In this document: in pieces, positions 1-64,000 of the stretch
How the letters are laid out: each line of letters starts with the position of its first letter
How positions within the stretch are numbered: position 1 is the stretch's first letter
DNA from: Marasmius tenuissimus
Lineage: Eukaryota; Basidiomycota; Agaricomycetes; Agaricales; Marasmiaceae
Length of the DNA: 64,000 bases
NCBI GenBank assembly: GCA_029532415.1
Contig: JAQOTA010000053.1
Span: forward strand, 4,340,001-4,404,000
Direction: 5' to 3'
Position numbers and translations under genes: made by a program
The notes under the pieces: generated by a model
Told to the model about the DNA's origin: nothing
The model's input: only the letters and a program-made list of their open reading frames with translations
The model's database searches: none

Positions 1-1
1 C

Positions 2-124
2 GATCCATTCTATACCGATTATCTAGATCATGAAACCTTCATTGATTCTTATTATCCTGAAGATTCCGACGTAGATAATTACTTTGGTTGGGATGAGGTA
101 GCTCTAGCCAATATGGATGACTAG
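2..124 (+). CDS. C-terminal end of an unidentified ORF cut by the window edge
   Basis: An open frame enters from the left edge and runs 40 codons to a TAG at 122-124. The peptide is rich in Asp, Glu and Tyr, with no motif I recognise. It sits directly against a segment (about 125-588) unrelated to the CGS copy that starts near 590. The ORF and its 3' flank are therefore probably the end of a mobile element inserted in the CGS pseudogene, but family and boundaries cannot be set from this fragment. Confidence 0.35.
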   Translation, partial: DPFYTDYLDHETFIDSYYPEDSDVDNYFGWDEVALANMDD

Positions 125-588
125 CGTAACCTGTAGTATACCTAGTATACTTGAATCAATCATGCCTCCAAAGCGAGGCCTCGACCTTATACCAAGCTTC
201 TGAGGCTCGACTTAGTCTCTCTCTCCGACCATCCATGCTTCCGCGGTAACCTCCTCTGTCTATCCCTACTAGTACGGGTCTTCGTTAAGTCTGATTCTGT
301 TATTCTAATCCTTAGTACGATGCCTCCGAGCCACTGAAGATATTCCCTTGTTATGACTACAGGTCCTAGTCGTGCCTCCGAAGTGATACTTTCGTCAGTT
401 ATACGACTCCTACAGTTTTCAGAGATAAGGAGAGACGCCTCCAAGGCGCTATTCTCTCCTTATGCTAGGATCTGAGCCTTTTACTAGCCGCTCGGGACTC
501 GCTCTAGTACTCGTATTACCTAGTCATTTCTTATTTGTTTTATGCTAAAATCGCACAAAACAAGGCTCCGAAGCTGCTTTTTAATAGC
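125..588. other. Unassigned 3' flank of the left-edge ORF
   Basis: There is no gene I can support. The stretch has several copies of a short GCCTCCgAaGC-like motif (near 163, 321, 374, 430 and 565) and ends where similarity to the CGS copies begins. It may be a 3' UTR or LTR of the element whose coding end lies at 2-124. No matching second copy or TSD is in the window. Confidence 0.3.
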
Positions 589-589
589 A

Positions 590-2110
590 GGCGCTACACC
601 GGAGGAAGGGTACCCAGAGCAAGCTGATACGCGCTCCAGACAGCATTCATCCTGCCAGGATGAAGATATACGTCGGCCTCTCGATGTTCTGTGACGCCTC
701 GTGCTCACACTCGGAGGCTTGCCTTCATTGTCATCCCGGACAAGGATACCCAATAATCTTGGACGTAGTTCTCGTTTGGCTATCTTGGCGGCTGTGATGG
801 GAATATCAGAACTGTATCCTTCTTGTAGCTCAATGCCTCGTCCCCGCCACCGGGGAGGCCTTTGCGTGGACCATTCACAATTTTGGGTAGCTCTAGTTCA
901 TGGTATAGTGTCAATTTGGAGACGTCTCGTGGGTATCACGGCGCAGAGGAGGGTATTGAGCCAGCATAGTTAAATGCACAGTGAGATGAAACTAAAACCT
1001 CACATATTGACTATAAGAGAATTCTTGTGTTCTTGTGGATGCTTGCTAGAGGTGATAATTGAGTAGATTGTCCTTAAAGCTTTGAGACGCAAAGTCTCCA
1101 GCTTTTATACAAGAGTCCTTGTCTATCTACAAGTCATAGAACATAGGTAAGTGAGAATATAGCATATGGTACATATTGCATATCAGTAAGCATAAGTGCT
1201 CGAAGAGCAGAGTGAGTAAGTAGGCATAGTCATACTAACTTTCTATCTAAGTAATCTAGAGAGAAAGCTCAGTCAGCTTTGAACGCTATTGGGTGCAAAG
1301 CTGAAACTTGTTATAAACCATAGAGATAAGGTGTGAGTACTGACTAACTACAGAGTCTGTCTGAGTAAGTACAGGATCTTTCATACAAGTGCAAGTGTCA
1401 TAGTGAAAGAGTCTATAAATAATAGACACATAAACAACACGTCAATAAAGTGTATCACATGGTAACCACATGTTCAACAGAGGGGACAGTGGGAGACTGA
1501 GGTGGAGAGCGTCCGGACAAAGATCCAGGCAATGTTCTGCTGGACGACGCGATATCCCACTCTCTGCGTACCCCCAGAATTGTCCCGCGAGTAGAAACAC
1601 ATCTTCCGGGAAGAGCACGAGGTGAATGTCGTATAGCCACACACCATGGCACCCACGATTCGCTTGTCACCCCCTTCATACCCAACATTATCTTTGCTTG
1701 TGGGCAGAGAAACAGAAATTGCATGAGGTTCGAGCGGGGAAGCAGTTGAGCCCAATGCGAGGTAGTTTCGGAGATGGATGGGGCATGGCGACGTAAAGGT
1801 GGTGAGGGAATGAATAGAACGACGAGACTTTGACTCGGCGACAAAAGTCTCTCAAGTTAGATCTCATGAAGATGGCGTCTTGGTCAAGATAGCAGTCTTC
1901 ATACGTTCTTCCGAGCGGTGTAGTGTTGGCTTTGGGGGCTCAGGACGAGGCTTCAGGACCATAAATCAGTCTCCTTCAATGAACGTGAGGAAAGAAAAGT
2001 AGGTACCTGCCTTAGCGTACGATAAAACCGCCCAGACCACATTCATAAGATATCCATTCGCCTCGCCAATGATACCTTGTATCGATCCGCCAACAACCGG
2101 GGAGGGTTGC
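590..2110 (-). pseudogene. Cystathionine gamma-synthase pseudogene, copy A
   Basis: Cystathionine gamma-synthase is the PLP-dependent enzyme that joins cysteine to an activated homoserine in transsulfuration. Minus-strand fragments match other copies here. There is a junction piece at 2100-1850 (LADRY-like, then DQDAIFM-like), an N-terminal piece at 1755-1610 (the HAISVSLPT and VGYEGGDKR blocks), a VLFPE and AEHC block near 1620-1520, and a middle part at 950-590. The piece at 2100-1850 belongs near the C-terminus of a normal enzyme yet precedes the N-terminal piece, so the locus is rearranged. It is broken by stops and shifts and by the solo LTR at 954-1479, and lost its C-terminal half on the left. 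No functional enzyme is possible. Confidence 0.6.
954..1479 (+). mobile_element. Solo LTR in CGS copy A
   Basis: A 526-bp AT-rich block interrupts CGS homology. It is flanked by a 5-bp direct repeat, GAGGG, at 949-953 and 1480-1484. Its ends read TATTGA and TCAACA, which is the TGTTGA/TCAACA pair of a copia-type LTR with one changed base. Inside are a TATAAAT box (1414-1420) followed by AATAAA (1444-1449), the order expected of promoter and polyadenylation signals in a + strand LTR. No internal region remains. Its body does not obviously match the copia LTR at 2709. Confidence 0.65.
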
Positions 2111-2703
2111 ACAGGGTGCAAGGATTGGGGAGTTGGACAATCGCTGCAGGCCCATCAGAAGCTTGCTTGCAATGTCGTTCCGGACGAAGAAATGCTCGTT
2201 GGGCCGTTCCGCCGTTGCGATGGAGAAGATTTACGACCCTTCAACCACTCATACACCTCTTATATCGATCACGAATTTTAGTTGGGTGAGTCGATCCGTT
2301 TCGTTCTCCTAGACAGCTACGTGTCGCGGTGGTATGACGGCGCGAGGGGTACGAATATTAGGACTTTTTGAAGGTCCAGTCTTTGTTTCCCTTCTCCCAG
2401 GAGTGAGAGGGAACATGGTGAGTCCACTGCTGGGTCTCTCGTCGACGGGTTTGGGCAGAGCGACATGATTCGTGAGAGCATGTAACCAGCATAGGCAAAC
2501 GAGAGACCTGAATGTGGGGGAGGATAACGAGTCTTAAACCGTAACGAGGTCCGAGGAGAGTTCTGGAGAGGTGCTGCACGATCACGTGGCGCTTTTCTGA
2601 CAGTGTCAAACGACGCCCAACGTTGGACGGTTGGACGCCGGCAGCCTGACCACCAACCACCACGATCACCTCAGCCAATCGACCCCTCGTTAGCAGCCGC
2701 GTA
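2111..2703. other. Duplicated intergenic segment between CGS copy A and family X copy 1
   Basis: There is no gene I can support. The segment shares blocks with 17180-17640, 45640-45800 and 57240-57480 (the CACTC-TATACCTCT-TATATCGAT block and the TCGATCCG-TTCGTTCTCC block). It also shares a CACGTGG-containing block with 43060, 51965 and 58310. These are the upstream halves of the CGS and X copies, so this is probably the decayed bidirectional promoter region. Confidence 0.4.
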
Positions 2704-2708
2704 GAACT

Positions 2709-2966
2709 TGTTGAGGCAGAGGTCCTGCCCACGCAGTGGCAGCATGGGACAGACTAGCTCACCTGGAGATAGGCTTAGAGGCAGCAACGAGAGTAGTAAA
2801 AGTACTGGTATTGCATGTAGATACAGAGCTACTTATATACTATACAGAGGTGGCTGTATCTTCTATAACAGGAGTGACTAGGAATAGCATAGATCATAGT
2901 GAAACGATTGAAGCATATATGCGGCCCAATACAACGGTCCATATATCCGGTAGTCCGGATTCAACA
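2709..2966 (-). repeat. Copia 3' LTR
   Basis: 258 bp, identical to 8539-8796 except for one base. Since the element reads on the minus strand, this is the downstream LTR. Confidence 0.95.
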
Positions 2967-2977
2967 CTCCCCCTCGC
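2967..2977 (-). promoter_or_regulatory. Copia polypurine tract
   Basis: On the minus strand the 11 bases GCGAGGGGGAG lie directly against the 3' LTR, where plus-strand DNA synthesis would be primed. Confidence 0.8.
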
Positions 2978-3007
2978 TAAGTGCGGCACAAGTAGAGCAC
3001 GAAGCGT

Positions 3008-6000
3008 CTATTCAGACGAATAAAATTCAAGTCCAAGATGTTTTCTAAAAGCGGAGAACTTGACATGACCCAAATTCTTGGTAAACATGTCCGCAGGATT
3101 GTAGGCACTGTCAATAAAGAAAAGATCGACCTTGCGGTCTGAAACACATTCGCGAATGTAATGATAGCGAATATCAATGTGTTTAGTGCGACGTTCTTGA
3201 ACTGGGTTAGAGGCGATAAAAATCGAGCCTTGATTATCTCCACATATGGGGACGGGAGTCATATCAATCCCAAGTTCAGAGAGTAACTGTCGAATCCACA
3301 CAGCCTGACGACTACAGTCGGATAGCGCCATGTATTCAGCTTCAGTGGATGAAAGCGCAACAGTCTTTTGGGCGCGTGATTGCCAACAGAAGATGCCACC
3401 TGCCAATTTGAAGAAATAGCCCGTGATCGACCGACGCTTTATAGGATCAGCAGCCCAATCAGAATCAGTGAATGCTAGTAAACCTCCGTCAGAGGCTCCA
3501 TCATAGACCAGTGCATAGTCTGGAGTTCCTGCAAGATAGCGGCAAATATAAAGTGCCTTCTTCAGGTGATCCTCCGATGGATTAGCAGAGAATTGAGAAA
3601 GCTTTGTAACAGCGTAGGCAATATCTGGACGAGTGCCAAGCATGATATACAGAAGCGATCCAATCACTGATTGATATCGAGCGCGACGTTCGGGATCAAC
3701 AGGACCTTCGTTGGGTTGTGGAATATAGCCGGCGGGAAGAGGAGTATCTGCTGCTTTTGCATTCTGCATGCCAAATCGCTTCAAGACCTTCTTCAAGTAG
3801 TCGGTCTGGTCAAGAAGGATTTTACGGCCTCTGCGACGAATACGCATGCGCAAGAACTCTTTGACTTCTCCAGGATCACGGCATTCCCAACGAGCCATAA
3901 ACTCGGCTTTCTTCTTTTCGACAAAGGCTTTGTTGGGTCCAAGGAATAATGCATCGTCGACATAGATCAACGCGATACATTCTTCACCAGTCTCACGATC
4001 TTTGCAGATGAAGAGACCTGCATCGGAAGTTAAGCGTTTGAAGCCCATTACTTCCATGGACGAGCTGAGAGCACGCCACCACTCAAGAGCGGCTTGCTTC
4101 AGTCCATATAATGCACGGCGAAGGCGATAGACTTTGCCTTCCTGACCCTTAACCTTGAAACCTTCAGGTTGATCCATATAGATCTCTTCTTTAAGTTCAC
4201 CATAAAGAAAGGCGTTCTTCACATCCAATGCCTGAATGTGCCAGTTTTTGAGAGCTGCAAGTGCGAGCATCATCCATACAGTTTCAAACCGCACAACTGG
4301 TGAGAAGATCTCATCAAAGTCAACACCTTCGACCTGAGAGAAACCCTTGGCAACAAGTCGAGCTTTCTTTCGACCGTCTGACTTAACGTCAAACACCCAT
4401 CTGTTTTTGACAGCCTTGCGACCTTTAGGTAGGTCAACCAATTCGAAGACCTTGCGCTTGCGAAGAGCCTCTAGTTCATCGCGGCAAGCGGCCTTCCATT
4501 CTCTCTGCTGCTCAGCTGGCAGCTTCAGTATGTCACGGAGAGTCCACTCTCGAACGTTAGACATATCGGTGAGGTCATCGTGAACGGGAACTGCCCGATT
4601 TAACAGATAAATCACGAAACCTACTCCCCCTTCCTGGGATAATTGTTGCACTAAGCTATCGGGCTGACTCCCCCTGGAGTTACACATGGTAGACAGACTG
4701 GCACGATTAGTCCCAGGAACTCTTCTGGGTCTGCCTCTCCTACGAGTAGTAGGCGGATCCATGGGTTCTCTATCACCCGTGGCATCTCTCCATGTAGAAT
4801 TTTTCTCCATATCACGCACAATGCGCGAGGGATTATTTGGGTCTCGTTGTTCACCAAATACATTATCAGGTTGCTTAGTACCCGTCCGTTTCCTGCCTGA
4901 ACGCCTTGGCGGCGGAGAATGCTCTTTACCACCCACAGGTGTAGGTGGCCTGGGAGGCTGGAACGGAGGATCAGGATCAGAGTGTTGACGTTCACCCTGA
5001 GGTACAGTACCATCTCCATCATCGTCATGAGGAGATTCCGATCGCTTTGGAAGGTTCTTGGGAGGATAAAGATCGTCATCAGACGAATCATCATCACTAT
5101 CCGAAGAGAAGTTGGGATTTTCACCCAATACCGGCGGTATTTCAGGGATTTCACCCACCGGGGTAAAGCCACGCGGTTTCTTATCAGAACACTTCGGGAA
5201 CAAATTTTCATCGAACAGAGCAGTAGCGCTTTTGAAGATAGCATTATTGGACATCTTCATAAAGACATATCCTTTCATGCCTTCCTGAAAACCGATGAAG
5301 GTCATCAGTTCCGAACGCGGAGATAACTTGTTAACTCGACGCTTTTCCGGAATAAACGCATACGCTGCACATCCGAACACTCGAAGATCCGAAACATCCG
5401 GTGCACTGCCATGCAACTTCTCATGCGGGGTCAACCAACGTAAACGCTGGGACGGCGTCCGATTGTGAAGTGCAACAGCGTGCAACACACAGAATTCCCA
5501 CCAAGAAGGTGGAAGACAAGCATCAAAGCGAAGAGCTTGAGCTTTCTCGACAATGGTCCGATTGAACCGTTCTGCACGACCATTCTGTTCTGGCGTATAT
5601 GGAATGCTGGTCAGAATTTTGATACCGTGCTCCTTTAGTACATCATCGAAGGCATCCGATTTGTACTCTCCCCCTCCATCGGACATCCATTCCTTAATAT
5701 CAACACCGAATTGTACCTTTACCATAGCGATAAAGTCACGGAGCATCTTGACAGAGTCAGATTTGCGTCGCATGAGCATTGTCCAGCCATGTGAAGTACA
5801 GTCGTCGACAAACGACATATACCATTTGTATTTGTGGTACGACTCAGTGGGGAATTGTTTGAGGTCGGAGTGGATTTTCTCGAAGGGTTTCGAGGCACGG
5901 GTAGTGGAATCAGGGAACGATCTGGAGTGCATCTTTCCTTCTGCACATCCTCGGCATAACCGGGTTTTCTTCGGTTTTCGGTCGAATTCCGGGAAGTTCT

Positions 6001-8302
6001 TGGTATGCTTCCGAGCTTTATCCAGAGCCTTGTCTGAACAATGTCCGAAACGTCTGTGTAGAACCTTGTAGTCAACTTTATCCATCGTTGACTTGGCCAT
6101 TAAGCTACGAGCAGAAGCTTTCTGCGAGCTAACCCAATAAATGGTTTGACCAGGCATAAGCGGATACGATACCAAAGACTGGCGTCGACCCTTTTGATAA
6201 AAAGCCAATTTGCTAGACGATCCGCGTACTTGCAGACCACCTTGCAAGAATTCTCCGAGAGAGAGAAGTCGAATTGACAGAAGCGGAACATAATAGACAG
6301 GATAGAGTCGCGTAATGCGTTCCTCCATACGACCGTCAGATCCTTCAACAGAATGAGAGATGAACACAGTCCCTTTCCCTTTAATTTGGATAGGGTTGTC
6401 CTTCTGTGCAGTGTTTAGCTGCGGTCCATTGTTCATGGGTTCGTACTCGGCAAAATCTTCGAGATCATAAGTAAAGTGCGATGAAGCACCTGAATCGACG
6501 ATCCACTCTTGCGAGTTTCCAGTCGCCTTCTTTCCCTTACAATTGGCACATGTGGCAAAGTGATCACCAATAAATTGCGCAAATCTCATACGGGACACGA
6601 TATCCGAACTACTACGTTTAGAAGCGGCTAGTAAAGCGGCGCACTGTAGGTTCGTATCAGTGTTAGAAGAAAGACTGAGATAAGGCACTTGCCTGTCATC
6701 GTCAGATTCCTCAGATCCGATGGAGACTGAATCGTACTCAACATCGTCGGAAAAACCAGCGGCATCTGCGATCTCGCTGTCAACGTCCATGGCACTGCCA
6801 CTCGCAATTTCCGTACGCAAAGAATCGTTAACAGCGTTCAACGCGATACGATCCTCACGCTCAGAGTCGGAGTCCTCATAAAAAGAATCATAGAGGTCGT
6901 AAACCTTCTCGACGCTCTTAGCACGCTTTGCAGGTGGAGCAGTGGAGAAGGGACCATCAATACGATGCTTGAGGGAGGAAGAGGAAGCAGCCGCATATCC
7001 CTGTTCCATAGGTTCAAGGACGTGGGCATACTTGGGAACACCAAGACGATCGGCAAGACTGCGAGCAGCCTGAGCATTCTCAAAAACAGTACCACCAGAG
7101 GTAGCACCGGAGAAACGCTGCATGTGGAGTGGATCCCGGGATCGGTCCGCGGGATGTACGACAGATGGAGTATCAGGAACGATGGGTGGTGAAGAGATGG
7201 ACAAATGAGAAAGGGAAGCGATATGAGAATGACCCTTGTGAGAGGAGTCACCCTTGTTGTCCTGAGAATCACCCTTCTTCTTTCTGCCACGTCGGTTGTT
7301 CTTCTTCTTCTGGTCGTTGTCGTTTTTAGATTGATTATTATTATTAGACGTCGACGAAGGAGGATTAGACTGTTGGTTAAACTTCGGGTCCTTGTCCTTC
7401 TTCTTGACAGAAGAAATGCGTGACGCGAGAGGAGCGGGTTTGCGGGATTCGTAGTGGTTAATGACGGCATCACGAGCCACTTCGAAAGTAAGTTCAGCTG
7501 GCGAGTTACCATTGGTAGCGAATTCACGAGCGTTGGCCCATGACTGTGGAATGATAGAGAGGAGGAGCATGGCTCTGACGAGGGTAGGAAGATCGATCTG
7601 AGCTTCAGTGAGCTGGCCGAATAGGAGTTCGAGTTTAGCAATCTCGGGAACGGGGTTACCACCGGACAAACGAAACTCCATGACCGACTTGAAGTCAGCC
7701 CAAACAGACACAGAAGTCTGTTGACCATAACGAGCCTTGATCTTCTCCCAAGCACCCCAAGCAGTATCATCATCCTCGATAATACTCTGCACGGCAATGG
7801 TGGTGGTGGCACGGAGTGCACCCATGGCTTTGAATTCATACTTCTTCCAACGTCGATTATCCTTCTCATACCTGAGAACCTCCTTCTCATACCTCTCCAA
7901 AGCGTTAGCATACTGCTCCAAGTCCCTAGCATACTGCTGCATCTGAGCATCGGTAGGAGAGACCGTCTCCGTGCGTGTAGTCGCTTCAGTTGTAGATGTA
8001 GCAGCAACAGTGACAGTGCGAGTAGTTGGCTTTGGTTCTGCTGGTTCTTTAGGTTTATCGGGTTCAGTAGGTTCAGGATCGTCGTTGGTGTAATGGTCGT
8101 AGAACTCGTTGATCATGGCATAGGTACCAAGACCCTTGGACCACTTGCGCCAGTTGACACCGCTGAAGACCTCAACGGTGGGGATAAGGGTAGACATAAC
8201 AGGAGCCATAGCGATCTGGAGTAATAAAACAACGATCAGCATATGTTCATCATCATAGGCAATGATAAAAGAGATCACTGCACGGTCAACGGCGATAGCC
8301 AT
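3008..8302 (-). CDS. Copia Gag-Pol polyprotein
   Basis: This is a single 1764-codon frame. An upstream Met opens it at 8302, but the Gag-like protein begins MSTLIPTVEVF at 8197 (residue 36), which I prefer as the true start. The order is the copia order. A UBN2-like Gag occupies roughly residues 36-330. The aspartic protease has DSGASSH near residue 602. The integrase zinc site (H-H-C-C) lies near 745-785 and its D, D, E residues near 813, 873 and 908 (SDLKQF, SDGGGEY, QNGRAER). The reverse transcriptase has YVDD near 1447. RNase H has TDSDWA near 1615, SSTEAEY near 1655 and DNQGS near 1690. I see no CCHC zinc knuckle in Gag. The frame has no internal stop, which fits the near-identical LTRs. 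Confidence 0.95.
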   Translation of the reverse strand: MAIAVDRAVISFIIAYDDEHMLIVVLLLQIAMAPVMSTLIPTVEVFSGVNWRKWSKGLGTYAMINEFYDHYTNDDPEPTEPDKPKEPAEPKPTTRTVTVAATSTTEATTRTETVSPTDAQMQQYARDLEQYANALERYEKEVLRYEKDNRRWKKYEFKAMGALRATTTIAVQSIIEDDDTAWGAWEKIKARYGQQTSVSVWADFKSVMEFRLSGGNPVPEIAKLELLFGQLTEAQIDLPTLVRAMLLLSIIPQSWANAREFATNGNSPAELTFEVARDAVINHYESRKPAPLASRISSVKKKDKDPKFNQQSNPPSSTSNNNNQSKNDNDQKKKNNRRGRKKKGDSQDNKGDSSHKGHSHIASLSHLSISSPPIVPDTPSVVHPADRSRDPLHMQRFSGATSGGTVFENAQAARSLADRLGVPKYAHVLEPMEQGYAAASSSSLKHRIDGPFSTAPPAKRAKSVEKVYDLYDSFYEDSDSEREDRIALNAVNDSLRTEIASGSAMDVDSEIADAAGFSDDVEYDSVSIGSEESDDDRQVPYLSLSSNTDTNLQCAALLAASKRSSSDIVSRMRFAQFIGDHFATCANCKGKKATGNSQEWIVDSGASSHFTYDLEDFAEYEPMNNGPQLNTAQKDNPIQIKGKGTVFISHSVEGSDGRMEERITRLYPVYYVPLLSIRLLSLGEFLQGGLQVRGSSSKLAFYQKGRRQSLVSYPLMPGQTIYWVSSQKASARSLMAKSTMDKVDYKVLHRRFGHCSDKALDKARKHTKNFPEFDRKPKKTRLCRGCAEGKMHSRSFPDSTTRASKPFEKIHSDLKQFPTESYHKYKWYMSFVDDCTSHGWTMLMRRKSDSVKMLRDFIAMVKVQFGVDIKEWMSDGGGEYKSDAFDDVLKEHGIKILTSIPYTPEQNGRAERFNRTIVEKAQALRFDACLPPSWWEFCVLHAVALHNRTPSQRLRWLTPHEKLHGSAPDVSDLRVFGCAAYAFIPEKRRVNKLSPRSELMTFIGFQEGMKGYVFMKMSNNAIFKSATALFDENLFPKCSDKKPRGFTPVGEIPEIPPVLGENPNFSSDSDDDSSDDDLYPPKNLPKRSESPHDDDGDGTVPQGERQHSDPDPPFQPPRPPTPVGGKEHSPPPRRSGRKRTGTKQPDNVFGEQRDPNNPSRIVRDMEKNSTWRDATGDREPMDPPTTRRRGRPRRVPGTNRASLSTMCNSRGSQPDSLVQQLSQEGGVGFVIYLLNRAVPVHDDLTDMSNVREWTLRDILKLPAEQQREWKAACRDELEALRKRKVFELVDLPKGRKAVKNRWVFDVKSDGRKKARLVAKGFSQVEGVDFDEIFSPVVRFETVWMMLALAALKNWHIQALDVKNAFLYGELKEEIYMDQPEGFKVKGQEGKVYRLRRALYGLKQAALEWWRALSSSMEVMGFKRLTSDAGLFICKDRETGEECIALIYVDDALFLGPNKAFVEKKKAEFMARWECRDPGEVKEFLRMRIRRRGRKILLDQTDYLKKVLKRFGMQNAKAADTPLPAGYIPQPNEGPVDPERRARYQSVIGSLLYIMLGTRPDIAYAVTKLSQFSANPSEDHLKKALYICRYLAGTPDYALVYDGASDGGLLAFTDSDWAADPIKRRSITGYFFKLAGGIFCWQSRAQKTVALSSTEAEYMALSDCSRQAVWIRQLLSELGIDMTPVPICGDNQGSIFIASNPVQERRTKHIDIRYHYIRECVSDRKVDLFFIDSAYNPADMFTKNLGHVKFSAFRKHLGLEFYSSE

Positions 8303-8526
8303 CGATCGTTGTTGAGGACACAGTCCACCGTCGTCAAAACATCAATGAAGATGTCGACTTCACAGGTCCAGAACCGGTGTTAACGGTCTGCACATCACGA
8401 CAGCGATTAAGCAGTCACAATGGTTATCGAGTGCAACGACCACAATAGCGCATCATCATAGGCAGCACACAATAAAGGTGCACATCCTAGAGAGCTGCCA
8501 TCACAGGGCACATCGACAGGGCACCG

Positions 8527-8538
8527 GGGCCCATAACC
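8527..8538 (-). promoter_or_regulatory. Copia primer-binding site (half-tRNA type)
   Basis: Directly inside the 5' LTR the element strand reads GGTTATGGGCCC. This is complementary to the anticodon stem-loop of initiator tRNA-Met (GGGCCCAUAACC, anticodon CAU), not to a tRNA 3' end. Priming by a cleaved half of initiator tRNA-Met is known for Drosophila copia. The match here is seen; use of the same mechanism is inferred. Confidence 0.8.
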
Positions 8539-8796
8539 TGTTGAGGCAGAGGTCCTGCCCACGCAGTGGCAGCATGGGACAGACTAGCTCACCTGGAGAT
8601 AGGCTTAGAGGCAGCAACGAGAGTAGTAAAAGTACTGGTATTGCATGTAGATACAGAGCTACTTATATACTATACAGAGGTGGCTGTATCTTCTATAACA
8701 GGAGTGACTAGGAATAGCATAGATCATAGTGAAACGATTGAAGCATATATGCGGCCCGATACAACGGTCCATATATCCGGTAGTCCGGATTCAACA
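8539..8796 (-). repeat. Copia 5' LTR
   Basis: 258 bp, the upstream LTR of the minus-strand element. It is followed at 8797-8801 by the GAACT target duplication. Confidence 0.95.
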
Positions 8797-8849
8797 GAAC
8801 TGCTATTTGCCTCGAAGATTTATGCCCGTAATTACGCCATCGATGAATC

Positions 8850-9900
8850 GAATGGACAAGTCGTACCTCCGAACGCTATCCCACTACAAGAAGACCCACT
8901 CAAACCTCGCATTCCGACAGTCTGACTGAACGTGCCTATCGTAACGGACTCCATTGCCGTACGACTCGCAACGACGCTCCTGAATCATGTACTCCCTATG
9001 AAAGGTCAGGTTCCTTGGTGTGTGTCCTGTCCAATCACTGTTTCCCCAATCCATTCACCTCTCTCCAGACCAGTGATGATATTACAGAAACAATGACAGG
9101 TCTGTGCTCAACACCTATCGATGCCCTTACGACTATGTACACTATAGACGAACGTAAACCACGATTCACAACATCTCGATACCATATTCACGGCGCTTTC
9201 GACTGCATATGCTGGGGCTTCCAAGCCCATCTCCACACTTACAAGACTAACGTATCGGGCGATACCCGTTGGACTGAGTATATCCACGGCGCGGGCGAAG
9301 GTCGTTTTTGGTGGAAGGGTCGGAGGAAAAGATTTAGGGGATGCGAAATGGTGGCAATGGTGATGAGGACGAGAGCGAGGACGAAGATGTGGAAGCGGAA
9401 AATGCGGAGAGTAGTGGAGAGAAAGAGAAGTCACCGGGCTCCGATGCCAACGGAGATGATGATGATGAGAAAGAAGAAGTCGGCCCTCAATCTACCCCCC
9501 AGGCAAGCTCGGAACAGGGTCCTCCACCGACACAACTCGAAACCACGAAACTCCAGCAAGTGAACGCGAATGCAAGCCCTCAATCATACACCGAGTTCCT
9601 AATTGCTCCTTCCCAAGACCAACCGACTTTCTTACGTTGGGGAGAGCCGAAGGTGAAGGTCGTGGTATGAGCTCTGAGCTGGGTGAGTTATCTCTTGTAA
9701 CTGCGCTTCTCGGATTGATTTTGACGTCCTCTAGCCCCGACAAACACCCCCTTCCTCCATGTACCTCGAAGGTTCAATCTTCCTGCTTGGGTTCCGAGGC
9801 AGGATGTGGACGAGACTATGGAACGAGATGTCTCTGAATTCAAAGAGAGACGCGAAGCCCAGTCCAACCCATGTCGGCGAATACGATGTAAATACACAGC
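8850..9900 (+). pseudogene. Family X, copy 1 (unknown protein family, broken)
   Basis: I do not recognise this family. Three copies on this strand (here, 43179 and about 52078) share an N-terminal block with SHYKKT (in copies 1 and 2), a middle block with WTEYIHGAGEG, an acidic stretch (GDEDESEDEDVEAE here) and a tail with PPTQLETTK and QVNANA. Copy 1 hits a stop soon after the SHYKKT block (ORF end at 8929), and the remaining blocks lie in different frames, so it looks dead. The copia element sits immediately upstream (TSD at 8797), cutting it off from its probable promoter. It is divergent from CGS copy A. Confidence 0.45.
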
Positions 9901-11151
9901 ACAACTCGGAAATTACAAAGGTAGAAAGTATCTGATTACCTCTAATTCAGTATCTTCGTGAGCAATAATAGGTCTCGAATGAGGAGTTGAGTCCGGCGCA
10001 GGAAGATTGATCGATAATCAACGATAAGTCTCGATTTTCTATCCCCTCCGAAGTCCTACCCATATTCTACGGCACCCAAAGTTGAGTTCTTGGCTGAGAA
10101 CGACTGAAATTCGTGCCATCTGTCTTTTATCGTAGCGCATCACAGTGATTGTGACACAGCTCCGTGGCCGTCGTGACGTGCAATTCTGGCCTGAATGTCT
10201 CTTCGTGAGGGGAAAACGAGAGCCATTGCTCATTTCCAATGTCCGTCCTGTTTAAACGAGTCGAAGTATTCAGTTGCGAATACCAAGTGAACTCACCGTG
10301 ATCTTCGAGCGCCCATCTCGGAAAGAAATACGAGGGGGATGAGGAAAGGACGGTGAAGAGCTTTTCGTGGAAGCACTCTCACCGACCTTGTCCTTTCAGT
10401 CGTCGTCACTGGAGGCATCAGGCAGATGCGTCCTTGCCCTGTTGACAGCGTATTCGCGTTCTGCGGTCGAATCGACCGAACCAGCAAGAGGCGGAAGCAG
10501 CCGAATAATCTCTCCGAGTTGACCCAGGGCTTCCAGGGATAGGCGATGGCTGGGGCAGGTTTGGAGTCTGGACTTGGCAGGTTTGTCGCTCCTAAAGGAC
10601 ATCCGCTCGAAGGTGCCGGTGAGCAGTAGTCCAGCCCCTCTTACACAGCGGCCGCTAAATTTCGTCCTGTAACCTGTCCATGTCAGTGTTAGAGCCATAT
10701 CGGTTTTGTTGGTAGATATTTGGCGCGAAGCCCCGGCCAGACAACCGATCGACTTGGCGGGTGCGGGGCTTGCTCCGAAATGCTCCCAATCCAAAGAAGG
10801 ACATATTGCAATCATTTCGTGGCTTGAACGTCAGACAATGTTGATGAAACGACACCGCCAATTGTAAATAACTGCTCTCTCTATTGCAATCGACCTCAGC
10901 TTTACGTTCCTCTACACCCACATTCTCGCCTGTCCAGGCCTTTCCCTGGTTTCGTTGCCCTTCTCTGGACTCTATATCACTACAGCACTTTGGATCTAGC
11001 ATCCCAAAGTCATCGAGCTTCGACGTCGACCCCTGACGGATCGTTCCCTATACAGCTTCGTCACCGAGCTTCGCCAAATCGCCCTTCCCCAACCTCCCTT
11101 CAGATCTATGACCCATCATATTTGACGAGGGAGGGAAACCACCTTGAGACA
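9901..11151. other. Intergenic segment with an unrecognised minus-strand ORF
   Basis: The part at 10060-10120 shares a CATATTCTAC-GGCACCCA block with 44365 and 53225, which lie between family X and CGS 3' ends, so it is a remnant of the same unit. A 139-codon minus-strand ORF (10396-10815) shows no known motif and has no second copy here. A run to 11151 leads to the NACHT gene and may hold its promoter. I cannot support a gene. Confidence 0.3.
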
Positions 11152-14100
11152 ATGCATCGTGGTTCACAACCAAAGAAAAATCTCAGTACGATACCCCGAA
11201 TGAATATAAATCGCGGTAGAGACCAGATTCATGGTGATAGTGTGGAGGTCAACAACATTGGGGGTGACCTCGTGCAGAACTTCGCCACCAGATCGCTCAG
11301 CTGTGAGTCTTCGTCGACTCGTCCCTCAGTGATGAGAGTATCTGACACAGGAGGTTTTGTAGCCCGCATAACCCGCAAGTTGTGGGATGCGGTCGCCGGC
11401 GTAGGAGCATCCCACTTGTCACAGCAGCAGTTTGACAGAGGACTTGAATGCCTCGAGGGAACTCGTGAAGAGGTTCTTGAAGCCATTTATGCTTGGTTAA
11501 TGTCCGAGGACGGGTCTTCTCCGATATACTGGATCTCGGGCGCTGCAGGGGTTGGCAAATCAGCCATCGCAATGACTATAGCCAAATCCTATGAAGGCAA
11601 AGGGTTGGCATCATCTTTTTTCTTCTTTCGACCTGACCCGAAACGGAACAACCCATCCGCCTTCGCATTGTCCATTGCCCACGACCTCAAGGTAAGGATG
11701 CCATTTGCTGAAGGCTACATCACTCGGAGGATATCAAAGGATCCGACCATACTGGAGGCTACGCTGGAAGACCAGTTCCGAGAACTCGTCTTCGAACCCT
11801 GTCTGCGAAATAGATTGCTGAGGCGTATTTTACACCAACTCTCGTTCGTACCCAAAGAACCAAGGCTGGTCATCATAGATGGCCTGGACGAATGCAGCGA
11901 CGAAAATACTCAGCGTCGGATTCTCTCGACCATCCTATCCTCTTACAAGCAGTCGCGCCACTTTCCCTTACGTTTCCTCATTTGCAGTCGTCCGGAGGCG
12001 TGGATCCGAGAAGCCTTCAACGAGGAGGACCTCCGTAGACTCACTCAACATTTCCAGCTCGACGATGAAATATTCCCTGATAGGGACATTGAGCGGTATT
12101 ACCTCCGTGAATTCAGAAATATTCGCGAGAGCCCTCAATTTGCTCGCCTTCCATTCCCAGAAGTCTGGCCTTCACCCGAGGACCTTGTATGTTTGGTAGA
12201 CAAGTCATCCGGCCAATTTGTATACGCGGTCACTGCTGTAAAATTTGTAACGCTTCGTTGCTCTAATCCCCTTACTCAACTTCGCACCATTCTTGACTAC
12301 ACCCCTGACAATCCCCCATCTAGATCGTCGTTTGCCGCCATTGACACCCTATACCAGATGATCCTCTCCGACCATCCCGATCCCGAACAATTACTCCCTG
12401 TCCTTGCTGCGATCCTCATACTTCCTCCTCATGGACTCTCCTCACCTGAGTTCATCGAGTTGCTCCTTGGACTCCCTACTGGAGAAATCGACATCATCTT
12501 GCGGCCCATGCATTCCATACTGAACATCCGCAATGCAGACGTGCCGATTACCGCGTACCACGCATCGTTCATTGACTTCCTTTATGACAAGTCGCGCTCA
12601 CAGTGTTTCCACATTGACAAAGCCGCCCAGCGTGATTTCTTTGCACGGCGATGGATACAGGCACTTGAGCCAAGGAACCAGCCTCGGTCGTAAGTATTCC
12701 GTCTCTCTCGGCATAACAAATCTAAACGGCAGCTTTTCCTTTAGCTCTGACGACCAGACAAAGTGCACCTTGTGGGACGGTTGGACGGACTTTTGCCTTC
12801 GCGTAGAGCGACCCAGCGAGGGGCTACTGTTCGATCTTCGAAAGATGGATATACTGGCGGTTTATATCAGTGTGGTCCTCATACATCACGAACGTGAAGA
12901 GCTCTCGTCCATTATCACTGGTCCACTTGAAGCAATCATATCTTGGCTGGCTCCGCTGGTGAGCGTGTTCTTCATCCGATGAAGGCAGTATGGTTTACTC
13001 GACTCACTGTAAAGGACGGGTCTCCACCAGTTCAAGTCATTCGTCATTTCCAGGTCATTCTTACGCAGTATAAATCGCTCCTCACGGCCAAATCCGACGA
13101 GAGGTAAGGTGTTCTTACCCGATTTCCACCCTTCTTATGACTTAACTTCTTAGCAACATTGATAGCATCCAGGGGCAATTGAGGGGCTCTCCTCGTCACG
13201 AGCTAGCCACACTATATCACCTTGTGCTTACAGCCCATCCGGACCCTGAAAGACTTCGTTCCATTCTTTCTGCAATCCTCGTCCTCCCACCCCATCTCAA
13301 ACCGTCCCCGACATATATTGGGTTGTTGTTTGGACTGCCACCAGGAGAGGTGATCCTTGCGTTGCAAGGGATGCGCTCGGTACTGGATGTCCGTGGGTGT
13401 GAGGACGAGATTCGTGTTCGCCACCCCTCATTCACGGATTATCTGGTTGACCAGAAGCAGTCGCATGAGTTCCATATTGATATCCGCGCTCAAAGACATT
13501 TCATCGCGCGACAGTGGCTTGACAGTGTCTCGGCTTTCAAGATGCAGATGTATAGGTATGGAATTTTCGATCATTTGTCTCCTCGACCGCTGTCTTGGCA
13601 TGTACTCAACGTGGAATTTCTAGCTTTGACGAGCTCTATGGCGATAGCACGAACTCATTCTTTACGGAATGGATGGGGTTCTGTACCACGAAGTTTACCA
13701 AACCAACTCAGCACTTGATGAATGGGCTGCGAGACATCGATTTTGCCTCTGTCTTCTTTTGCAAACACTTTCCAAAATTCACAGGGCGTTACCCTCTCCC
13801 AAGATGGTCTGATACTTTTCAGGCTTTACGCGCCTGGATGGTGAAAGTCGTTAGTGTACCTTACTTTTTTTTCTAAATGACCTCTTCGTGCTGATCACTC
13901 GTGATTGCTAGAACCGGGGATATAATTTTCCCCATTCCGTACAGGGCCTTGTGGAAAAACTCGAGAAATCTCCCAAGAGTTTTCATCTAGAACAGTCTTC
14001 AGAACCTCTCTCGGATGACGACTTGGTGGTTGCCGTCCTAATCACCATAGAATGGCCAGGGGATAACCGTCTGGTATCCGATGCAACGAGAAATTATCAA

Positions 14101-14626
14101 CGTCAAGCACCGCTTCGCATTAGAGAGTGTTATTGCAACATCCTACTCCCAGAGAGCGAGTTCGGCGATCCAGCAAAGCACCTTGCGTACCAGGAAGCCT
14201 GCACACGAGTTGCCAAAGTGTATATCACCGAGATTGAAGTGCTGGCCAAAACCGGCCACGAGTACGAGTTAGCTGATGTTTTTGGGAGTCTGGTGGACTC
14301 GTCGCTTCTGCAACGTTGTCAAATTAATACTGAGCTCCTTTTGTCCTTGAAGAATCTATTTGGATCTGTGCGTGAACGGCAGGAAATGCGGTTTCTCTAC
14401 GCTAGTGCAGGAGGAATAAGGGCCAGGTTGTATGACTGGATCGGGGTATGTACAGTGTTTCTCGTCCCAGTTCTACACATTTGCTAATTTTGTTGCTGCA
14501 CCTCCAATTCACCCGGGGTTTCTCTTTTCTGCATAGACTTTCCCGGAAAGTTTTGCTCAAGAGGCCGCGGGGCTAAAAGCACAGGTCAATGCCCTACCCT
14601 GGAAAAAGTGGCAGTTCAAAATTTAA
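11152..14626 (+). CDS. NACHT-domain NTPase (STAND/NLR-like), copy 1
   Basis: This is a signal-transducing NTPase of the fungal NLR-like type. The Walker A motif GAAGVGKSAI lies near 11545 and Walker B LVIIDGLDEC near 11870. The sensor-like LICSRPEAWIR lies near 11975. The chosen ATG (11152) matches the start position of copy 2 at 59605; the frame is open further upstream but without an ATG. After the NACHT domain comes a helical module (12340-12650). A second copy of that module (13200-13520) follows after several introns, then a C-terminal module shared with the kinase at 46.7 kb. Introns with GT-AG ends include 12691-12745 and 14449-14536. The last exon (14537-14626) encodes [10 protein letters not shown] and ends in TAA. 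The frame is intact across all exons I could join, given an intron near 11303-11358 or read-through there. Ligand and partner are unknown. Confidence 0.75.
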
Positions 14627-14919
14627 CCCTGATTCGCACCACCGCTATGTACTACGGGGTCGTTGTAAGTACGTCTGTATGCAATTGTACGGTATTCAAG
14701 AAGTTGTGGATATTGCATGACACAACTTGTAGTTCGGATACAAAAGAAGCAAATACTACGCCGAAAAGCAGGAAGTCCTGTTGGAGGATCCAATGCGCAA
14801 TGGGTGGGTAGTAGTGATAGCGAACGAAGAAGATAAGAACATGTAGTCAAATGCAAATCCAACGCGTGTCAGCGCGTAAAGAAATAAGAAAACGAACGAG
14901 TTGACTCCCGTTGGAACGA
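14627..14919. repeat. Duplicated 3' flank of the NACHT/kinase genes
   Basis: The stretch from the stop codon to the CGS 3' end is shared with 49247-49780 and 63045-63560. Shared blocks include CGCTATGT-GGGGTCGTTGTAAGTA and GTCCTGTTGGAGGATCC. No gene is supported. It is the spacer of the convergent NACHT-CGS unit. Confidence 0.55.
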
Positions 14920-17010
14920 CCCCATAACCCCACAACCGCGCCCCTCCTCCTTCCAGCCACCCCCACAGCCCTCTCAGCAGCCCCCACCGCCCTTCAAAAG
15001 CCCTCATAAGCCCCCTCTCTGCTCCCTCTCCACCCCATACCCCTCAGCCCAATCCAACTCCCATAATGAGCTAGAACTGCGAAAGGACACGCCAACGTAA
15101 ATTCAGTTCCCAGACTAGGTTCCTCGTAACAAGCTGAATCATCAGAGAAGGCTTCGGAAGCGACGGGGGAAGTGAATGTGATTGAAAGGAGACCGCCGTA
15201 TCTCCCGGTTTTTCGAGGCGGCGGGGATTGGTAGTGTTGGGGGGACAATATATTGGGTAGAATACTCGTTTGATTACCGAACGGGGGCGGGAGGTGAGGA
15301 AGCGGGAGTGAAAGAAACCGCAGATGGCTTCTGCGTTGGTGTCAATGACTTTGATGCGTCGGTCAAAGTCTCGGTCAAAGTAGCATTATTCGTACACCCT
15401 TCTGGATGTTCGTCATATGGTAGCGTAATGTCGGCTTGGAGGTTGAAGATAAGGCTTCAAGACGATATGGATGAGACGGGACGAAAGACATTAAGAGAGG
15501 GAAGACACACACCTGTCACCCATAACACTGGAAACTCCACTAAACTTACTGGCGATGATATCAGCATACGACGAGCCCTCCGGCATCTCATTAATCACAA
15601 TTCCTAATGGTCTCGTCGAAAACTCGTATTGATCTGCCAACGTTCGAAGTCGGGGTGTGGGACCAGAAGGTTGGACGGGTTTGAAGGGTTGGTTTTGGCT
15701 TCGTCGGAATTGTCGGTGCCGTCATCGAACAAAACAAGATACCATTCTTGGAGGCGTCGGTGTATGGGAGCCTACCGTGCCCTTGTGTCAGGAGATAGGT
15801 TTCAAAAACGACGATGAGCGAATTACATACCCAAAAGCCGGCGCAAGCGTAGACAGGACACTCCAAGTAGGGTAGCGTTCATCCCACCGAGATAAAAGAT
15901 ACGCGTTATCCCGTGTACTCGTACTTGAACCTGTGTTGTTGTCCTGAACGAGGATCTCCGAGAATATACGATGTGATGCTCTTTTGGCCGTGGTGGGAGG
16001 ACTACGACTGTATCGTCCTCGTCATCTAATGCCTCGCTTCCGCCGAGAAAAGCATTGCTTAGACCATCGTGATTTTGGTGGTCCTTTCACGGAATAGTGT
16101 CGATCAGAGACGTTTTGTGGTTACCGCGGCGCGGAGAGAATTGAGGCGGAGAAACGTCCGGAAGGAGAGCTGGGCAATGTTCCGCCAAACGACGACTCAA
16201 TATCCCACTCCCCACTCCCCACGTGTTGCGAGAACCGGTTTGCGAGTGGGAAGAGCACGATGTGGATGTCGAACCATCGATGCAGATCCGTCACCGCACC
16301 GAACACAACCGCTCTTGCTCTCTTGGTCGTATTGAGAGCTGGGACGGGTTTGCCTTCTTGGGAGGAACGGCTGTGGATGAGTAACAGTGCTCGGCGGCTG
16401 TTCTTGTTGGAGTGAGCACGTATAATTCACCCTATACCCCGACTTCATTTGAGCGAGCCAGAAATTCCAAAATTTAGCTGCGAGCTTCCGAACGAGTTGG
16501 GCGTAGAACATACCTTTATGCTGAGATGCATGAAAAACAACGTGGATATCCCCATACCATGGTGCCCATGCCTCGTTTGTCGCCTCTTCGTGCCCACCAA
16601 TATCTTTTCATGTAGGTAGAGAGAGATAGACGTTGCGTGAGAGGTGAATGGAGAAAGGGCTGAGCCCAATGCATTGGATGTATCAGGCATGGCGACGTGG
16701 TGGTGAAGAGGATAATCAAACAACGAGCGTGCATTGTTTGATCACGGAGGCGAGAGAGTGGGAGTGGAGAAGATCGCCAGATGGACTCTACGTGTCCACT
16801 GTCAGTTGATGACTTTGATTTGACGGCCAAAGTCTTTCAAGGTCGAGATGATAATTCCCGTACGTGATGCCGAGTCGTGTAGTGTCGGCAGTGGGAGTTC
16901 AAAACGAGGCTACAGGACGATATATTAGTCTCACTCGACGAACGGGGGGAAGGAAAATACGCACCCACCACGGCGTACGATAAAAGCCTCCCAGACCATG
17001 TTCACAAAAG
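14920..17010 (-). pseudogene. Cystathionine gamma-synthase pseudogene, copy B
   Basis: The minus strand carries CGS blocks from the N-terminus (AISVSLPT-like near 16640) down to the C-terminus. These are a VLFP block near 16250, the DETIRN/ADI-ASKFSG region (15640-15520, around the PLP lysine), NAEAICGFF near 15330, GGLLSITFTS near 15190 and PSLGTEFTLACPF near 15110. Many frameshifts and stops break it. As in copies A, C and F, a piece from the C-terminal half (about 17000-16800) precedes the N-terminus. It converges on NACHT copy 1. Confidence 0.65.
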
Positions 17011-17704
17011 TCCCAATTGCCTCGTATCGATCTGTTAACGACCGGAGGTTCGGTTCGGATAGAGAACGAGAGCTGAGACCAGGATTGGAGATTGCTATCC
17101 CATCAGAGGCTCGCTTGGATTCTCGCTCCGATCGAGGTTCTGCGTATCGTATGATGATGGGACGTTTTTGGGGGAGATGAGGAGGCGGTGAAACGTCTGG
17201 AAGGGCCAGGGTACGACTGGGAATGTGAATGTCGAACTTGAGACTGGCTAACGCTCTTTTTTTCCTTCGATAAAAAAAGAGTTGGGACGCTGGAGTCTTC
17301 ACTGCAAGCACCTGCGCGTCTTCTCTTCGACCAATCATACGCCTCTTTATATCGATGACTATCTTTGCCGGGTAAACCGATCCGTTTCGTTCCCTCGAAT
17401 GGCTACGTACGCGTCGTCGGGGGTACGAACATTTCCCAATGTTGAAGGTCTGGTCTTTTCTCTCTTTCTCGTCGCTTACGAGCGAGAGAGGATGGTATGT
17501 CTATAACCGTTGGGTTCTCGCCGACGAGTTTAGGGCAGAGCGACACGGTTTGTTTGAGCATGTAATCAGCATCGGCCAACCAGAATCCCAAATCCCCGAC
17601 TCTCTTGAGAGGAGGGCTTTGTCGACGCCCGATCATTGCATCACGTGAAAGCAGTCACATGAGCATGGTGCACGTGCCTTCGGGACTTGTTTCGTGAATC
17701 GTTG
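17011..17704. other. Duplicated CGS upstream region
   Basis: No gene is supported. Blocks match 2230-2420, 41690-41750 and 57240-57480, including the CCCCGACTCTCT-TTGAGAGGAGGGCTTTGT segment. This is the 5' flank of a CGS unit, cut on its right by the hAT-type element at 17713. Confidence 0.45.
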
Positions 17705-17712
17705 CTCAGGGG

Positions 17713-18541
17713 CAGTGTTGGTAGGGTCGGTGACTAGTCGGCGACTTTTTGAAAAGTCACGAGGTCGCCGACCGGTCAGCGGCTTTTGGGAATGTGTGGG
17801 AAAAGGTCAGCGACCTCCGACTATTTGGCTTTGTATACCTGCCCCAACATGACAACAGCGAGAGCCAATATTCGAATCTCAGTGAACGCGGCGTGCAATT
17901 GGAAGGATAAGTCCACGATAATCACAATATATCCTGTAATGTATTTACACAATGAAGCCGCGATGCCTCAATAAAAATCTACTCAAAAAAAGTGTTGACC
18001 ATCATCAAGTCCGATATCTATGCCATCTCTTCCTGCTGACTCGCGGTCGATTGATTCATAGAGCTCAAGGTCCTCATCAAAACTTTTCTGCCCGTACACT
18101 CCCTTCCATGTTAATGATCCGAAGTCAAATAGGTCAGCAATAGTGACTCGAATAGGGTTTGCACTCAACAATTTGGAGGTCATATTCATCTTCCCCGACC
18201 ATTTCCACTGTTCTCCGTGCCATCTCTGTCAGCTCATCATTTGAGTCAGCAGCCATGTCTCGAGACCGATTGATACCCTCAACATCCACCTCTAGCTAGA
18301 TCTTTTCTGGCTGTGCCGATGTGGTGAAGGCAGGTGCCGGAACCGTTGGCGGGGCGCAAGTGGGCGTCAAAAGTAATTAATTCCGGTCATACTGTATGAC
18401 ACAATACGTATGTGGACCGGTTTGGTCCGGGATCGATGGGCAATCAGGACAGGTCGGCGACCCGACCTCCGACTTTTTGCTGACTTTGATGGGAAATTGT
18501 GACCTGTCCCTGACCTTAGGGACGGCGACCTCCCAACACTG
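17713..18541. mobile_element. hAT-type non-autonomous element
   Basis: 829 bp with imperfect terminal inverted repeats: CAGTGTTGG-AGGGTCGG on the left, and CAGTGTTGGGAGGTCGCC read from the right end. It is flanked by a perfect 8-bp target duplication CTCAGGGG (17705-17712 and 18542-18549). CAGTG ends plus an 8-bp duplication are typical of hAT. Subterminal GTCGGCGAC-like motifs recur in both orientations. The inside holds only short frames. One minus-strand piece (17983-18189) is acidic and could be a transposase remnant, but this is not established. Confidence 0.85.
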
Positions 18542-18549
18542 CTCAGGGG

Positions 18550-19251
18550 AGAAATTCCGGATCCTTTCCTCTAAGTACCGCTATTTAAAGCCTGGATTCC
18601 AACCTTTGCACGCTATCATGAGTGGCATCGGTCAGCTGGTAGATCTCCAGGAAGCACATGCTCTCCTGTGTGGAATCTGGATGGATAGCTCAGACCCCAG
18701 GAGTTCACTGTTCAACCTATTCTGTTTCCTTGATGAGGTTTTCCAGGGTTTTTTGCTACAGAACTCCACCCTGAGCGCTGTGAGGAGCCGGCTTGTCAAG
18801 GCCGGGCAACGAGTAGCGCTCTTCTGAATTATTTTATTGTTTCTTCTGCTGAGCAGCTGAACCGGCAACGTACCGTTAGGGAGCTGCTCTGATCACTGTT
18901 GCGCTATACAAAGGTCCTCGGGCTAAGGCAAAGCAACTATGGTCAACCCAGTCAGTTTCTGTCCAGCCCGTTCTGATTGCCTCGTTATTGCCTTCGAGTT
19001 GAAGGCAGCTGGGGAGGCTCAGTTTGCACTCCTAATATATTCCAGGATAATTTACAAAGCATAGGTCACGGTTTGAGGATTGTCCTGGCTCTGCTGGTCG
19101 AGAAACAGGTTTCTGATGCGCTGATTGATGTTTGACCAGTGCCCTCAGAGTCTTTTGAACCGAATGATGACTATATCTCTCTGCAAGTCAAAGTGGTATG
19201 TGGTGTTACTCCTGGAGATAAATCCCTTGTCAGTTTCTGCAGTATGAAGTC
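18550..19251. other. Unassigned segment between the hAT-type and KDZ elements
   Basis: No gene, repeat partner or motif is seen in this stretch. A 143-codon plus-strand frame (18396-18827) starts inside the hAT element and crosses its border, so it is not a gene. The ATATTTT target duplication of the KDZ element lies at its right end (19252-19258). Confidence 0.4.
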
Positions 19252-19258
19252 ATATTTT

Positions 19259-19512
19259 CACCTAACCGTCCCACCCCTGTACTACAAACCAGTGGGCAGA
19301 ACTGGGCCGCCGGAACCATTTGGTTTGTGGTGGACTGATGTGGTCTGCCGCATCTCTCAATAACTTCCTTAGATACCCTCGTTATCCTCAAGATCTTTCC
19401 CTCATATCCTCTCAAGTCCTCTCAGTCATGCAAGCTCCCGCCCCCGCGCCCTCCCTCCCGACGCTCCCTTCCTTTTTTGACCAACGCTTACTCATCACCT
19501 CACACCTTCACC
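19259..19512 (+). repeat. KDZ left terminal inverted repeat
   Basis: About 254 bp, matching the reverse complement of 41331-41584 without gaps. Mismatches include two in the CAGAACTGGGCCGCCGG block. The short frames it contains appear at both ends because of the repeat and are not genes. Confidence 0.92.
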
Positions 19513-20121
19513 CGCAACAGCTCTCACCTACTCCGGCATTATTCAATACGCTCATTTTTTCTATCCGCCCCACCACATACTATTCGACTTTTTTCCGTCC
19601 TATACAGCTCCTATACCCTTGCTTCACCAACATTCGCTCTAACTGTTATCCTCTATGCATTGCGCAAAACGCCGTCGAAAAGGGTTCACTGACTCCCTAG
19701 CCGATACCGTAAATATCATAACTATCGACGATGACGATGAGATAGTTGAAATGGAGTCCTCTGGCGAGGGCCATGATTACTGGAATCTGGCCAAGGCCCA
19801 AGTCCGCAATATGTGGGAACGTATGTATCTTTTTTTCTGTTTTTCTCTCAATCCATCTCATCTCTGTGTTAGTTCTTAGCTACCAACGAAGAGATCTATT
19901 TGACTCCGCTGGCCATGGAATGTCTTTCTCCGATGTCCCCATGTACGACTCAAATGCACCTGACGACAACGACTGGAACGACGAAGATTTTCAATTACCT
20001 GTCGGCGAGGAAGGAAACATGAACAGTAACGCCGGAGGAGATTTCCACACATTTTTCAACTCGTTTCTAGAGGATGCGCCGAGGTGTGTCCCTACTATTC
20101 CTATATCATGAGACTGATACT

Positions 20122-20836
20122 TGTTAGAATCGTGCGGATATGACAGCCCGGACGGAGGTCCGAGCGGAAGCGAGCGGAAGCCGACGTGCCGGAATGGACT
20201 AGTCGGAGTTGGAGAGATTCCGACGACCGGAAGGCCGTACGGATGGCTGGACAATAGTCGAAGGTTTCGCCAACGACACCGTTGAGTTGAGTTGTCCTTG
20301 ACCGGAAGGAAAGGAAGATAAAGATGAAGAGGAGATAGAGATAAAGAGACGGAATGAGCCGAATGAGATAAACGGAAACCAAGTTGATTTTAATTCTGAG
20401 GAATACAAGTCATGAAGTATCTAGCTTATATATGTATCGATCTCCGAGACCTCCGAAGGGGTTCCGGCGATCGTAGTACCGAAGGTGAATCAAGAGCGGG
20501 AGAGAAATGTATGTACAGTACGGAATCCGAGACGGGGGGTGAAGTCCCGGAGTCGGAGATGAATCGGAAATGAAGTGTCAGAATGGAATGTACGGGATGA
20601 GTCATGATGGAATGGAGAGCGGAATGTCGGAATGTAAAGTATACGTACTACTCGGAAATGAACGGTGTATAGGTATCTCCGATCCGTGAGTACCGGGGAC
20701 ACGACGTCGGAATCCGAAGTCATGTTCCGGAAAGGATCGTGAAGGAAGAGAAAAGATAAAGTAGATTCCGAGTATCGGAATCTCCGGAAGGTGGATAGAA
20801 GCCTTCGGAAACCCCGGAACCGGCATGGATGTAACA
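20122..20836 (-). repeat. Gypsy 3' LTR
   Basis: 715 bp, nearly identical to 28208-28922 (differences near 20611, 20672, 20689 and 20697). It is preceded by the ATACT duplication. Confidence 0.95.
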
Positions 20837-20840
20837 GTAT

Positions 20841-20849
20841 CCCCCTCTT
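20841..20849 (-). promoter_or_regulatory. Gypsy polypurine tract
   Basis: The element strand reads AAGAGGGGG, then ATAC, then the TGTTAC end of the 3' LTR. Confidence 0.7.
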
Positions 20850-20961
20850 AAGGCTCTCGCCTCGAGGGCCGCGGAGGAAGTAAAAAGAAAATCGTAAAAC
20901 GTAAAAGTTCGGAAGCAATCGGAAAGAAGACATAAAACAATAGAATCATGACGAGTCGATA

Positions 20962-20994
20962 GAACGTTCTGGAACGTGAAAGAATATTCTGGAA
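20962..20994 (+). promoter_or_regulatory. Two perfect trimeric heat-shock elements
   Basis: GAAcgTTCtgGAA (20962-20974) and GAAtaTTCtgGAA (20982-20994) each match nGAAnnTTCnnGAAn, the binding site of heat-shock factor. They lie 30-60 bp upstream of a TATA box (21024) and about 80-115 bp upstream of the ATG of the antisense gene. The match is seen; heat-shock control is inferred. Confidence 0.65.
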
Positions 20995-21023
20995 ATCCAA
21001 ACAAGAAACAAATAGAAAAAAGA

Positions 21024-21030
21024 TATATAA
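21024..21030 (+). promoter_or_regulatory. TATA box of the antisense gene
   Basis: TATATAA 46 bp before the ATG at 21076. With the heat-shock elements upstream, it gives the antisense gene a complete-looking core promoter inside the element. Confidence 0.6.
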
Positions 21031-21075
21031 GAAGCGCACCAAGCGAATCCCAACTTCATTTCCCCAATTCCCAAA

Positions 21076-22306
21076 ATGTCACCTACACCCTCTCGATCAC
21101 CAATTCCCTCCGATCTTTTCTTCACCGTTCCGCGTCCGGATGAAACAATTCCGGATTACATCACCAAGAAACCGAAACTCGCGGAATACTTGGCTCGATA
21201 TCCGGAAGAGGAGGACGAACAAGCCTCGCGCGAATTCAACGAGGACGTGAAAACCTGGAACCGGAATCGGAATGCTTGGGTAGAGGAAAGGCAGGAAGAG
21301 ATAGCGGAGAGTATCGCGGATTGGGAGAAAGCGAAAGCGGATGCGGAAAAGGAGCTGGAGGACTGGCGGAAGGATAGGGATGGTCGGATGGAAACGAGGC
21401 GGAAGCAACGGGAGGCTGAGGAGGAGGAAGTGCGAGCGAAGACGGCAGTTCCGGAAACAGAGGTGAAGTCCGAGCCTCTCGAATACACATTCTCCGACGC
21501 CGACAGACAGTCCATGGATATGGACTGGGAATCGGTGTGTCCGACTTGTCGGATATTTCCTCCTTCCGAATTTTTTAACTTCTTGTAGTTTTACCCCACG
21601 CTGACGCCTCATCAACAAATGATTTTCCAGTCCGGGTTCGTCGCCGGAAAGAAAACGTCGGAATCCGCGGGAGCTAAACGGAAGGGAAAGGCGAAAGAGA
21701 GCAGCGGAAAGGTTACGGATGTAGAGGAGGTCGGAACGGGACCGCTTCTTCCGATTGGTAAGTTCAACTTGTCTGAAAACCGATTTCTTCTAACTTTTCA
21801 TAGCCTGCAAGAAATGTTCCGCTGCGAATGCGGAATGTCGCCGGAATGTGATGGCTGGAACCAACTTCCGCGGTCCGACTAACGCATGCTTCCGGTGCCG
21901 CAAGAAGAAAGCAAAGTGTGTGTTCCCGGACGGAAGCGGAGACGGAACGAGGTCGGATGCGGGTTCGATGAAGTCCAAGAACTCGGAAGGAAGACGGAAA
22001 CCTGCGGGCAGGAAAGAGGTACACTTGGCACCAGAGGTCGAGAAGGATCTGCGGCAGATCAACCGCGGAATTCAACTCCTCCTTAGTGTTCATGGTGTTG
22101 ATTTCCCGGACAGCTCGGATGAGGGTGAGGACGAAGCGGAAGCGGAAGAGGAAGGGGAAGAGGACCGGGAGGAAGGACCGTCATCGAGGCCTAGCAAGAG
22201 GCCAGCGTCTCGATCCCCGAAGACACTCCGGAAGAAGGTGAAGAGCGCGGAAACAATCCCGGAAGAGGAAGAAGATGAAGCGGATAAGGATAGGATGGAA
22301 GAGTGA
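21076..22306 (+). CDS. Antisense Zn2Cys6-type protein encoded by the gypsy element
   Basis: The gene lies on the strand opposite to gag-pol, between the pol stop and the 3' LTR. Three exons join in frame with GT-AG introns: 21076-21534, 21631-21757 and 21804-22306, giving about 362 residues. Exon 3 opens with C-x2-C-x6-C, then 16 residues, then C-x2-C-x6-C with a basic run (CFRCRKKKAKC). This is the spacing of a fungal binuclear zinc cluster, a DNA-binding domain. Exon 1 is charged and probably coiled (residues about 50-125). The C-terminus is strongly acidic with basic patches. The cluster sits centrally, not at the N-terminus as in most Zn2Cys6 factors. The introns show it is transcribed from its own promoter and not read from the retroelement RNA. 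It could regulate the element or direct integration; neither is shown. Confidence 0.75.
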
Positions 22307-22453
22307 AAGACGGAACGTCCGGAACGCGGACAATTTCTTGTGTTTTTTGTACTTGTAGAATATTCTTGAAACGTCGCCCGGCCGGAAGGCCTTTCTCGGA
22401 ATCATGAGTGATCGTAAGATAATCGGAAGCGGAATCGGAACGATGAAATGAAC

Positions 22454-25400
22454 TTAGATAGAACCGATAGGACCAGGCTTGTGAGGATAACGTTCGTGAA
22501 ATGCTCGGAGGAGATCCGGAGCGTTGAAGTTGTCTGCCGTGACCCAAGAGAACTCCTCGTCGGTGCCTTCGTAACCGAGCCATCGGATGCGATATTGTAA
22601 CTTGCACTTGAAGCGACGGTCGATCTTGGAGTCTAGGATCTCGGAAATCTCATAATGATCTTCTTCTCCGGTGTCGAGTTCGACGGGACCCGGAGGAGGT
22701 TGGACACGATTCGGAATGGGGTTCGGAAGGATGGATTCGAGTTGGGAAACGTGGAAAGTTGGATGGATGGTACAGAATTCAGTCGGAAGTCGGAGGGTAT
22801 AAGCAACTGGAGATGGTGTAGCAATGATCTCGAAAGGACCTAGGAATTTCTCGGAGAATTTAGCGGTAGGTCTGGTCGTTTTGATGTACTTAGTGGAGAC
22901 CATAACTTGATCGCCAATCTTCCATTCCGGCTGAGGCTGAAGATGTCGATCCTTCTGTTCCTTCATACGGGTTTGGGCGTGAGTAAGTTCTTCTCGGAGT
23001 ATGGAATGAAGCTCATCTAGATCAACCACAGACTCTCGTGCACGGGCGGAAGCCATGTCTCGTTCCGGGTGGATGGTGATGTTCGGATGATAACCCTTGT
23101 TGGCAAAGAATGGTGAGATTCCGGTGGAAGCGTTCGGAGCATTGTTGTAAGCGAACTCGGCAAGAGGCAGGAGTTCATCCCAGTTGTCCTGCTGGTAAGA
23201 ACAGTAGACTCGGATATACTGCTCAAGCGTCTGATTCGCCCGTTCAGTCTGTCCGTCGGCGGAAGGGTGATAACCGGAAGTATAGTGAAGATTCATGTCA
23301 AGGGCTTTCCCGAGGGAACGCATAAAGTGGGAAATGAATTCGGAACCACGGTCGGAGGTGACGTGCTGAGGAACTCCATGCTTAGAGAACACATGGATAA
23401 CGAAGAGTCGAGCTAGTTGTTCGGAAGTGATATGGATGTCGGTAGGGATGAAGATTGCTTGTTTCGAAGCGCGGTCGATGATAACTAGGATGGAATTGAA
23501 ACCGTTAGAGTTCGGAAGTTCCTCGATGAAGTCCATAGAGATAGAGTCCCATGGTCGTGCGGGAACCGGAAGAGGTCGTAGAAGTCCGTATGGCCGATGT
23601 CGTGGAGTCTTGTTCCGTGCACAAGTTACACAGGAGCGAACATAGTCTCGCACGAACTCTCGGATGAGAGGCCATGTATATTGACGTCGGATGGTTTCTA
23701 GAGTCCGGTTCTGTCCAAAGTGACCAGAGATGATATGATCATGATATTGTTGGAGGATTCTAAGTCGGAGGTTGTTGGCTTCAGGAATGTAGATTCTGTC
23801 ATCTAAACGGAGGAAACCTGTCTCGTCGACAGTCCATCTAGTCTCGTCGGAAGTGTCGGAAGCGGATCGGAAGTGTTGGATGAGGGAGGAATCTTCTGTC
23901 TGAGCAGTTCGGATGTCTTCATGGAGCTGCTCGACGTCCATGATAACGCTTGCGCGAAGAACTGGACCTTCGAGGAATGTAGCGCGGAGGGAAGCGGTGA
24001 GTTGTTCCTGAGTGAATACAGGTCGGAAGTTGTGTGGATTGAGATGGGCGTAAGGCGTATCCCCCTCTTTAGGATAGACGTCCCATCGTCTAGTCAAAGC
24101 GTCCGGTTTTGCACCGAGCTTGCCAGGACGGAAACGAATTACCATGTTAAAGTGAGAGAGGTACTCGGACCAGCGTACTTGACGTCGGGTGAGAATCTTC
24201 GTAGTGGTGAAATATTCAAGATTTTTGTGATCCGTTACCACGTCGACCGGATTCTCGGAACCTTCCAAGTAGTGCCGCCAACGTTTGAACGCCTCAAAGA
24301 TAGCGAGGAGCTCTTTGTCGTGTACATCGTAGTTAAGTTCCGGAGGAGTGAAAGTCCGGGAGTGGAATGCGATAGGATGGATCTCACCGTCGTCGGTCCG
24401 GATAGAGAGGATAGCCGCCAACGCATAATCGGATGCGTCGGTTTCCACAATGATTTCTCGATCAGGAATCCAGTGCGTGAGGATAGGAGCATGAGTGAAT
24501 GCCTCTTTCAGAGTATCGAAGGCAGCCTGGCATTCCGGGCTGAAGTTCCAACGAATGTCTTTCCGAGTGAGGCGGGTTAAAGGAACGGTGATGGCGCTAT
24601 AGTTGAAGATAAAACGCCGATAGAAGTTGCAAAAGCCGAGGAAAGATTGAATATCCTTAACTTTGCGCGGCGTAGGCCACTTGGTAATGATATCCACTTT
24701 GGACATATCCATCCGAAGACCATCCGGCGAAAGAATGTAGCCGAGGTATTCGATAGTATCGGTATGGAATTCGCACTTGGAGGCTTTGCAGTACAATCCG
24801 TTTGCCCGGAGGCGTTTGAGAACCTCCCGGACATGCTTCTTGTGAGAGGAAATGTCGTCGGAATAGATGAGGATGTCGTCTAGGTAAACTAAAACGTTAA
24901 CATCAAGCATATCGGAGAAAATGTTGTTGACGAAGCGTTGGAAGACTGCAGGTGCGTTGGATAGTCCTTCCGGCATAACCCGCCACTCGAATGAGCCGTA
25001 ACGGGTCCGGAAAGCGGTCTTGTATTCATCACCGTCGGCGATACGCACAAGGTGATAAGCATGACGGAGGTCAAGCTTGGTATAGATCCGAGCCTTCCGC
25101 GGAGCGTCGAGAAGATCGGATATGAGAGGGAGCGGATAGCGATCCTTTTTGGTAATCTTGTTGAGACCTCGGAAGTCGACACAGAGTCTAAGATCACCAC
25201 TCTTCTTCTTGACGAAGAGAACGGGAGCGCCGAAAGGAGATTTGGATGGAGTGATGAGCCCGGCCTGGAGATGTTCATCGATGAATTCCCGGAGAGCTGT
25301 GATCTCCGTTTGAGAAAGGGAATAGATCGGACCGAGAGGTGGTTCCGTTCCTTCCTCTAACTGAATCTTCATGTCGTCTTCTCCGCGATGCGACGGAAGC

Positions 25401-26116
25401 TGTTTCGACATTTCTGGACTGAAGACGTCAGTGAATTCATGATAATCAGGCGGAATGATTGCCAAATCTTCCTCTGAAAGTTCCGCCGCACGTCCGGAAA
25501 CCGTGTCGGAAGGCGTCATCTGGATGGTGAACGCCCGAGCACCGGATTCGGACTTTGCTCGGAGGTAAGCGCCAGCTGATATGAGGGAAACCTTCGGAGC
25601 TATAGCAGACGGAGCTGAGAGAAGATCAGCGTAGGAATAGATGGGCTCGAATGGATAAGATGGAGACTTAGCCTTGCGCCGAGGCGATTTAGGCTGAGGA
25701 GAGACTTCCGAGAGCTCGGAAGAGCGAGTCGGAAGGGCCGGCTGAGACGGAATTGGCTTTGTCCGGAATTCGATACTGTTGTTCGACCAGTCAACCAACG
25801 GGTTGTAGCGGTGAAGCCAGTTATATCCTAAAACTAGGCTGCAAGCCGAATCAAGGTGAGTGACATAAAAGTCAATCGGAAGAATGTCTCCAGAAGAAAA
25901 AATGATAGGTAAAGAGGCCATGCGCGAAATAGTGGAACCATGAGAACCATTCAGAAGGCGAAGAGAAATAGGTGGTATTGAAACGGTAGGTACTTGGTTA
26001 CGTTCCACATACTTCGTATCTATAAAGCAGTGGGACGAACCGGAATCAACGAGAGCGGAAAAAGATAATGGTACAGTAGTAGATGACTGTTCGTGTGTAT
26101 CGGAAGAAATAGACAT
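22454..26116 (-). CDS. Gypsy Pol with C-terminal chromodomain
   Basis: The frame from the ATG at 26116 gives 1220 residues. The frame is open upstream to the gag stop, so translation probably enters by -1 frameshifting at 26245-26250 and adds about 44 residues. Domains in order: aspartic protease (VDSGSSHCFID), reverse transcriptase (YLDDILIYS), RNase H (VETDASDYAL), integrase zinc site (HDHIISGHFG with CVTCARNK) and integrase core (MDFIEELP, TSDRGSEF, DGQTERANQ). The chromodomain near the end includes YRIRWLGYEGTDEEFSWV. Chromodomain gypsy elements (chromoviruses) can target marked chromatin. No internal stop is present. The 3' end lies 148 bp from the stop codon of the antisense gene, so the two are convergent. 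Confidence 0.95.
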   Translation of the reverse strand: MSISSDTHEQSSTTVPLSFSALVDSGSSHCFIDTKYVERNQVPTVSIPPISLRLLNGSHGSTISRMASLPIIFSSGDILPIDFYVTHLDSACSLVLGYNWLHRYNPLVDWSNNSIEFRTKPIPSQPALPTRSSELSEVSPQPKSPRRKAKSPSYPFEPIYSYADLLSAPSAIAPKVSLISAGAYLRAKSESGARAFTIQMTPSDTVSGRAAELSEEDLAIIPPDYHEFTDVFSPEMSKQLPSHRGEDDMKIQLEEGTEPPLGPIYSLSQTEITALREFIDEHLQAGLITPSKSPFGAPVLFVKKKSGDLRLCVDFRGLNKITKKDRYPLPLISDLLDAPRKARIYTKLDLRHAYHLVRIADGDEYKTAFRTRYGSFEWRVMPEGLSNAPAVFQRFVNNIFSDMLDVNVLVYLDDILIYSDDISSHKKHVREVLKRLRANGLYCKASKCEFHTDTIEYLGYILSPDGLRMDMSKVDIITKWPTPRKVKDIQSFLGFCNFYRRFIFNYSAITVPLTRLTRKDIRWNFSPECQAAFDTLKEAFTHAPILTHWIPDREIIVETDASDYALAAILSIRTDDGEIHPIAFHSRTFTPPELNYDVHDKELLAIFEAFKRWRHYLEGSENPVDVVTDHKNLEYFTTTKILTRRQVRWSEYLSHFNMVIRFRPGKLGAKPDALTRRWDVYPKEGDTPYAHLNPHNFRPVFTQEQLTASLRATFLEGPVLRASVIMDVEQLHEDIRTAQTEDSSLIQHFRSASDTSDETRWTVDETGFLRLDDRIYIPEANNLRLRILQQYHDHIISGHFGQNRTLETIRRQYTWPLIREFVRDYVRSCVTCARNKTPRHRPYGLLRPLPVPARPWDSISMDFIEELPNSNGFNSILVIIDRASKQAIFIPTDIHITSEQLARLFVIHVFSKHGVPQHVTSDRGSEFISHFMRSLGKALDMNLHYTSGYHPSADGQTERANQTLEQYIRVYCSYQQDNWDELLPLAEFAYNNAPNASTGISPFFANKGYHPNITIHPERDMASARARESVVDLDELHSILREELTHAQTRMKEQKDRHLQPQPEWKIGDQVMVSTKYIKTTRPTAKFSEKFLGPFEIIATPSPVAYTLRLPTEFCTIHPTFHVSQLESILPNPIPNRVQPPPGPVELDTGEEDHYEISEILDSKIDRRFKCKLQYRIRWLGYEGTDEEFSWVTADNFNAPDLLRAFHERYPHKPGPIGSI

Positions 26117-26202
26117 ATTTGAAGAAAGAGTAAGAGTAAGAGAATTAGGCGAAGAAAGAGCGGCTGCGTTGAGAGTTACCTCGGTGGAACGATCCGGCTC
26201 AA

Positions 26203-26250
26203 CGCAACTCCGAACTCGTTCCGAGGGTTCGGAGTTGCGGACTATTTTTT
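26203..26250 (-). promoter_or_regulatory. Predicted -1 ribosomal frameshift signal between gag and pol
   Basis: On the element strand the gag frame ends GCG AAA AAA TAG (stop at 26244-26242). Five bases after the A run starts a perfect 13-bp stem (CGCAACTCCGAAC at 26239-26227, pairing with 26215-26203) with an 11-base loop. The pol frame is the -1 frame, is open across this site, and runs on to the Met at 26116. Slippage of tRNA-Lys on the A run would bypass the stop. The parts are seen; frameshifting is inferred. Confidence 0.7.
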
Positions 26251-28170
26251 CGCCTCATCCGGTTTGGATGTGGAGGCGTCCGAAGTAGCCGCAGCACGAC
26301 CTTTAGCCTGAGAACCGGCCGCAGGTCGCTTCCTACAATCATCTGTCTTGTGCTTTCCGCCACAGAACATGCACAAGTTGTTCTTCTTCCGACGTTCCTT
26401 CTCTTCCGGCTTCAACTTTCCGTCCTTACCAAGATACTGGGCAACCGGGTTGGTAGTGTTGGAAGTTGGATTCGACCCAGTGTTGTTGTTGGCGTTGGAC
26501 TTGTTGCCGGAAGAGTTGCTGGAAGAGTTACCGGAACTCTTGTTAGAGCCACCAGAACTACCGGAACCTCCGGAAGAGTTGTTGGAACGATTTCCGGAGT
26601 TGTTGTTGGATCGGGAGTTGGAATTCGAATTGTTGTTGTTGGCTCGTTTCGCTGCTCGGCCCTCTCGGGATTTCTCCCCTTCGCGTACCCAGTGCGTCCG
26701 GTCGTATTCCCGGCACACTACACGCAACTGTTTGAGAGTCGAAGGACGAGCACCAACGTTCGGAAGTAAATCTTTGATACGCTTTGGCATAGCGCGATAA
26801 TAGGCATGACGGAGAGCGTTCTCGCCGTAACCAATCTTGGCTGCGAGAGTGTTGAAACGAACCTCGAACTTTCCGATTTTCTCCCCTTCTCCCATCCGGA
26901 GGTTGTCGAACTTGTCTTCGGCTTCCTCTATCGTATCCACCTGTCCGAAGAACATTTCGAGTTCATCGAGGAATGCTCGGAGGCTGAACATCCAAGCGGG
27001 CGGATCGGAATCGGTTTCATAGGATAGGATTTCGGGTTGGAAATATTCGAGGCACATGCCACGGAGGTAGGAAATGATGTAGTGGATTTTATCGGCATCG
27101 GTAGGAAAGTCGGAAGGACGGTGATTGAAAACGATCATACATGACACGATGAAGCTCGGAAGTTTGTCGGGTTGAGTTCCGTCGAAGGTATCAGGTTCCT
27201 TGACGTTCCCCTTCTTTTCCGGCTTCTTCCCAAGAAGCTGGGCGATGATTTTGTTGTGCTCAAGCATGGATTGTACGAGTGCCATCATATTGAATTGGTA
27301 GAGATCGTTTCCGGGACCTCTAGGGAATCCAGGTCCCACACCTCGACCACCGGAAGGTCCCCCGTCAGGAGGCCCACCATCGGGAGGTCCGGGGGGTCCG
27401 GGTGGTCCGGAATCACCGGGTTCGTGATCGGATGCGTCGTCACCTTCCGGCTCCGTATCCGTGTCTCCACCCCTGTTACTACCTGCTCGGGATCCGCCCC
27501 TACTGCCACCTCGAGAGCCCTTGGGTTCCTTGACCTGTTTATGTGGATCGGATCCCTCGGGTAACGCTGTTTCTGTTGGTCGTTCAGTATCCCGGGGCAT
27601 AACCGGAGCTGTAACTGGAGGAGTGGATGGTTGTTCTTTGTCAACGGCGGCATCGAAAGTAAAGTCATCAATTATCCCCTCATCGGCCTTGTTCTTCCCC
27701 TTAGCTGGTTTCGGAGGAGGTTCGTTATGAGCCTTGTCAAGTGCTAGTGCTAGTTTTGCAGGATCAAGCACTCCTCGAGGATCTTCGATAGTAGCTGGAG
27801 AGAAAACTTGACGGGATGGGGGTTTCGGAGGTGGAGGAGGACGACTAGGAGTTTCGGGTACCTTGTCCCCTATATAGACTGTTCTGCCGTCCTCAAGTGT
27901 CCTGTATTTCGAAGCCATTGTTGTAGGACGTCGGAGCTTGCTAGGCGGAAGTGGTGCGACAGTATTAAGTGTGCCGATACGTGGAGTTGAATGTACGTCG
28001 ATTTGATATTCGGAAGCACGGACGCTGCTACCGAAAACCGCTTGTCGTTCTTTACGTCGACCGTAACGGTTGGTTGAGATGGATTCGGAAGCGGAGATAC
28101 TTCCTACGAATTGGTTGGGTGGATCTTCGTCGAAGTGTCCAGGGAATTCAGGATTGACTTGTCTGGACAT
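26242..28170 (-). CDS. Gypsy Gag
   Basis: 642 residues from ATG at 28170, the first ATG after the primer site. The N-terminal half is Pro/Gly-rich and charged. A retrotransposon Gag core lies near residues 330-480 (with WMFSLRAFLDELEMFFG and RYNTLAAK-like text). An Asn/Ser/Gly-rich spacer follows, then one CCHC knuckle (CMFCGGKHKTDDC) near residue 605. It binds and packages element RNA. The reading frame is intact. Confidence 0.92.
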   Translation of the reverse strand: MSRQVNPEFPGHFDEDPPNQFVGSISASESISTNRYGRRKERQAVFGSSVRASEYQIDVHSTPRIGTLNTVAPLPPSKLRRPTTMASKYRTLEDGRTVYIGDKVPETPSRPPPPPKPPSRQVFSPATIEDPRGVLDPAKLALALDKAHNEPPPKPAKGKNKADEGIIDDFTFDAAVDKEQPSTPPVTAPVMPRDTERPTETALPEGSDPHKQVKEPKGSRGGSRGGSRAGSNRGGDTDTEPEGDDASDHEPGDSGPPGPPGPPDGGPPDGGPSGGRGVGPGFPRGPGNDLYQFNMMALVQSMLEHNKIIAQLLGKKPEKKGNVKEPDTFDGTQPDKLPSFIVSCMIVFNHRPSDFPTDADKIHYIISYLRGMCLEYFQPEILSYETDSDPPAWMFSLRAFLDELEMFFGQVDTIEEAEDKFDNLRMGEGEKIGKFEVRFNTLAAKIGYGENALRHAYYRAMPKRIKDLLPNVGARPSTLKQLRVVCREYDRTHWVREGEKSREGRAAKRANNNNSNSNSRSNNNSGNRSNNSSGGSGSSGGSNKSSGNSSSNSSGNKSNANNNTGSNPTSNTTNPVAQYLGKDGKLKPEEKERRKKNNLCMFCGGKHKTDDCRKRPAAGSQAKGRAAATSDASTSKPDEAKK

Positions 28171-28194
28171 TCAGTAATTTCAACTCAAGGTTCG

Positions 28195-28205
28195 AGAATT
28201 AAAAT
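28195..28205 (-). promoter_or_regulatory. Gypsy primer-binding site, self-priming type
   Basis: Two bases inside the 5' LTR the element strand reads ATTTTAATTCT. No tRNA 3' end (TGG start) fits. The same 11 bases are complementary to AGAATTAAAAT in the LTR (28483-28473), which starts about 35 bp after a TATA box (28518-28512). This is the arrangement of Tf1/sushi elements, where the first bases of the RNA fold back to prime reverse transcription. Confidence 0.75.
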
Positions 28206-28207
28206 AC

Positions 28208-28922
28208 TGTTAGAATCGTGCGGATATGACAGCCCGGACGGAGGTCCGAGCGGAAGCGAGCGGAAGCCGACGTGCCGGAATGGACTAGTCGGAGTTGGAG
28301 AGATTCCGACGACCGGAAGGCCGTACGGATGGCTGGACAATAGTCGAAGGTTTCGCCAACGACACCGTTGAGTTGAGTTGTCCTTGACCGGAAGGAAAGG
28401 AAGATAAAGATGAAGAGGAGATAGAGATAAAGAGACGGAATGAGCCGAATGAGATAAACGGAAACCAAGTTGATTTTAATTCTGAGGAATACAAGTCATG
28501 AAGTATCTAGCTTATATATGTATCGATCTCCGAGACCTCCGAAGGGGTTCCGGCGATCGTAGTACCGAAGGTGAATCAAGAGCGGGAGAGAAATGTATGT
28601 ACAGTACGGAATCCAAGACGGGGGGTGAAGTCCCGGAGTCGGAGATGAATCGGAAATGAAGTGTCAGAATGGAATGTACGGGATGAGTCATGATGGAATG
28701 GAGAGCGGAATGTCGGAATGTAAAGTATACGTACTACTCGGAAATGAACGGTGTATATGTATCTCCGATCCGTAAGTACTGGGGACACGACGTCGGAATC
28801 CGAAGTCATGTTCCGGAAAGGATCGTGAAGGAAGAGAAAAGATAAAGTAGATTCCGAGTATCGGAATCTCCGGAAGGTGGATAGAAGCCTTCGGAAACCC
28901 CGGAACCGGCATGGATGTAACA
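28208..28922 (-). repeat. Gypsy 5' LTR
   Basis: 715 bp with TGTTA/TAACA ends. It contains TATATAA on the element strand (28518-28512) and the predicted RNA start near 28483. It is followed by the ATACT duplication. Confidence 0.95.
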
Positions 28923-29004
28923 ATACTGATTATCTTGCCTTAGGCGTATTGATATGCGGGACCGACACTACAGAACGGAGGATCAAAATGACAGTTGGAA
29001 GCGA

Positions 29005-29716
29005 TGTTACATCCATGCCGGTTCCGGGGTTTCCGAAGGCTTCAATCCACCTTCCGGAGATTCCGCTACTCGGAATCTACTTTATGTTTTCTCTTCTTCA
29101 CGATCCTTTCCGGAACATGACTTCGGATTCCGACGTCGTGTCCCCAGTACTTACGGATCGGAGATACATATACACCGTTCATTTCCAAGTAGTACGTATA
29201 CTTTACATTCCGACATTCCGCCCTCCATTCTATCATGACTCATCCCGTACATTCCATTCTGACACTTCATTTCCGATTCATCTCCGACTCCGGGACTTCA
29301 CCCTCCGTCTCGGATTCCGTACTGTACATACATTCTCTCCCGCTCATGACTCACCTTCGGTACTACGATCGCCGGAACCCCTTCGGAGGTCTCGGAGATC
29401 GATATATATATAAGCTAGATACTTCACGACTTGTATTCCTCAGAATTAAAATCAACTTGGTTTCCGTTTATCTCATTCGTCTCATTCCGTCTCTTAATCT
29501 CTATCTCCTCTTCATCTTTATCTTCCTTTCCTTCCGGTCAAGGACAACTCAACTCAACGGTGTCGTTGGCGAAACCTTCGACTATTGTCCAGCCATCCGT
29601 TCGGCCTTCCGGTCGTCAGAATCTCTCCAGCTCCGACTAGTCCATTCCGGCACGTCGGCTTCCATCTCTTCCGCTCGGACCTCCGTCCGGGCTGTCATAT
29701 CCGCACGATCCTAACA
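29005..29716 (+). mobile_element. Solo LTR of the same gypsy family, inverted
   Basis: 712 bp, clearly homologous to the gypsy LTRs but more diverged and in the opposite orientation. It has its own 5-bp duplication AGCGA (29000-29004 and 29717-29721). It interrupts exon 3 of the KDZ transposase; removing it with one AGCGA restores the frame. It lies 82 bp from the 5' LTR of the full element, making a large inverted repeat. Confidence 0.92.
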
Positions 29717-32700
29717 AGCGACAGATACCTCAGCTAGTGGATGGTTATCTTTACTACCGGGCTAATGGCGCCTTGGACCCTGCGGATGATGAAAAGTCGG
29801 AGGGCGAGACGTAGAGGATCAACTGTATGGATTTTGATGGTGCGTCACCAACTCATGTTAAACTCGCGTCGTTACTGACTCTTGTTCATTCTAGACTACT
29901 GGTATCTTGACGATATGCGGCATGTTCGTGGTGCCCTGACCACCAACGAAACCTTGGCCTATCATGGGCTCATCAGTGGTAGTCCTGATGATCCAACAAT
30001 CGCCTTTCCATTCAAATTCCTCGAGACTTTTCGGCAGATACACCGGGTTTGTCCAAGGTTCAGCATTTCTGGTCTTTCCCGGACACTCACCAATACTCAC
30101 GGCGTAAGGTCACTTCTCTCGCCATTCTTCAGCATACTGACACTTTTCACTAGCGATTCCCGATGCCCCATCTTGAACAACAACTTCACATTGCTTATGA
30201 TGCATACCTCGTGATTCAGCGTGAAGTTCAACAGCGAGTTGATCACACCCTTGGTCGCGATTCTCAGAAACACTTTATTCACCACGTCTGCCCTCCATGT
30301 ACGTACAACGTGGAAAATGAAATCCCTTTGAATCCTACTATTTTGATGGCCATGGACGGTAATAACTCATTAAAACTTGTCGACACGAGCAAGCGGTCTG
30401 GACGCCAGAGACTGGATACACGAGATATTGAGCACCCTCGTTGGCTCACGGATGAGTTCGTTGATCGTTACCAAGATGAAGTTGCGAATGCGCAACGAAA
30501 GGCGAAGGTATGAGTCTCTTGTGTGCCAACTGATGGCGTGCCTTGTGCTGACGACCGATTATAGCGTGGTCCTGCAAAGCCTTCGGATCCCAGTATCTCA
30601 TGTGATAGACCAGAGTTAGAGGACGACGAGGGAGTGACTTGGCTCAACAATGACGAGCTGGATGACCTGGCTGGCACCATCAATCCTTGCGTAGAGCGAT
30701 GGAAGGCTGCCAGCCCGGACGCTCATAAGAAGATGTTCTCCTTCTTTTCTGTGTCCGGGATTTTCTTATCTGTCTGCCGACACGGGCATGTCCTCGTTGT
30801 TTGTGACATGCGTCGGAGTGGCGAGCTGTGAGCATTTCTGTTCGTAACTTAACTCTCAGCTAAACACCAACGCAGTATGAAATATCCTCTGGCCGTTGTG
30901 AAGGCCCTTCTGGACCGGTATGGTCGCGACCTCGGTCTCGGCTATGATATCATGTGTGCGTTCTATAGAACGTTACTCCGGAGCGAGAAGTTGCAAGGTC
31001 AAGTGGTAGCCTTTCGCCTCAAGGGCGTAGTACCAGCTTTTCACGGACACGCACATAATCGGAAGTGCCAGGTCAGTTGGCACCCAATGTATATGGAAGG
31101 AGTGGGGCTCGAGGATTTTGAGGAGTGTGAACGGACGTTCTCCGAATCCAATCACCTCGCCCCGACGACTTGCCTTGCCAACAGCTTTCATCGTCATCAA
31201 GCCCTGATGGAACACTTTAATTTCCATGATCAGGATAAACATATGGCGTCTGGTGTGTTAATGAGTTTTTAGTTCTCCACATATCCTCATTATTGGTTGG
31301 TCTCAGGGAACTTCATATACCAAAATTATTGTCAGGCACTGCAGAGAATAGCTACAGAGGGCTCGTTGTTCCGAGAACTATGCGAGGAGTGGGGTGTGTC
31401 GGAGGATGACTGTGAACGATTCCTTCAGGACGAGATCGACCACTTTTCCAAGGAACACCAAGAATCACCTGAGGTTACGGTCCAGCTGGATTATGTCGAG
31501 TTGTTGCAAAAATTGACTAGGCAAAAGTGAGTGTTGATCGACTCATGATTAGGAACTATGTGTCATTTATTCGTTTCCTAGGATAGCCTCCGATGATGCT
31601 CACGGTAAATACGAGGGTGCTCAAAGGAGCAGGAAGGCTACCGCGAAGCAACTGCAATCCTTGCTCACGCACTCACGCACTGCTCTAGAACGATACCAGT
31701 CTACCCTTGAAGAGGTTCTGGTAATTGAAACCAAGCACAGCTACTACAAACGTTGGAAACCGACCGACAAGGAGTATCAGGAGACCCTTGATTCCATGCG
31801 GGCTCGGAGCTATCGCCGAGCGTTGGAGAGATTGGAGCGTCTGGTGGTGCAACGATTATTGGAGCTGACGAAACTGAACATGAGCGGGGTTGGTGAGTGC
31901 CTGTTCAGATGGTTCTTAGTTCATCGCTAACTACAACTCCAGGGTATAAACAGTGGGAGAAAATAACTCAAGCCTTGCGAGCCCGGGCCAAAGCCATCCA
32001 AAAGGCTCTCGACGAATACAATACTGCTGCTCTGGTTATGGATCCGCCGCGACCGAAGCTCGAGTGGAAAGATATTTTGGACATGGCCAGTCTCGCAGAC
32101 TTCGACTTACTCAAGGACACTCATCTTGATCTCACCAACGTGCCATGGGCCCAGCCTAATCATCGTGAATGCATGCGGCTCTACTTCGGACTCAAACGGG
32201 CGCGTGAAGAGATTGTCTGCTTGAATGTGGAGATCCGCCGTTTGATCACTTACATGATTGACGAATATGCTGATCTCTTTCATGCTGCAGAGCGCTTATC
32301 TGAGGAGGGTAACGATAACCTTGCATTCAAAGTTCGCGAACGCATGCAGGCTATGGTCGAAATAGACGGCCACATCGCAATTCGACTTGTCCAAACAAGC
32401 GAGCTACAAGGCTTTACAGGTATGTTCAATGGTCATACAACTCCGAGAGCTCTGACAAACGTTTTGTTACGTAGGAACTCTGGTGCCTGGCCGGAAGTTG
32501 AATCGGGATCCCGCCATTACTGATTCCGCCAGGCTCCCTGACTGGGCCCCAATTGTTCTTGGTCTAACGCGTACCTATGAACACTACAAATCTGCTCGAC
32601 CCACTCGCAATCTATCTGATATTCTTCCTCCCTACGACGGCGAAACCAACAATAACGAGAGTTTATTGGATTACTTCGAAGGGATTTCGACAGGATCTAG

Positions 32701-32885
32701 ACCTGGCAACAACGGGTTGCTTGTATGATATATTTTAGATATTTCCAATGGATCCACATGCTACGTGAACCATGAACATAAGAAGGACTCTCAATCATCG
32801 GTATTCATTACCCGATATTGATTTGGTTCTCCTTGGTACGCGCTTTTGACTCTCTTGTGGACTTCAATCTTGATTCTTTTCAGTC

Positions 32886-33482
32886 ATGAACGTCAACATA
32901 GTGAATCCATGGCATGAATGTTTGAGGCTTCAGGGGAAGGCAGAGAAACAGTGGCTCAGCCTCCAAGGGTATTCGGAAGAGGAGATCCCTCAATTGGTCC
33001 AAGCTCGAACGGATTTTCGGGCAGAAACAGTGGACCGCTATCGTGCGTTGTGAGTATCATCTCATGGGCTCTATCGCGATATTCAGGGTTCATATTTGAC
33101 TTGATAGGATGCAAGATAAGATAAATGACCGGAACGAAATGGAGTGAGCACCTCACAAATATTTCCGATTAATGATTTTCATATGGAACTGTCCAGGCGG
33201 CGTATCCGGAAGTATTCTCATCGTTTGGCGCGTCCATATCCCCAACAGGGGATGAAACCACACGATCTTGAGCGGTGGGCTCAGATGAAAGCTACTTGCA
33301 AAGGTCGGTTTGATAATCGGGAGGCAGAGATTTTACAGCTGGACAACATGATATGCCGGCTCGCACCTCTGAGGATTATTCTCAGGCGTCGGAGAAAGGT
33401 TCATGCTTCACCTGAAGTCGAAGTTGTCGTCTCGCAAATGCTCACTGTTGTAGCTGACGGCGGAATCACACCTCAGAGTTAG
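32886..33482 (+). CDS. KDZ-element accessory protein 1 (unknown)
   Basis: Three exons join in frame (from ATG 32886; introns near 33052-33108 and 33145-33196; stop before 33483), giving about 160 residues. It is basic and helical with an N-terminal EEEIPQLVQAR region and no domain I recognise. It follows the transposase by about 150 bp on the same strand, so it could instead be a 3' part of that gene. It lies inside the transposon with no host gene near. Confidence 0.5.
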
Positions 33483-33526
33483 AGTAGTCAATGGAATTGT
33501 TGATATTGAAGTAAGAAGATGCATTG

Positions 33527-34328
33527 TTACAGCCCAGCAATGTTGTACTTTAACAACAATGATGGATGAAACATTTTGAGAAACCGTCCATCGTGTCGGT
33601 CCTGCAAGGTTGAGTATTGTGTAACCGTCTCCTCGTCCAGCGTGCCCATCATGTCCTCCTCGAGCATAGCCATGTGGAACTCCTGCACACAAAGGCTGAG
33701 GGAGAACACAAACAAGTTCAACGCGCGGTACTTCTCCACGAGAGGAACATTCCCGACGGTGAGCTCAATCCCGTGTGCAATCTTTGCAGATGTAATTTTG
33801 AGTGAGGCAAGAATGGCAAGCGGGTGATCAAGAGGCGAGCCAGCGGGATGATTGGCTTTCTTCCAGAGCATAAGTTCTTGGTAGAGATGCTCAAGGTATT
33901 GGGAAGGGTCATTGTTGACCTCCCTCTGCAACATCATCTTCATGGTCCGCAAATGGTGTTGATAGTATCTGAATGAAGGTCAGTCTCTTGATGCATTCTA
34001 TAGGATAGCCCGTCGACGCACTCTGAATCCAGTTTGAACCGCTCATTATCTTGCCTGTCACGATCATCCTCCCCAGCCCAGCGGGTGGAGATCTCTCGTC
34101 GCCGCTTAATTCTTCCTTGCCTGAAAGAAAGAACCAAGTCAATCTCGGCCACAATGCAATGAAATCTTGACTTACTGTGCTCGAACAAGGTCGCACTTGC
34201 AATTTTTGGCCTGTCGAATCAACTGTTTGCCCCATGACAAGTGCCTGATTTTTCGATCAGTTGCAGAGGTGAGGATGTAATGGAAAGTATTACCGATATA
34301 CTTTTTTGCTTCTGGCCGTGTCGGGCAT
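33527..34328 (-). CDS. KDZ-element accessory protein 2 (unknown)
   Basis: Starts at ATG 34328 (MPDTARSKKVYR), with three introns that join in frame: after YR, after RAQ (GTAAGT near 34177), and a GTGCGT intron near 34026-33968. The C-terminal exon is 33527 to about 33967. The protein is about 210 residues, with a basic middle (GRIKRRREISTRW) and a helical C-terminal half. No known domain. It is convergent with accessory gene 1 and co-directional with the three genes upstream of it. Confidence 0.5.
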
Positions 34329-34388
34329 TGTTTTAAGTGAGAGGTGGTAGTGATGGTTCAAAGTCAACGAGGTCAAGAAATTGATTGA

Positions 34389-35256
34389 TCATTGAGGTAT
34401 AGGCACCGGTGGACGGTCAGAGAAAACACTATGGTAAATCGGAGACAGATCGACGAGCTCTACCCCATTCCCAATCTCTTCAACCTTTTTCTGTAGCTCT
34501 CCGGTCAATGCAATCATCTGGACCAAGAGATCTCGGTAAGCAGTGAAATCTCCTCGCTTCTCGTCCCAACTTTGTCCCACTTGTTCTCTGATTGCATAGA
34601 AATATTCGTCCTCAACAGCCTGATAGTCCATGAGCTTTCGCTCCAAGTATTTCCTCCAGTCGAGTAGAGGACTTTGGCCTGTGGCTTGTTTTGTTGAGCA
34701 CCGTCGAGCCCATTGCTTCCAGCGAATGGTTGTTTTGCAGGCTGCTTCCAGGCACTTTTTGTCATCTGGCCCTGCAACAACTCGGTAGTCCTTCTTCATT
34801 TGTACCAGTTGGCCCTCCAACGTCCTGTAGTCAAGTAAGTACCACCCAAAGCAGTAGAGAGATACAATGACATACTTGATACATTCGCTGAGTCTCTCGG
34901 TTTTCGTCGATACTTCTTCGTTCACCTCGGTAGACTCTCTCCGCTGTAGAAGCTCCCTCTGTTTCTCTTTCTCTCTCACTTCCCGCCTTTTCTTGCAAAG
35001 TCGAATCCTGTAGAACTGGTTATATTGTAGCTTTAGAATAAAGATTGAGACCCACCCCTCCTTCTCAATGGCCTTGTTTTGTTCCTCGCGCTTGAGCAAC
35101 TTGTTACTGAGAATATCTGAACGATGCCTAAGAGGCGACATTAAATAGCGATCTTCGGGGTAGTTGTGACATTTACTTGTTGTAGAACCTCTTGTTTTTG
35201 ACCCGATTTGCTTCCTTGCGTTCGGCCTTGGTGTGATACAACTTGGGTCGAGGCAT
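34389..35256 (-). CDS. KDZ-element accessory protein 3, basic N-terminus and coiled coil
   Basis: Starts at ATG 35256. Exons join in frame across GT-AG introns at about 35176-35128, near 35050 and near 34860. The N-terminus (MPRPKLYHTKAERKEANR, then VKNKRFYNKHRS) is strongly basic and recalls a bZIP basic region or the N-x-x-x-x-R type of DNA contact. Long charged helices follow (RREVREKEKQRELLQRRES). About 240 residues. It may bind DNA as a dimer; this is inference from composition only. It is one of four minus-strand genes in a row within the transposon. Confidence 0.55.
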
Positions 35257-35734
35257 GAGTATGGGAGTAGCCAGGGAACCAGAGCAATCTCGCTCGCGCA
35301 TACAGATCGCTTTCCTATTTCCTGACTTTTTCGTCACCCTACCAATCACTTCAAACCCTTTGTAAAATGAAATTTATATGCCTTTGGACTTTGAATCCAA
35401 TTTATCTAAGGTGTAAGTCAACCTCACAAGGATAGACAAGTGATTCTTTGCTGGCTCGAGCCCTTGTTTTGTACAGTAATGTCAGTCACGTCAGCAGAGT
35501 TCCGGCGACTTGACAGAAGCTGTCAAGTCGGCAATCGTTTTCTTGCTCATATTCTCAATATACCTGATCTGCTTTACTCAATTGTACTTCTACATTGGAC
35601 TCTGCCATTGAACTCGGCTCTTACTCATACAAAATCAAGGAAGATGAAGACAAGAATACAATTATTGGGTCAAGACTTGGACTACGTAACAGCCGAGCGC
35701 GAAGTACTAGATGACATGACAAGAAGTTATATAC
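35257..35734. other. Intergenic stretch inside the KDZ element
   Basis: No gene, repeat or clear promoter motif is seen. It separates two co-directional minus-strand genes. Confidence 0.4.
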
Positions 35735-36724
35735 CTACGAAAACGCCATTGCCAGCGACTCGAGATCCTGCAAGTCGTCCTGAACCTCTGACAGCTCCTT
35801 CATCTTCTGCTCCACGTTTTCGTTGGCCTGCAAGAGAGCTGTTCTCTCGTTGTCGAGACGGCGAAGACGGGCACGAAGGGGTTCCTGTTCCTCTTTGATG
35901 GCCTCGAGGCGAGTGGAATTATTGTCGATTGAGGTGCGTGCAGCCGCTAGCTCATTATCAACCTGAGCTAAGCGTTGACAAACCTCTGTGAGCGTGAACT
36001 GAGGTGGTGGTATATGAGCATGCTGAGCTTCTGGAAGCGCTCGGATGACTAGTATAGATAGTGTTAGCAAAAAGTCATTGACAAAAAAAGAGCTGTGAAA
36101 AAGTATGCAGTACTCACTGAGGGTCCGAGCCCACTTATCTGTCGCAGTCAGAGTCAATGCCAAAATTTTTCGCCGTCCCAGGGGCTGGAAAGCAGAGTGG
36201 AGATCCTTCCGCACGTATAGGGCAATGTGCCTGTGGGAGGGTTTTCCGGACATGGAGGCTTGAGGACGCCAACGGAAGACAGCGGAGTCAGCTGGCTCAG
36301 TCCAGCTTGGATGCCCCAGTGTGAGTGACACTATCCTGGGGCTTTGTGGACCCGCATTGCGCCAGCTGTTCTCGGTGACTTCAAAGTCCTCGCTTGCCCA
36401 ACCGTTGTTTCCATTCCCCCAGGTATTGTTTGTCACCGTGTGCTGCGCGACCGAGTGTTGAGCATGCGGGGGGTTGTCCGAATTGCCAGGATTTCCGTTG
36501 AGAACCGAGGTAAGAGGGGCGTCCGATGGCATGAGTGGTGGAAGCTGGTCATCTTCTGAGACCTCGCCAGCACTGGAGGTTTCGTCAACAGCAATGGGAT
36601 CAAGGACGTTGGTGACATCGGCATCAGGTTGTGTGGTAGTGTTGGAGGAGACAACAACAACATCGGTGTCGGAAGACTGGGATGAAAAATGAGCATTGGT
36701 GGAAGGAGAAGATGGAGTGTTCAT
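35735..36724 (-). CDS. KDZ-element accessory protein 4, low-complexity N-terminus and C-terminal coiled coil
   Basis: ATG at 36724. One intron (GTGAGT near 36116 to CTAG near 36048) joins ARTL to IIRALPEAQ. The first 110 residues are Ser/Thr/Asp/Asn-rich. A folded-looking middle (RIVSLTLGHPSWTEPADSA) follows, with a block containing HIALYVRKDLHSAFQPLG. The last 90 residues are a heptad-rich helix (LAQVDNELAAARTSID, then RLRRLDNERTALLQAN). About 305 residues spliced. I do not recognise the family. The coiled coil suggests self-association. Confidence 0.55.
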   Translation of the reverse strand: MNTPSSPSTNAHFSSQSSDTDVVVVSSNTTTQPDADVTNVLDPIAVDETSSAGEVSEDDQLPPLMPSDAPLTSVLNGNPGNSDNPPHAQHSVAQHTVTNNTWGNGNNGWASEDFEVTENSWRNAGPQSPRIVSLTLGHPSWTEPADSAVFRWRPQASMSGKPSHRHIALYVRKDLHSAFQPLGRRKILALTLTATDKWARTLSEYCILFHSSFFVNDFLLTLSILVIRALPEAQHAHIPPPQFTLTEVCQRLAQVDNELAAARTSIDNNSTRLEAIKEEQEPLRARLRRLDNERTALLQANENVEQKMKELSEVQDDLQDLESLAMAFS

Positions 36725-36963
36725 GGCAGCGAGAAAGTTGGGTGAAAAGAACTAGAGGAACACAGACAGTGGTGGAAGCGTGAAGGATAATTTTTCGCGC
36801 CTTCCTTTGGGACTCAGGTTAAATACCAAACACCTCCTGCCAATTTGGGACACGCAACGGACCCCAATCACCACTCACATGCGCTTGTTTTCCAAGAAGA
36901 ACGTGCAATACAAATACTTATCAGATTGATTGTGATAAAAGACGATACGAGGTGGTGAATAAT

Positions 36964-37893
36964 CTAGAGAGACATTCTAGCAACGACATCCTCAAGACCA
37001 TTGTCCATGAGCTGTGTAGCTAGAGGTGCGGTATTCTGGTAAACATTGAGAACCTCAATACTTCCGTCGAAGTACTGCTCAAAGTAGACTGTCCACGCTT
37101 GATGGTGTCGTGGATAACTCCTGTGGCGGGCCCTACTGACTCCAAGTACAAGACGAGCAACGTGGTTCCTGTGTGTCGGATCTCCGTCAGATTCATCAAT
37201 GAAATGAAAAAGATAACCTGACTTCGGACTCACCAATTTGTGAAGATACCGACCTCGATCCCTGCTGTGACTACATAGTAGACACTAGCCCGTTGAGGAA
37301 CAATGAAATTACGGGGATGCGGAACCTTTCCAGGGTATCGATCTTCGTAATGTGCGATGAGAGCTTCATCTTGACTTATGTCTCTTGATCCTGATGGTCG
37401 AGAACGTGAGCTTGAGCTAAATGATGATGTCGGGGATGTCGTTGGAACAGAAGGGGAGTATGGGGATGGTTCACTTGAAGGTAACGGTCCAGAAGGTGTT
37501 GGCCCAGTGGTGGGTGGGGATGCCGGCGGTGCCTCCGACTCGCTGTCTGTTTGCGAGTAAGATGGTGGCATTATCGTTCAATTCAACAAACTCACCGAGA
37601 GATGGGGCTGATTGAGTTTGTGAGGAGAGGCGACTTGGACAAGAGGGACTCTCGATGACTGTGACCGTGGTCGTCCTGGTAGTTGTACGTGCTAAAACTG
37701 AATTTTGAAGAAGATAAATGAGTATGGAAACGAAGCTTTGTGACGAAATCACCTCACCTTTATCAGAGCCCAGCTCAGTGGACGTCTCTGTGCGAGTCCG
37801 AGTACGACTTTGAGCTTTTGACGGTGTGGCTACAATGATTTGAGGATGTAAAAAGCAGGTGAGAGTTCTGATATGAGGCTTACCTGTCGACAT
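36964..37893 (-). CDS. KDZ-element accessory protein 5, RNase H1 N-terminal (viroplasmin-like) domain
   Basis: A Met at 37893 opens a Ser/Thr/Pro-rich, disordered N-terminal half assembled from several short exons. The C-terminal part, YYVVTAGIEVGIFTNW joined across a 65-bp intron to NHVARLVLGVSRARHRSY, fits the N-terminal domain of RNase H1. In that family the YYVV-G-PGIY-W and V-G-AR-KS/F positions are conserved, and the fold binds RNA-DNA hybrids or dsRNA. No RNase H catalytic domain follows; the protein ends at MSL. An earlier in-frame Met exists at 37989. The hybrid-binding role in a DNA transposon is unexplained. Confidence 0.6.
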
Positions 37894-37989
37894 AAGGCTT
37901 TGCTGGGACTGTGGGTGATATCGGACGATGGAAAAATTTTGTATGTGTGCAGGTGAAGTGAAGGGGGAGGGAAGAATGGAATTCGCCAC

Positions 37990-38516
37990 TTGCCAGATAG
38001 AGACACGAATGCGGATTCACACGGACCGGTTCAAACAGCCGGACTTGCAGACGGAACTTGCCGAACATGCTGTGCAAGAAATGTGTACGTCATGGCCCTG
38101 ATCTCCACTGAACCTCGACTTCAGACGCACTGTGGATCAACAAGTAGCTACAACCTGAAGAATGGCTGGCACGCCAAAGATAACAATTACTCGCAATCAA
38201 ACCCAAACCCTTCGAGATTACATCTTCTGTTACCGAAACCATGTCAATTGGTCAACCAACTAGGCAAAACCTGAAGCAGAGTCGCCCATGTGCGACTATC
38301 TGGCCCACCTTCAAGCAAATTGCAAATGGTACAAGATGTACGGATGCTGAAAAAGCTCATGGGGATCGCAATTGTGACTTCTGTGAGTGGGGTAAAACTT
38401 TTTAGGGTGCTAGCAGCCCGTCTGAGTGTTTTTTTGAATCTAGGTTCATTTGCCACAAATTCTCCGTCGATATACCTGCTCTCTTCCTCTCTCTTCACAT
38501 CCTCTCACTACTATTT
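37990..38516. other. Divergent promoter region inside the KDZ element
   Basis: No gene is supported. It lies between a minus-strand gene (start at 37893 or 37989) and a plus-strand gene (38517), so it probably holds both promoters. No TATA box is obvious near either start. Confidence 0.35.
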
Positions 38517-40755
38517 ATGCCTAAAAGGGTTGGTGTTCGCACTCAGTCGCGTGCAGATATGCTTGCGGCTAGGTATCACGCTGTTCCCCCTGGTGCTCTG
38601 ATGGAGAAACGGACACATCACGCCACGACAAAACGTGCACCCATGCCTCGAGCAGAACGCGAGCGACGCCGACTTCAACGCAAGACACGAGACGTTGCTA
38701 TCAAGAAGAAGATTGCGCAGCTTCGAAAGTATATTCTCCAGGAATGCCATAAGCTGGCGACGGAGTACAAGATGAAGGACCGGTACTTTCTGGACATGTT
38801 TTATCAAGGTGGACTCCGCATTAGGAAGCCTGCAAAACTCCCCAACGAATTCAATGCCTTCAAGTGGATGAAGGCACGTCAGAATCGCGAGGGTCAGCTT
38901 CTATAGCTCTCGTTTATCTATTTTTTTTTTATCACTGACTACCCTCAACCACAGCTGGCCGCCCACCTATGACAATACAGGAGATCCAGACCGAGTTCAA
39001 GGCCAAGTATCACAAGCAGACGCCCCAGGAACGACAGAAGATGATGGACGACTTCAAGAACAATCGGGACGAGGAGAAGAGGGAGCGGCTGAAGAGACCC
39101 AGCATTGCAGAGAAAGTCGCTGACACGTTGTCTTGCCTCGCACAGATCATTGCGATTGTAAGTTGTGACCTTCCTTATCTACCTTCACTTTCTGGTTCTC
39201 ACTCCTTCTCAGTTGACCGGTCTCAAACATCGTGTTGGGATCGAGGCCATGGTTCTTCTTGTGAAGAACAGGCCGGAGAAGATCATGAAACCACAATGGA
39301 TATTCACAGACAACCGCATTGAACAGTATCTCTCAACTCTCCTACGCGGCTGGAATACCTCGACCGTTGGCAAAAAGATTGAGGCTCTTGCAGTCTGTGG
39401 CTGCGATCCCACAAGTAAGTTTATGATCCTGGACATTACGTGAAAGTTAACATCTGTGTTTTTAGAACTCATTCAAAGTCTAAAGGACCAAGCTTTGGCC
39501 CTGAAGCAGGAAATCACCTCTCTTATCCAAAACGCACTTGGTACGTATTCAGCAGCTTCATATCACATTCAAACTCTGACTGAACTACGCTACAGATGAG
39601 GTGTGCTCTACAACAAATGTCACCATGCAGTACGAGCAATTTGACGCGCGCATCACCCTTCGCTATGGCGTGGTTTGCGAGGGATGGCCAAAGGGAGTGC
39701 CGTTTGTGAAGACAAGCAGTTTAGGGGGGTCCAACAATACACTGTTCCTCGTGTGCGATGCCTGGCGTGATGGTGTTGCCAAGTTCCGGAAGCTGGATGC
39801 TGACGAGTTTGAGGCTTGGAAGGCGGCACGTGCGCAGGGTATACAGAACGGGACCGTCAAGCTGAAGCCGAGAAAGAAGCGCCGTGATGCCAGAGTGAAG
39901 AGAGGCCCGCAGGGAAAACCAAAAACCACTAAGGCAAGGGACGATTCTGATGAAGGGGATTCAGAATCGTCCGATGAAGAGTCTGACAAAGGGTCTGTTG
40001 AAGACAACACTCTGTCTACAGAGGTGAGAGAACTTTTTCTTCTTTCGCAACGGTAATTAACCCTCGCTTCAAAGGTGCCGCCAGCAAAAAAACCCAGGCA
40101 ACAGAAACCCATGAAACCGAAGGGCGGCCCGAAACCCACCAAGTCCAAATCAAGCGGCTCTGAAGCCAGTCCTGCCATCGCTCCCATTCCCGCTCCCGCT
40201 CCCACTTCCGCTCCCGCTCCACCCTCCCCTTCCATCCCTGATCCAACTCCTCTTCCTCCCCGTCCATTACCGAAGCGCTTGCCTTCTGCGATCGAGAGAG
40301 AACAGCAGAACAATAGTCAGACTCCAGTTTCCAACGATCCACCACCCTCCCCTGTTGTCGTAATAATGAACCCGAAGACAGACCTTGGCAACACAGATTC
40401 GGCCATGCCACTGGATGACGCAGCCATCGACCCTCTCTTACTCCACGATGTTCACAACCCTCCTGCGATCCAACTCACGGCCGGCCCGATGACCGGTATC
40501 GGCCAAACAACCACTGGTGCGTCCAGTGAGAGTGGAGACCCACTCCCTCCAATGACCGCACCTGATAGCACGACACACAAAGCAGGACAGAAGCGGAAGA
40601 CAACGGAGGAGCCGACAGAGGAGCCTCAGAATGGTGGAGAGAACACACACTCTCGGCCCAAGCAGGCCCGGGTAGCACCCAAGAAAAAACACTTGGGTGC
40701 GAGCACTCATCCTGCCACGCGTATGCGAGGGGAGGGATCTGATAACGACGAGTAA
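38517..40755 (+). CDS. KDZ-element accessory protein 6, large basic protein with GWPKGVPF motif
   Basis: ATG at 38517. Six exons join in frame with GT-AG introns near 38892-38955, 39160-39213, 39414-39464, 39541-39595 and 40024-40074. About 580-600 residues. Features in order: a very basic N-terminus (RAERERRRLQRKTRD), a helical middle, and a conserved-looking core (RITLRYGVVCEGWPKGVPF, then LVCDAWRDGVAKFRKL). A basic and acidic linker follows, then a Pro/Ala-rich tail with a nuclear-localisation-like stretch. I do not know the family. It is the right-hand outermost gene, 0.6 kb from the right terminal repeat, a position that suits a terminus-binding factor. Confidence 0.6.
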
Positions 40756-41330
40756 GACCTTCCAACCATTTTGTTATTTGCGTTAATCTTCAGATAAATT
40801 GTGTATCATCGTGTATCATCGTGTATAATTGTACTACCTTGTTGCCTGTAATTGACACTTGTATGTTATTGGAAAGGAAACCATCGACGTAGGATTCCGG
40901 CGGGTGCCAAGATAAGACTTGAGGTCAGGTCAAAAACAGCAGTAGGTAGAGATAGGTAGTCGCGCTCGTGGAGAGAGAGACGGGGAGAAACATGGACATC
41001 ATTAATGAATATCGAGAGGAGAAGACCCCTTCCCCCCCTTACGTTCTGTTACAGCCAGGCCATAGTTGTCCGAGCTTTCAACCTCAACTCTCTCATCACG
41101 CCTGCAACTTGACTGGCTCGTTTATGAGGGGAGAGCTTGGAAGAGTGCGTGTTAGACAGGGAAAAATTTATGAACAGTCTTGAAAAGGATGACTAGGTGA
41201 ACAAGAAGAGGTAGTTGCAGGTGGATGAGCGACGAGAGAAAAACCAGAATGTTGAGTATCATGTAGTGGGCGGATAGGGAAAAAAGTGTCGGATAGGCCA
41301 GAGTAGGCACGGGAGAAGGGAGCTGTCGTG
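40756..41330. other. KDZ right subterminal region
   Basis: No gene. A short tandem repeat of GTGTATCATC occurs at 40801-40830 (two copies plus a variant). The region leads into the right terminal repeat and may hold transposase-binding sites. Confidence 0.4.
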
Positions 41331-41584
41331 GGTGAAGGTGTGAGGTGATGAGTAAGCGTTGGTCAAAAAAGGAAGGGAGCGTCGGGAGGGAGGGCACGGG
41401 GGCGGGAGCTTGCATGACTGAGAGGACTTGAGAGGATATGAGGGAAAGATCTTGAGGATAACGAGGGTATCTAAGGAAGTTATTGAGAGATGCGGCAGAC
41501 CACATCAGTCCACCACAAACCAAATGGTTCCAGCGGCCCGGTTCTGCCCACTGGTTTGTAGTACAGGGGTGGGACGGTTAGGTG
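41331..41584 (-). repeat. KDZ right terminal inverted repeat
   Basis: Reverse complement of 19259-19512 with a few mismatches. It is followed by the ATATTTT duplication at 41585-41591. Confidence 0.92.
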
Positions 41585-41769
41585 ATATTTTGAGAGTTAT
41601 TCGTCTTTCATCTGAAATGAATGAACGAGTCCCAAGTCTACTGTTTCAAAGTAGAGTCACTACTAGAGAGAGAGTCGGGGATTGGCGCGCTCGTGTGCCC
41701 CTAAGGATCCCCGACTCTCTCTTGAGAGGAGGGCTTTGTAACTGCTCGATTGTCAAACCACGCGAGAAT

Positions 41770-42180
41770 TAGTGTTGCGTAAGTTTGGTCCCAACCTGGT
41801 AACTTACTAGTAAGTTACCAACCTCCCCTCGGAGGCACAAGTAACTTACCTGGTAAGTTACGGTAACTTTTGTCACGTGTATTACCATTTATGGAAGGTC
41901 ATTCCGGAAGTGCTTTCGAGATTTTTCGTTTCCGGCTTTTTTTGCATGATTTCAAATGTTCGCAAAAAAACACAAATTCGGCTGAATATTAGGACAGTTA
42001 GGCTCACCACCTGCAGCGCAGCGATCAATTCTTTGAGTTTTCTATTCGTCACATGATACCTCTGAGCGTAACTTACCTACCCCTTCCAGACCTTCCAGGT
42101 AAGTTACTAGTAAGTTACCGGTAAGTTACCTGGTAAGTTTGGGTTTCGGTAACTTTGGTCGAGTTACTTACGCAACCCTA
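41770..42180. mobile_element. hAT-type MITE packed with GTAAGTTAC motifs
   Basis: 411 bp with ends TAGTGTTGCGTAAGT and, from the right, TAGGGTTGCGTAAGT. It is flanked by a perfect 8-bp duplication GCGAGAAT (41762-41769 and 42181-42188). The subterminal zones contain many direct and inverted copies of GTAAGTTAC and GGTAAGTTACC. There is no coding capacity. TA-GGG-like ends with an 8-bp duplication suggest hAT. Confidence 0.85.
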
Positions 42181-42331
42181 GCGAGAATGTCAAACTAGCA
42201 CATGACCTTCATCACGTGTGCTATATTCGTGGCTTTGAGCCACGGGTGACAGAAACAAGTCCCTTTAATTTTCAACCCTTCCATCTCACTACGCGTTCTT
42301 GAGTACTTCAACCCGGACTTTGACCACAAGG

Positions 42332-42863
42332 CAAATGGGGACTGGCAACTCAATTCATTCTGTCGATTACACCGTAATCTTGCCTCCTTCTATCCAGTTG
42401 TTGGTATTCATGGGTTGGCAGGTGAGCTTTGCCCGGGGGTCGGGTGACTGTATTCAATCACAGTGGCCACTAGAAATGAAGGCCCTGCTTCAAGGTCAAG
42501 CCTAAGTAAGTGATAATCGATAAATGCTGGTATTCGACGGGCTCTGGATTCAGATATGGGGAAGCCTCAACTATACCACGCGTTGTATTGGAAAAGTGCC
42601 TACTAAAAGGCTGGATTCTGATCTCCAACGCTGCAAAGCTGGGAGGAAATTACATGTTCCTCATTATGATTTATCCATTTGTCGACCCGGTTGCAGATAG
42701 AGGTGAATTGCCAGTTCATCTCTGGGGGGTTGCCACGAGGTCGCCATATTTCGTGGTGAAGATTAATATTCATGTTCCGGATAATCGGCCCTGTGCTTCG
42801 GATACTTCTATCTATCTGAATGACGAGTATCTGTTGACTTTCGCTGCTGGAACTCCACAGTGA
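42332..42863 (+). CDS. Small unrecognised gene or pseudogene
   Basis: Two plus-strand frames look protein-like. One starts at ATG 42332 (MGTGNSIHSVDYTVILPP). The other ends at 42863 (with GWILISNAAKLGGNYMF and YFVVKINIHVPDN). A GTGAGC after GWQ could be a donor, but I cannot join the two frames cleanly, so the start or splice is uncertain or the gene is broken. The second half has alternating hydrophobic segments like beta strands. No family recognised. Confidence 0.35.
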
Positions 42864-43178
42864 ATTCAAGTCTCCTGAAGAGTGAATGTGTGTTTATTAC
42901 ATAGTTTGGGATACATTGCAGGTAATGTCTCTTCTTGGGTGATGATAATAATCATGGAAGATTGGTTCATCATTTTTGTAGAAAACAAAGAGTCGGGGAA
43001 TGGCGCGCCCGTGTGCCCTTAGCATTTGAATGGGGGGGAAGGAGAGTTACTCTACGATCACGTGGTGATTTCTCCCGACAATGCCGCGTGTCCTCACCAC
43101 CACTCCATGCATACCCAATCAACCCCTCCTCCTCCTTAGTTTCGTCAACAGCGTTCTAGATATTTACCTGGAGGAACG
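42864..43178. other. Duplicated upstream region of family X copy 2
   Basis: No gene. It contains the GTCGGGGAATGGCGCGCCCGTGTGCCC block also present at 41675, and the CACGTGGTGATTTCTCC block related to 2590, 51970 and 58315. It is the 5' flank of family X. Confidence 0.4.
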
Positions 43179-44040
43179 ATGTCTGTATCTACGTCATCGA
43201 CGGTTCCCATGGACAATCCATACCTCCGGGCACGATCGCACTACAAGAAGACTAATTCGAGCTTCACATTCCTACAACTCGACCAGACGTACGTCAAATG
43301 TAGTGGACGCTACTGCTGCTCGACTCGTTTCGATTCTGCTCAACCATGTGCTGTTTCCGAAGAGCCGGATTCCTCTGTGAGTGCCTCTCCCTCTCCACCT
43401 GTGCGTGCTAGAACAAATTCTCTGCAGACCAGTGTTGTTACTCCACAAACAATGACAGGTATGCTCACTTTCTATCGATGACCAGCTCATTATCTATCCC
43501 TATAGACGAATATGAAAGCCATGACTCGAACTGCTCATACTCGATGTCCCCTCTATACATCTCGATACGATGTTTCAAATGGATGTTTCGGTAGGAATGG
43601 GGCCCCCACATGACCAACATATTTGGCGATGCTCATCGGACTGGGTATGTCTACGGCGCGAACAAAGGCTGTTTTTGGTGTTGATGGATTGGAGGAGACG
43701 ATTTGAAGGATGCGAGATGATGGCGACGGCGATGAGGACAAGATTGAGGATAAAGTGGGAAGCAGAGGACGGGGAGAGTAGTGAAGAGGAAGAGGGGCTA
43801 CCAGATCCTAATACCGATGACGGTGATGAGGAAGACGTTCCTCAGGCAAGCCCAAAACAAGAACAAGGTGTTCCCCCGACACAACTCGAAACCACGCCTC
43901 AGCAAGCGAACGCGAATGCACGCCCTCAACCATACACCGGGCTCCAAGTGCTCCCTCCAAAGACATATCGACTATCCTGAAATACGTTGGCGAGGGTGGA
44001 AGATAAAAGCCGTGGTATGAGCTCTGAACCAGGTGAGTCT
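43179..44040 (+). pseudogene. Family X, copy 2 (best preserved)
   Basis: ATG at 43179 opens MSVSTSSTVPMDNPYLRA, then SHYKKT and a Ser/Pro-rich stretch ending PQTMT, where a GT intron leads to DEYESHD. Later blocks (43690-43980) encode an acidic stretch and PPTQLETTPQQANANARPQP. The blocks are in different frames with no obvious introns between all of them, so this copy too may be broken. Function unknown. It converges on CGS copy C. Confidence 0.45.
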
Positions 44041-44389
44041 CACTCTTATCATCCTTCCCGAGAGCTAATTTCGACGCTCTTCTCAGCTCCGACAAAAACG
44101 CACATCCTCCTCTGTGCACCTCGAAGATGCAATCATCCTGTTTGGGTTCCGAACCAGAATATGGGCCGAACTATTAGACGTGTTGCTTCGGTACTCGAAG
44201 AGGTCAAAACAGTGTAGTAGATATGCGTCGTAAAGGACAGCCGGGAAATTTAGGAGTGGAACGTGTCTGGTTTACCTCTAGTCTACCATCGTCGGGGGCA
44301 ACAACGATTCTCTCGAACAAGTACGATGCAGGATGATTGATGAACGATGGATCTTGGATTTCTATGTCCATTCCATATTCTACAACACC

Positions 44390-45800
44390 CAGAGCTAGGT
44401 TTTTGGCCAGGAACGAATGAATTTATGCCATCTGCTCGTCGTAGTACACCATACCTTTGCCACCTTCCACAACGTAGCATTAGCGATCCTGAGGCGAACG
44501 TGAAAGTATTCCCTAGAACCGGTCTTCCATAACAAGCTAAATCATCGAAGAAAGCTTCAGTGCTAAGAGGCGACGGGGTTACCCTTATGGAGAAGAGATC
44601 GCCGCACCCCCCGCCCCAGTTTTTGAGGCGACGAGGTTGATGGCGGGTTGGCGTATGTGGGGGAGAAGACTCGTTGGGATCCGCGGATGGCTTCTGTGCT
44701 GGAGCCAATGATTTCGATTTGTCTTCAAAGTCTCGGGAACTACGTTCCATGAAGATGGCGGTCCTGATCAGTGCGACGATCTTCGTAAGTACGTCCCGTC
44801 GAGCATCCCTTTGAAAGCAGCGTAGCGTTGGGCTTGAGCTTGAGGGTTCAGAACGAGAATCTAAAGACGAATTAGACGGGAAAAAGAAAACAGGAATGGG
44901 AACAAAGAACAGACCTGCCACCCATTCGAACTTCAAAGCCCAACTGAACAGCTTGATCACTACCAACCACGATATCCGGCATACGACCCAGCACGCCTCC
45001 ACATCCATTGGATTGCACGGTTGTCTCGTCGATGACGATCGAAAAACTGTATAGGCCTGCCAACGATTGCTGTAGTCGAGGGAGGTCTGCGGATCGGAGA
45101 GAGGGTTGAATGGGAAAGTGGTAAGGCTTCTAAAATTGCGTCGGACTGGTTGAGATCAACATCATCTTTCCAGGTGGGTAGTGAGACGGAAATAGCGTGA
45201 AACGTGAATAGAAGAACAACTGAGCCCAATGCAAGGGACGCATCGGGCTTGGCGACGCGGTGGTGGTGAAGAGAAGAACAAAACGTTGAGCGTATGATGT
45301 TTAATGACGGAGGTGAGAGTTTGGACTGAAGGGGATCGCAGATGGTGAGGGAGCGAGAGTAGAGAAGATCGCCAATGGCTTCTGTGTTGGTTTCGACGAC
45401 TCTGATTCGACGGTGAAGATATCGAGAGTTGCGTTCCATGAAGCTCGCGTCTTGATCAAAATAACGATTCTCGTACGTTGTTCTGAGCAATGTAACATCG
45501 CCTTTGGGAGCTCCGAGCGAGGCTTCAGAACGATAAATTAGTCTCATTCAATGAACGAACGGGGGGAGGAAGAATACGCACCTGCTTCAGCGGACGATAG
45601 AAGCCTCTCAGACTATGTTCATGAATTCCCGATCGTCTCGTCAGCAAACTATATCGACCCGCCACGAGCGGAAAATAGACAGCGCGAAAACTGAGTACTG
45701 AGTACTTCAGGGTTGGATTTGGTTCCGGCGTGGTCGAGGCTCGCCCAATCGTGGTTCTGCTCGTTGTCTCTATATCGATGAGCGGGTTGAGGTCTCTGTC
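44390..45800 (-). pseudogene. Cystathionine gamma-synthase pseudogene, copy C
   Basis: From high to low coordinates: the same misplaced C-terminal-half piece as in A, B and F (45540-45380, YFDQDASFMERNSR, RRIRVVETNTEAIGDLL), then the N-terminal HAISVSLPTWKDDV (near 45180). Next comes the LAGLYSFSIVIDETT region (45060), FMERSSRDFED (44750), GDLFSI (44600) and DLACYGRPVLGNTFTF (44500). The segment encoding the PYTD/GPGCHF region is missing, so there is an internal deletion plus stops. Confidence 0.6.
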
Positions 45801-46720
45801 GCCCATTGAAAATCCCAATCCCGACCAGAGGGTAGAAGCTGTTCAAGCCGGACAGTCTGCATCCTCAACCAGCCACCCTCGAGTCGAAACATACAAAGTG
45901 CTTCGAATGCATATTGCCGAGCCGTGCGTCTACCATTATTATCTGAGACCCCATCCCAGGTGCCTCCATGAACGCGCGAGACTCTTTGTCGATATCCTGG
46001 TTCTTGTGGCCTGAATTAAGAACATGCGTCAATTTCTGAGCTGCCTGCACGAGAGCTGAGACTCACCTGCACATCGTGGTCCGTAGAAACGTAACTTGTT
46101 GTATGAGATGCTGGCGCATAAAAACACTAAATCTACCCCAGAGCGATCCATCAATCGCGATTTGTTAGTTCTAGTAGGCACTGAAGATTCATATACAAGA
46201 CTCACGAGATAGACAGAATCCTGACAGTACACAGAACTTCGAGACCGCTCAAACCTTCCAACTTTGTCTCCTTACATCCAACATCCTTCGTGCTGCACTA
46301 GAGCTCTGAATGACAGTGCCTAGAAGGGTATCGGTCAAGCTGAACACAGAGCTCGAGCGCCTTTTCGATTTCGTGGTGGGCCAAGAGTAGGCTCGCCGGA
46401 CGGAGGTCCGGCCCGATTTCTGTATCTCTCTCTCTCTCTCACGACCAACACACCCTTAGTTTTTTCTGTCTCTTTCGCTGTTCTGATTCAACTCCTGAGT
46501 ACTGAGTCCTGGTTGATTCCCATCACGGCATCACAGAAGTTTCTGCAAAACCGCCACTAACGGCAAAGTTTCACATATCTTTACTGCCATTCGACTGCGG
46601 AAAGGTCAACAGCACTTTGTTGGTAACGATGCTCAGTGATGTCGATGGTCAACCAGACGGTCTTGGTTGCTGCCCCTTTCTTGCTCAAAACCACCTCACA
46701 GCTCGACCCTGAAGAGACCT
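45801..46720. other. Intergenic region upstream of the kinase gene
   Basis: No gene is supported. A (TC)8 run lies at 46425-46440, and an inverted repeat GCCGGAC/GTCCGGC at 46394-46411. A plus-strand piece near 45960 (HERARLFVDILVL) resembles [12 protein letters not shown] in the kinase linker (48170), so a fragment of a related gene is likely. Confidence 0.4.
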
Positions 46721-49246
46721 ATGGCATCCGGGACGGAATTGAAACGCCTTGAACAGACCCTCAAGTGGACTTTCGCGGACAAGTCGAGGTTGCAGGGCTT
46801 CTTGGCCAAGAAGGAACGTCCTGCTCAACGATGGCTGGATCGTATGCAGCAGGCGAGTCTCAGTCTGTACGAGAACCGAATGCAATCTGACCTCCTTCCA
46901 GCTCATAGACTACCCAGATTTATCGCCAGAGTCACGACCTGCAATCTTCATCGCCATGCTTCGTCTGTCAAAGAACTCTGGCTTACACCCAACATGTCTG
47001 TCGATACAGAATGTGAAGAAGATTGGAGAATATCCTATCGCTGCGGGAGGGTTCGGGGATGTCTGGAAGGGAACTATCGGCGACTCGAGCGAGTTGGTGT
47101 GTTTGAAGGTCGTGAAAGTGTACCTCAAATCTGACTTGGTAAAATTGACAAGTGTAGGCTGTTTTGCTGTCCGTCGACATATGACTGACTTCCTGTCTTC
47201 GATAGGAATACTTGCGGGAAGCGATTGTATGGCGTCAATTGAAGCATCCCAACGTATTGCCCTTCTTTGGAATATATCGACTCGAGCACACTCAGCAGCT
47301 GTGTTTGATTTCTCCGTGGATGGAGAAGGGAAATCTGGTTGAGTTCTTGAAAGCCACGAAAAGGGAAGATGTGGATCATTACACGCTGGTGAGTTATGTG
47401 TTCGGTTTCCGTAGTGCGTGGTGCATGGAATGCGTTATGCTGATGCAGTTCTCTCAAGGTTTATGACGTTACCTCTGGGTTGGCCTACCTGCATAGCAGG
47501 AAGATCGTTCACGGCGATCTGAAGGGCCTCAATATACTCATTACATGTTCATTCCGAGCTTCCATTGCGGATTTTGGCTTGTCCCGGATCACTGACACGA
47601 ATGGCCTCCGAATCACTACTTCTACGACGCGGCCTGTTGGAACTACACGATGGCTGGCCCCGGAGCTACTCGTCGGGAGCGGAGGGCCGTCAAAGGAGAG
47701 CGACATGTATTCTTACGCATGTGTCTGTTATGAGGTGAGTCCAGATGCAAGCTCGAACTTATCGCAAAATCTCAGACTGGCTTTGTATGCAGATCTTTAC
47801 TGGCCTTCAACCGTTTCCTGAACTTGCGAACGAGATGACGGTAGCCTTCAATGTCGCACAAGGCAAGCGGCCCTCGAGGCCTGAAGGGGCACCTGAACTC
47901 TCAGACGTGATGTGGGGTCTTATGAGCGTGTGCTGGGATGCAAACCCATCCTCTCGGCCAAGTGCTAGCCACGTCCTTGAAAAGGTCAAACGAATAGCTG
48001 TAAGGGTACTACCGGCCTCAGACTGGAGCGAGTCCCTGTTCACCCAGGTCTGGGAAAATGTCGAACATCGGTCTCTCTCCCCCGGATCGCCGAATGGCTC
48101 TCAACTCGGAGTCAATCGGATCTTCCCCGACTTGCTGGAAGCTACCCCGAGCCCTTGGATGCACGAGAGAACAACCCTGTTCGTCGATCTAATCGTTCCA
48201 AGTACGACTACTCATTTTTTCACTAGGGATCCCGTCCCCGATTCTCTCCCCTTCTCGTCTGTCGATGCTCCAGCCACTTTCTCCGAAGTCGAAACTCGAC
48301 TGGACGACGATTCCGGCCCATCAAGTTACCGCGCGAAGGATGTATTGTCGCACCCAGATCACTCAAAGAACACACATGAGGCACATTCCCAGATTCAATC
48401 CAACGGTAGTCTCCCCACTCCGTTAGAAACGGACGTCGAACCACCGGAGGTCCTGTCAAGCCCTACGCAGCAAGCTCCGTCGTACGCCAAGCCAACAGTT
48501 CCCTCGCTTGAGGGCCCAAATACATCTGTGAAGGACGAGTTACACCCAGTCGTAGGGACAATCAAAAGTACGTAGTCCCGTTCTGAAACCGCCATCATAT
48601 CCATTTTGTTCGCAGCAGCATTGCCGCAATCCCTTCAAGTAGTCATCAAAGATTTTTGGAACAGTGTGAGTGGTTTAGAAAGAAGTCCATGGCAACGAAT
48701 TGGACCTGACCACGCACAGAATTGGCCTCAGCTTGACACATCCGCCGTGGGAGCACCGCTTCGGATTACAGAGTGCCAACGCAATGCCCAGTCTACAGGG
48801 AACGAGTCAGGCGACCCAGCAAAGCATCTTGCGTACCAGGAAGCCTGCACGCGAGTTGTTAGAGCTCATTTCACCAAGTTGGAAGTCTTGGCCAGAACCA
48901 CTGGTGACGATCAGGAGTTGAGTCTCATTTTCGATGACCTAGCGAATTCGTCGCTTCTGCAACATTGCCGTCCTGATACCGAGCTTATTTCGCTCTGTAA
49001 CACATTTCTTGAATCCGCGCATGGATGCTCGCGAATGAGGGTTCTCGCTAATGCGGAACCAATAAAGGCTAGGTTGTATGACTGGATTGAGGTATGTACA
49101 TCGTTCCTTATCCGACTTCCACACATCACTAATTTTGTTGCTGCACCTCCACTTGACATGGTTCTCTCTTCCCTGCATAGACTTTCCCGGAAAGTTTCGC
49201 TCAAGAGGCCGTGGCCCTAGAAGTACAAATCAGCACCCTGCTCTGA
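46721..49246 (+). CDS. Tyrosine-kinase-like (TKL) protein kinase with the NACHT-family C-terminal module
   Basis: ATG at 46721; an earlier in-frame ATG exists at 46667. The first intron (46853-46901) has a GC donor and AG acceptor and joins RMQQ to [12 protein letters not shown]. The kinase domain has a glycine loop ([11 protein letters not shown]), a Lys in CLKVVKVY, the catalytic loop [13 protein letters not shown] and [11 protein letters not shown]. All key residues are present, so it should be active. Later introns fall before [16 protein letters not shown] and IFTGLQPF. A Ser/Pro-rich linker follows, then a C-terminal module (48755-49090) and last exon (49181-49246, [10 protein letters not shown]) shared with both NACHT genes. 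Substrate unknown. Confidence 0.8.
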
Positions 49247-49769
49247 AACAAGTGGTATATGTGAAATTACGATTAGTAGAACTTCGCTTTAGTTCGCATC
49301 ATCGCCATGTGCTATGGGGTCGTTGCAAGTACGTATATACAGTATGGGATTACACGGTATCAGAAAACTTATAGATATAACATGATACAACCTTGTAGTT
49401 GGATACAAAAGCAGCAGAATAATACACTTGAAGTCCTGTTGGAGGATCCGGAATACGCGGTAGATGGAAGAGGACATACATGTAATTGGATACAGAATGC
49501 GAGGAGCAAGCAAAAACGACGATTACTATTTCCTGTTGGAGGAAACCACGATGTCCGAAAAAGTATACGGGGAGAGATGTACGTTTCAATGCGGCGTGAT
49601 GGAGGAGGTGGCGATGATGTTGATAAACGAGGGAAAGAGATAGAGAGCGAGAGATGGAAAGACATAGAACGAGAAAACATGTAGTTGGATACGAATGCAA
49701 CGCTCGCGCGTCAGCGCAAGAAAGAACCAAATTCCTTTTGGAGGAACCCCAAACGGAGAGGTGACTACG
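49247..49769. repeat. Duplicated 3' flank of the kinase gene
   Basis: Shared with 14627-14919 and 63045-63560, including TTGTAGTTGGATACAAAAGC and GTCCTGTTGGAGGATCC blocks. Within it the GTTGGATAC-AATGC and CCTGTTGGAGGA motifs recur two or three times, so it has internal repeat structure. No gene. Confidence 0.55.
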
Positions 49770-51790
49770 CCTCCACCCCGCCACCCTCTCAGCAGCCCCC
49801 ACCGCCCCCTCAAACACCCTAACAAGCCCCCCCCTCTCCTCCAACCCAACACTAACTCTCACAAGCCCCCCCTCAACGCCAAACTCCTCCGCCCAATCCA
49901 ATTCTCCATAATGAGCCAGAAGCGTAAACGGGCACGCCAACGTAAAGTTGGTCCCTAGACTCGGTCCCTTATAACAAGCGAGATTGTCGAAGAACGCTTC
50001 CGAAGCGACAGCGGAGGTGAATGTGATGGAGAAGAGACCGCCGTACCCCCCTCCCCGGTCTTTGAGGAGACGGGGTTCGTAGTGTTCGGGGGTGATGTAT
50101 TCCGGGTAAAAGACTTGTTTGATTACGCCCGAGCGGGAACGGAGAAAGTCGCAGATGGCTTCTGCGTTGGCGTCGATGATTTTGATGCGTCGGTCGAAAT
50201 CTCGAGAGTTGCCTTCTATGAATATGGCGTCTTGGTCGAGATAGCAGGCTTCGTACGTCCTCCGAAGTGTTTGTTTTAGAGTAGGGTAGTGTCAGATTTG
50301 AGGGTTCAGAACGAAACTTCAAGGGTCAAGACGAAACGAATTAGACGGAGGGGAAAGGAACGTACAGAAAGACGCGTACGTACCTTCCACTCAGAACATT
50401 CGAAGCCCCACTAAACACCTTCGTCAAACTACTAACCACAATATCCGCATACGACAACGCCTCCACATACATGAAATTCCCAATTGTCTCGTCGATAACG
50501 ATCAAAAACCCGTACCGGTCAGCTAACTATCGAAGTCGGGGGAGGCCTGCAGATCGGAGAGGGTTCGACGGGAATTCCGTGAAGAGCGCTAGAACGGGTG
50601 GGGTGTCGGTGTTGGTAGAGGATTTTGACTGTAACAAGGCCTCAAAATTGTCGAGATCGTCGTCGGTGTCGTTACCGAAGAAATGACAGCCGGGGCCCCA
50701 TTTTTGGAGGACTTTGAGGGTGTCGGTGTATGGGAGCCTACCATCCATGGTGTGTCAGAGATATGCAACCAAAAATTCATAGCCGAGACGGTACGTACCC
50801 AAAACAAACACTCATCGCCGGTGGAAGCGTAGCCAAAGCCAGCTGATGTGCACTCCAAATAGCGTTCATCCAGGTAGTAAAGAGATAATCGTCGTCCTCC
50901 GAGAGTTCTGTGGCCCCTCGTGTACTCGGAGGTAATACATCACCCGCATTGTCGTCCCAAACGAGGATACCCGAGTTTCTTCAACGCAGAGCTCGTTTGG
51001 CCGTTGCGGCGGCTGTGATGGGGAGAACACGACCGTATCATTCTTCTAGGTAATCGTCGTCCAGTGCCTCGCCACCCACGTATTACGTTGACCATTCGAA
51101 ATTTTGGGTGATTCTTTCACAGAATAATGTCGATTAGATACTTTTTGTGGGTATCGCGGCGGGGAAGAGACAGGTGTAGTGGGCGTTCGAGGCGCAGAAA
51201 CATCCGGAAGGAGAACCAGGCAATGTTCCGCTAGACGACTCGATATGCCACTCCCTGCGTGCTGCTAAAATTGTTTCGCGAGTGGGAAAGCATCTTCCGA
51301 GAAAAGCACGATGTGGATGTCGAATAACGATGCGGAACCGTCACCACACCGTGTACAGTCGCTGGAGCTGATGGGGACGCCGCCATTCTTGTTTCCTTTA
51401 TCTTCTGGACATATCAAAAGCTGGATCAAACGAGCTGGGACGGTTCCGCCGTTTTGTGAAGAACGGTTGTGAATGAAGAACCGACAGTGTTTGGCGACCG
51501 TTTTTGTCGGGAAAAGTAGGCATTGTTCGTCCTGTGCTCCGAATCTTTATTCGTAAATTTGAGCAAGCTAGCAAGGCAACGTTTAGCCGCAAACTTCTAG
51601 AACGAATTTGCGTGTAGAACATACTTTTCTTGTGCTGGGATGTACGAAAAAAACGTTGATATATACAGACCATAGCGTCCGTGACTCGTTTCTCGCCCTC
51701 TTTGTACCCAACATTATCTTTCCAGGTGGGCAGCGAGATAGAAATTGCGTGAGGCGTGAATGGAGAAACAGCTGAGCCCAGAACATTAGG
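49770..51790 (-). pseudogene. Cystathionine gamma-synthase pseudogene, copy D (longest)
   Basis: The N-terminal half (51790-51060, AISISLPTWKDNVGY) is frayed. The C-terminal half is almost clean: [20 protein letters not shown] (50740), [11 protein letters not shown] (50580), [17 protein letters not shown] (50500), [15 protein letters not shown] with the PLP lysine (near 50418), DQDAIFIEGNSRDFDRR (50230), KQVFYPEY (50110), GGGYGGLFSITFTS (50040) and PSLGTNFTLACPFTLLAHY (49940). A TAG interrupts it before LADRY (near 50526). It shows best what the ancestral host gene was. It converges on the kinase gene. Confidence 0.75.
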
Positions 51791-52077
51791 GATTGTTGGG
51801 GGTGGGCTGGTCTTGGAAGGATATCAAGTCCAATGTGTGGCTCGGTAGCACTGTTTCGTCGATGTCGAAAGTGGGAGCATATCCGAGCAAAATGAGTGAT
51901 TTGAGCGAACGGAGACGGGAATGATGAGGTCCGAGGAAAGAAAGAGAAAGAAGGGAAACAAGTGACTTCACGACCACGTGGTTATTTTTCCGACAATGAC
52001 GCCTTGTCGAGCCTAACCACCAACCACCGCGTTCACCTCGCCGAATCGACTCGCCTGAGGCCTCCCTCGGATTTTGA
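51791..52077. other. Intergenic region between CGS copy D and family X copy 3
   Basis: No gene. It contains a CACGACCACGTGGTTATTT block (51968) shared with the upstream regions of the other X copies, so it is probably the divergent promoter. Confidence 0.4.
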
Positions 52078-52870
52078 TGGCGTCAAGAGACCCACTCACC
52101 CACGAAGACCACCCAAACCGCACCTATCGACGTCGTAACAGACTCTGTCGCCGCGCGACTTGCAACGACGCTACGAGACCATGTTCTATCTTTTAAGAGC
52201 CAGGCTCTTCTGTGACTGTGTCTATCCCTCGTCCATTCATGGGTGCTGGAATATATCGTCTGCAAATCAGTGATAATACTACAAAGATAACGACAGGTAT
52301 GTGTTTCCTGCCTACCTATCGATGCCCAGCTCATCTGTGTCCAAAGATCGTCGTGAAATACGACAAATCACGACTCGAACTACTCGATGCTCTTAATACA
52401 ACGTTCACGGCGCTTTCAATTGCGTATGCATCAAGACTTGCGATCCTACGCCTTCATCCACACAGCCAACGTATTCGACGATACTCATCAGGCCGAGTAC
52501 ATCTACGGCGCGAGCGAAGGTCCTTTTCGGCGTGGATGGGTTGGAGAAGATCTGGGAGATGGGAGAGGATGGTGACGGCGAGAGTGAGGGCGAAGATGGG
52601 GAAGCAGAGGACGCGGAAGGTAGTGAAGGAGGAGAGGGCCACCAAACTCTGGTGCTGATGAAGACGATGAGACGGCTCTGCTTCTGAGGCAAACTCCGAA
52701 CAGGGTCCTTCGCCGAAACGACTCAAAACCACGAAACCTCAGCAAGTGAACGCGAACTTGTACCCTTAATCATACGCCGAGCTCCAAGCGCTCCTTTACC
52801 AGAAAGATCGACTATCCTCGAATACGTCGGCGAGGGCTGCATGTGAAACGCGTAGTATGAGCTTTGAACT
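52078..52870 (+). pseudogene. Family X, copy 3
   Basis: Plus-strand blocks match copies 1 and 2: SDNTTKIT before a GT donor (52300), HTANVFDDTHQAEYIYGASEG (52450-52520), an acidic stretch (GEDGDGESEGEDGEAEDAE, 52555-52620) and a CTCAGCAAGTGAACGCGAA tail (52738). Frames change between blocks and stops occur, so it is not a working gene as read. Unknown family. Confidence 0.45.
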
Positions 52871-53199
52871 ACGTGAGTCTCACTTTTGTCACGCCTCCCG
52901 AGCTGGTTTTGACGTTCTCCAGCCTAGACACAAACGCCCACTCTCCTTCGTGTACCTCGAATATTGCTTCATCCCGCTTGGGCTCCGAGGCAGAATATGG
53001 ATGGGACTATGGAACAAGTTGTCACCGAAGACGGGGAGGACGCGAAGTTCAGCTCATATCAGGCAAAAACAATGTAAATACGCAGCGGTCGGGAAATTAG
53101 AACATGGAGGGTCTGGATTACCTCTGAAGATCTGATTCACCATCTTCGGGGGCGACAACAGTTCTCGCATGAAGAAATGGAATTGACGCAGGATCAACG

Positions 53200-53870
53200 A
53201 TGTATTTCAGTTTCCTATTCTCTATCAACATTCTACAGCACCCAAAGTTGGGCTTTCGGCTGAGAATATGCCATCTGTTTTTTTTCCCCCATAGTTTTGC
53301 CACCTTCCACGGCGTTACTGCGATCCGTGTGTCTGAGTTCCTGGGTCCGCGTAGGCCAACGCGACGATCTCTTCTGGTCCCTTATAAGAAGCTGGATTGT
53401 TGAAGAAAGCTTCAGAAACGACGAGGGTATTGAATGTGATTGAAAAGAGACCGCCGTACTGGCGGTGCCGGTGAGGTTTTGAGGTGATGTATGTATTTCG
53501 GGCAGAAGGATTGTTGGGTTACCCAACGGGGGCGGAGGTGAGAGAGGAACGGAGAGGCTTCTGCGTTGGCGTCGATCGAAATCTCATGGCGTTTTGGTCA
53601 AAGGAACAGAGGCTTTGAGAGATCAGAACGAGGCTTCAGGACGGTGTGGTTATGTAGTCGAATAAGAAGAAACGCACCCTCCACCTATTTGAGCTTCATA
53701 GCCCACTGAACACCTTCGTCGAGGTACTAACCACGATATCCGCATACGACGAAACCTCCGCATTCATCAAATTTCAAGGTCGTCTCGTCGATAACGATCG
53801 AAAAACCCGTACCGATCGGCCAAATATTGTCGGAGTCGGAGGACGGAGGAGAGAATTTTGTGAAGAGTGG
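53200..53870 (-). pseudogene. Cystathionine gamma-synthase pseudogene, copy E (C-terminal part)
   Basis: Fragments of the C-terminal half: LADRY near 53820, the ISWLV-like segment near 53740, a FDRR piece near 53580, and the CAATCACATTCAATAC segment at 53435 matching the GGLFSITFTS exon of other copies. It is badly broken and lacks the N-terminal part. It lies tail-to-tail with family X copy 3. Confidence 0.5.
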
Positions 53871-54272
53871 TGGGCATCGTGGAGGCCTCTAACATCCAAC
53901 ATCGCTGCGAACTGGTTGAGATCGCGTATCAGGCATAGCGACGTGGTGGGGAGAAGAATTGAACTTGAACCAGTCTGTATGGCCCCGGTAATTCGGCTTC
54001 CGCTATATACTATAGCACAAGCCAGTATAATACAGCTGGATCAACATTCTAATTGTAGACAACTAATCCTCCCATTCATCCAGCATCGTATGACTATCTG
54101 TTCCTTCGGCTGAGGCGTCCGCTGGTGGATTAGAGGTGATCCAGGCACCTTCGACCTTGGATTTTCCAACTTGCCATTACGCTGCGGCTGAACCTCTCGT
54201 CCCTCTTCAATTATCCTGCTTCAACTTACGAGGTTGTGCGTGTCTGTCGCGGTTGAGTAAAAGCATTGGAAA
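53871..54272. other. Unassigned segment
   Basis: No gene is seen. The left part resembles the CGS upstream block (TCAGGCATAGCGACGTGGTGGGGAGA, compare 16690 and 45250). The rest has no counterpart in the window. Confidence 0.35.
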
Positions 54273-54400
54273 TCAGCTCGGGGAAGCGTGACAGAAGCGA
54301 GATTCACACAATTCAGAACTCATATCATGACCTCTCCAATGTATTCGAGAATAGTTGATCTGCCTTGTAAAGGGGCGCTTGTAGCTCAGCGTATGTTCCG
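54273..54400 (-). pseudogene. Family X, copy 4 tail, inverted
   Basis: On the minus strand this segment matches the 3' end of family X (GACTATCCTCGAATACGTTGG-like and ATGAGCTCTGA-like blocks at 52810-52870 and 43968-44040). Only the tail is present. The adjoining minus-strand sequence (54641-54400) has a 122-codon frame that is not family X and that I cannot name. Confidence 0.45.
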
Positions 54401-55299
54401 TAACAAGTCCGCTACAAGTTACAGTACAATCGGCACAAAGGGGGCGACCCGTAGGGGATCTGATCGTTGAGCATATAGACGCGGACTGTGATGCGAGAAA
54501 CACCAGAGGCGTCCCGAGAGGGCTCATGGGCGTACACGAGGTGGCAGCTCTGAGCATAATCAGCCATGAGTGTCCTCTCGCCCGACGGCTCAACGATGAA
54601 AGCGAGGACTTTCTCGTTCCGGCCAGGAGGTTAAACTCCATCGCCTCTTTACTTCTTGGCCTTCAGCGGCAACTAGATTACTGGGTATCATTCGGAGACT
54701 GACTTCGTTCACTCGAGCCTCGATGCCGCCCAAGGGAGCATCTCAACGATACTCCCTCCAAGCTCTACACGTCCGTTCCCAAAGTACACACATCCGGCTC
54801 TTGTACCGTTGACCATACTGAGAGTCGGGATTGGTTTCGTGATCTCGCCCGCCCGACCATGTCATCGGGTCCGTCGGGGAAAAGAGGAAAGGAAAGAAGA
54901 GGGGAGGTTACTCTTATCAAGCAACAGATTTATCCAGTGCTCACTCACTCCTTCACCCAGGATGTGGGTAGACGTGTTGTCACTGCTCGCTGCTCGGACG
55001 GTTCGACAAGAAGGAAAAGGTGGGCCGATATCGCGTCTCCCTGGAACCGTGTCTATATACCGTATAGAACAGTCGAGTACGTCCTCCTGCTGACTCGAAC
55101 ACCGAGTTTTTTTTCGACGAGGGTTTCGAGAAGGACGATGGCACCGGCGTAGTCGTCTGCAGCGACGAAGGATCGAAGGTAAGTGATGAATAGGAATTAC
55201 GCGGTATTAATGTTAGTGTTGGTGGTGGGGCTATTCCCATCGTCGAAGACGAAACTAGTCTGAACCGTCTCTATGAATAACGGTCGAGGTGAATCGGGG
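54401..55299. other. Gene fragments of uncertain origin
   Basis: A minus-strand frame at 55200-55040 reads LRSFVAADDYAGAIVLLETL, which has the look of a helical-repeat (PPR-like) protein fragment. It ends after LYGI with a stop. Other frames here are short. No complete gene is supported. Confidence 0.3.
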
Positions 55300-57010
55300 C
55301 TATGGAATATGTCTCAAGGATTGCGTTCCATGAAGGTGCCGTCTTGACCAAAATAGCACTCTTCGTACATTCTTTCGAGCGTTTGTTCGAGAGCAGCGTA
55401 GTGTCAGGTTGGGGGGTTTAGGATACTAAGACGAGATGAATTAGACGAGATGAACGGGAGAAAGGTAAGACATACATATCACTCATAACGCGCACTAACG
55501 TCAATGTGACAAACCTTCCTGGATTGTATTCATAACGATGTGCAACAGTTTCGTCGAGGACCCGCATCGATGCGCCAACGTTCAAAATCGGGGTAGGGAA
55601 GGAGAGGGTTGGAGCGAGAAGAGGTCGAGTGGAGGAGTTGAATTCGGCTTCACTTCTTTTCGAATTCATCAGAATCGTCGGTCACCGGTGCCGTTACTAT
55701 CTTGAAAGGCGTCGGTGTATGGGAACGTCCCGCGCATGCAACCAAGAATCAACACTCTTCGCCAGTTGAGGCGTAGATAGAGCACTCCAAATGCTAGCGT
55801 TCACTCTCCCATACGCCGTCCTCTATGAGTCCTGTAACGCCCCGTGTACTCGTATTCCGAGGCTCGCCTACATTGACGAGATTCTGCGACGCAATCCCTT
55901 GTTTCGCCGTTGCTGCATCTGTGATGGGGAAGTTCCACATGTATCATTCTTCTAGATAGTCAACGTCAAGTGCCTCGCTCCCGGGGACGTATTACGCTGA
56001 CCATTGGCAATTTTCAGTGTCTCCTTTACGAAATGGTGTCGGCTAGACACTTTTTGAGGGTATCGTGGTGCAGAGGAGAAAGTGGGAGAACGAGGCGGAG
56101 GAGCGTCCGGAAGGAGAGCCGGACAATGTTCCGCCAGGCGACTCAATATCTCATTCTCTGCGTGCTGCCAGAACTGCGTCTGCCGGGAAGAGCACAGAAT
56201 AACGATGCATATCCATTATCGCAACGTATGGGAACACCACCATTCTTGTGTTCTATGTCTTCTGGACACATCGAAAGCTGATTTGAGCGATCCGAGACGG
56301 GTTTGCCTTGGAGTGAAGGAAGGAACGACAATGTTCGGCGGTTATCTCTGCTGGGAAGAGTAGACATGGTTCGCCCTGTGCTCCGAAGTTCTGGTCGCGA
56401 ATTTGAGTGGGCTAGCGAGATCCTTTAGTTGCAAACCTCCACAATGAATCATGCATAGACAGACCTTTTGTATGCTGGTACATATGAAAACAAACTAGGT
56501 ACCCACACATGGCGTCCGTGACTCGTTTGCTGCCCCCTCCGTAGCCGATATTATCTTTTCAGTATGGGGAGAGAGAGGCAGCAATGGCGTGAGGCGTGGA
56601 TTATGATGCTGCTGAACCCGATGCGAGGGCTGTATTGAGCATGGCGACGTGGTGATGAGAGAAATAGAGCAACGCGCGAGGATTGTTCAATCACGGAGGC
56701 GAGAAAGCGGGAATCGAGGGAATCGCAGATACATTTGCGTCAACGACTTTGATTCGGCGGTCATACTCTCGAGTTACGTTCCAAGGTGGGGTAAAAAGGA
56801 ACCAGGAGTGTTTATACGTTTCGGACGGTAAAGCGTCGAATTTGTGGGCTCAGAACGAGGCTTCAGAACGATAGATCAGTCTCATTCAACGAACGGGGGC
56901 AAAAGAGAAATACGCACCTGCCTCACCATGGTACGTTAGAAACCACCCAGACCACGTTCACAAAATTCATTGCCTCGTCAATAGCCCGTATCGATCTGCC
57001 AGCGACCGGA
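55300..57010 (-). pseudogene. Cystathionine gamma-synthase pseudogene, copy F
   Basis: It shows the same arrangement as A, B and C: a misplaced NFVNV and YDRRIKVVDAN piece (56960-56720), then N-terminal blocks (56640-56400), the VLFP and AEHC blocks (56200-56120), a middle region, and a YEECYFGQDGTFMERN block at 55370-55310 where it stops. Many stops and shifts. It lacks the last third. Confidence 0.6.
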
Positions 57011-58021
57011 GGAAAGGGTTGGATTTGAATTTGGCTTGTCGAGGTCGCTGTTGGTGCCGTCACCAAAGAAATGACCACCAGAGCCCCATCAAAGGCTCGC
57101 CTGCATTGTCGTTCCGAACGAGATCCTGCCCGGTTTAGCCATTGTGAAAGGATGATTACTATCGTATCATACAATGAACGGTGTCATTAGAACGTGAGGG
57201 GAAGGTGCTTGGGCGTCCACCAATCGATTGGACTCTCTTCGACCACTCGTATACCTCTGTATATCGATGACGATTTTTGCCGGGTAAGTCGATCCGTGTT
57301 GTTCTCCCAGACGGCTACGCGTCGCGAATCGCGATGGCATAACGGGGTACGAGAACAGGTAGTTCTGTAGGCCTGCTCTTTTCTTCTTTTCTTTGCCCAC
57401 GAGTGAGAGAAAGCATACCATGTCCATAGCTGTTGTGGCTCGTCGACAGATCTGGTTAGAACGACATGGTAATCGGTAGATGAGGGCGCTGAATAGTGCA
57501 AAACCAATTCGAATCTCGGGGTAACGGGCGGTGCAGGGGACATGGTCAATCATGCCTTGAAAGAGAGGGTCGAAGCACGGGAGTGAGGAGATGAGCGTCG
57601 CGTAGGGCTGAGTGCGAGAAGACGCTGTTGACTCGGTATCAGCATCGGTATCTATGTCGATGCTGACATCGGCGTCTTCATAACAAATGTCGGTCTGGTC
57701 ACTGTCGATATCATATTGAGCAATAAGTCTGAATGCCTTGTCGACCAAGCCGTCGCAAACGGGCATGCCTACCAAGAGGTTGACAATGACTGGAGATGGG
57801 ACGTAGTCCTTTCCTCGGCAGGAGATAAATTTTGAGTGGTGTGGACAACCAACCATGGTGGGAACTCCAAGACCTTTGACAGTCGTAAAAGCCGTACAAA
57901 GTCGTTCTCTGGGAGAGAGTTTGGGCCTCCCCAGCCCCGGATTCATCACCCTCAGCCTGTAAAATCCTCGTAAGCCCATCCGAAGCCTTCTCTGCCTTCG
58001 CCGCACCGCACGCAAACGCAA
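57011..58021. other. CGS upstream block with an unrecognised minus-strand ORF
   Basis: A 284-codon minus-strand frame (57167-58021) has no ATG at its 5' end and contains an acidic run (DVSIDIDTDADTES). Its 3' half overlaps the duplicated noncoding block seen at 2230 and 17320, so the frame is unlikely to be real as a whole. The part above 57560 has no second copy and could be a gene fragment. Confidence 0.3.
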
Positions 58022-59604
58022 AGAGAAGGATTTAAAATTTCTTGGACCATGCGCCTATACACCCCCGGACGCCTCTGAATACTGACGGTTGGGTAGGTAT
58101 GTCGAGGCTCATGATTCCGTTAGGGCGCTCGTCGACGTCGAAAGTGGGAGAATAGTCGAGAAGAATGATTTGAGCAGAGCGACATGCTGTTTGTAGCATA
58201 AAATCAGCTCTGAGCGTCGTGAGCATGCATGGGCACCTGGAATCCTGGATGTGGGCACTGGGAGCCTGGAGGACAATGGAAACAAGACGTCTACGAGGAG
58301 TTGCTTCACTATCACGTGGGGCTTTCTGCCAGTTTCTTTCCTTCCGCAAATTGAAACAATTGTTAGTCGTAACAATGACAAATTGGTTTTCGAGCCCGAA
58401 CGCTCTGGTCACCGACCCTCCCACCCATCGCTCACTCTAGTCCAGGACTCAAAATTCCCGCTAGTACCACGACCAGTCTCTGTCGAACTTCGCTGGAAAC
58501 TGACCGAACGACGAACTTCGACTTTCAAGTTTCAAGCTCAAGGCTTATTGAACATCAGGTTCTAAGGAATTGCTCGCTTCGCCATATCGCTATTTCTCGG
58601 TTTAACGTCCAAGCAAGCGTCCGGTCGGGGGAAGTGCCTGGAAACTTAAACGGAGGAAATGGTTATTTCCGCCCACTTCCCGCATATATGCTACTATTTC
58701 GTCACACGATGTGCGATGGCGAGGGATATGCGATTTGGTCTAGAAAAGGGGGTTTCCACCAGTTCCCTGCTTCGGGAATTTTTTCTAAGCATATTAGAGT
58801 ACCCATGAGTCTGTCATTAGCACCGCTAGCCCACAGGATAGAGGGAACGGGAACGAGAGCTGAAAAATCTCAGAATTTCATGTGTGATAAGGGCGTGACA
58901 GTTCAGGAACCATTGATTGATACATCGGATACAGAGGGACAAGTGCATTTTCATTTGAAGCTATACTGGTAGAGTCTAATTACCAAAATTTAGGGGGAGA
59001 GGGGCCAGAGAGCGAGCTCAATGAGTGAAGGAAGCTGAGAGGGAGTTTGAGGAGTGATGTGGACACGCTCACAAAGTGATCGCCATCAGGCCGCCGCGAG
59101 TGACAAATCGTGACCCAGAAATCTTGCAATTCTCGTGCCCACCTCGGTCGCTGCCCGACACTACGAGGGAGGAACATAAAATACTCAAAAAATCAGGTTG
59201 AGGTTTTTTCACTATATAAAATGTTTCTATCATGAAGAAATCCCGATAGCCGCTGCTCAGAGCCCGCGGAGAGAAATACTCAAAAAAATCGCAATTCCGT
59301 ATCCAAAATAGTACGTGTGATGTTTGGAGGAATGTCATTTTGCTACAGCGTGATAGGGGCAAAGTACAGCTTGACGTTCCTCCACGACCCCATTCCCATC
59401 TCTTTCACCGTCGTTGCCATCTCTTGACTCTCTCCCCTACAGCGTAGAATTTTGGCTTTGGCATCCTGGGAAATAGCGATCCTCGAAAGGCGATCACTGC
59501 CTGTACAACTCCATCACCAAACTTCGCTGAATCCCCCTTTTCAGACATTCCCGCAGATATCTAGCATATCATAATTGACGAGAGAGGGAAACACCACGCA
59601 GAAT
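58022..59604. other. Intergenic region upstream of NACHT copy 2
   Basis: 58120-58330 resembles the X/CGS upstream regions (CACGTGGGGCTTTCTGCC block). A 113-codon plus-strand frame ending at 58972 has no ATG at its start and no motif. A near-repeat GAAATACTCAAAAAA-TC occurs at 59178 and 59274. The TCCTCGAAAGG-TACAACT-CACC-CTTCGC zone before 59600 is shared with NACHT copy 1 upstream. Confidence 0.35.
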
Positions 59605-62600
59605 ATGGACTATGGCTCACAAATGACGAACAATCACAGCACAATGCCTCGGACGAACATAAATCGCGGTAGAGATCAGATTCTTGGCGACTGCGTGGAG
59701 GTCAGTAACGTTGGGGTGCAGAACTTCGCCACCAATCTATCCAGTTGTGAGTCTTTCTCTTCCCTCTTAGTAATGAGACCCTTGACAGAGGTTTGTAGCC
59801 CGCACAACTCGCCTGTGGGATGCAGTTGCTGGCGTAGGAGCATCCCACCTCTCACAGCAGCAGTTTGACAGAGGACTAGAGTGCCTCGAGGGAACTCGTG
59901 TAGCGATTATTCGGGCCATCCTTGACTGGCTAGCATCGAGAGATCAGTCTTCTCCGATATGCTGGCTGTCGGGCGCAGCGGGGGTCGGTAAGTCGTCCAT
60001 CGCGATGACTGTAGCCAAATCCTGCGAAGGCAAAGGGCTGGCGTCGTCTTTCTTCTTCTTTCGACCTGACCCGAAACGGAACAATCCCTCCGCCTTCGTA
60101 TTGTCCATCGCCCACGATCTCGTGGAAAGGATGCCATTCGCTAGAGGCTACATCAATAAGAGGATTTCAAAGTATCCAACAATACTGGAGGCCAGTATGG
60201 AAGACCAGTTTCGAGAGCTCGTTGTTAAACCCTGTGTACGATGGAGACAGCTGAGGCATCTTTTGTCCAAACTTTTACTCACTCGCAATGAGCCAACCCT
60301 GGTCATCATAGACGGCCTGGACGAATGCAGTGACGAAGATACCCAGCGCCACATTCTCTCGACTATTCTATCCTCCTACAAGCAGGCACACCACTTCCCT
60401 TTGCGTTTTCTCATTTGCAGTCGTCCGGAAGCATGGATCCGGGAAGCCTTTGACAAGAAGGACTTTCGTGAACTTACGGAACATTTCCGACTCGACGACG
60501 AAGTGTTCCCCAACAAGGACATCGAGCGGTACTACCTCCGTGAATTCAAAGAGATTCGTGAAAGCCCCCAATTTGCTCGTCTTCATTTTCCAGAAGTCTG
60601 GCCCTCACCACAGGATCTTGAGTTTCTGGTCGACAAATCTTCCGGCCAGTTCGTCTACGCGATCACCATTGTAAAGATCGTGAAGTCTCGTGGCTGCAAT
60701 CCCCTTGATCAACTCAGCAGGATCCTCAGTCACACTCTTGATAACCGGTCCAAGTCGTTCGCTCCCATTGATATTCTGTATCACATGATCCTTTCTGACC
60801 ACCCCAATCCCGAGCAATTGCTCCCCGTTCTCGCCGCAATCTTCATACTCCCTCCTCTCACTCCCTCCTCGCCTGAGTTCATGGAGTTGCTCCTTGGACT
60901 CCCTACTGGCGAAGCTGACATCATCTTGCGGCCCATGCATTCCGTACTGAATATCCGCGATGCAGACTTGTCAATTACCGCGTACCACGCATCATTCATG
61001 GAGTTCCTTTACGACAAGTCGCGCTCGGGGCGTTTTCACGTTGACGTCTCTGCCCAGCGTGACTTCCTTGCACGGCAGTGGATACAGGCACTCAAGTCAA
61101 CGAACCAGCCCTCGTCGTGAGTATCCCCTCTTCTTCGACGTAACAAAATCTAAAAGCGGGACCTCATGCTTCCCTCTAGCTACGACGATCAGACAAAGTG
61201 CACCTTGTGGGACAGCTTCACAGTGTTTTGCCTTTGTGTAGAGCGGCCTAGCGATGGACTACTGTCTGACCTTCAAGAACTGGACCTACTGGCTGTTTCC
61301 ATCACTGTAGCCCTCATACACCAAGAACGCGAGAAGCCCTCGTCGATTATCGCCCGTCACCTTCAAGCAGCCGTGTCCTGGTTGACCCCGATGGTAAGCC
61401 CATACATGATTTGAAGGCAAATTGGCTTGCTAATCTTCTCACAAAGGACGGCCTGCTGCCGGCCAGAATCATTGATCGTTTCCAAGAACACCTTGAGCGG
61501 TTCGAACGTGCCTTCACATCTGTACCCGATGAGGGGTAAGGTTTCTCACCTGTTTAACGCTATTCTTTCGAGTTGACTTCTTAGCAGCGCTGGTAGTACT
61601 CTAGGCAAATCAAGAGGCTCTCTGTCTCGTGAGCTATATGCACTGTACCACCTCATGTTTATGGCCCATCCCAACTATGAGAAACTTCGCCCCATATTTG
61701 CTGCAATCCTCGTCCTTCCACCCCATCTCAAGCCGTCCCTGACATTTTTGGGGTTGTTGCTTGGACTGCCACTGGGAGAAGTGAGCTTGGCTTTGCAAGG
61801 GATGCACCTCGTGTTGGATGTCCGTGGGCAGGAGGACGAGATTTGTTTCCACCATTCCTCGTTCAAAGAGTACCTTATTGACCGGAACAAGTCACACGTC
61901 TTTCACATCGATATTCCCGCCCAGAGGCATATTGTTGCGCGCCAATGGCTTGACGGTGTCTCGGCTTCCAAGATGCAGACGTACAGGTATAGAATTCTCA
62001 ATCTTTTGTCTCCCCGACCGCTATTCTGACGTGTGCTCAACCTAAATTTTATAGCCCTGATCAGCTCTATGGCGATAGCACAAACTCGTTCTTTACAGAG
62101 TGGATGGGGTTCTGTACCACATTTATCAAACCAACTTGGGACTTGATAGACAGGTTACGAGACGTTGACTTTGCCTCCGTGTTCTTTTGCAAACACTTTC
62201 CAGTAAACGGGGCTTGGGATTACACAAGCTGGACTCGTACTTTTGAGGCTTTACGCAACTGGATACCGAAAGTCACCCGTGTACTTTGCTTTGTCTCTGA
62301 GTAGACTCTGTGCTAATTGTCCATGATTGCTAGGACCGGGGAAACAATTCCATCCATTGCGTGCTGGACCTTGTGGACAAACTCGAAAAACTTCCCGATA
62401 GTTTTCATCTTGAAAAATTGTCGGGACCCCTCCAAGAACACGACTTGGTTTCCGCTGTCCTGATCACCACAGAAGGCGTCCGTGATACCCAACTGGCACA
62501 CAATGCAAGGGAAAAGCATCAACGTCAAGTACCGCTTCGGATTACAGAGTGTCATTGCAATGCCCAGTCTACAGGGAACAAGTCAGGCGACGCAGCAAAG

Positions 62601-63044
62601 CACCTTGCGTACCAGAAAGCCTGTACGCGAGTTGTTAGAGCTTATGTTACCGAGTTTGAAGCGCTGGCCAGAACCACCGGTCACGATCTGGAGTTGCGTT
62701 GCATTCTCGATAACCTAGTGAATTCGTCGCTTCTGCAGCGTTGCCGGCTTGATACCAAGCTCATTTCGCTCTGTAACACATTTTTCGGATCCGCATGTGG
62801 ATGCTCGAGAATGTGGATGGAATACAGTGATGCGGCAAGAATGAAGGGCAGGCTGAGTACATGGATTGAGGTATGTACATTGTTCCTCATCCAACTTCCA
62901 CGCGCTGCTAATTTTGTTGCCGCGCCTCCACTTGACATGAATTTTCTCTTTCCTGCATAGACTTTCCCGGAAAGTTTCGCTCAAGAGGCCGCGGACCTAA
63001 CAGCACAAGTCAACGCCCTGCCCTGGGACACGTGGGTTTCCTAA
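59605..63044 (+). CDS. NACHT-domain NTPase (STAND/NLR-like), copy 2
   Basis: Paralogue of the gene at 11152 with the same architecture. Walker A GAAGVGKSSIAM lies near 59975, Walker B LVIIDGLDEC near 60300, and LICSRPEAWIR near 60410. The first post-NACHT module is at 60770-61080, the second at 61640-61960, then the shared C-terminal module (62525-62870) and last exon (62961-63044, [10 protein letters not shown], stop TAA). The ATG at 59605 matches copy 1. Compared with copy 1, two bases are missing near 59797 (before FVAR), so the short N-terminal segment and the NACHT domain are not in one frame unless an intron there is spliced differently. It may be a pseudogene or may start further in. 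The rest is well preserved. Confidence 0.65.
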
Positions 63045-63559
63045 TAGAACTTCGCTTTGGTTCGCGTCATCGCTATGTGTTATGGGGTCGTTGTAAGTAA
63101 GTAAAGTATGTGCAATTACACGGTATAGAAGGAGTCGCGGATATAACATGATACAACCTTGTAGTTGGATACAAAAGCAGCAATGATACACAGAGAAACA
63201 AAAAGTCCTGTTGGAGGATCCGGGATGCGATGGTAGTGGTGGTGATAACGAACAAAAAAAGGAGATGAAAGAGAACATGCATGTAGTTGGATACAGAATG
63301 CGAGGAGCAAGTAAAAACGACGATTATGATTTCCTGTTGGAGGAAACCACGATATCGGAAAAAGTATACGGGGAGAGTCGAGATGTACGTTTCGATGCGT
63401 CGTGATGGAGGTGGTGATGATGCTTATGAACGAAAGAGATGAGGAGAGATCGAAAGAGATAGAACGAGAAACCATGTAGTTGGATACAAATGCAACGCTC
63501 ACGCGTCAGCGTGAGAAGAGACCAGATTCCTGTTGGAGGAACACCAAACGGATGGGTGC
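63045..63559. repeat. Duplicated 3' flank of NACHT copy 2
   Basis: Shared with 14627-14919 and 49247-49769. The TGTAGTTGGATACA and CCTGTTGGAGGA motifs each occur several times. No gene. Confidence 0.55.
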
Positions 63560-64000
63560 CTACGCCTCCTTCCCATTCACCCCCGCCGCCCTCTCAGCAG
63601 CCCCCACCGCCCCCTCGAACGCCCTAACAAGCACCCCCCTCTCCTCCAACCCAACACTAACCCTCACAAGCCCCCTCTCGACGCCAAACTCCTCCGCCCA
63701 ATCCAGCTCCCCATAATGAGCTAGAATCGTGAACGGACACGCCAACGTAAAGTTGGTGCCCAGACTAGGTCCCTTATAACAAGCCAAGTTGTCGAAGAAC
63801 GCTTCCGAAGCGACAGCGGAGGTGAATGTGATTGAGAAGAGACCGCCGTACCCCCCTCCCCGGTCTTTGAGGAGACGGGGTTCGTAGTGCTCGGGGGTGA
63901 TATATTTCGGGTAGAAGACTTGTTTGATTACGCCTCCCGTTGTCCCCCGGCGGGAGTGTAGGAAATCACAGATGGCTTCTGCGTTGGCGTCGATAATTTT
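63560..64000 (-). pseudogene. Cystathionine gamma-synthase, copy G, cut by the window edge
   Basis: C-terminal end of another minus-strand CGS: GGGYGGLFSITFTS (63850), ACYKGPSLGTNFTLACPF (63770), ILAHYGELDWAEEFGVE (63715) and LVRVSVGLEERG. It continues past the right edge with the NAEAICDF region. The visible frame has no stop, so whether it is a working gene cannot be told; by analogy with the other copies it is probably broken. It converges on NACHT copy 2. Confidence 0.6.

Follow-up and report, generated by a model that had tools for sequence, protein, structure and literature searches.

A spliced antisense gene for a putative Zn2Cys6-type protein in a CGGAA-rich Ty3/gypsy retrotransposon of Marasmius tenuissimus

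Introduction

Does a gene that lies antisense to gag-pol in a fungal LTR retrotransposon encode a protein, and what might such a protein do for the element that carries it? Accessory ORFs that lie antisense to gag-pol, downstream of pol and ahead of the 3' LTR, have been reported for several elements, among them maize Grande (gene23), rice RIRE2, Silene Retand (TRP28) and Botrytis Boty (brtn), in the available parts of PMC7264820 and PMC11963269. Where antisense accessory genes of LTR retrotransposons are described, it is without a known function (PMC7264820, available text). A candidate of this kind lies in a 64,000-nucleotide stretch of the Marasmius tenuissimus genome, hereafter the window. 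A preliminary description made from the letters alone had placed three exons there on the strand opposite to gag-pol, encoding C-x2-C-x6-C, 16 residues and again C-x2-C-x6-C, and had proposed a Zn2Cys6-type factor that could control its own element. The gene, its copies and the element were followed through the single host genome (71 Mb in 70 contigs).

The element and its antisense gene

The element is a complete-looking Ty3/gypsy chromovirus (Table 1). Its pol runs in the order protease, RT, RNase H, integrase, SH3 and chromodomain by Pfam, and paired LTRs, target-site duplications and a polypurine tract are all present, with 4 differences between the LTRs over 714 compared bases. The antisense gene, whose reading direction is opposite to that of gag-pol, lies in the stretch from the end of pol to the 3' LTR. 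Further + strand ORFs within the element are seen at 23807-24580, 26173-26769 and 26312-26800. A solo LTR of the element's family stands in the opposite orientation at 29005-29716, 82 bp past the element, and has its own target-site duplication, AGCGA. Elsewhere the window holds an open Ty1/copia-type gag-pol ORF of 1777 aa at 3011-8341 (-), as well as NACHT/NPHP3_N ATPase domains (NLR-like) in two ORFs at 10828-12690 (+) and 59786-61117 (+).

Table 1. Features of the retrotransposon and of its antisense gene, in window coordinates
Feature	Position	Strand	Remark
Left target-site duplication, ATACT	20117..20121		matches 28923..28927
Whole element, Ty3/gypsy chromovirus, complete-looking	20122..28922		gag-pol on - strand
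3' LTR, 715 bp, TGTTA..TAACA	20122..20836	- (sense orientation)	22 CGGAA/TTCCG
Polypurine tract adjoining 3' LTR, sense AAGAGGGGGATAC	20837..20849	-	from sequence
TATA-like box TATATAAG	21024..21031	+	52 nt upstream of antisense ATG; in the 10 copies shown
Antisense gene, three exons	21076..22306	+	
Exon 1	21076..21534	+	
Intron 1, 54 nt, GTGTGT..TAG	21535..21588	+	from copies and P0006
Exon 2	21589..21757	+	acceptor 21630 would drop first 42 nt
Intron 2, 46 nt	21758..21803	+	
Exon 3 with stop codon	21804..22306	+	
Six-cysteine region	21806..21919	+	first half weakly like Gal4 second half; second half like Gal4 first half
Conserved helix around EKDLRQINRGIQLLLSV	22031..22090	+	sole confident part of structure model
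Putative bipartite nuclear localisation signal, SKRPAS.SPK..RKK.KS	22193..22246	+	
Tail, antisense stop to pol stop, 147 bp	22307..22453	+	7 CGGAA
pol, stop to stop	22454..26254	-	from Pfam
gag ORF	26242..28170	-	
5' LTR	28208..28922	- (sense orientation)	paired with 3' LTR
Right target-site duplication, ATACT	28923..28927		

The DNA of the antisense gene has 36 matches in the genome, and a protein piece from exons 2 and 3 has 32 listed matches, from which 30 loci were cut; these contain 28 distinct gene sequences, and the copy numbers given here are lower bounds. Both introns are bounded by GT..AG in 28 of the 30 copies. The full frame is intact in 16 copies, all of which encode the six cysteines, and the six-cysteine pattern appears in 19 of the 30 spliced translations, including those of L029, which has an internal stop, and L038, in which the last arm is shortened. 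The ratio dN/dS is 0.08-0.20 in 11 of 12 usable pairs; the twelfth has a value of 0.36 based on 8 synonymous changes. Of the 16 pairs computed, three that involve L038 (6 codons, up to its first stop) and L009-L035 (infinite dS) were dropped. The antisense gene is a real, spliced, protein-coding gene under purifying selection. The copies thus bear out the three in-frame exons and the cysteine spacing described at the outset, which are not a product of chance, and show the frame and the cysteines to be conserved among related elements. Retention of the introns on the antisense strand is likewise what would be expected, as had been argued, if the genomic sense RNA hides them from the spliceosome.

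A functional antisense RNA, a regulatory non-coding transcript with an incidental frame, would pair with the genomic RNA and might be thought sufficient to explain the conservation. As the sole function it is refuted by the codon pattern of purifying selection together with the retained splice sites and cysteines, and we consider it extremely improbable. A sense-strand gene at the same place was also rejected: the - strand ORF at 21097-21789 is interrupted by stops in every frame in all 8 other copies tested.

The exon borders proposed beforehand need one adjustment. The junction across intron 2 (21757/21804) stands, whereas exon 2 probably starts at 21589 and not at 21631. Intron 1 most likely ends at 21588, since the 14 codons ahead of the acceptor at 21630 are open and similar in 25 of the 30 copies and are contained in the M. 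tenuissimus database protein P0006, which is identical to the spliced translation of L031-L033. The product is then 376 aa long (362 aa with 21630). Use of 21630 as an alternative acceptor is possible, as its AG is retained in all 28 splice-competent copies, 25 of which also preserve the in-frame offset of 42 nt. Intron 1 is better conserved than intron 2, and an inverted repeat, TCCGAC..TCGGA, follows directly after the first 5' splice site (21535-21560) and is kept in most of the types shown; this repeat could serve as a binding site or as a hairpin in splicing.

Several old gene types on one backbone

The copies fall into types, and their divergence is strikingly uneven along the element. 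In an alignment of 11 copies, identity with the window is 92-98% in the LTR and promoter region and 93-99% at the end of pol for the less decayed members of types B, C and D, whereas most of the antisense gene is only 53-77% identical. The parts of the gene outside this range are the two introns (74-85% in intron 1, 41-62% in intron 2) and its final 156 bases (69-87%). The decayed or truncated copies L016, L028 and L038 are lower in the flanks too. The divergence has its border near the presumed transcription start and fades across the last exon and the 3' tail. At synonymous sites, pol of the window differs from that of types A, B, C and D by a dS of 0.056-0.079 over 1008 codons, a range given without L050, whose interrupted frame put the comparison out of register. 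For the gene, dS from the window is 0.10 within type A, 1.1-1.3 to B1 and B2, 1.8 to the decayed L028, and above 2.4 (up to 2.75) or saturated to C and D; the sub-type pairs B1-B2 and C-D are each separated by about 0.5. The database proteins P0005 and P0011 (annotated set AAF712) represent a further type, the domain of which finds its best match in this genome at 65%. Three type-C copies, L031-L033 (G000:C21:713682-730745), are identical in gene DNA and spaced 8076 and 8078 bp apart; as this is about the length of one element minus one LTR, they look like a tandem array with common LTRs.

Divergence limited to the gene and its close edges could in principle reflect local hypermutation instead of old types. 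This explanation is hardly credible: in the one type-A pair measured in both regions, dS has similar values in the gene (0.10) and in pol (0.067), dN/dS is low, and the types are discrete clades. In a tree of 16 copies, the gene recovers A, B and C+D with full support. The pol and LTR trees of 16 copies mix the types and need 7 and 6 label changes, where shuffled labels average 7.0.

The same pattern is seen when divergence between types is divided by divergence within types. For 16 of the 30 copies (L010, L018, L023, L025-L030, L032, L033 and L036-L038 were left out), the gene has a ratio of 4.0-5.0 (permutation p 0.0005). The values for the flanks are 1.18 (p 0.10) for the promoter, 1.23 (p 0.012) for the tail, 1.00 and 0.98 for the LTR, and 0.68-0.89 for pol. 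The decayed type-A copies L015-L017 inflated the within-type values through their decayed or truncated pol, and a recount that also omits them gives 3.8-5.4 for the gene, 1.25 and 1.17 for the LTR (p 0.024 and 0.040), 1.59 for the promoter (p 0.004), 1.39 for the tail (p 0.0035) and 1.01-1.19 for pol (p 0.07-0.45). By this recount, the flanks are largely, not wholly, reshuffled between types and retain a weak linkage near the gene. This is the pattern to be expected of recombination on either side of a segment with types that are kept separate. One copy, L010, is itself a chimera that begins as type B1 and continues as type A, with the joint near 21420. Several old gene types therefore coexist on one recombining backbone.

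Old types on a common backbone may also arise as a by-product of mixing, if elements of several species or lineages met and template switching or gene conversion then homogenised the backbone and not the gene, with no selection for rarity. Recombination is real, as L010 attests, and the weak association of promoter and LTR with type after removal of the three decayed copies is in keeping with such a history. LTR and pol are nearly reshuffled by type, however, while at least three deep gene groups remain, and a neutral process should not spare exactly the antisense transcription unit. Taken together, an origin by mixing alone seems distinctly unlikely.

A cysteine region with apparently reversed halves

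The antisense protein begins with a conserved start, MSPTPSR.PTP, after which come a variable, charged stretch and then the six-cysteine region. Beyond this region there are a short helix, an acidic run and a basic stretch that aligned weakly to nucleoplasmin (E 0.015). An AlphaFold model of exon 3, built on a 12-row alignment, has a mean pLDDT of 54.7 and is poor in the cysteine region. No gag domain was found in the protein by Pfam. Three protein database searches returned 1, 3 and 7 relatives, all from M. tenuissimus; the latter two scored only the 8000 candidates that shared the most words.

The six cysteines in two C-x2-C-x6-C sets and the arm C-R-x-[KR]-K-x-K-C are shared with the fungal Zn2Cys6 domain (Gal4-type, PF00172), and to this extent the zinc-cluster assignment made earlier stands. 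It needs qualification in that the two halves appear to be in reversed order, the spacer is 16 residues long and the match falls below the Pfam cut-off. The usual Zn2Cys6 spacer is shorter than 16. Pfam Zn_clus is matched by 11 of 12 exon-3 sequences at E up to 10, the best at 0.014; the scores listed, 14.6, 14.1, 16.0 and 13.1 bits, all miss the gathering cut-off of 21. The domain is seen in 2 of the 5 database relatives scanned, and P0007, P0009 and P0011 have no match even at E 10. In UniRef, P0007 and P0009, two relatives from M. tenuissimus, bear the name Zn(2)-C6 fungal-type.

The impression of reversed halves comes from several comparisons. The type-C second half, which contains the arm, aligned to chain positions 9-23 of Gal4 and 4-18 of PPR1, that is, to their first halves, at 11.9 and 12.0 bits respectively, whereas the other half scored 1.9 and -0.7. 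For type G (P0005), the first half aligned to Gal4 27-42, the second half of Gal4 (11.4 vs 3.4), in a search in which an unrelated chain slightly outscored Gal4; a search with the type-C first half found nothing. The Gal4 and PPR1 alignments have E-values of 2-8, and none is significant alone. The Pfam profile placed the halves in the same manner: its positions 20-35 matched the P0005 first half, and its positions 2-13 matched the second half of the window's protein. Position scores were also derived from the host's own Zn2Cys6 domains (of 20 domains fetched, 15 first halves and 14 second halves were used). With these, 5 of 5 second halves, of which those of C and D are an identical string, favour the canonical first half (3.7 to 16.3 vs -9.2 to -0.3), and 5 of 5 first halves favour the canonical second half, weakly, at -9.6 to 1.0 (host mean 10.3). 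A reversed order is thus well supported for the second half and suggested for the first, and the Pfam shortfall seems to be due to this order.

One of the host domains, L080 (G000:C10:3127609-3127740), has in its first half ACFRCRGKKAKC, which is nearly the second half of the element's region. Its ACFRCRGKKAKC...SCTACTKANVECVR resembles the two halves of the element with the order swapped, a hint that L080 may mark the source of a captured host gene.

Saturation of the element with CGGAA

Zn2Cys6 proteins read CGG triplets by means of an arm of the Gal4 kind. CGG is their classical half-site, and many of them bind as dimers. The element contains 154 CGGAA/TTCCG, compared to 18.5 expected from the rest of the window, in which 74 overlapping stretches of 8.8 kb have at most 22. 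The density per kb is 47.6 in the tail, 30.8 in the LTRs and 24-29 in the antisense exons; gag and pol have 12, the promoter stretch has 8.3, and DNA elsewhere has 2.1. Shuffling of synonymous codons leads to an expectation of 17.4 for pol, 7.1 for gag and 12.4 for the antisense gene, compared to 45, 23 and 32 observed, counts that were reached in 0 of 300 shuffles for each of the three genes. Against dinucleotide shuffles, CGGAA ranks first of 512 in non-coding DNA as well (24 vs 4.3 in LTR and promoter, 7 vs 1.1 in the tail, 19 vs 2.7 in the solo LTR). The saturation exceeds what protein sequence and codon use explain.

The enrichment is a property of the family. Thirty RT loci were compared, 17 of the element's family (pol identity of about 95% or more) and 13 others; CGGAA occurs 9.5-13.5 times per kb in the former and 0.9-3.2 times in the latter. 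It is the top-ranking of 512 pentamers in 16 of the 17 family pol loci and second in L053, ranks which are not 17 independent tests given the common ancestry of these loci. In the 13 others it ranks between 18 and 503 and never first, and in three other long ORFs of the window it ranks 366, 411 and 33. A one-step mutation bias was rejected as the source of the motif, for its lowest neighbours, CGCAA and CAGAA, stand at 0.46 and 0.64 of expectation and do not amount to one drained source. No fixed spacing of CGG pairs was seen beyond codon-phase distances.

Where the gene has diverged, the motif is better kept than other words. Between type A and types B1 and B2, 0.44-0.56 of the motif words in the gene are kept, as opposed to 0.27 of other 5-mers, and between A and types C and D 0.28-0.31, as opposed to 0.13-0.14. 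The excess is small in the decayed gene copy L028 (0.25 vs 0.20). Motif words in pol are kept no better than others, 0.89-0.95 vs 0.88-0.93 in four copies and 0.73 vs 0.88 in the truncated L057. The gene has 26.8 CGGAA per kb in type A, 24.1 in B1, 17.7 in B2, 18.7 in C and 20.4 in D, at sites that partly differ between the divergent types (11-12 of the 23-25 sites of C and D are common to A); the decayed copies L028 and L038 are sparser, with 8.8 and 9.9 per kb. Separately, words containing CpG are kept less than others in the L028 gene (0.115 vs 0.197) and in L057 pol (0.805 vs 0.877), as expected if older copies were methylated and deaminated.

Whether the antisense protein is the reader of this motif is a separate question. 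Two independent sequence facts point in that direction, namely an arm in common with Gal4 and an element full of CGG followed by AA. CGGAA could instead be read by something else, such as a host transcription factor or Gag in the packaging of genomic RNA, with the antisense protein acting in another way. Host Zn2Cys6 factors also read CGG, and the host genome has 53 Zn_clus matches at E up to 0.01. The motifs are one-sided in the LTRs (18:4) and in the tail (7:0), and the truncated family copies L057 and L052 keep the motif although no antisense gene was found in the 4 kb downstream; these two, for their part, descend from the same family. Relative to the codon null, CGGAA and TTCCG on the coding strand are enriched 2.7 and 2.5 times in pol, 2.6 and 4.2 times in gag, and 2.8 and 2.0 times in the antisense gene, and this enrichment in both orientations fits double-stranded DNA better than RNA and so argues against an RNA signal, one-sided as the LTRs are. 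A host reader is further disfavoured by the lack of enrichment in the 13 other RT loci. Two non-family elements, L071 and L072, were checked for an accessory gene, and the 4 kb downstream of pol in each contained no C-x2-C-x6-C ORF of 110 aa or more. Another reader of CGGAA is rather unlikely on this evidence, and the saturation gives indirect support to the earlier suggestion that the protein may act as a DNA-binding factor on its own element.

A possible role in self-recognition

The explanation that we tentatively favour, at somewhat less than an even chance, is that the antisense gene encodes a nuclear factor that would bind the CGGAA words all along the element carrying it, probably to counter silencing, and that the types of the gene are kept by an advantage of rarity. 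The binding itself, the way in which it would act and the reason for the types are all inferred from sequence. The protein would enter the nucleus, its CRxKKxKC arm would read CGG(AA), and it would coat the LTRs, genes and internal region of family copies in trans, with the motif as a self-address. Most likely it would then oppose silencing or activate transcription, in a manner similar to VANC, with no relationship implied.

An advantage of rarity would most simply hold the gene types apart, and the favoured cause is escape from homology-dependent silencing. The antisense segment holds the one gene identified on the + strand of the element and would be transcribed in both directions, and its RNA could pair with genomic RNA. 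Counting against the proposal as a whole, the gene types have LTRs and motif in common, and the target motif does not differ by type.

Rarity could also be favoured through type-specific self-repression, a form of copy-number control in which the protein restrains its own type, rare types escape, and old types persist as a result. As expected of an incompatibility locus, only the gene is deeply divergent on a common, recombining backbone, and there is a precedent in yeast Ty1 and Ty1', where the resident gag type decides which tester is restricted (PMC7055915, available text). The LTRs and the motif, however, hardly vary by type, leaving no type-specific DNA target visible; dN/dS is low, and windows of 20 residues single out no segment of the protein. 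Self-repression by type is accordingly judged unlikely, and the low dN/dS together with the diverged second intron makes us lean towards escape from silencing over type-specific self-restriction. A broader proposal of self-marking, which combines an order-reversed Zn2Cys6 factor, LTRs and synonymous sites rewritten into a CGGAA array, and types that serve as an incompatibility or immunity locus, is possible but doubtful as a whole.

Comparison with known systems

The closest parallel in working would be VANC of the Arabidopsis VANDAL elements. In the available parts of PMC5735166 and PMC10398659, a short VANDAL motif is dense in its own family, rare in other elements and arranged in arrays of one orientation, and diversification of the system is proposed as an escape from RNA-directed silencing. 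The present element similarly combines an element-borne protein with a motif dense in its own family (17 family loci against 13 other RT loci), and its one-sided motifs, here in the LTRs, recall the VANDAL arrays. By contrast, VANDAL is a DNA transposon whose motif, in the text available, lies mainly in non-coding tandem repeats, whereas the present motif belongs to a retrotransposon and also occupies synonymous coding sites. The VANC motif changes with the protein, as far as that text goes, and here it is unchanged between gene types; homology is not claimed.

With the antisense accessory ORFs (PMC7264820 and PMC11963269, available parts), the gene shares its place and orientation, conservation in many copies and a suspected nuclear or DNA-binding role. 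The location and orientation of the aORF-3R class are present, as is a coding sequence kept in many copies. Those ORFs differ in belonging to plant or ascomycete elements and to other protein families. The words 'intron' and 'zinc' do not occur in the main texts of the two papers, and their available parts describe neither motif saturation nor divergent types on a common backbone.

Two further systems offer partial parallels. Copy number control of Ty1 through p22/p18 also depends on an element-encoded trans-acting protein, and its controlling gene has diverged between subfamilies (PMC7055915, available text). The inhibitor p22 is derived from sense-strand gag and has particles as its target, whereas the gene described here is separate and antisense. 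The second parallel concerns gene architecture. HTLV-1 HBZ is a spliced antisense gene near the 3' LTR that encodes a bZIP DNA-binding regulator in an animal retrovirus. The present gene is alike in being spliced, antisense and near the 3' LTR and in encoding a DNA-binding regulator, here putative; it differs from HBZ in protein family and in the type of host.

Implications

The position of the antisense gene is known from other elements, and its putative zinc-cluster product, the CGGAA saturation and the old types are new features within the literature searched. No report of an antisense zinc-cluster gene in a retrotransposon was found there (few subscription papers were covered), nor of a retrotransposon whose coding DNA is saturated with a motif, nor of comparable gene types with a backbone in common. 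The element supplies both a candidate target, CGGAA, and a natural experiment, old types on one backbone, which make function directly testable. If control is type-specific, the types would constitute an incompatibility system among the copies of a single element. If the motif is indeed a self-address, selection would act on synonymous sites for a binding word, and sequence-specific anti-silencing would extend from plant DNA transposons to a fungal retrotransposon.
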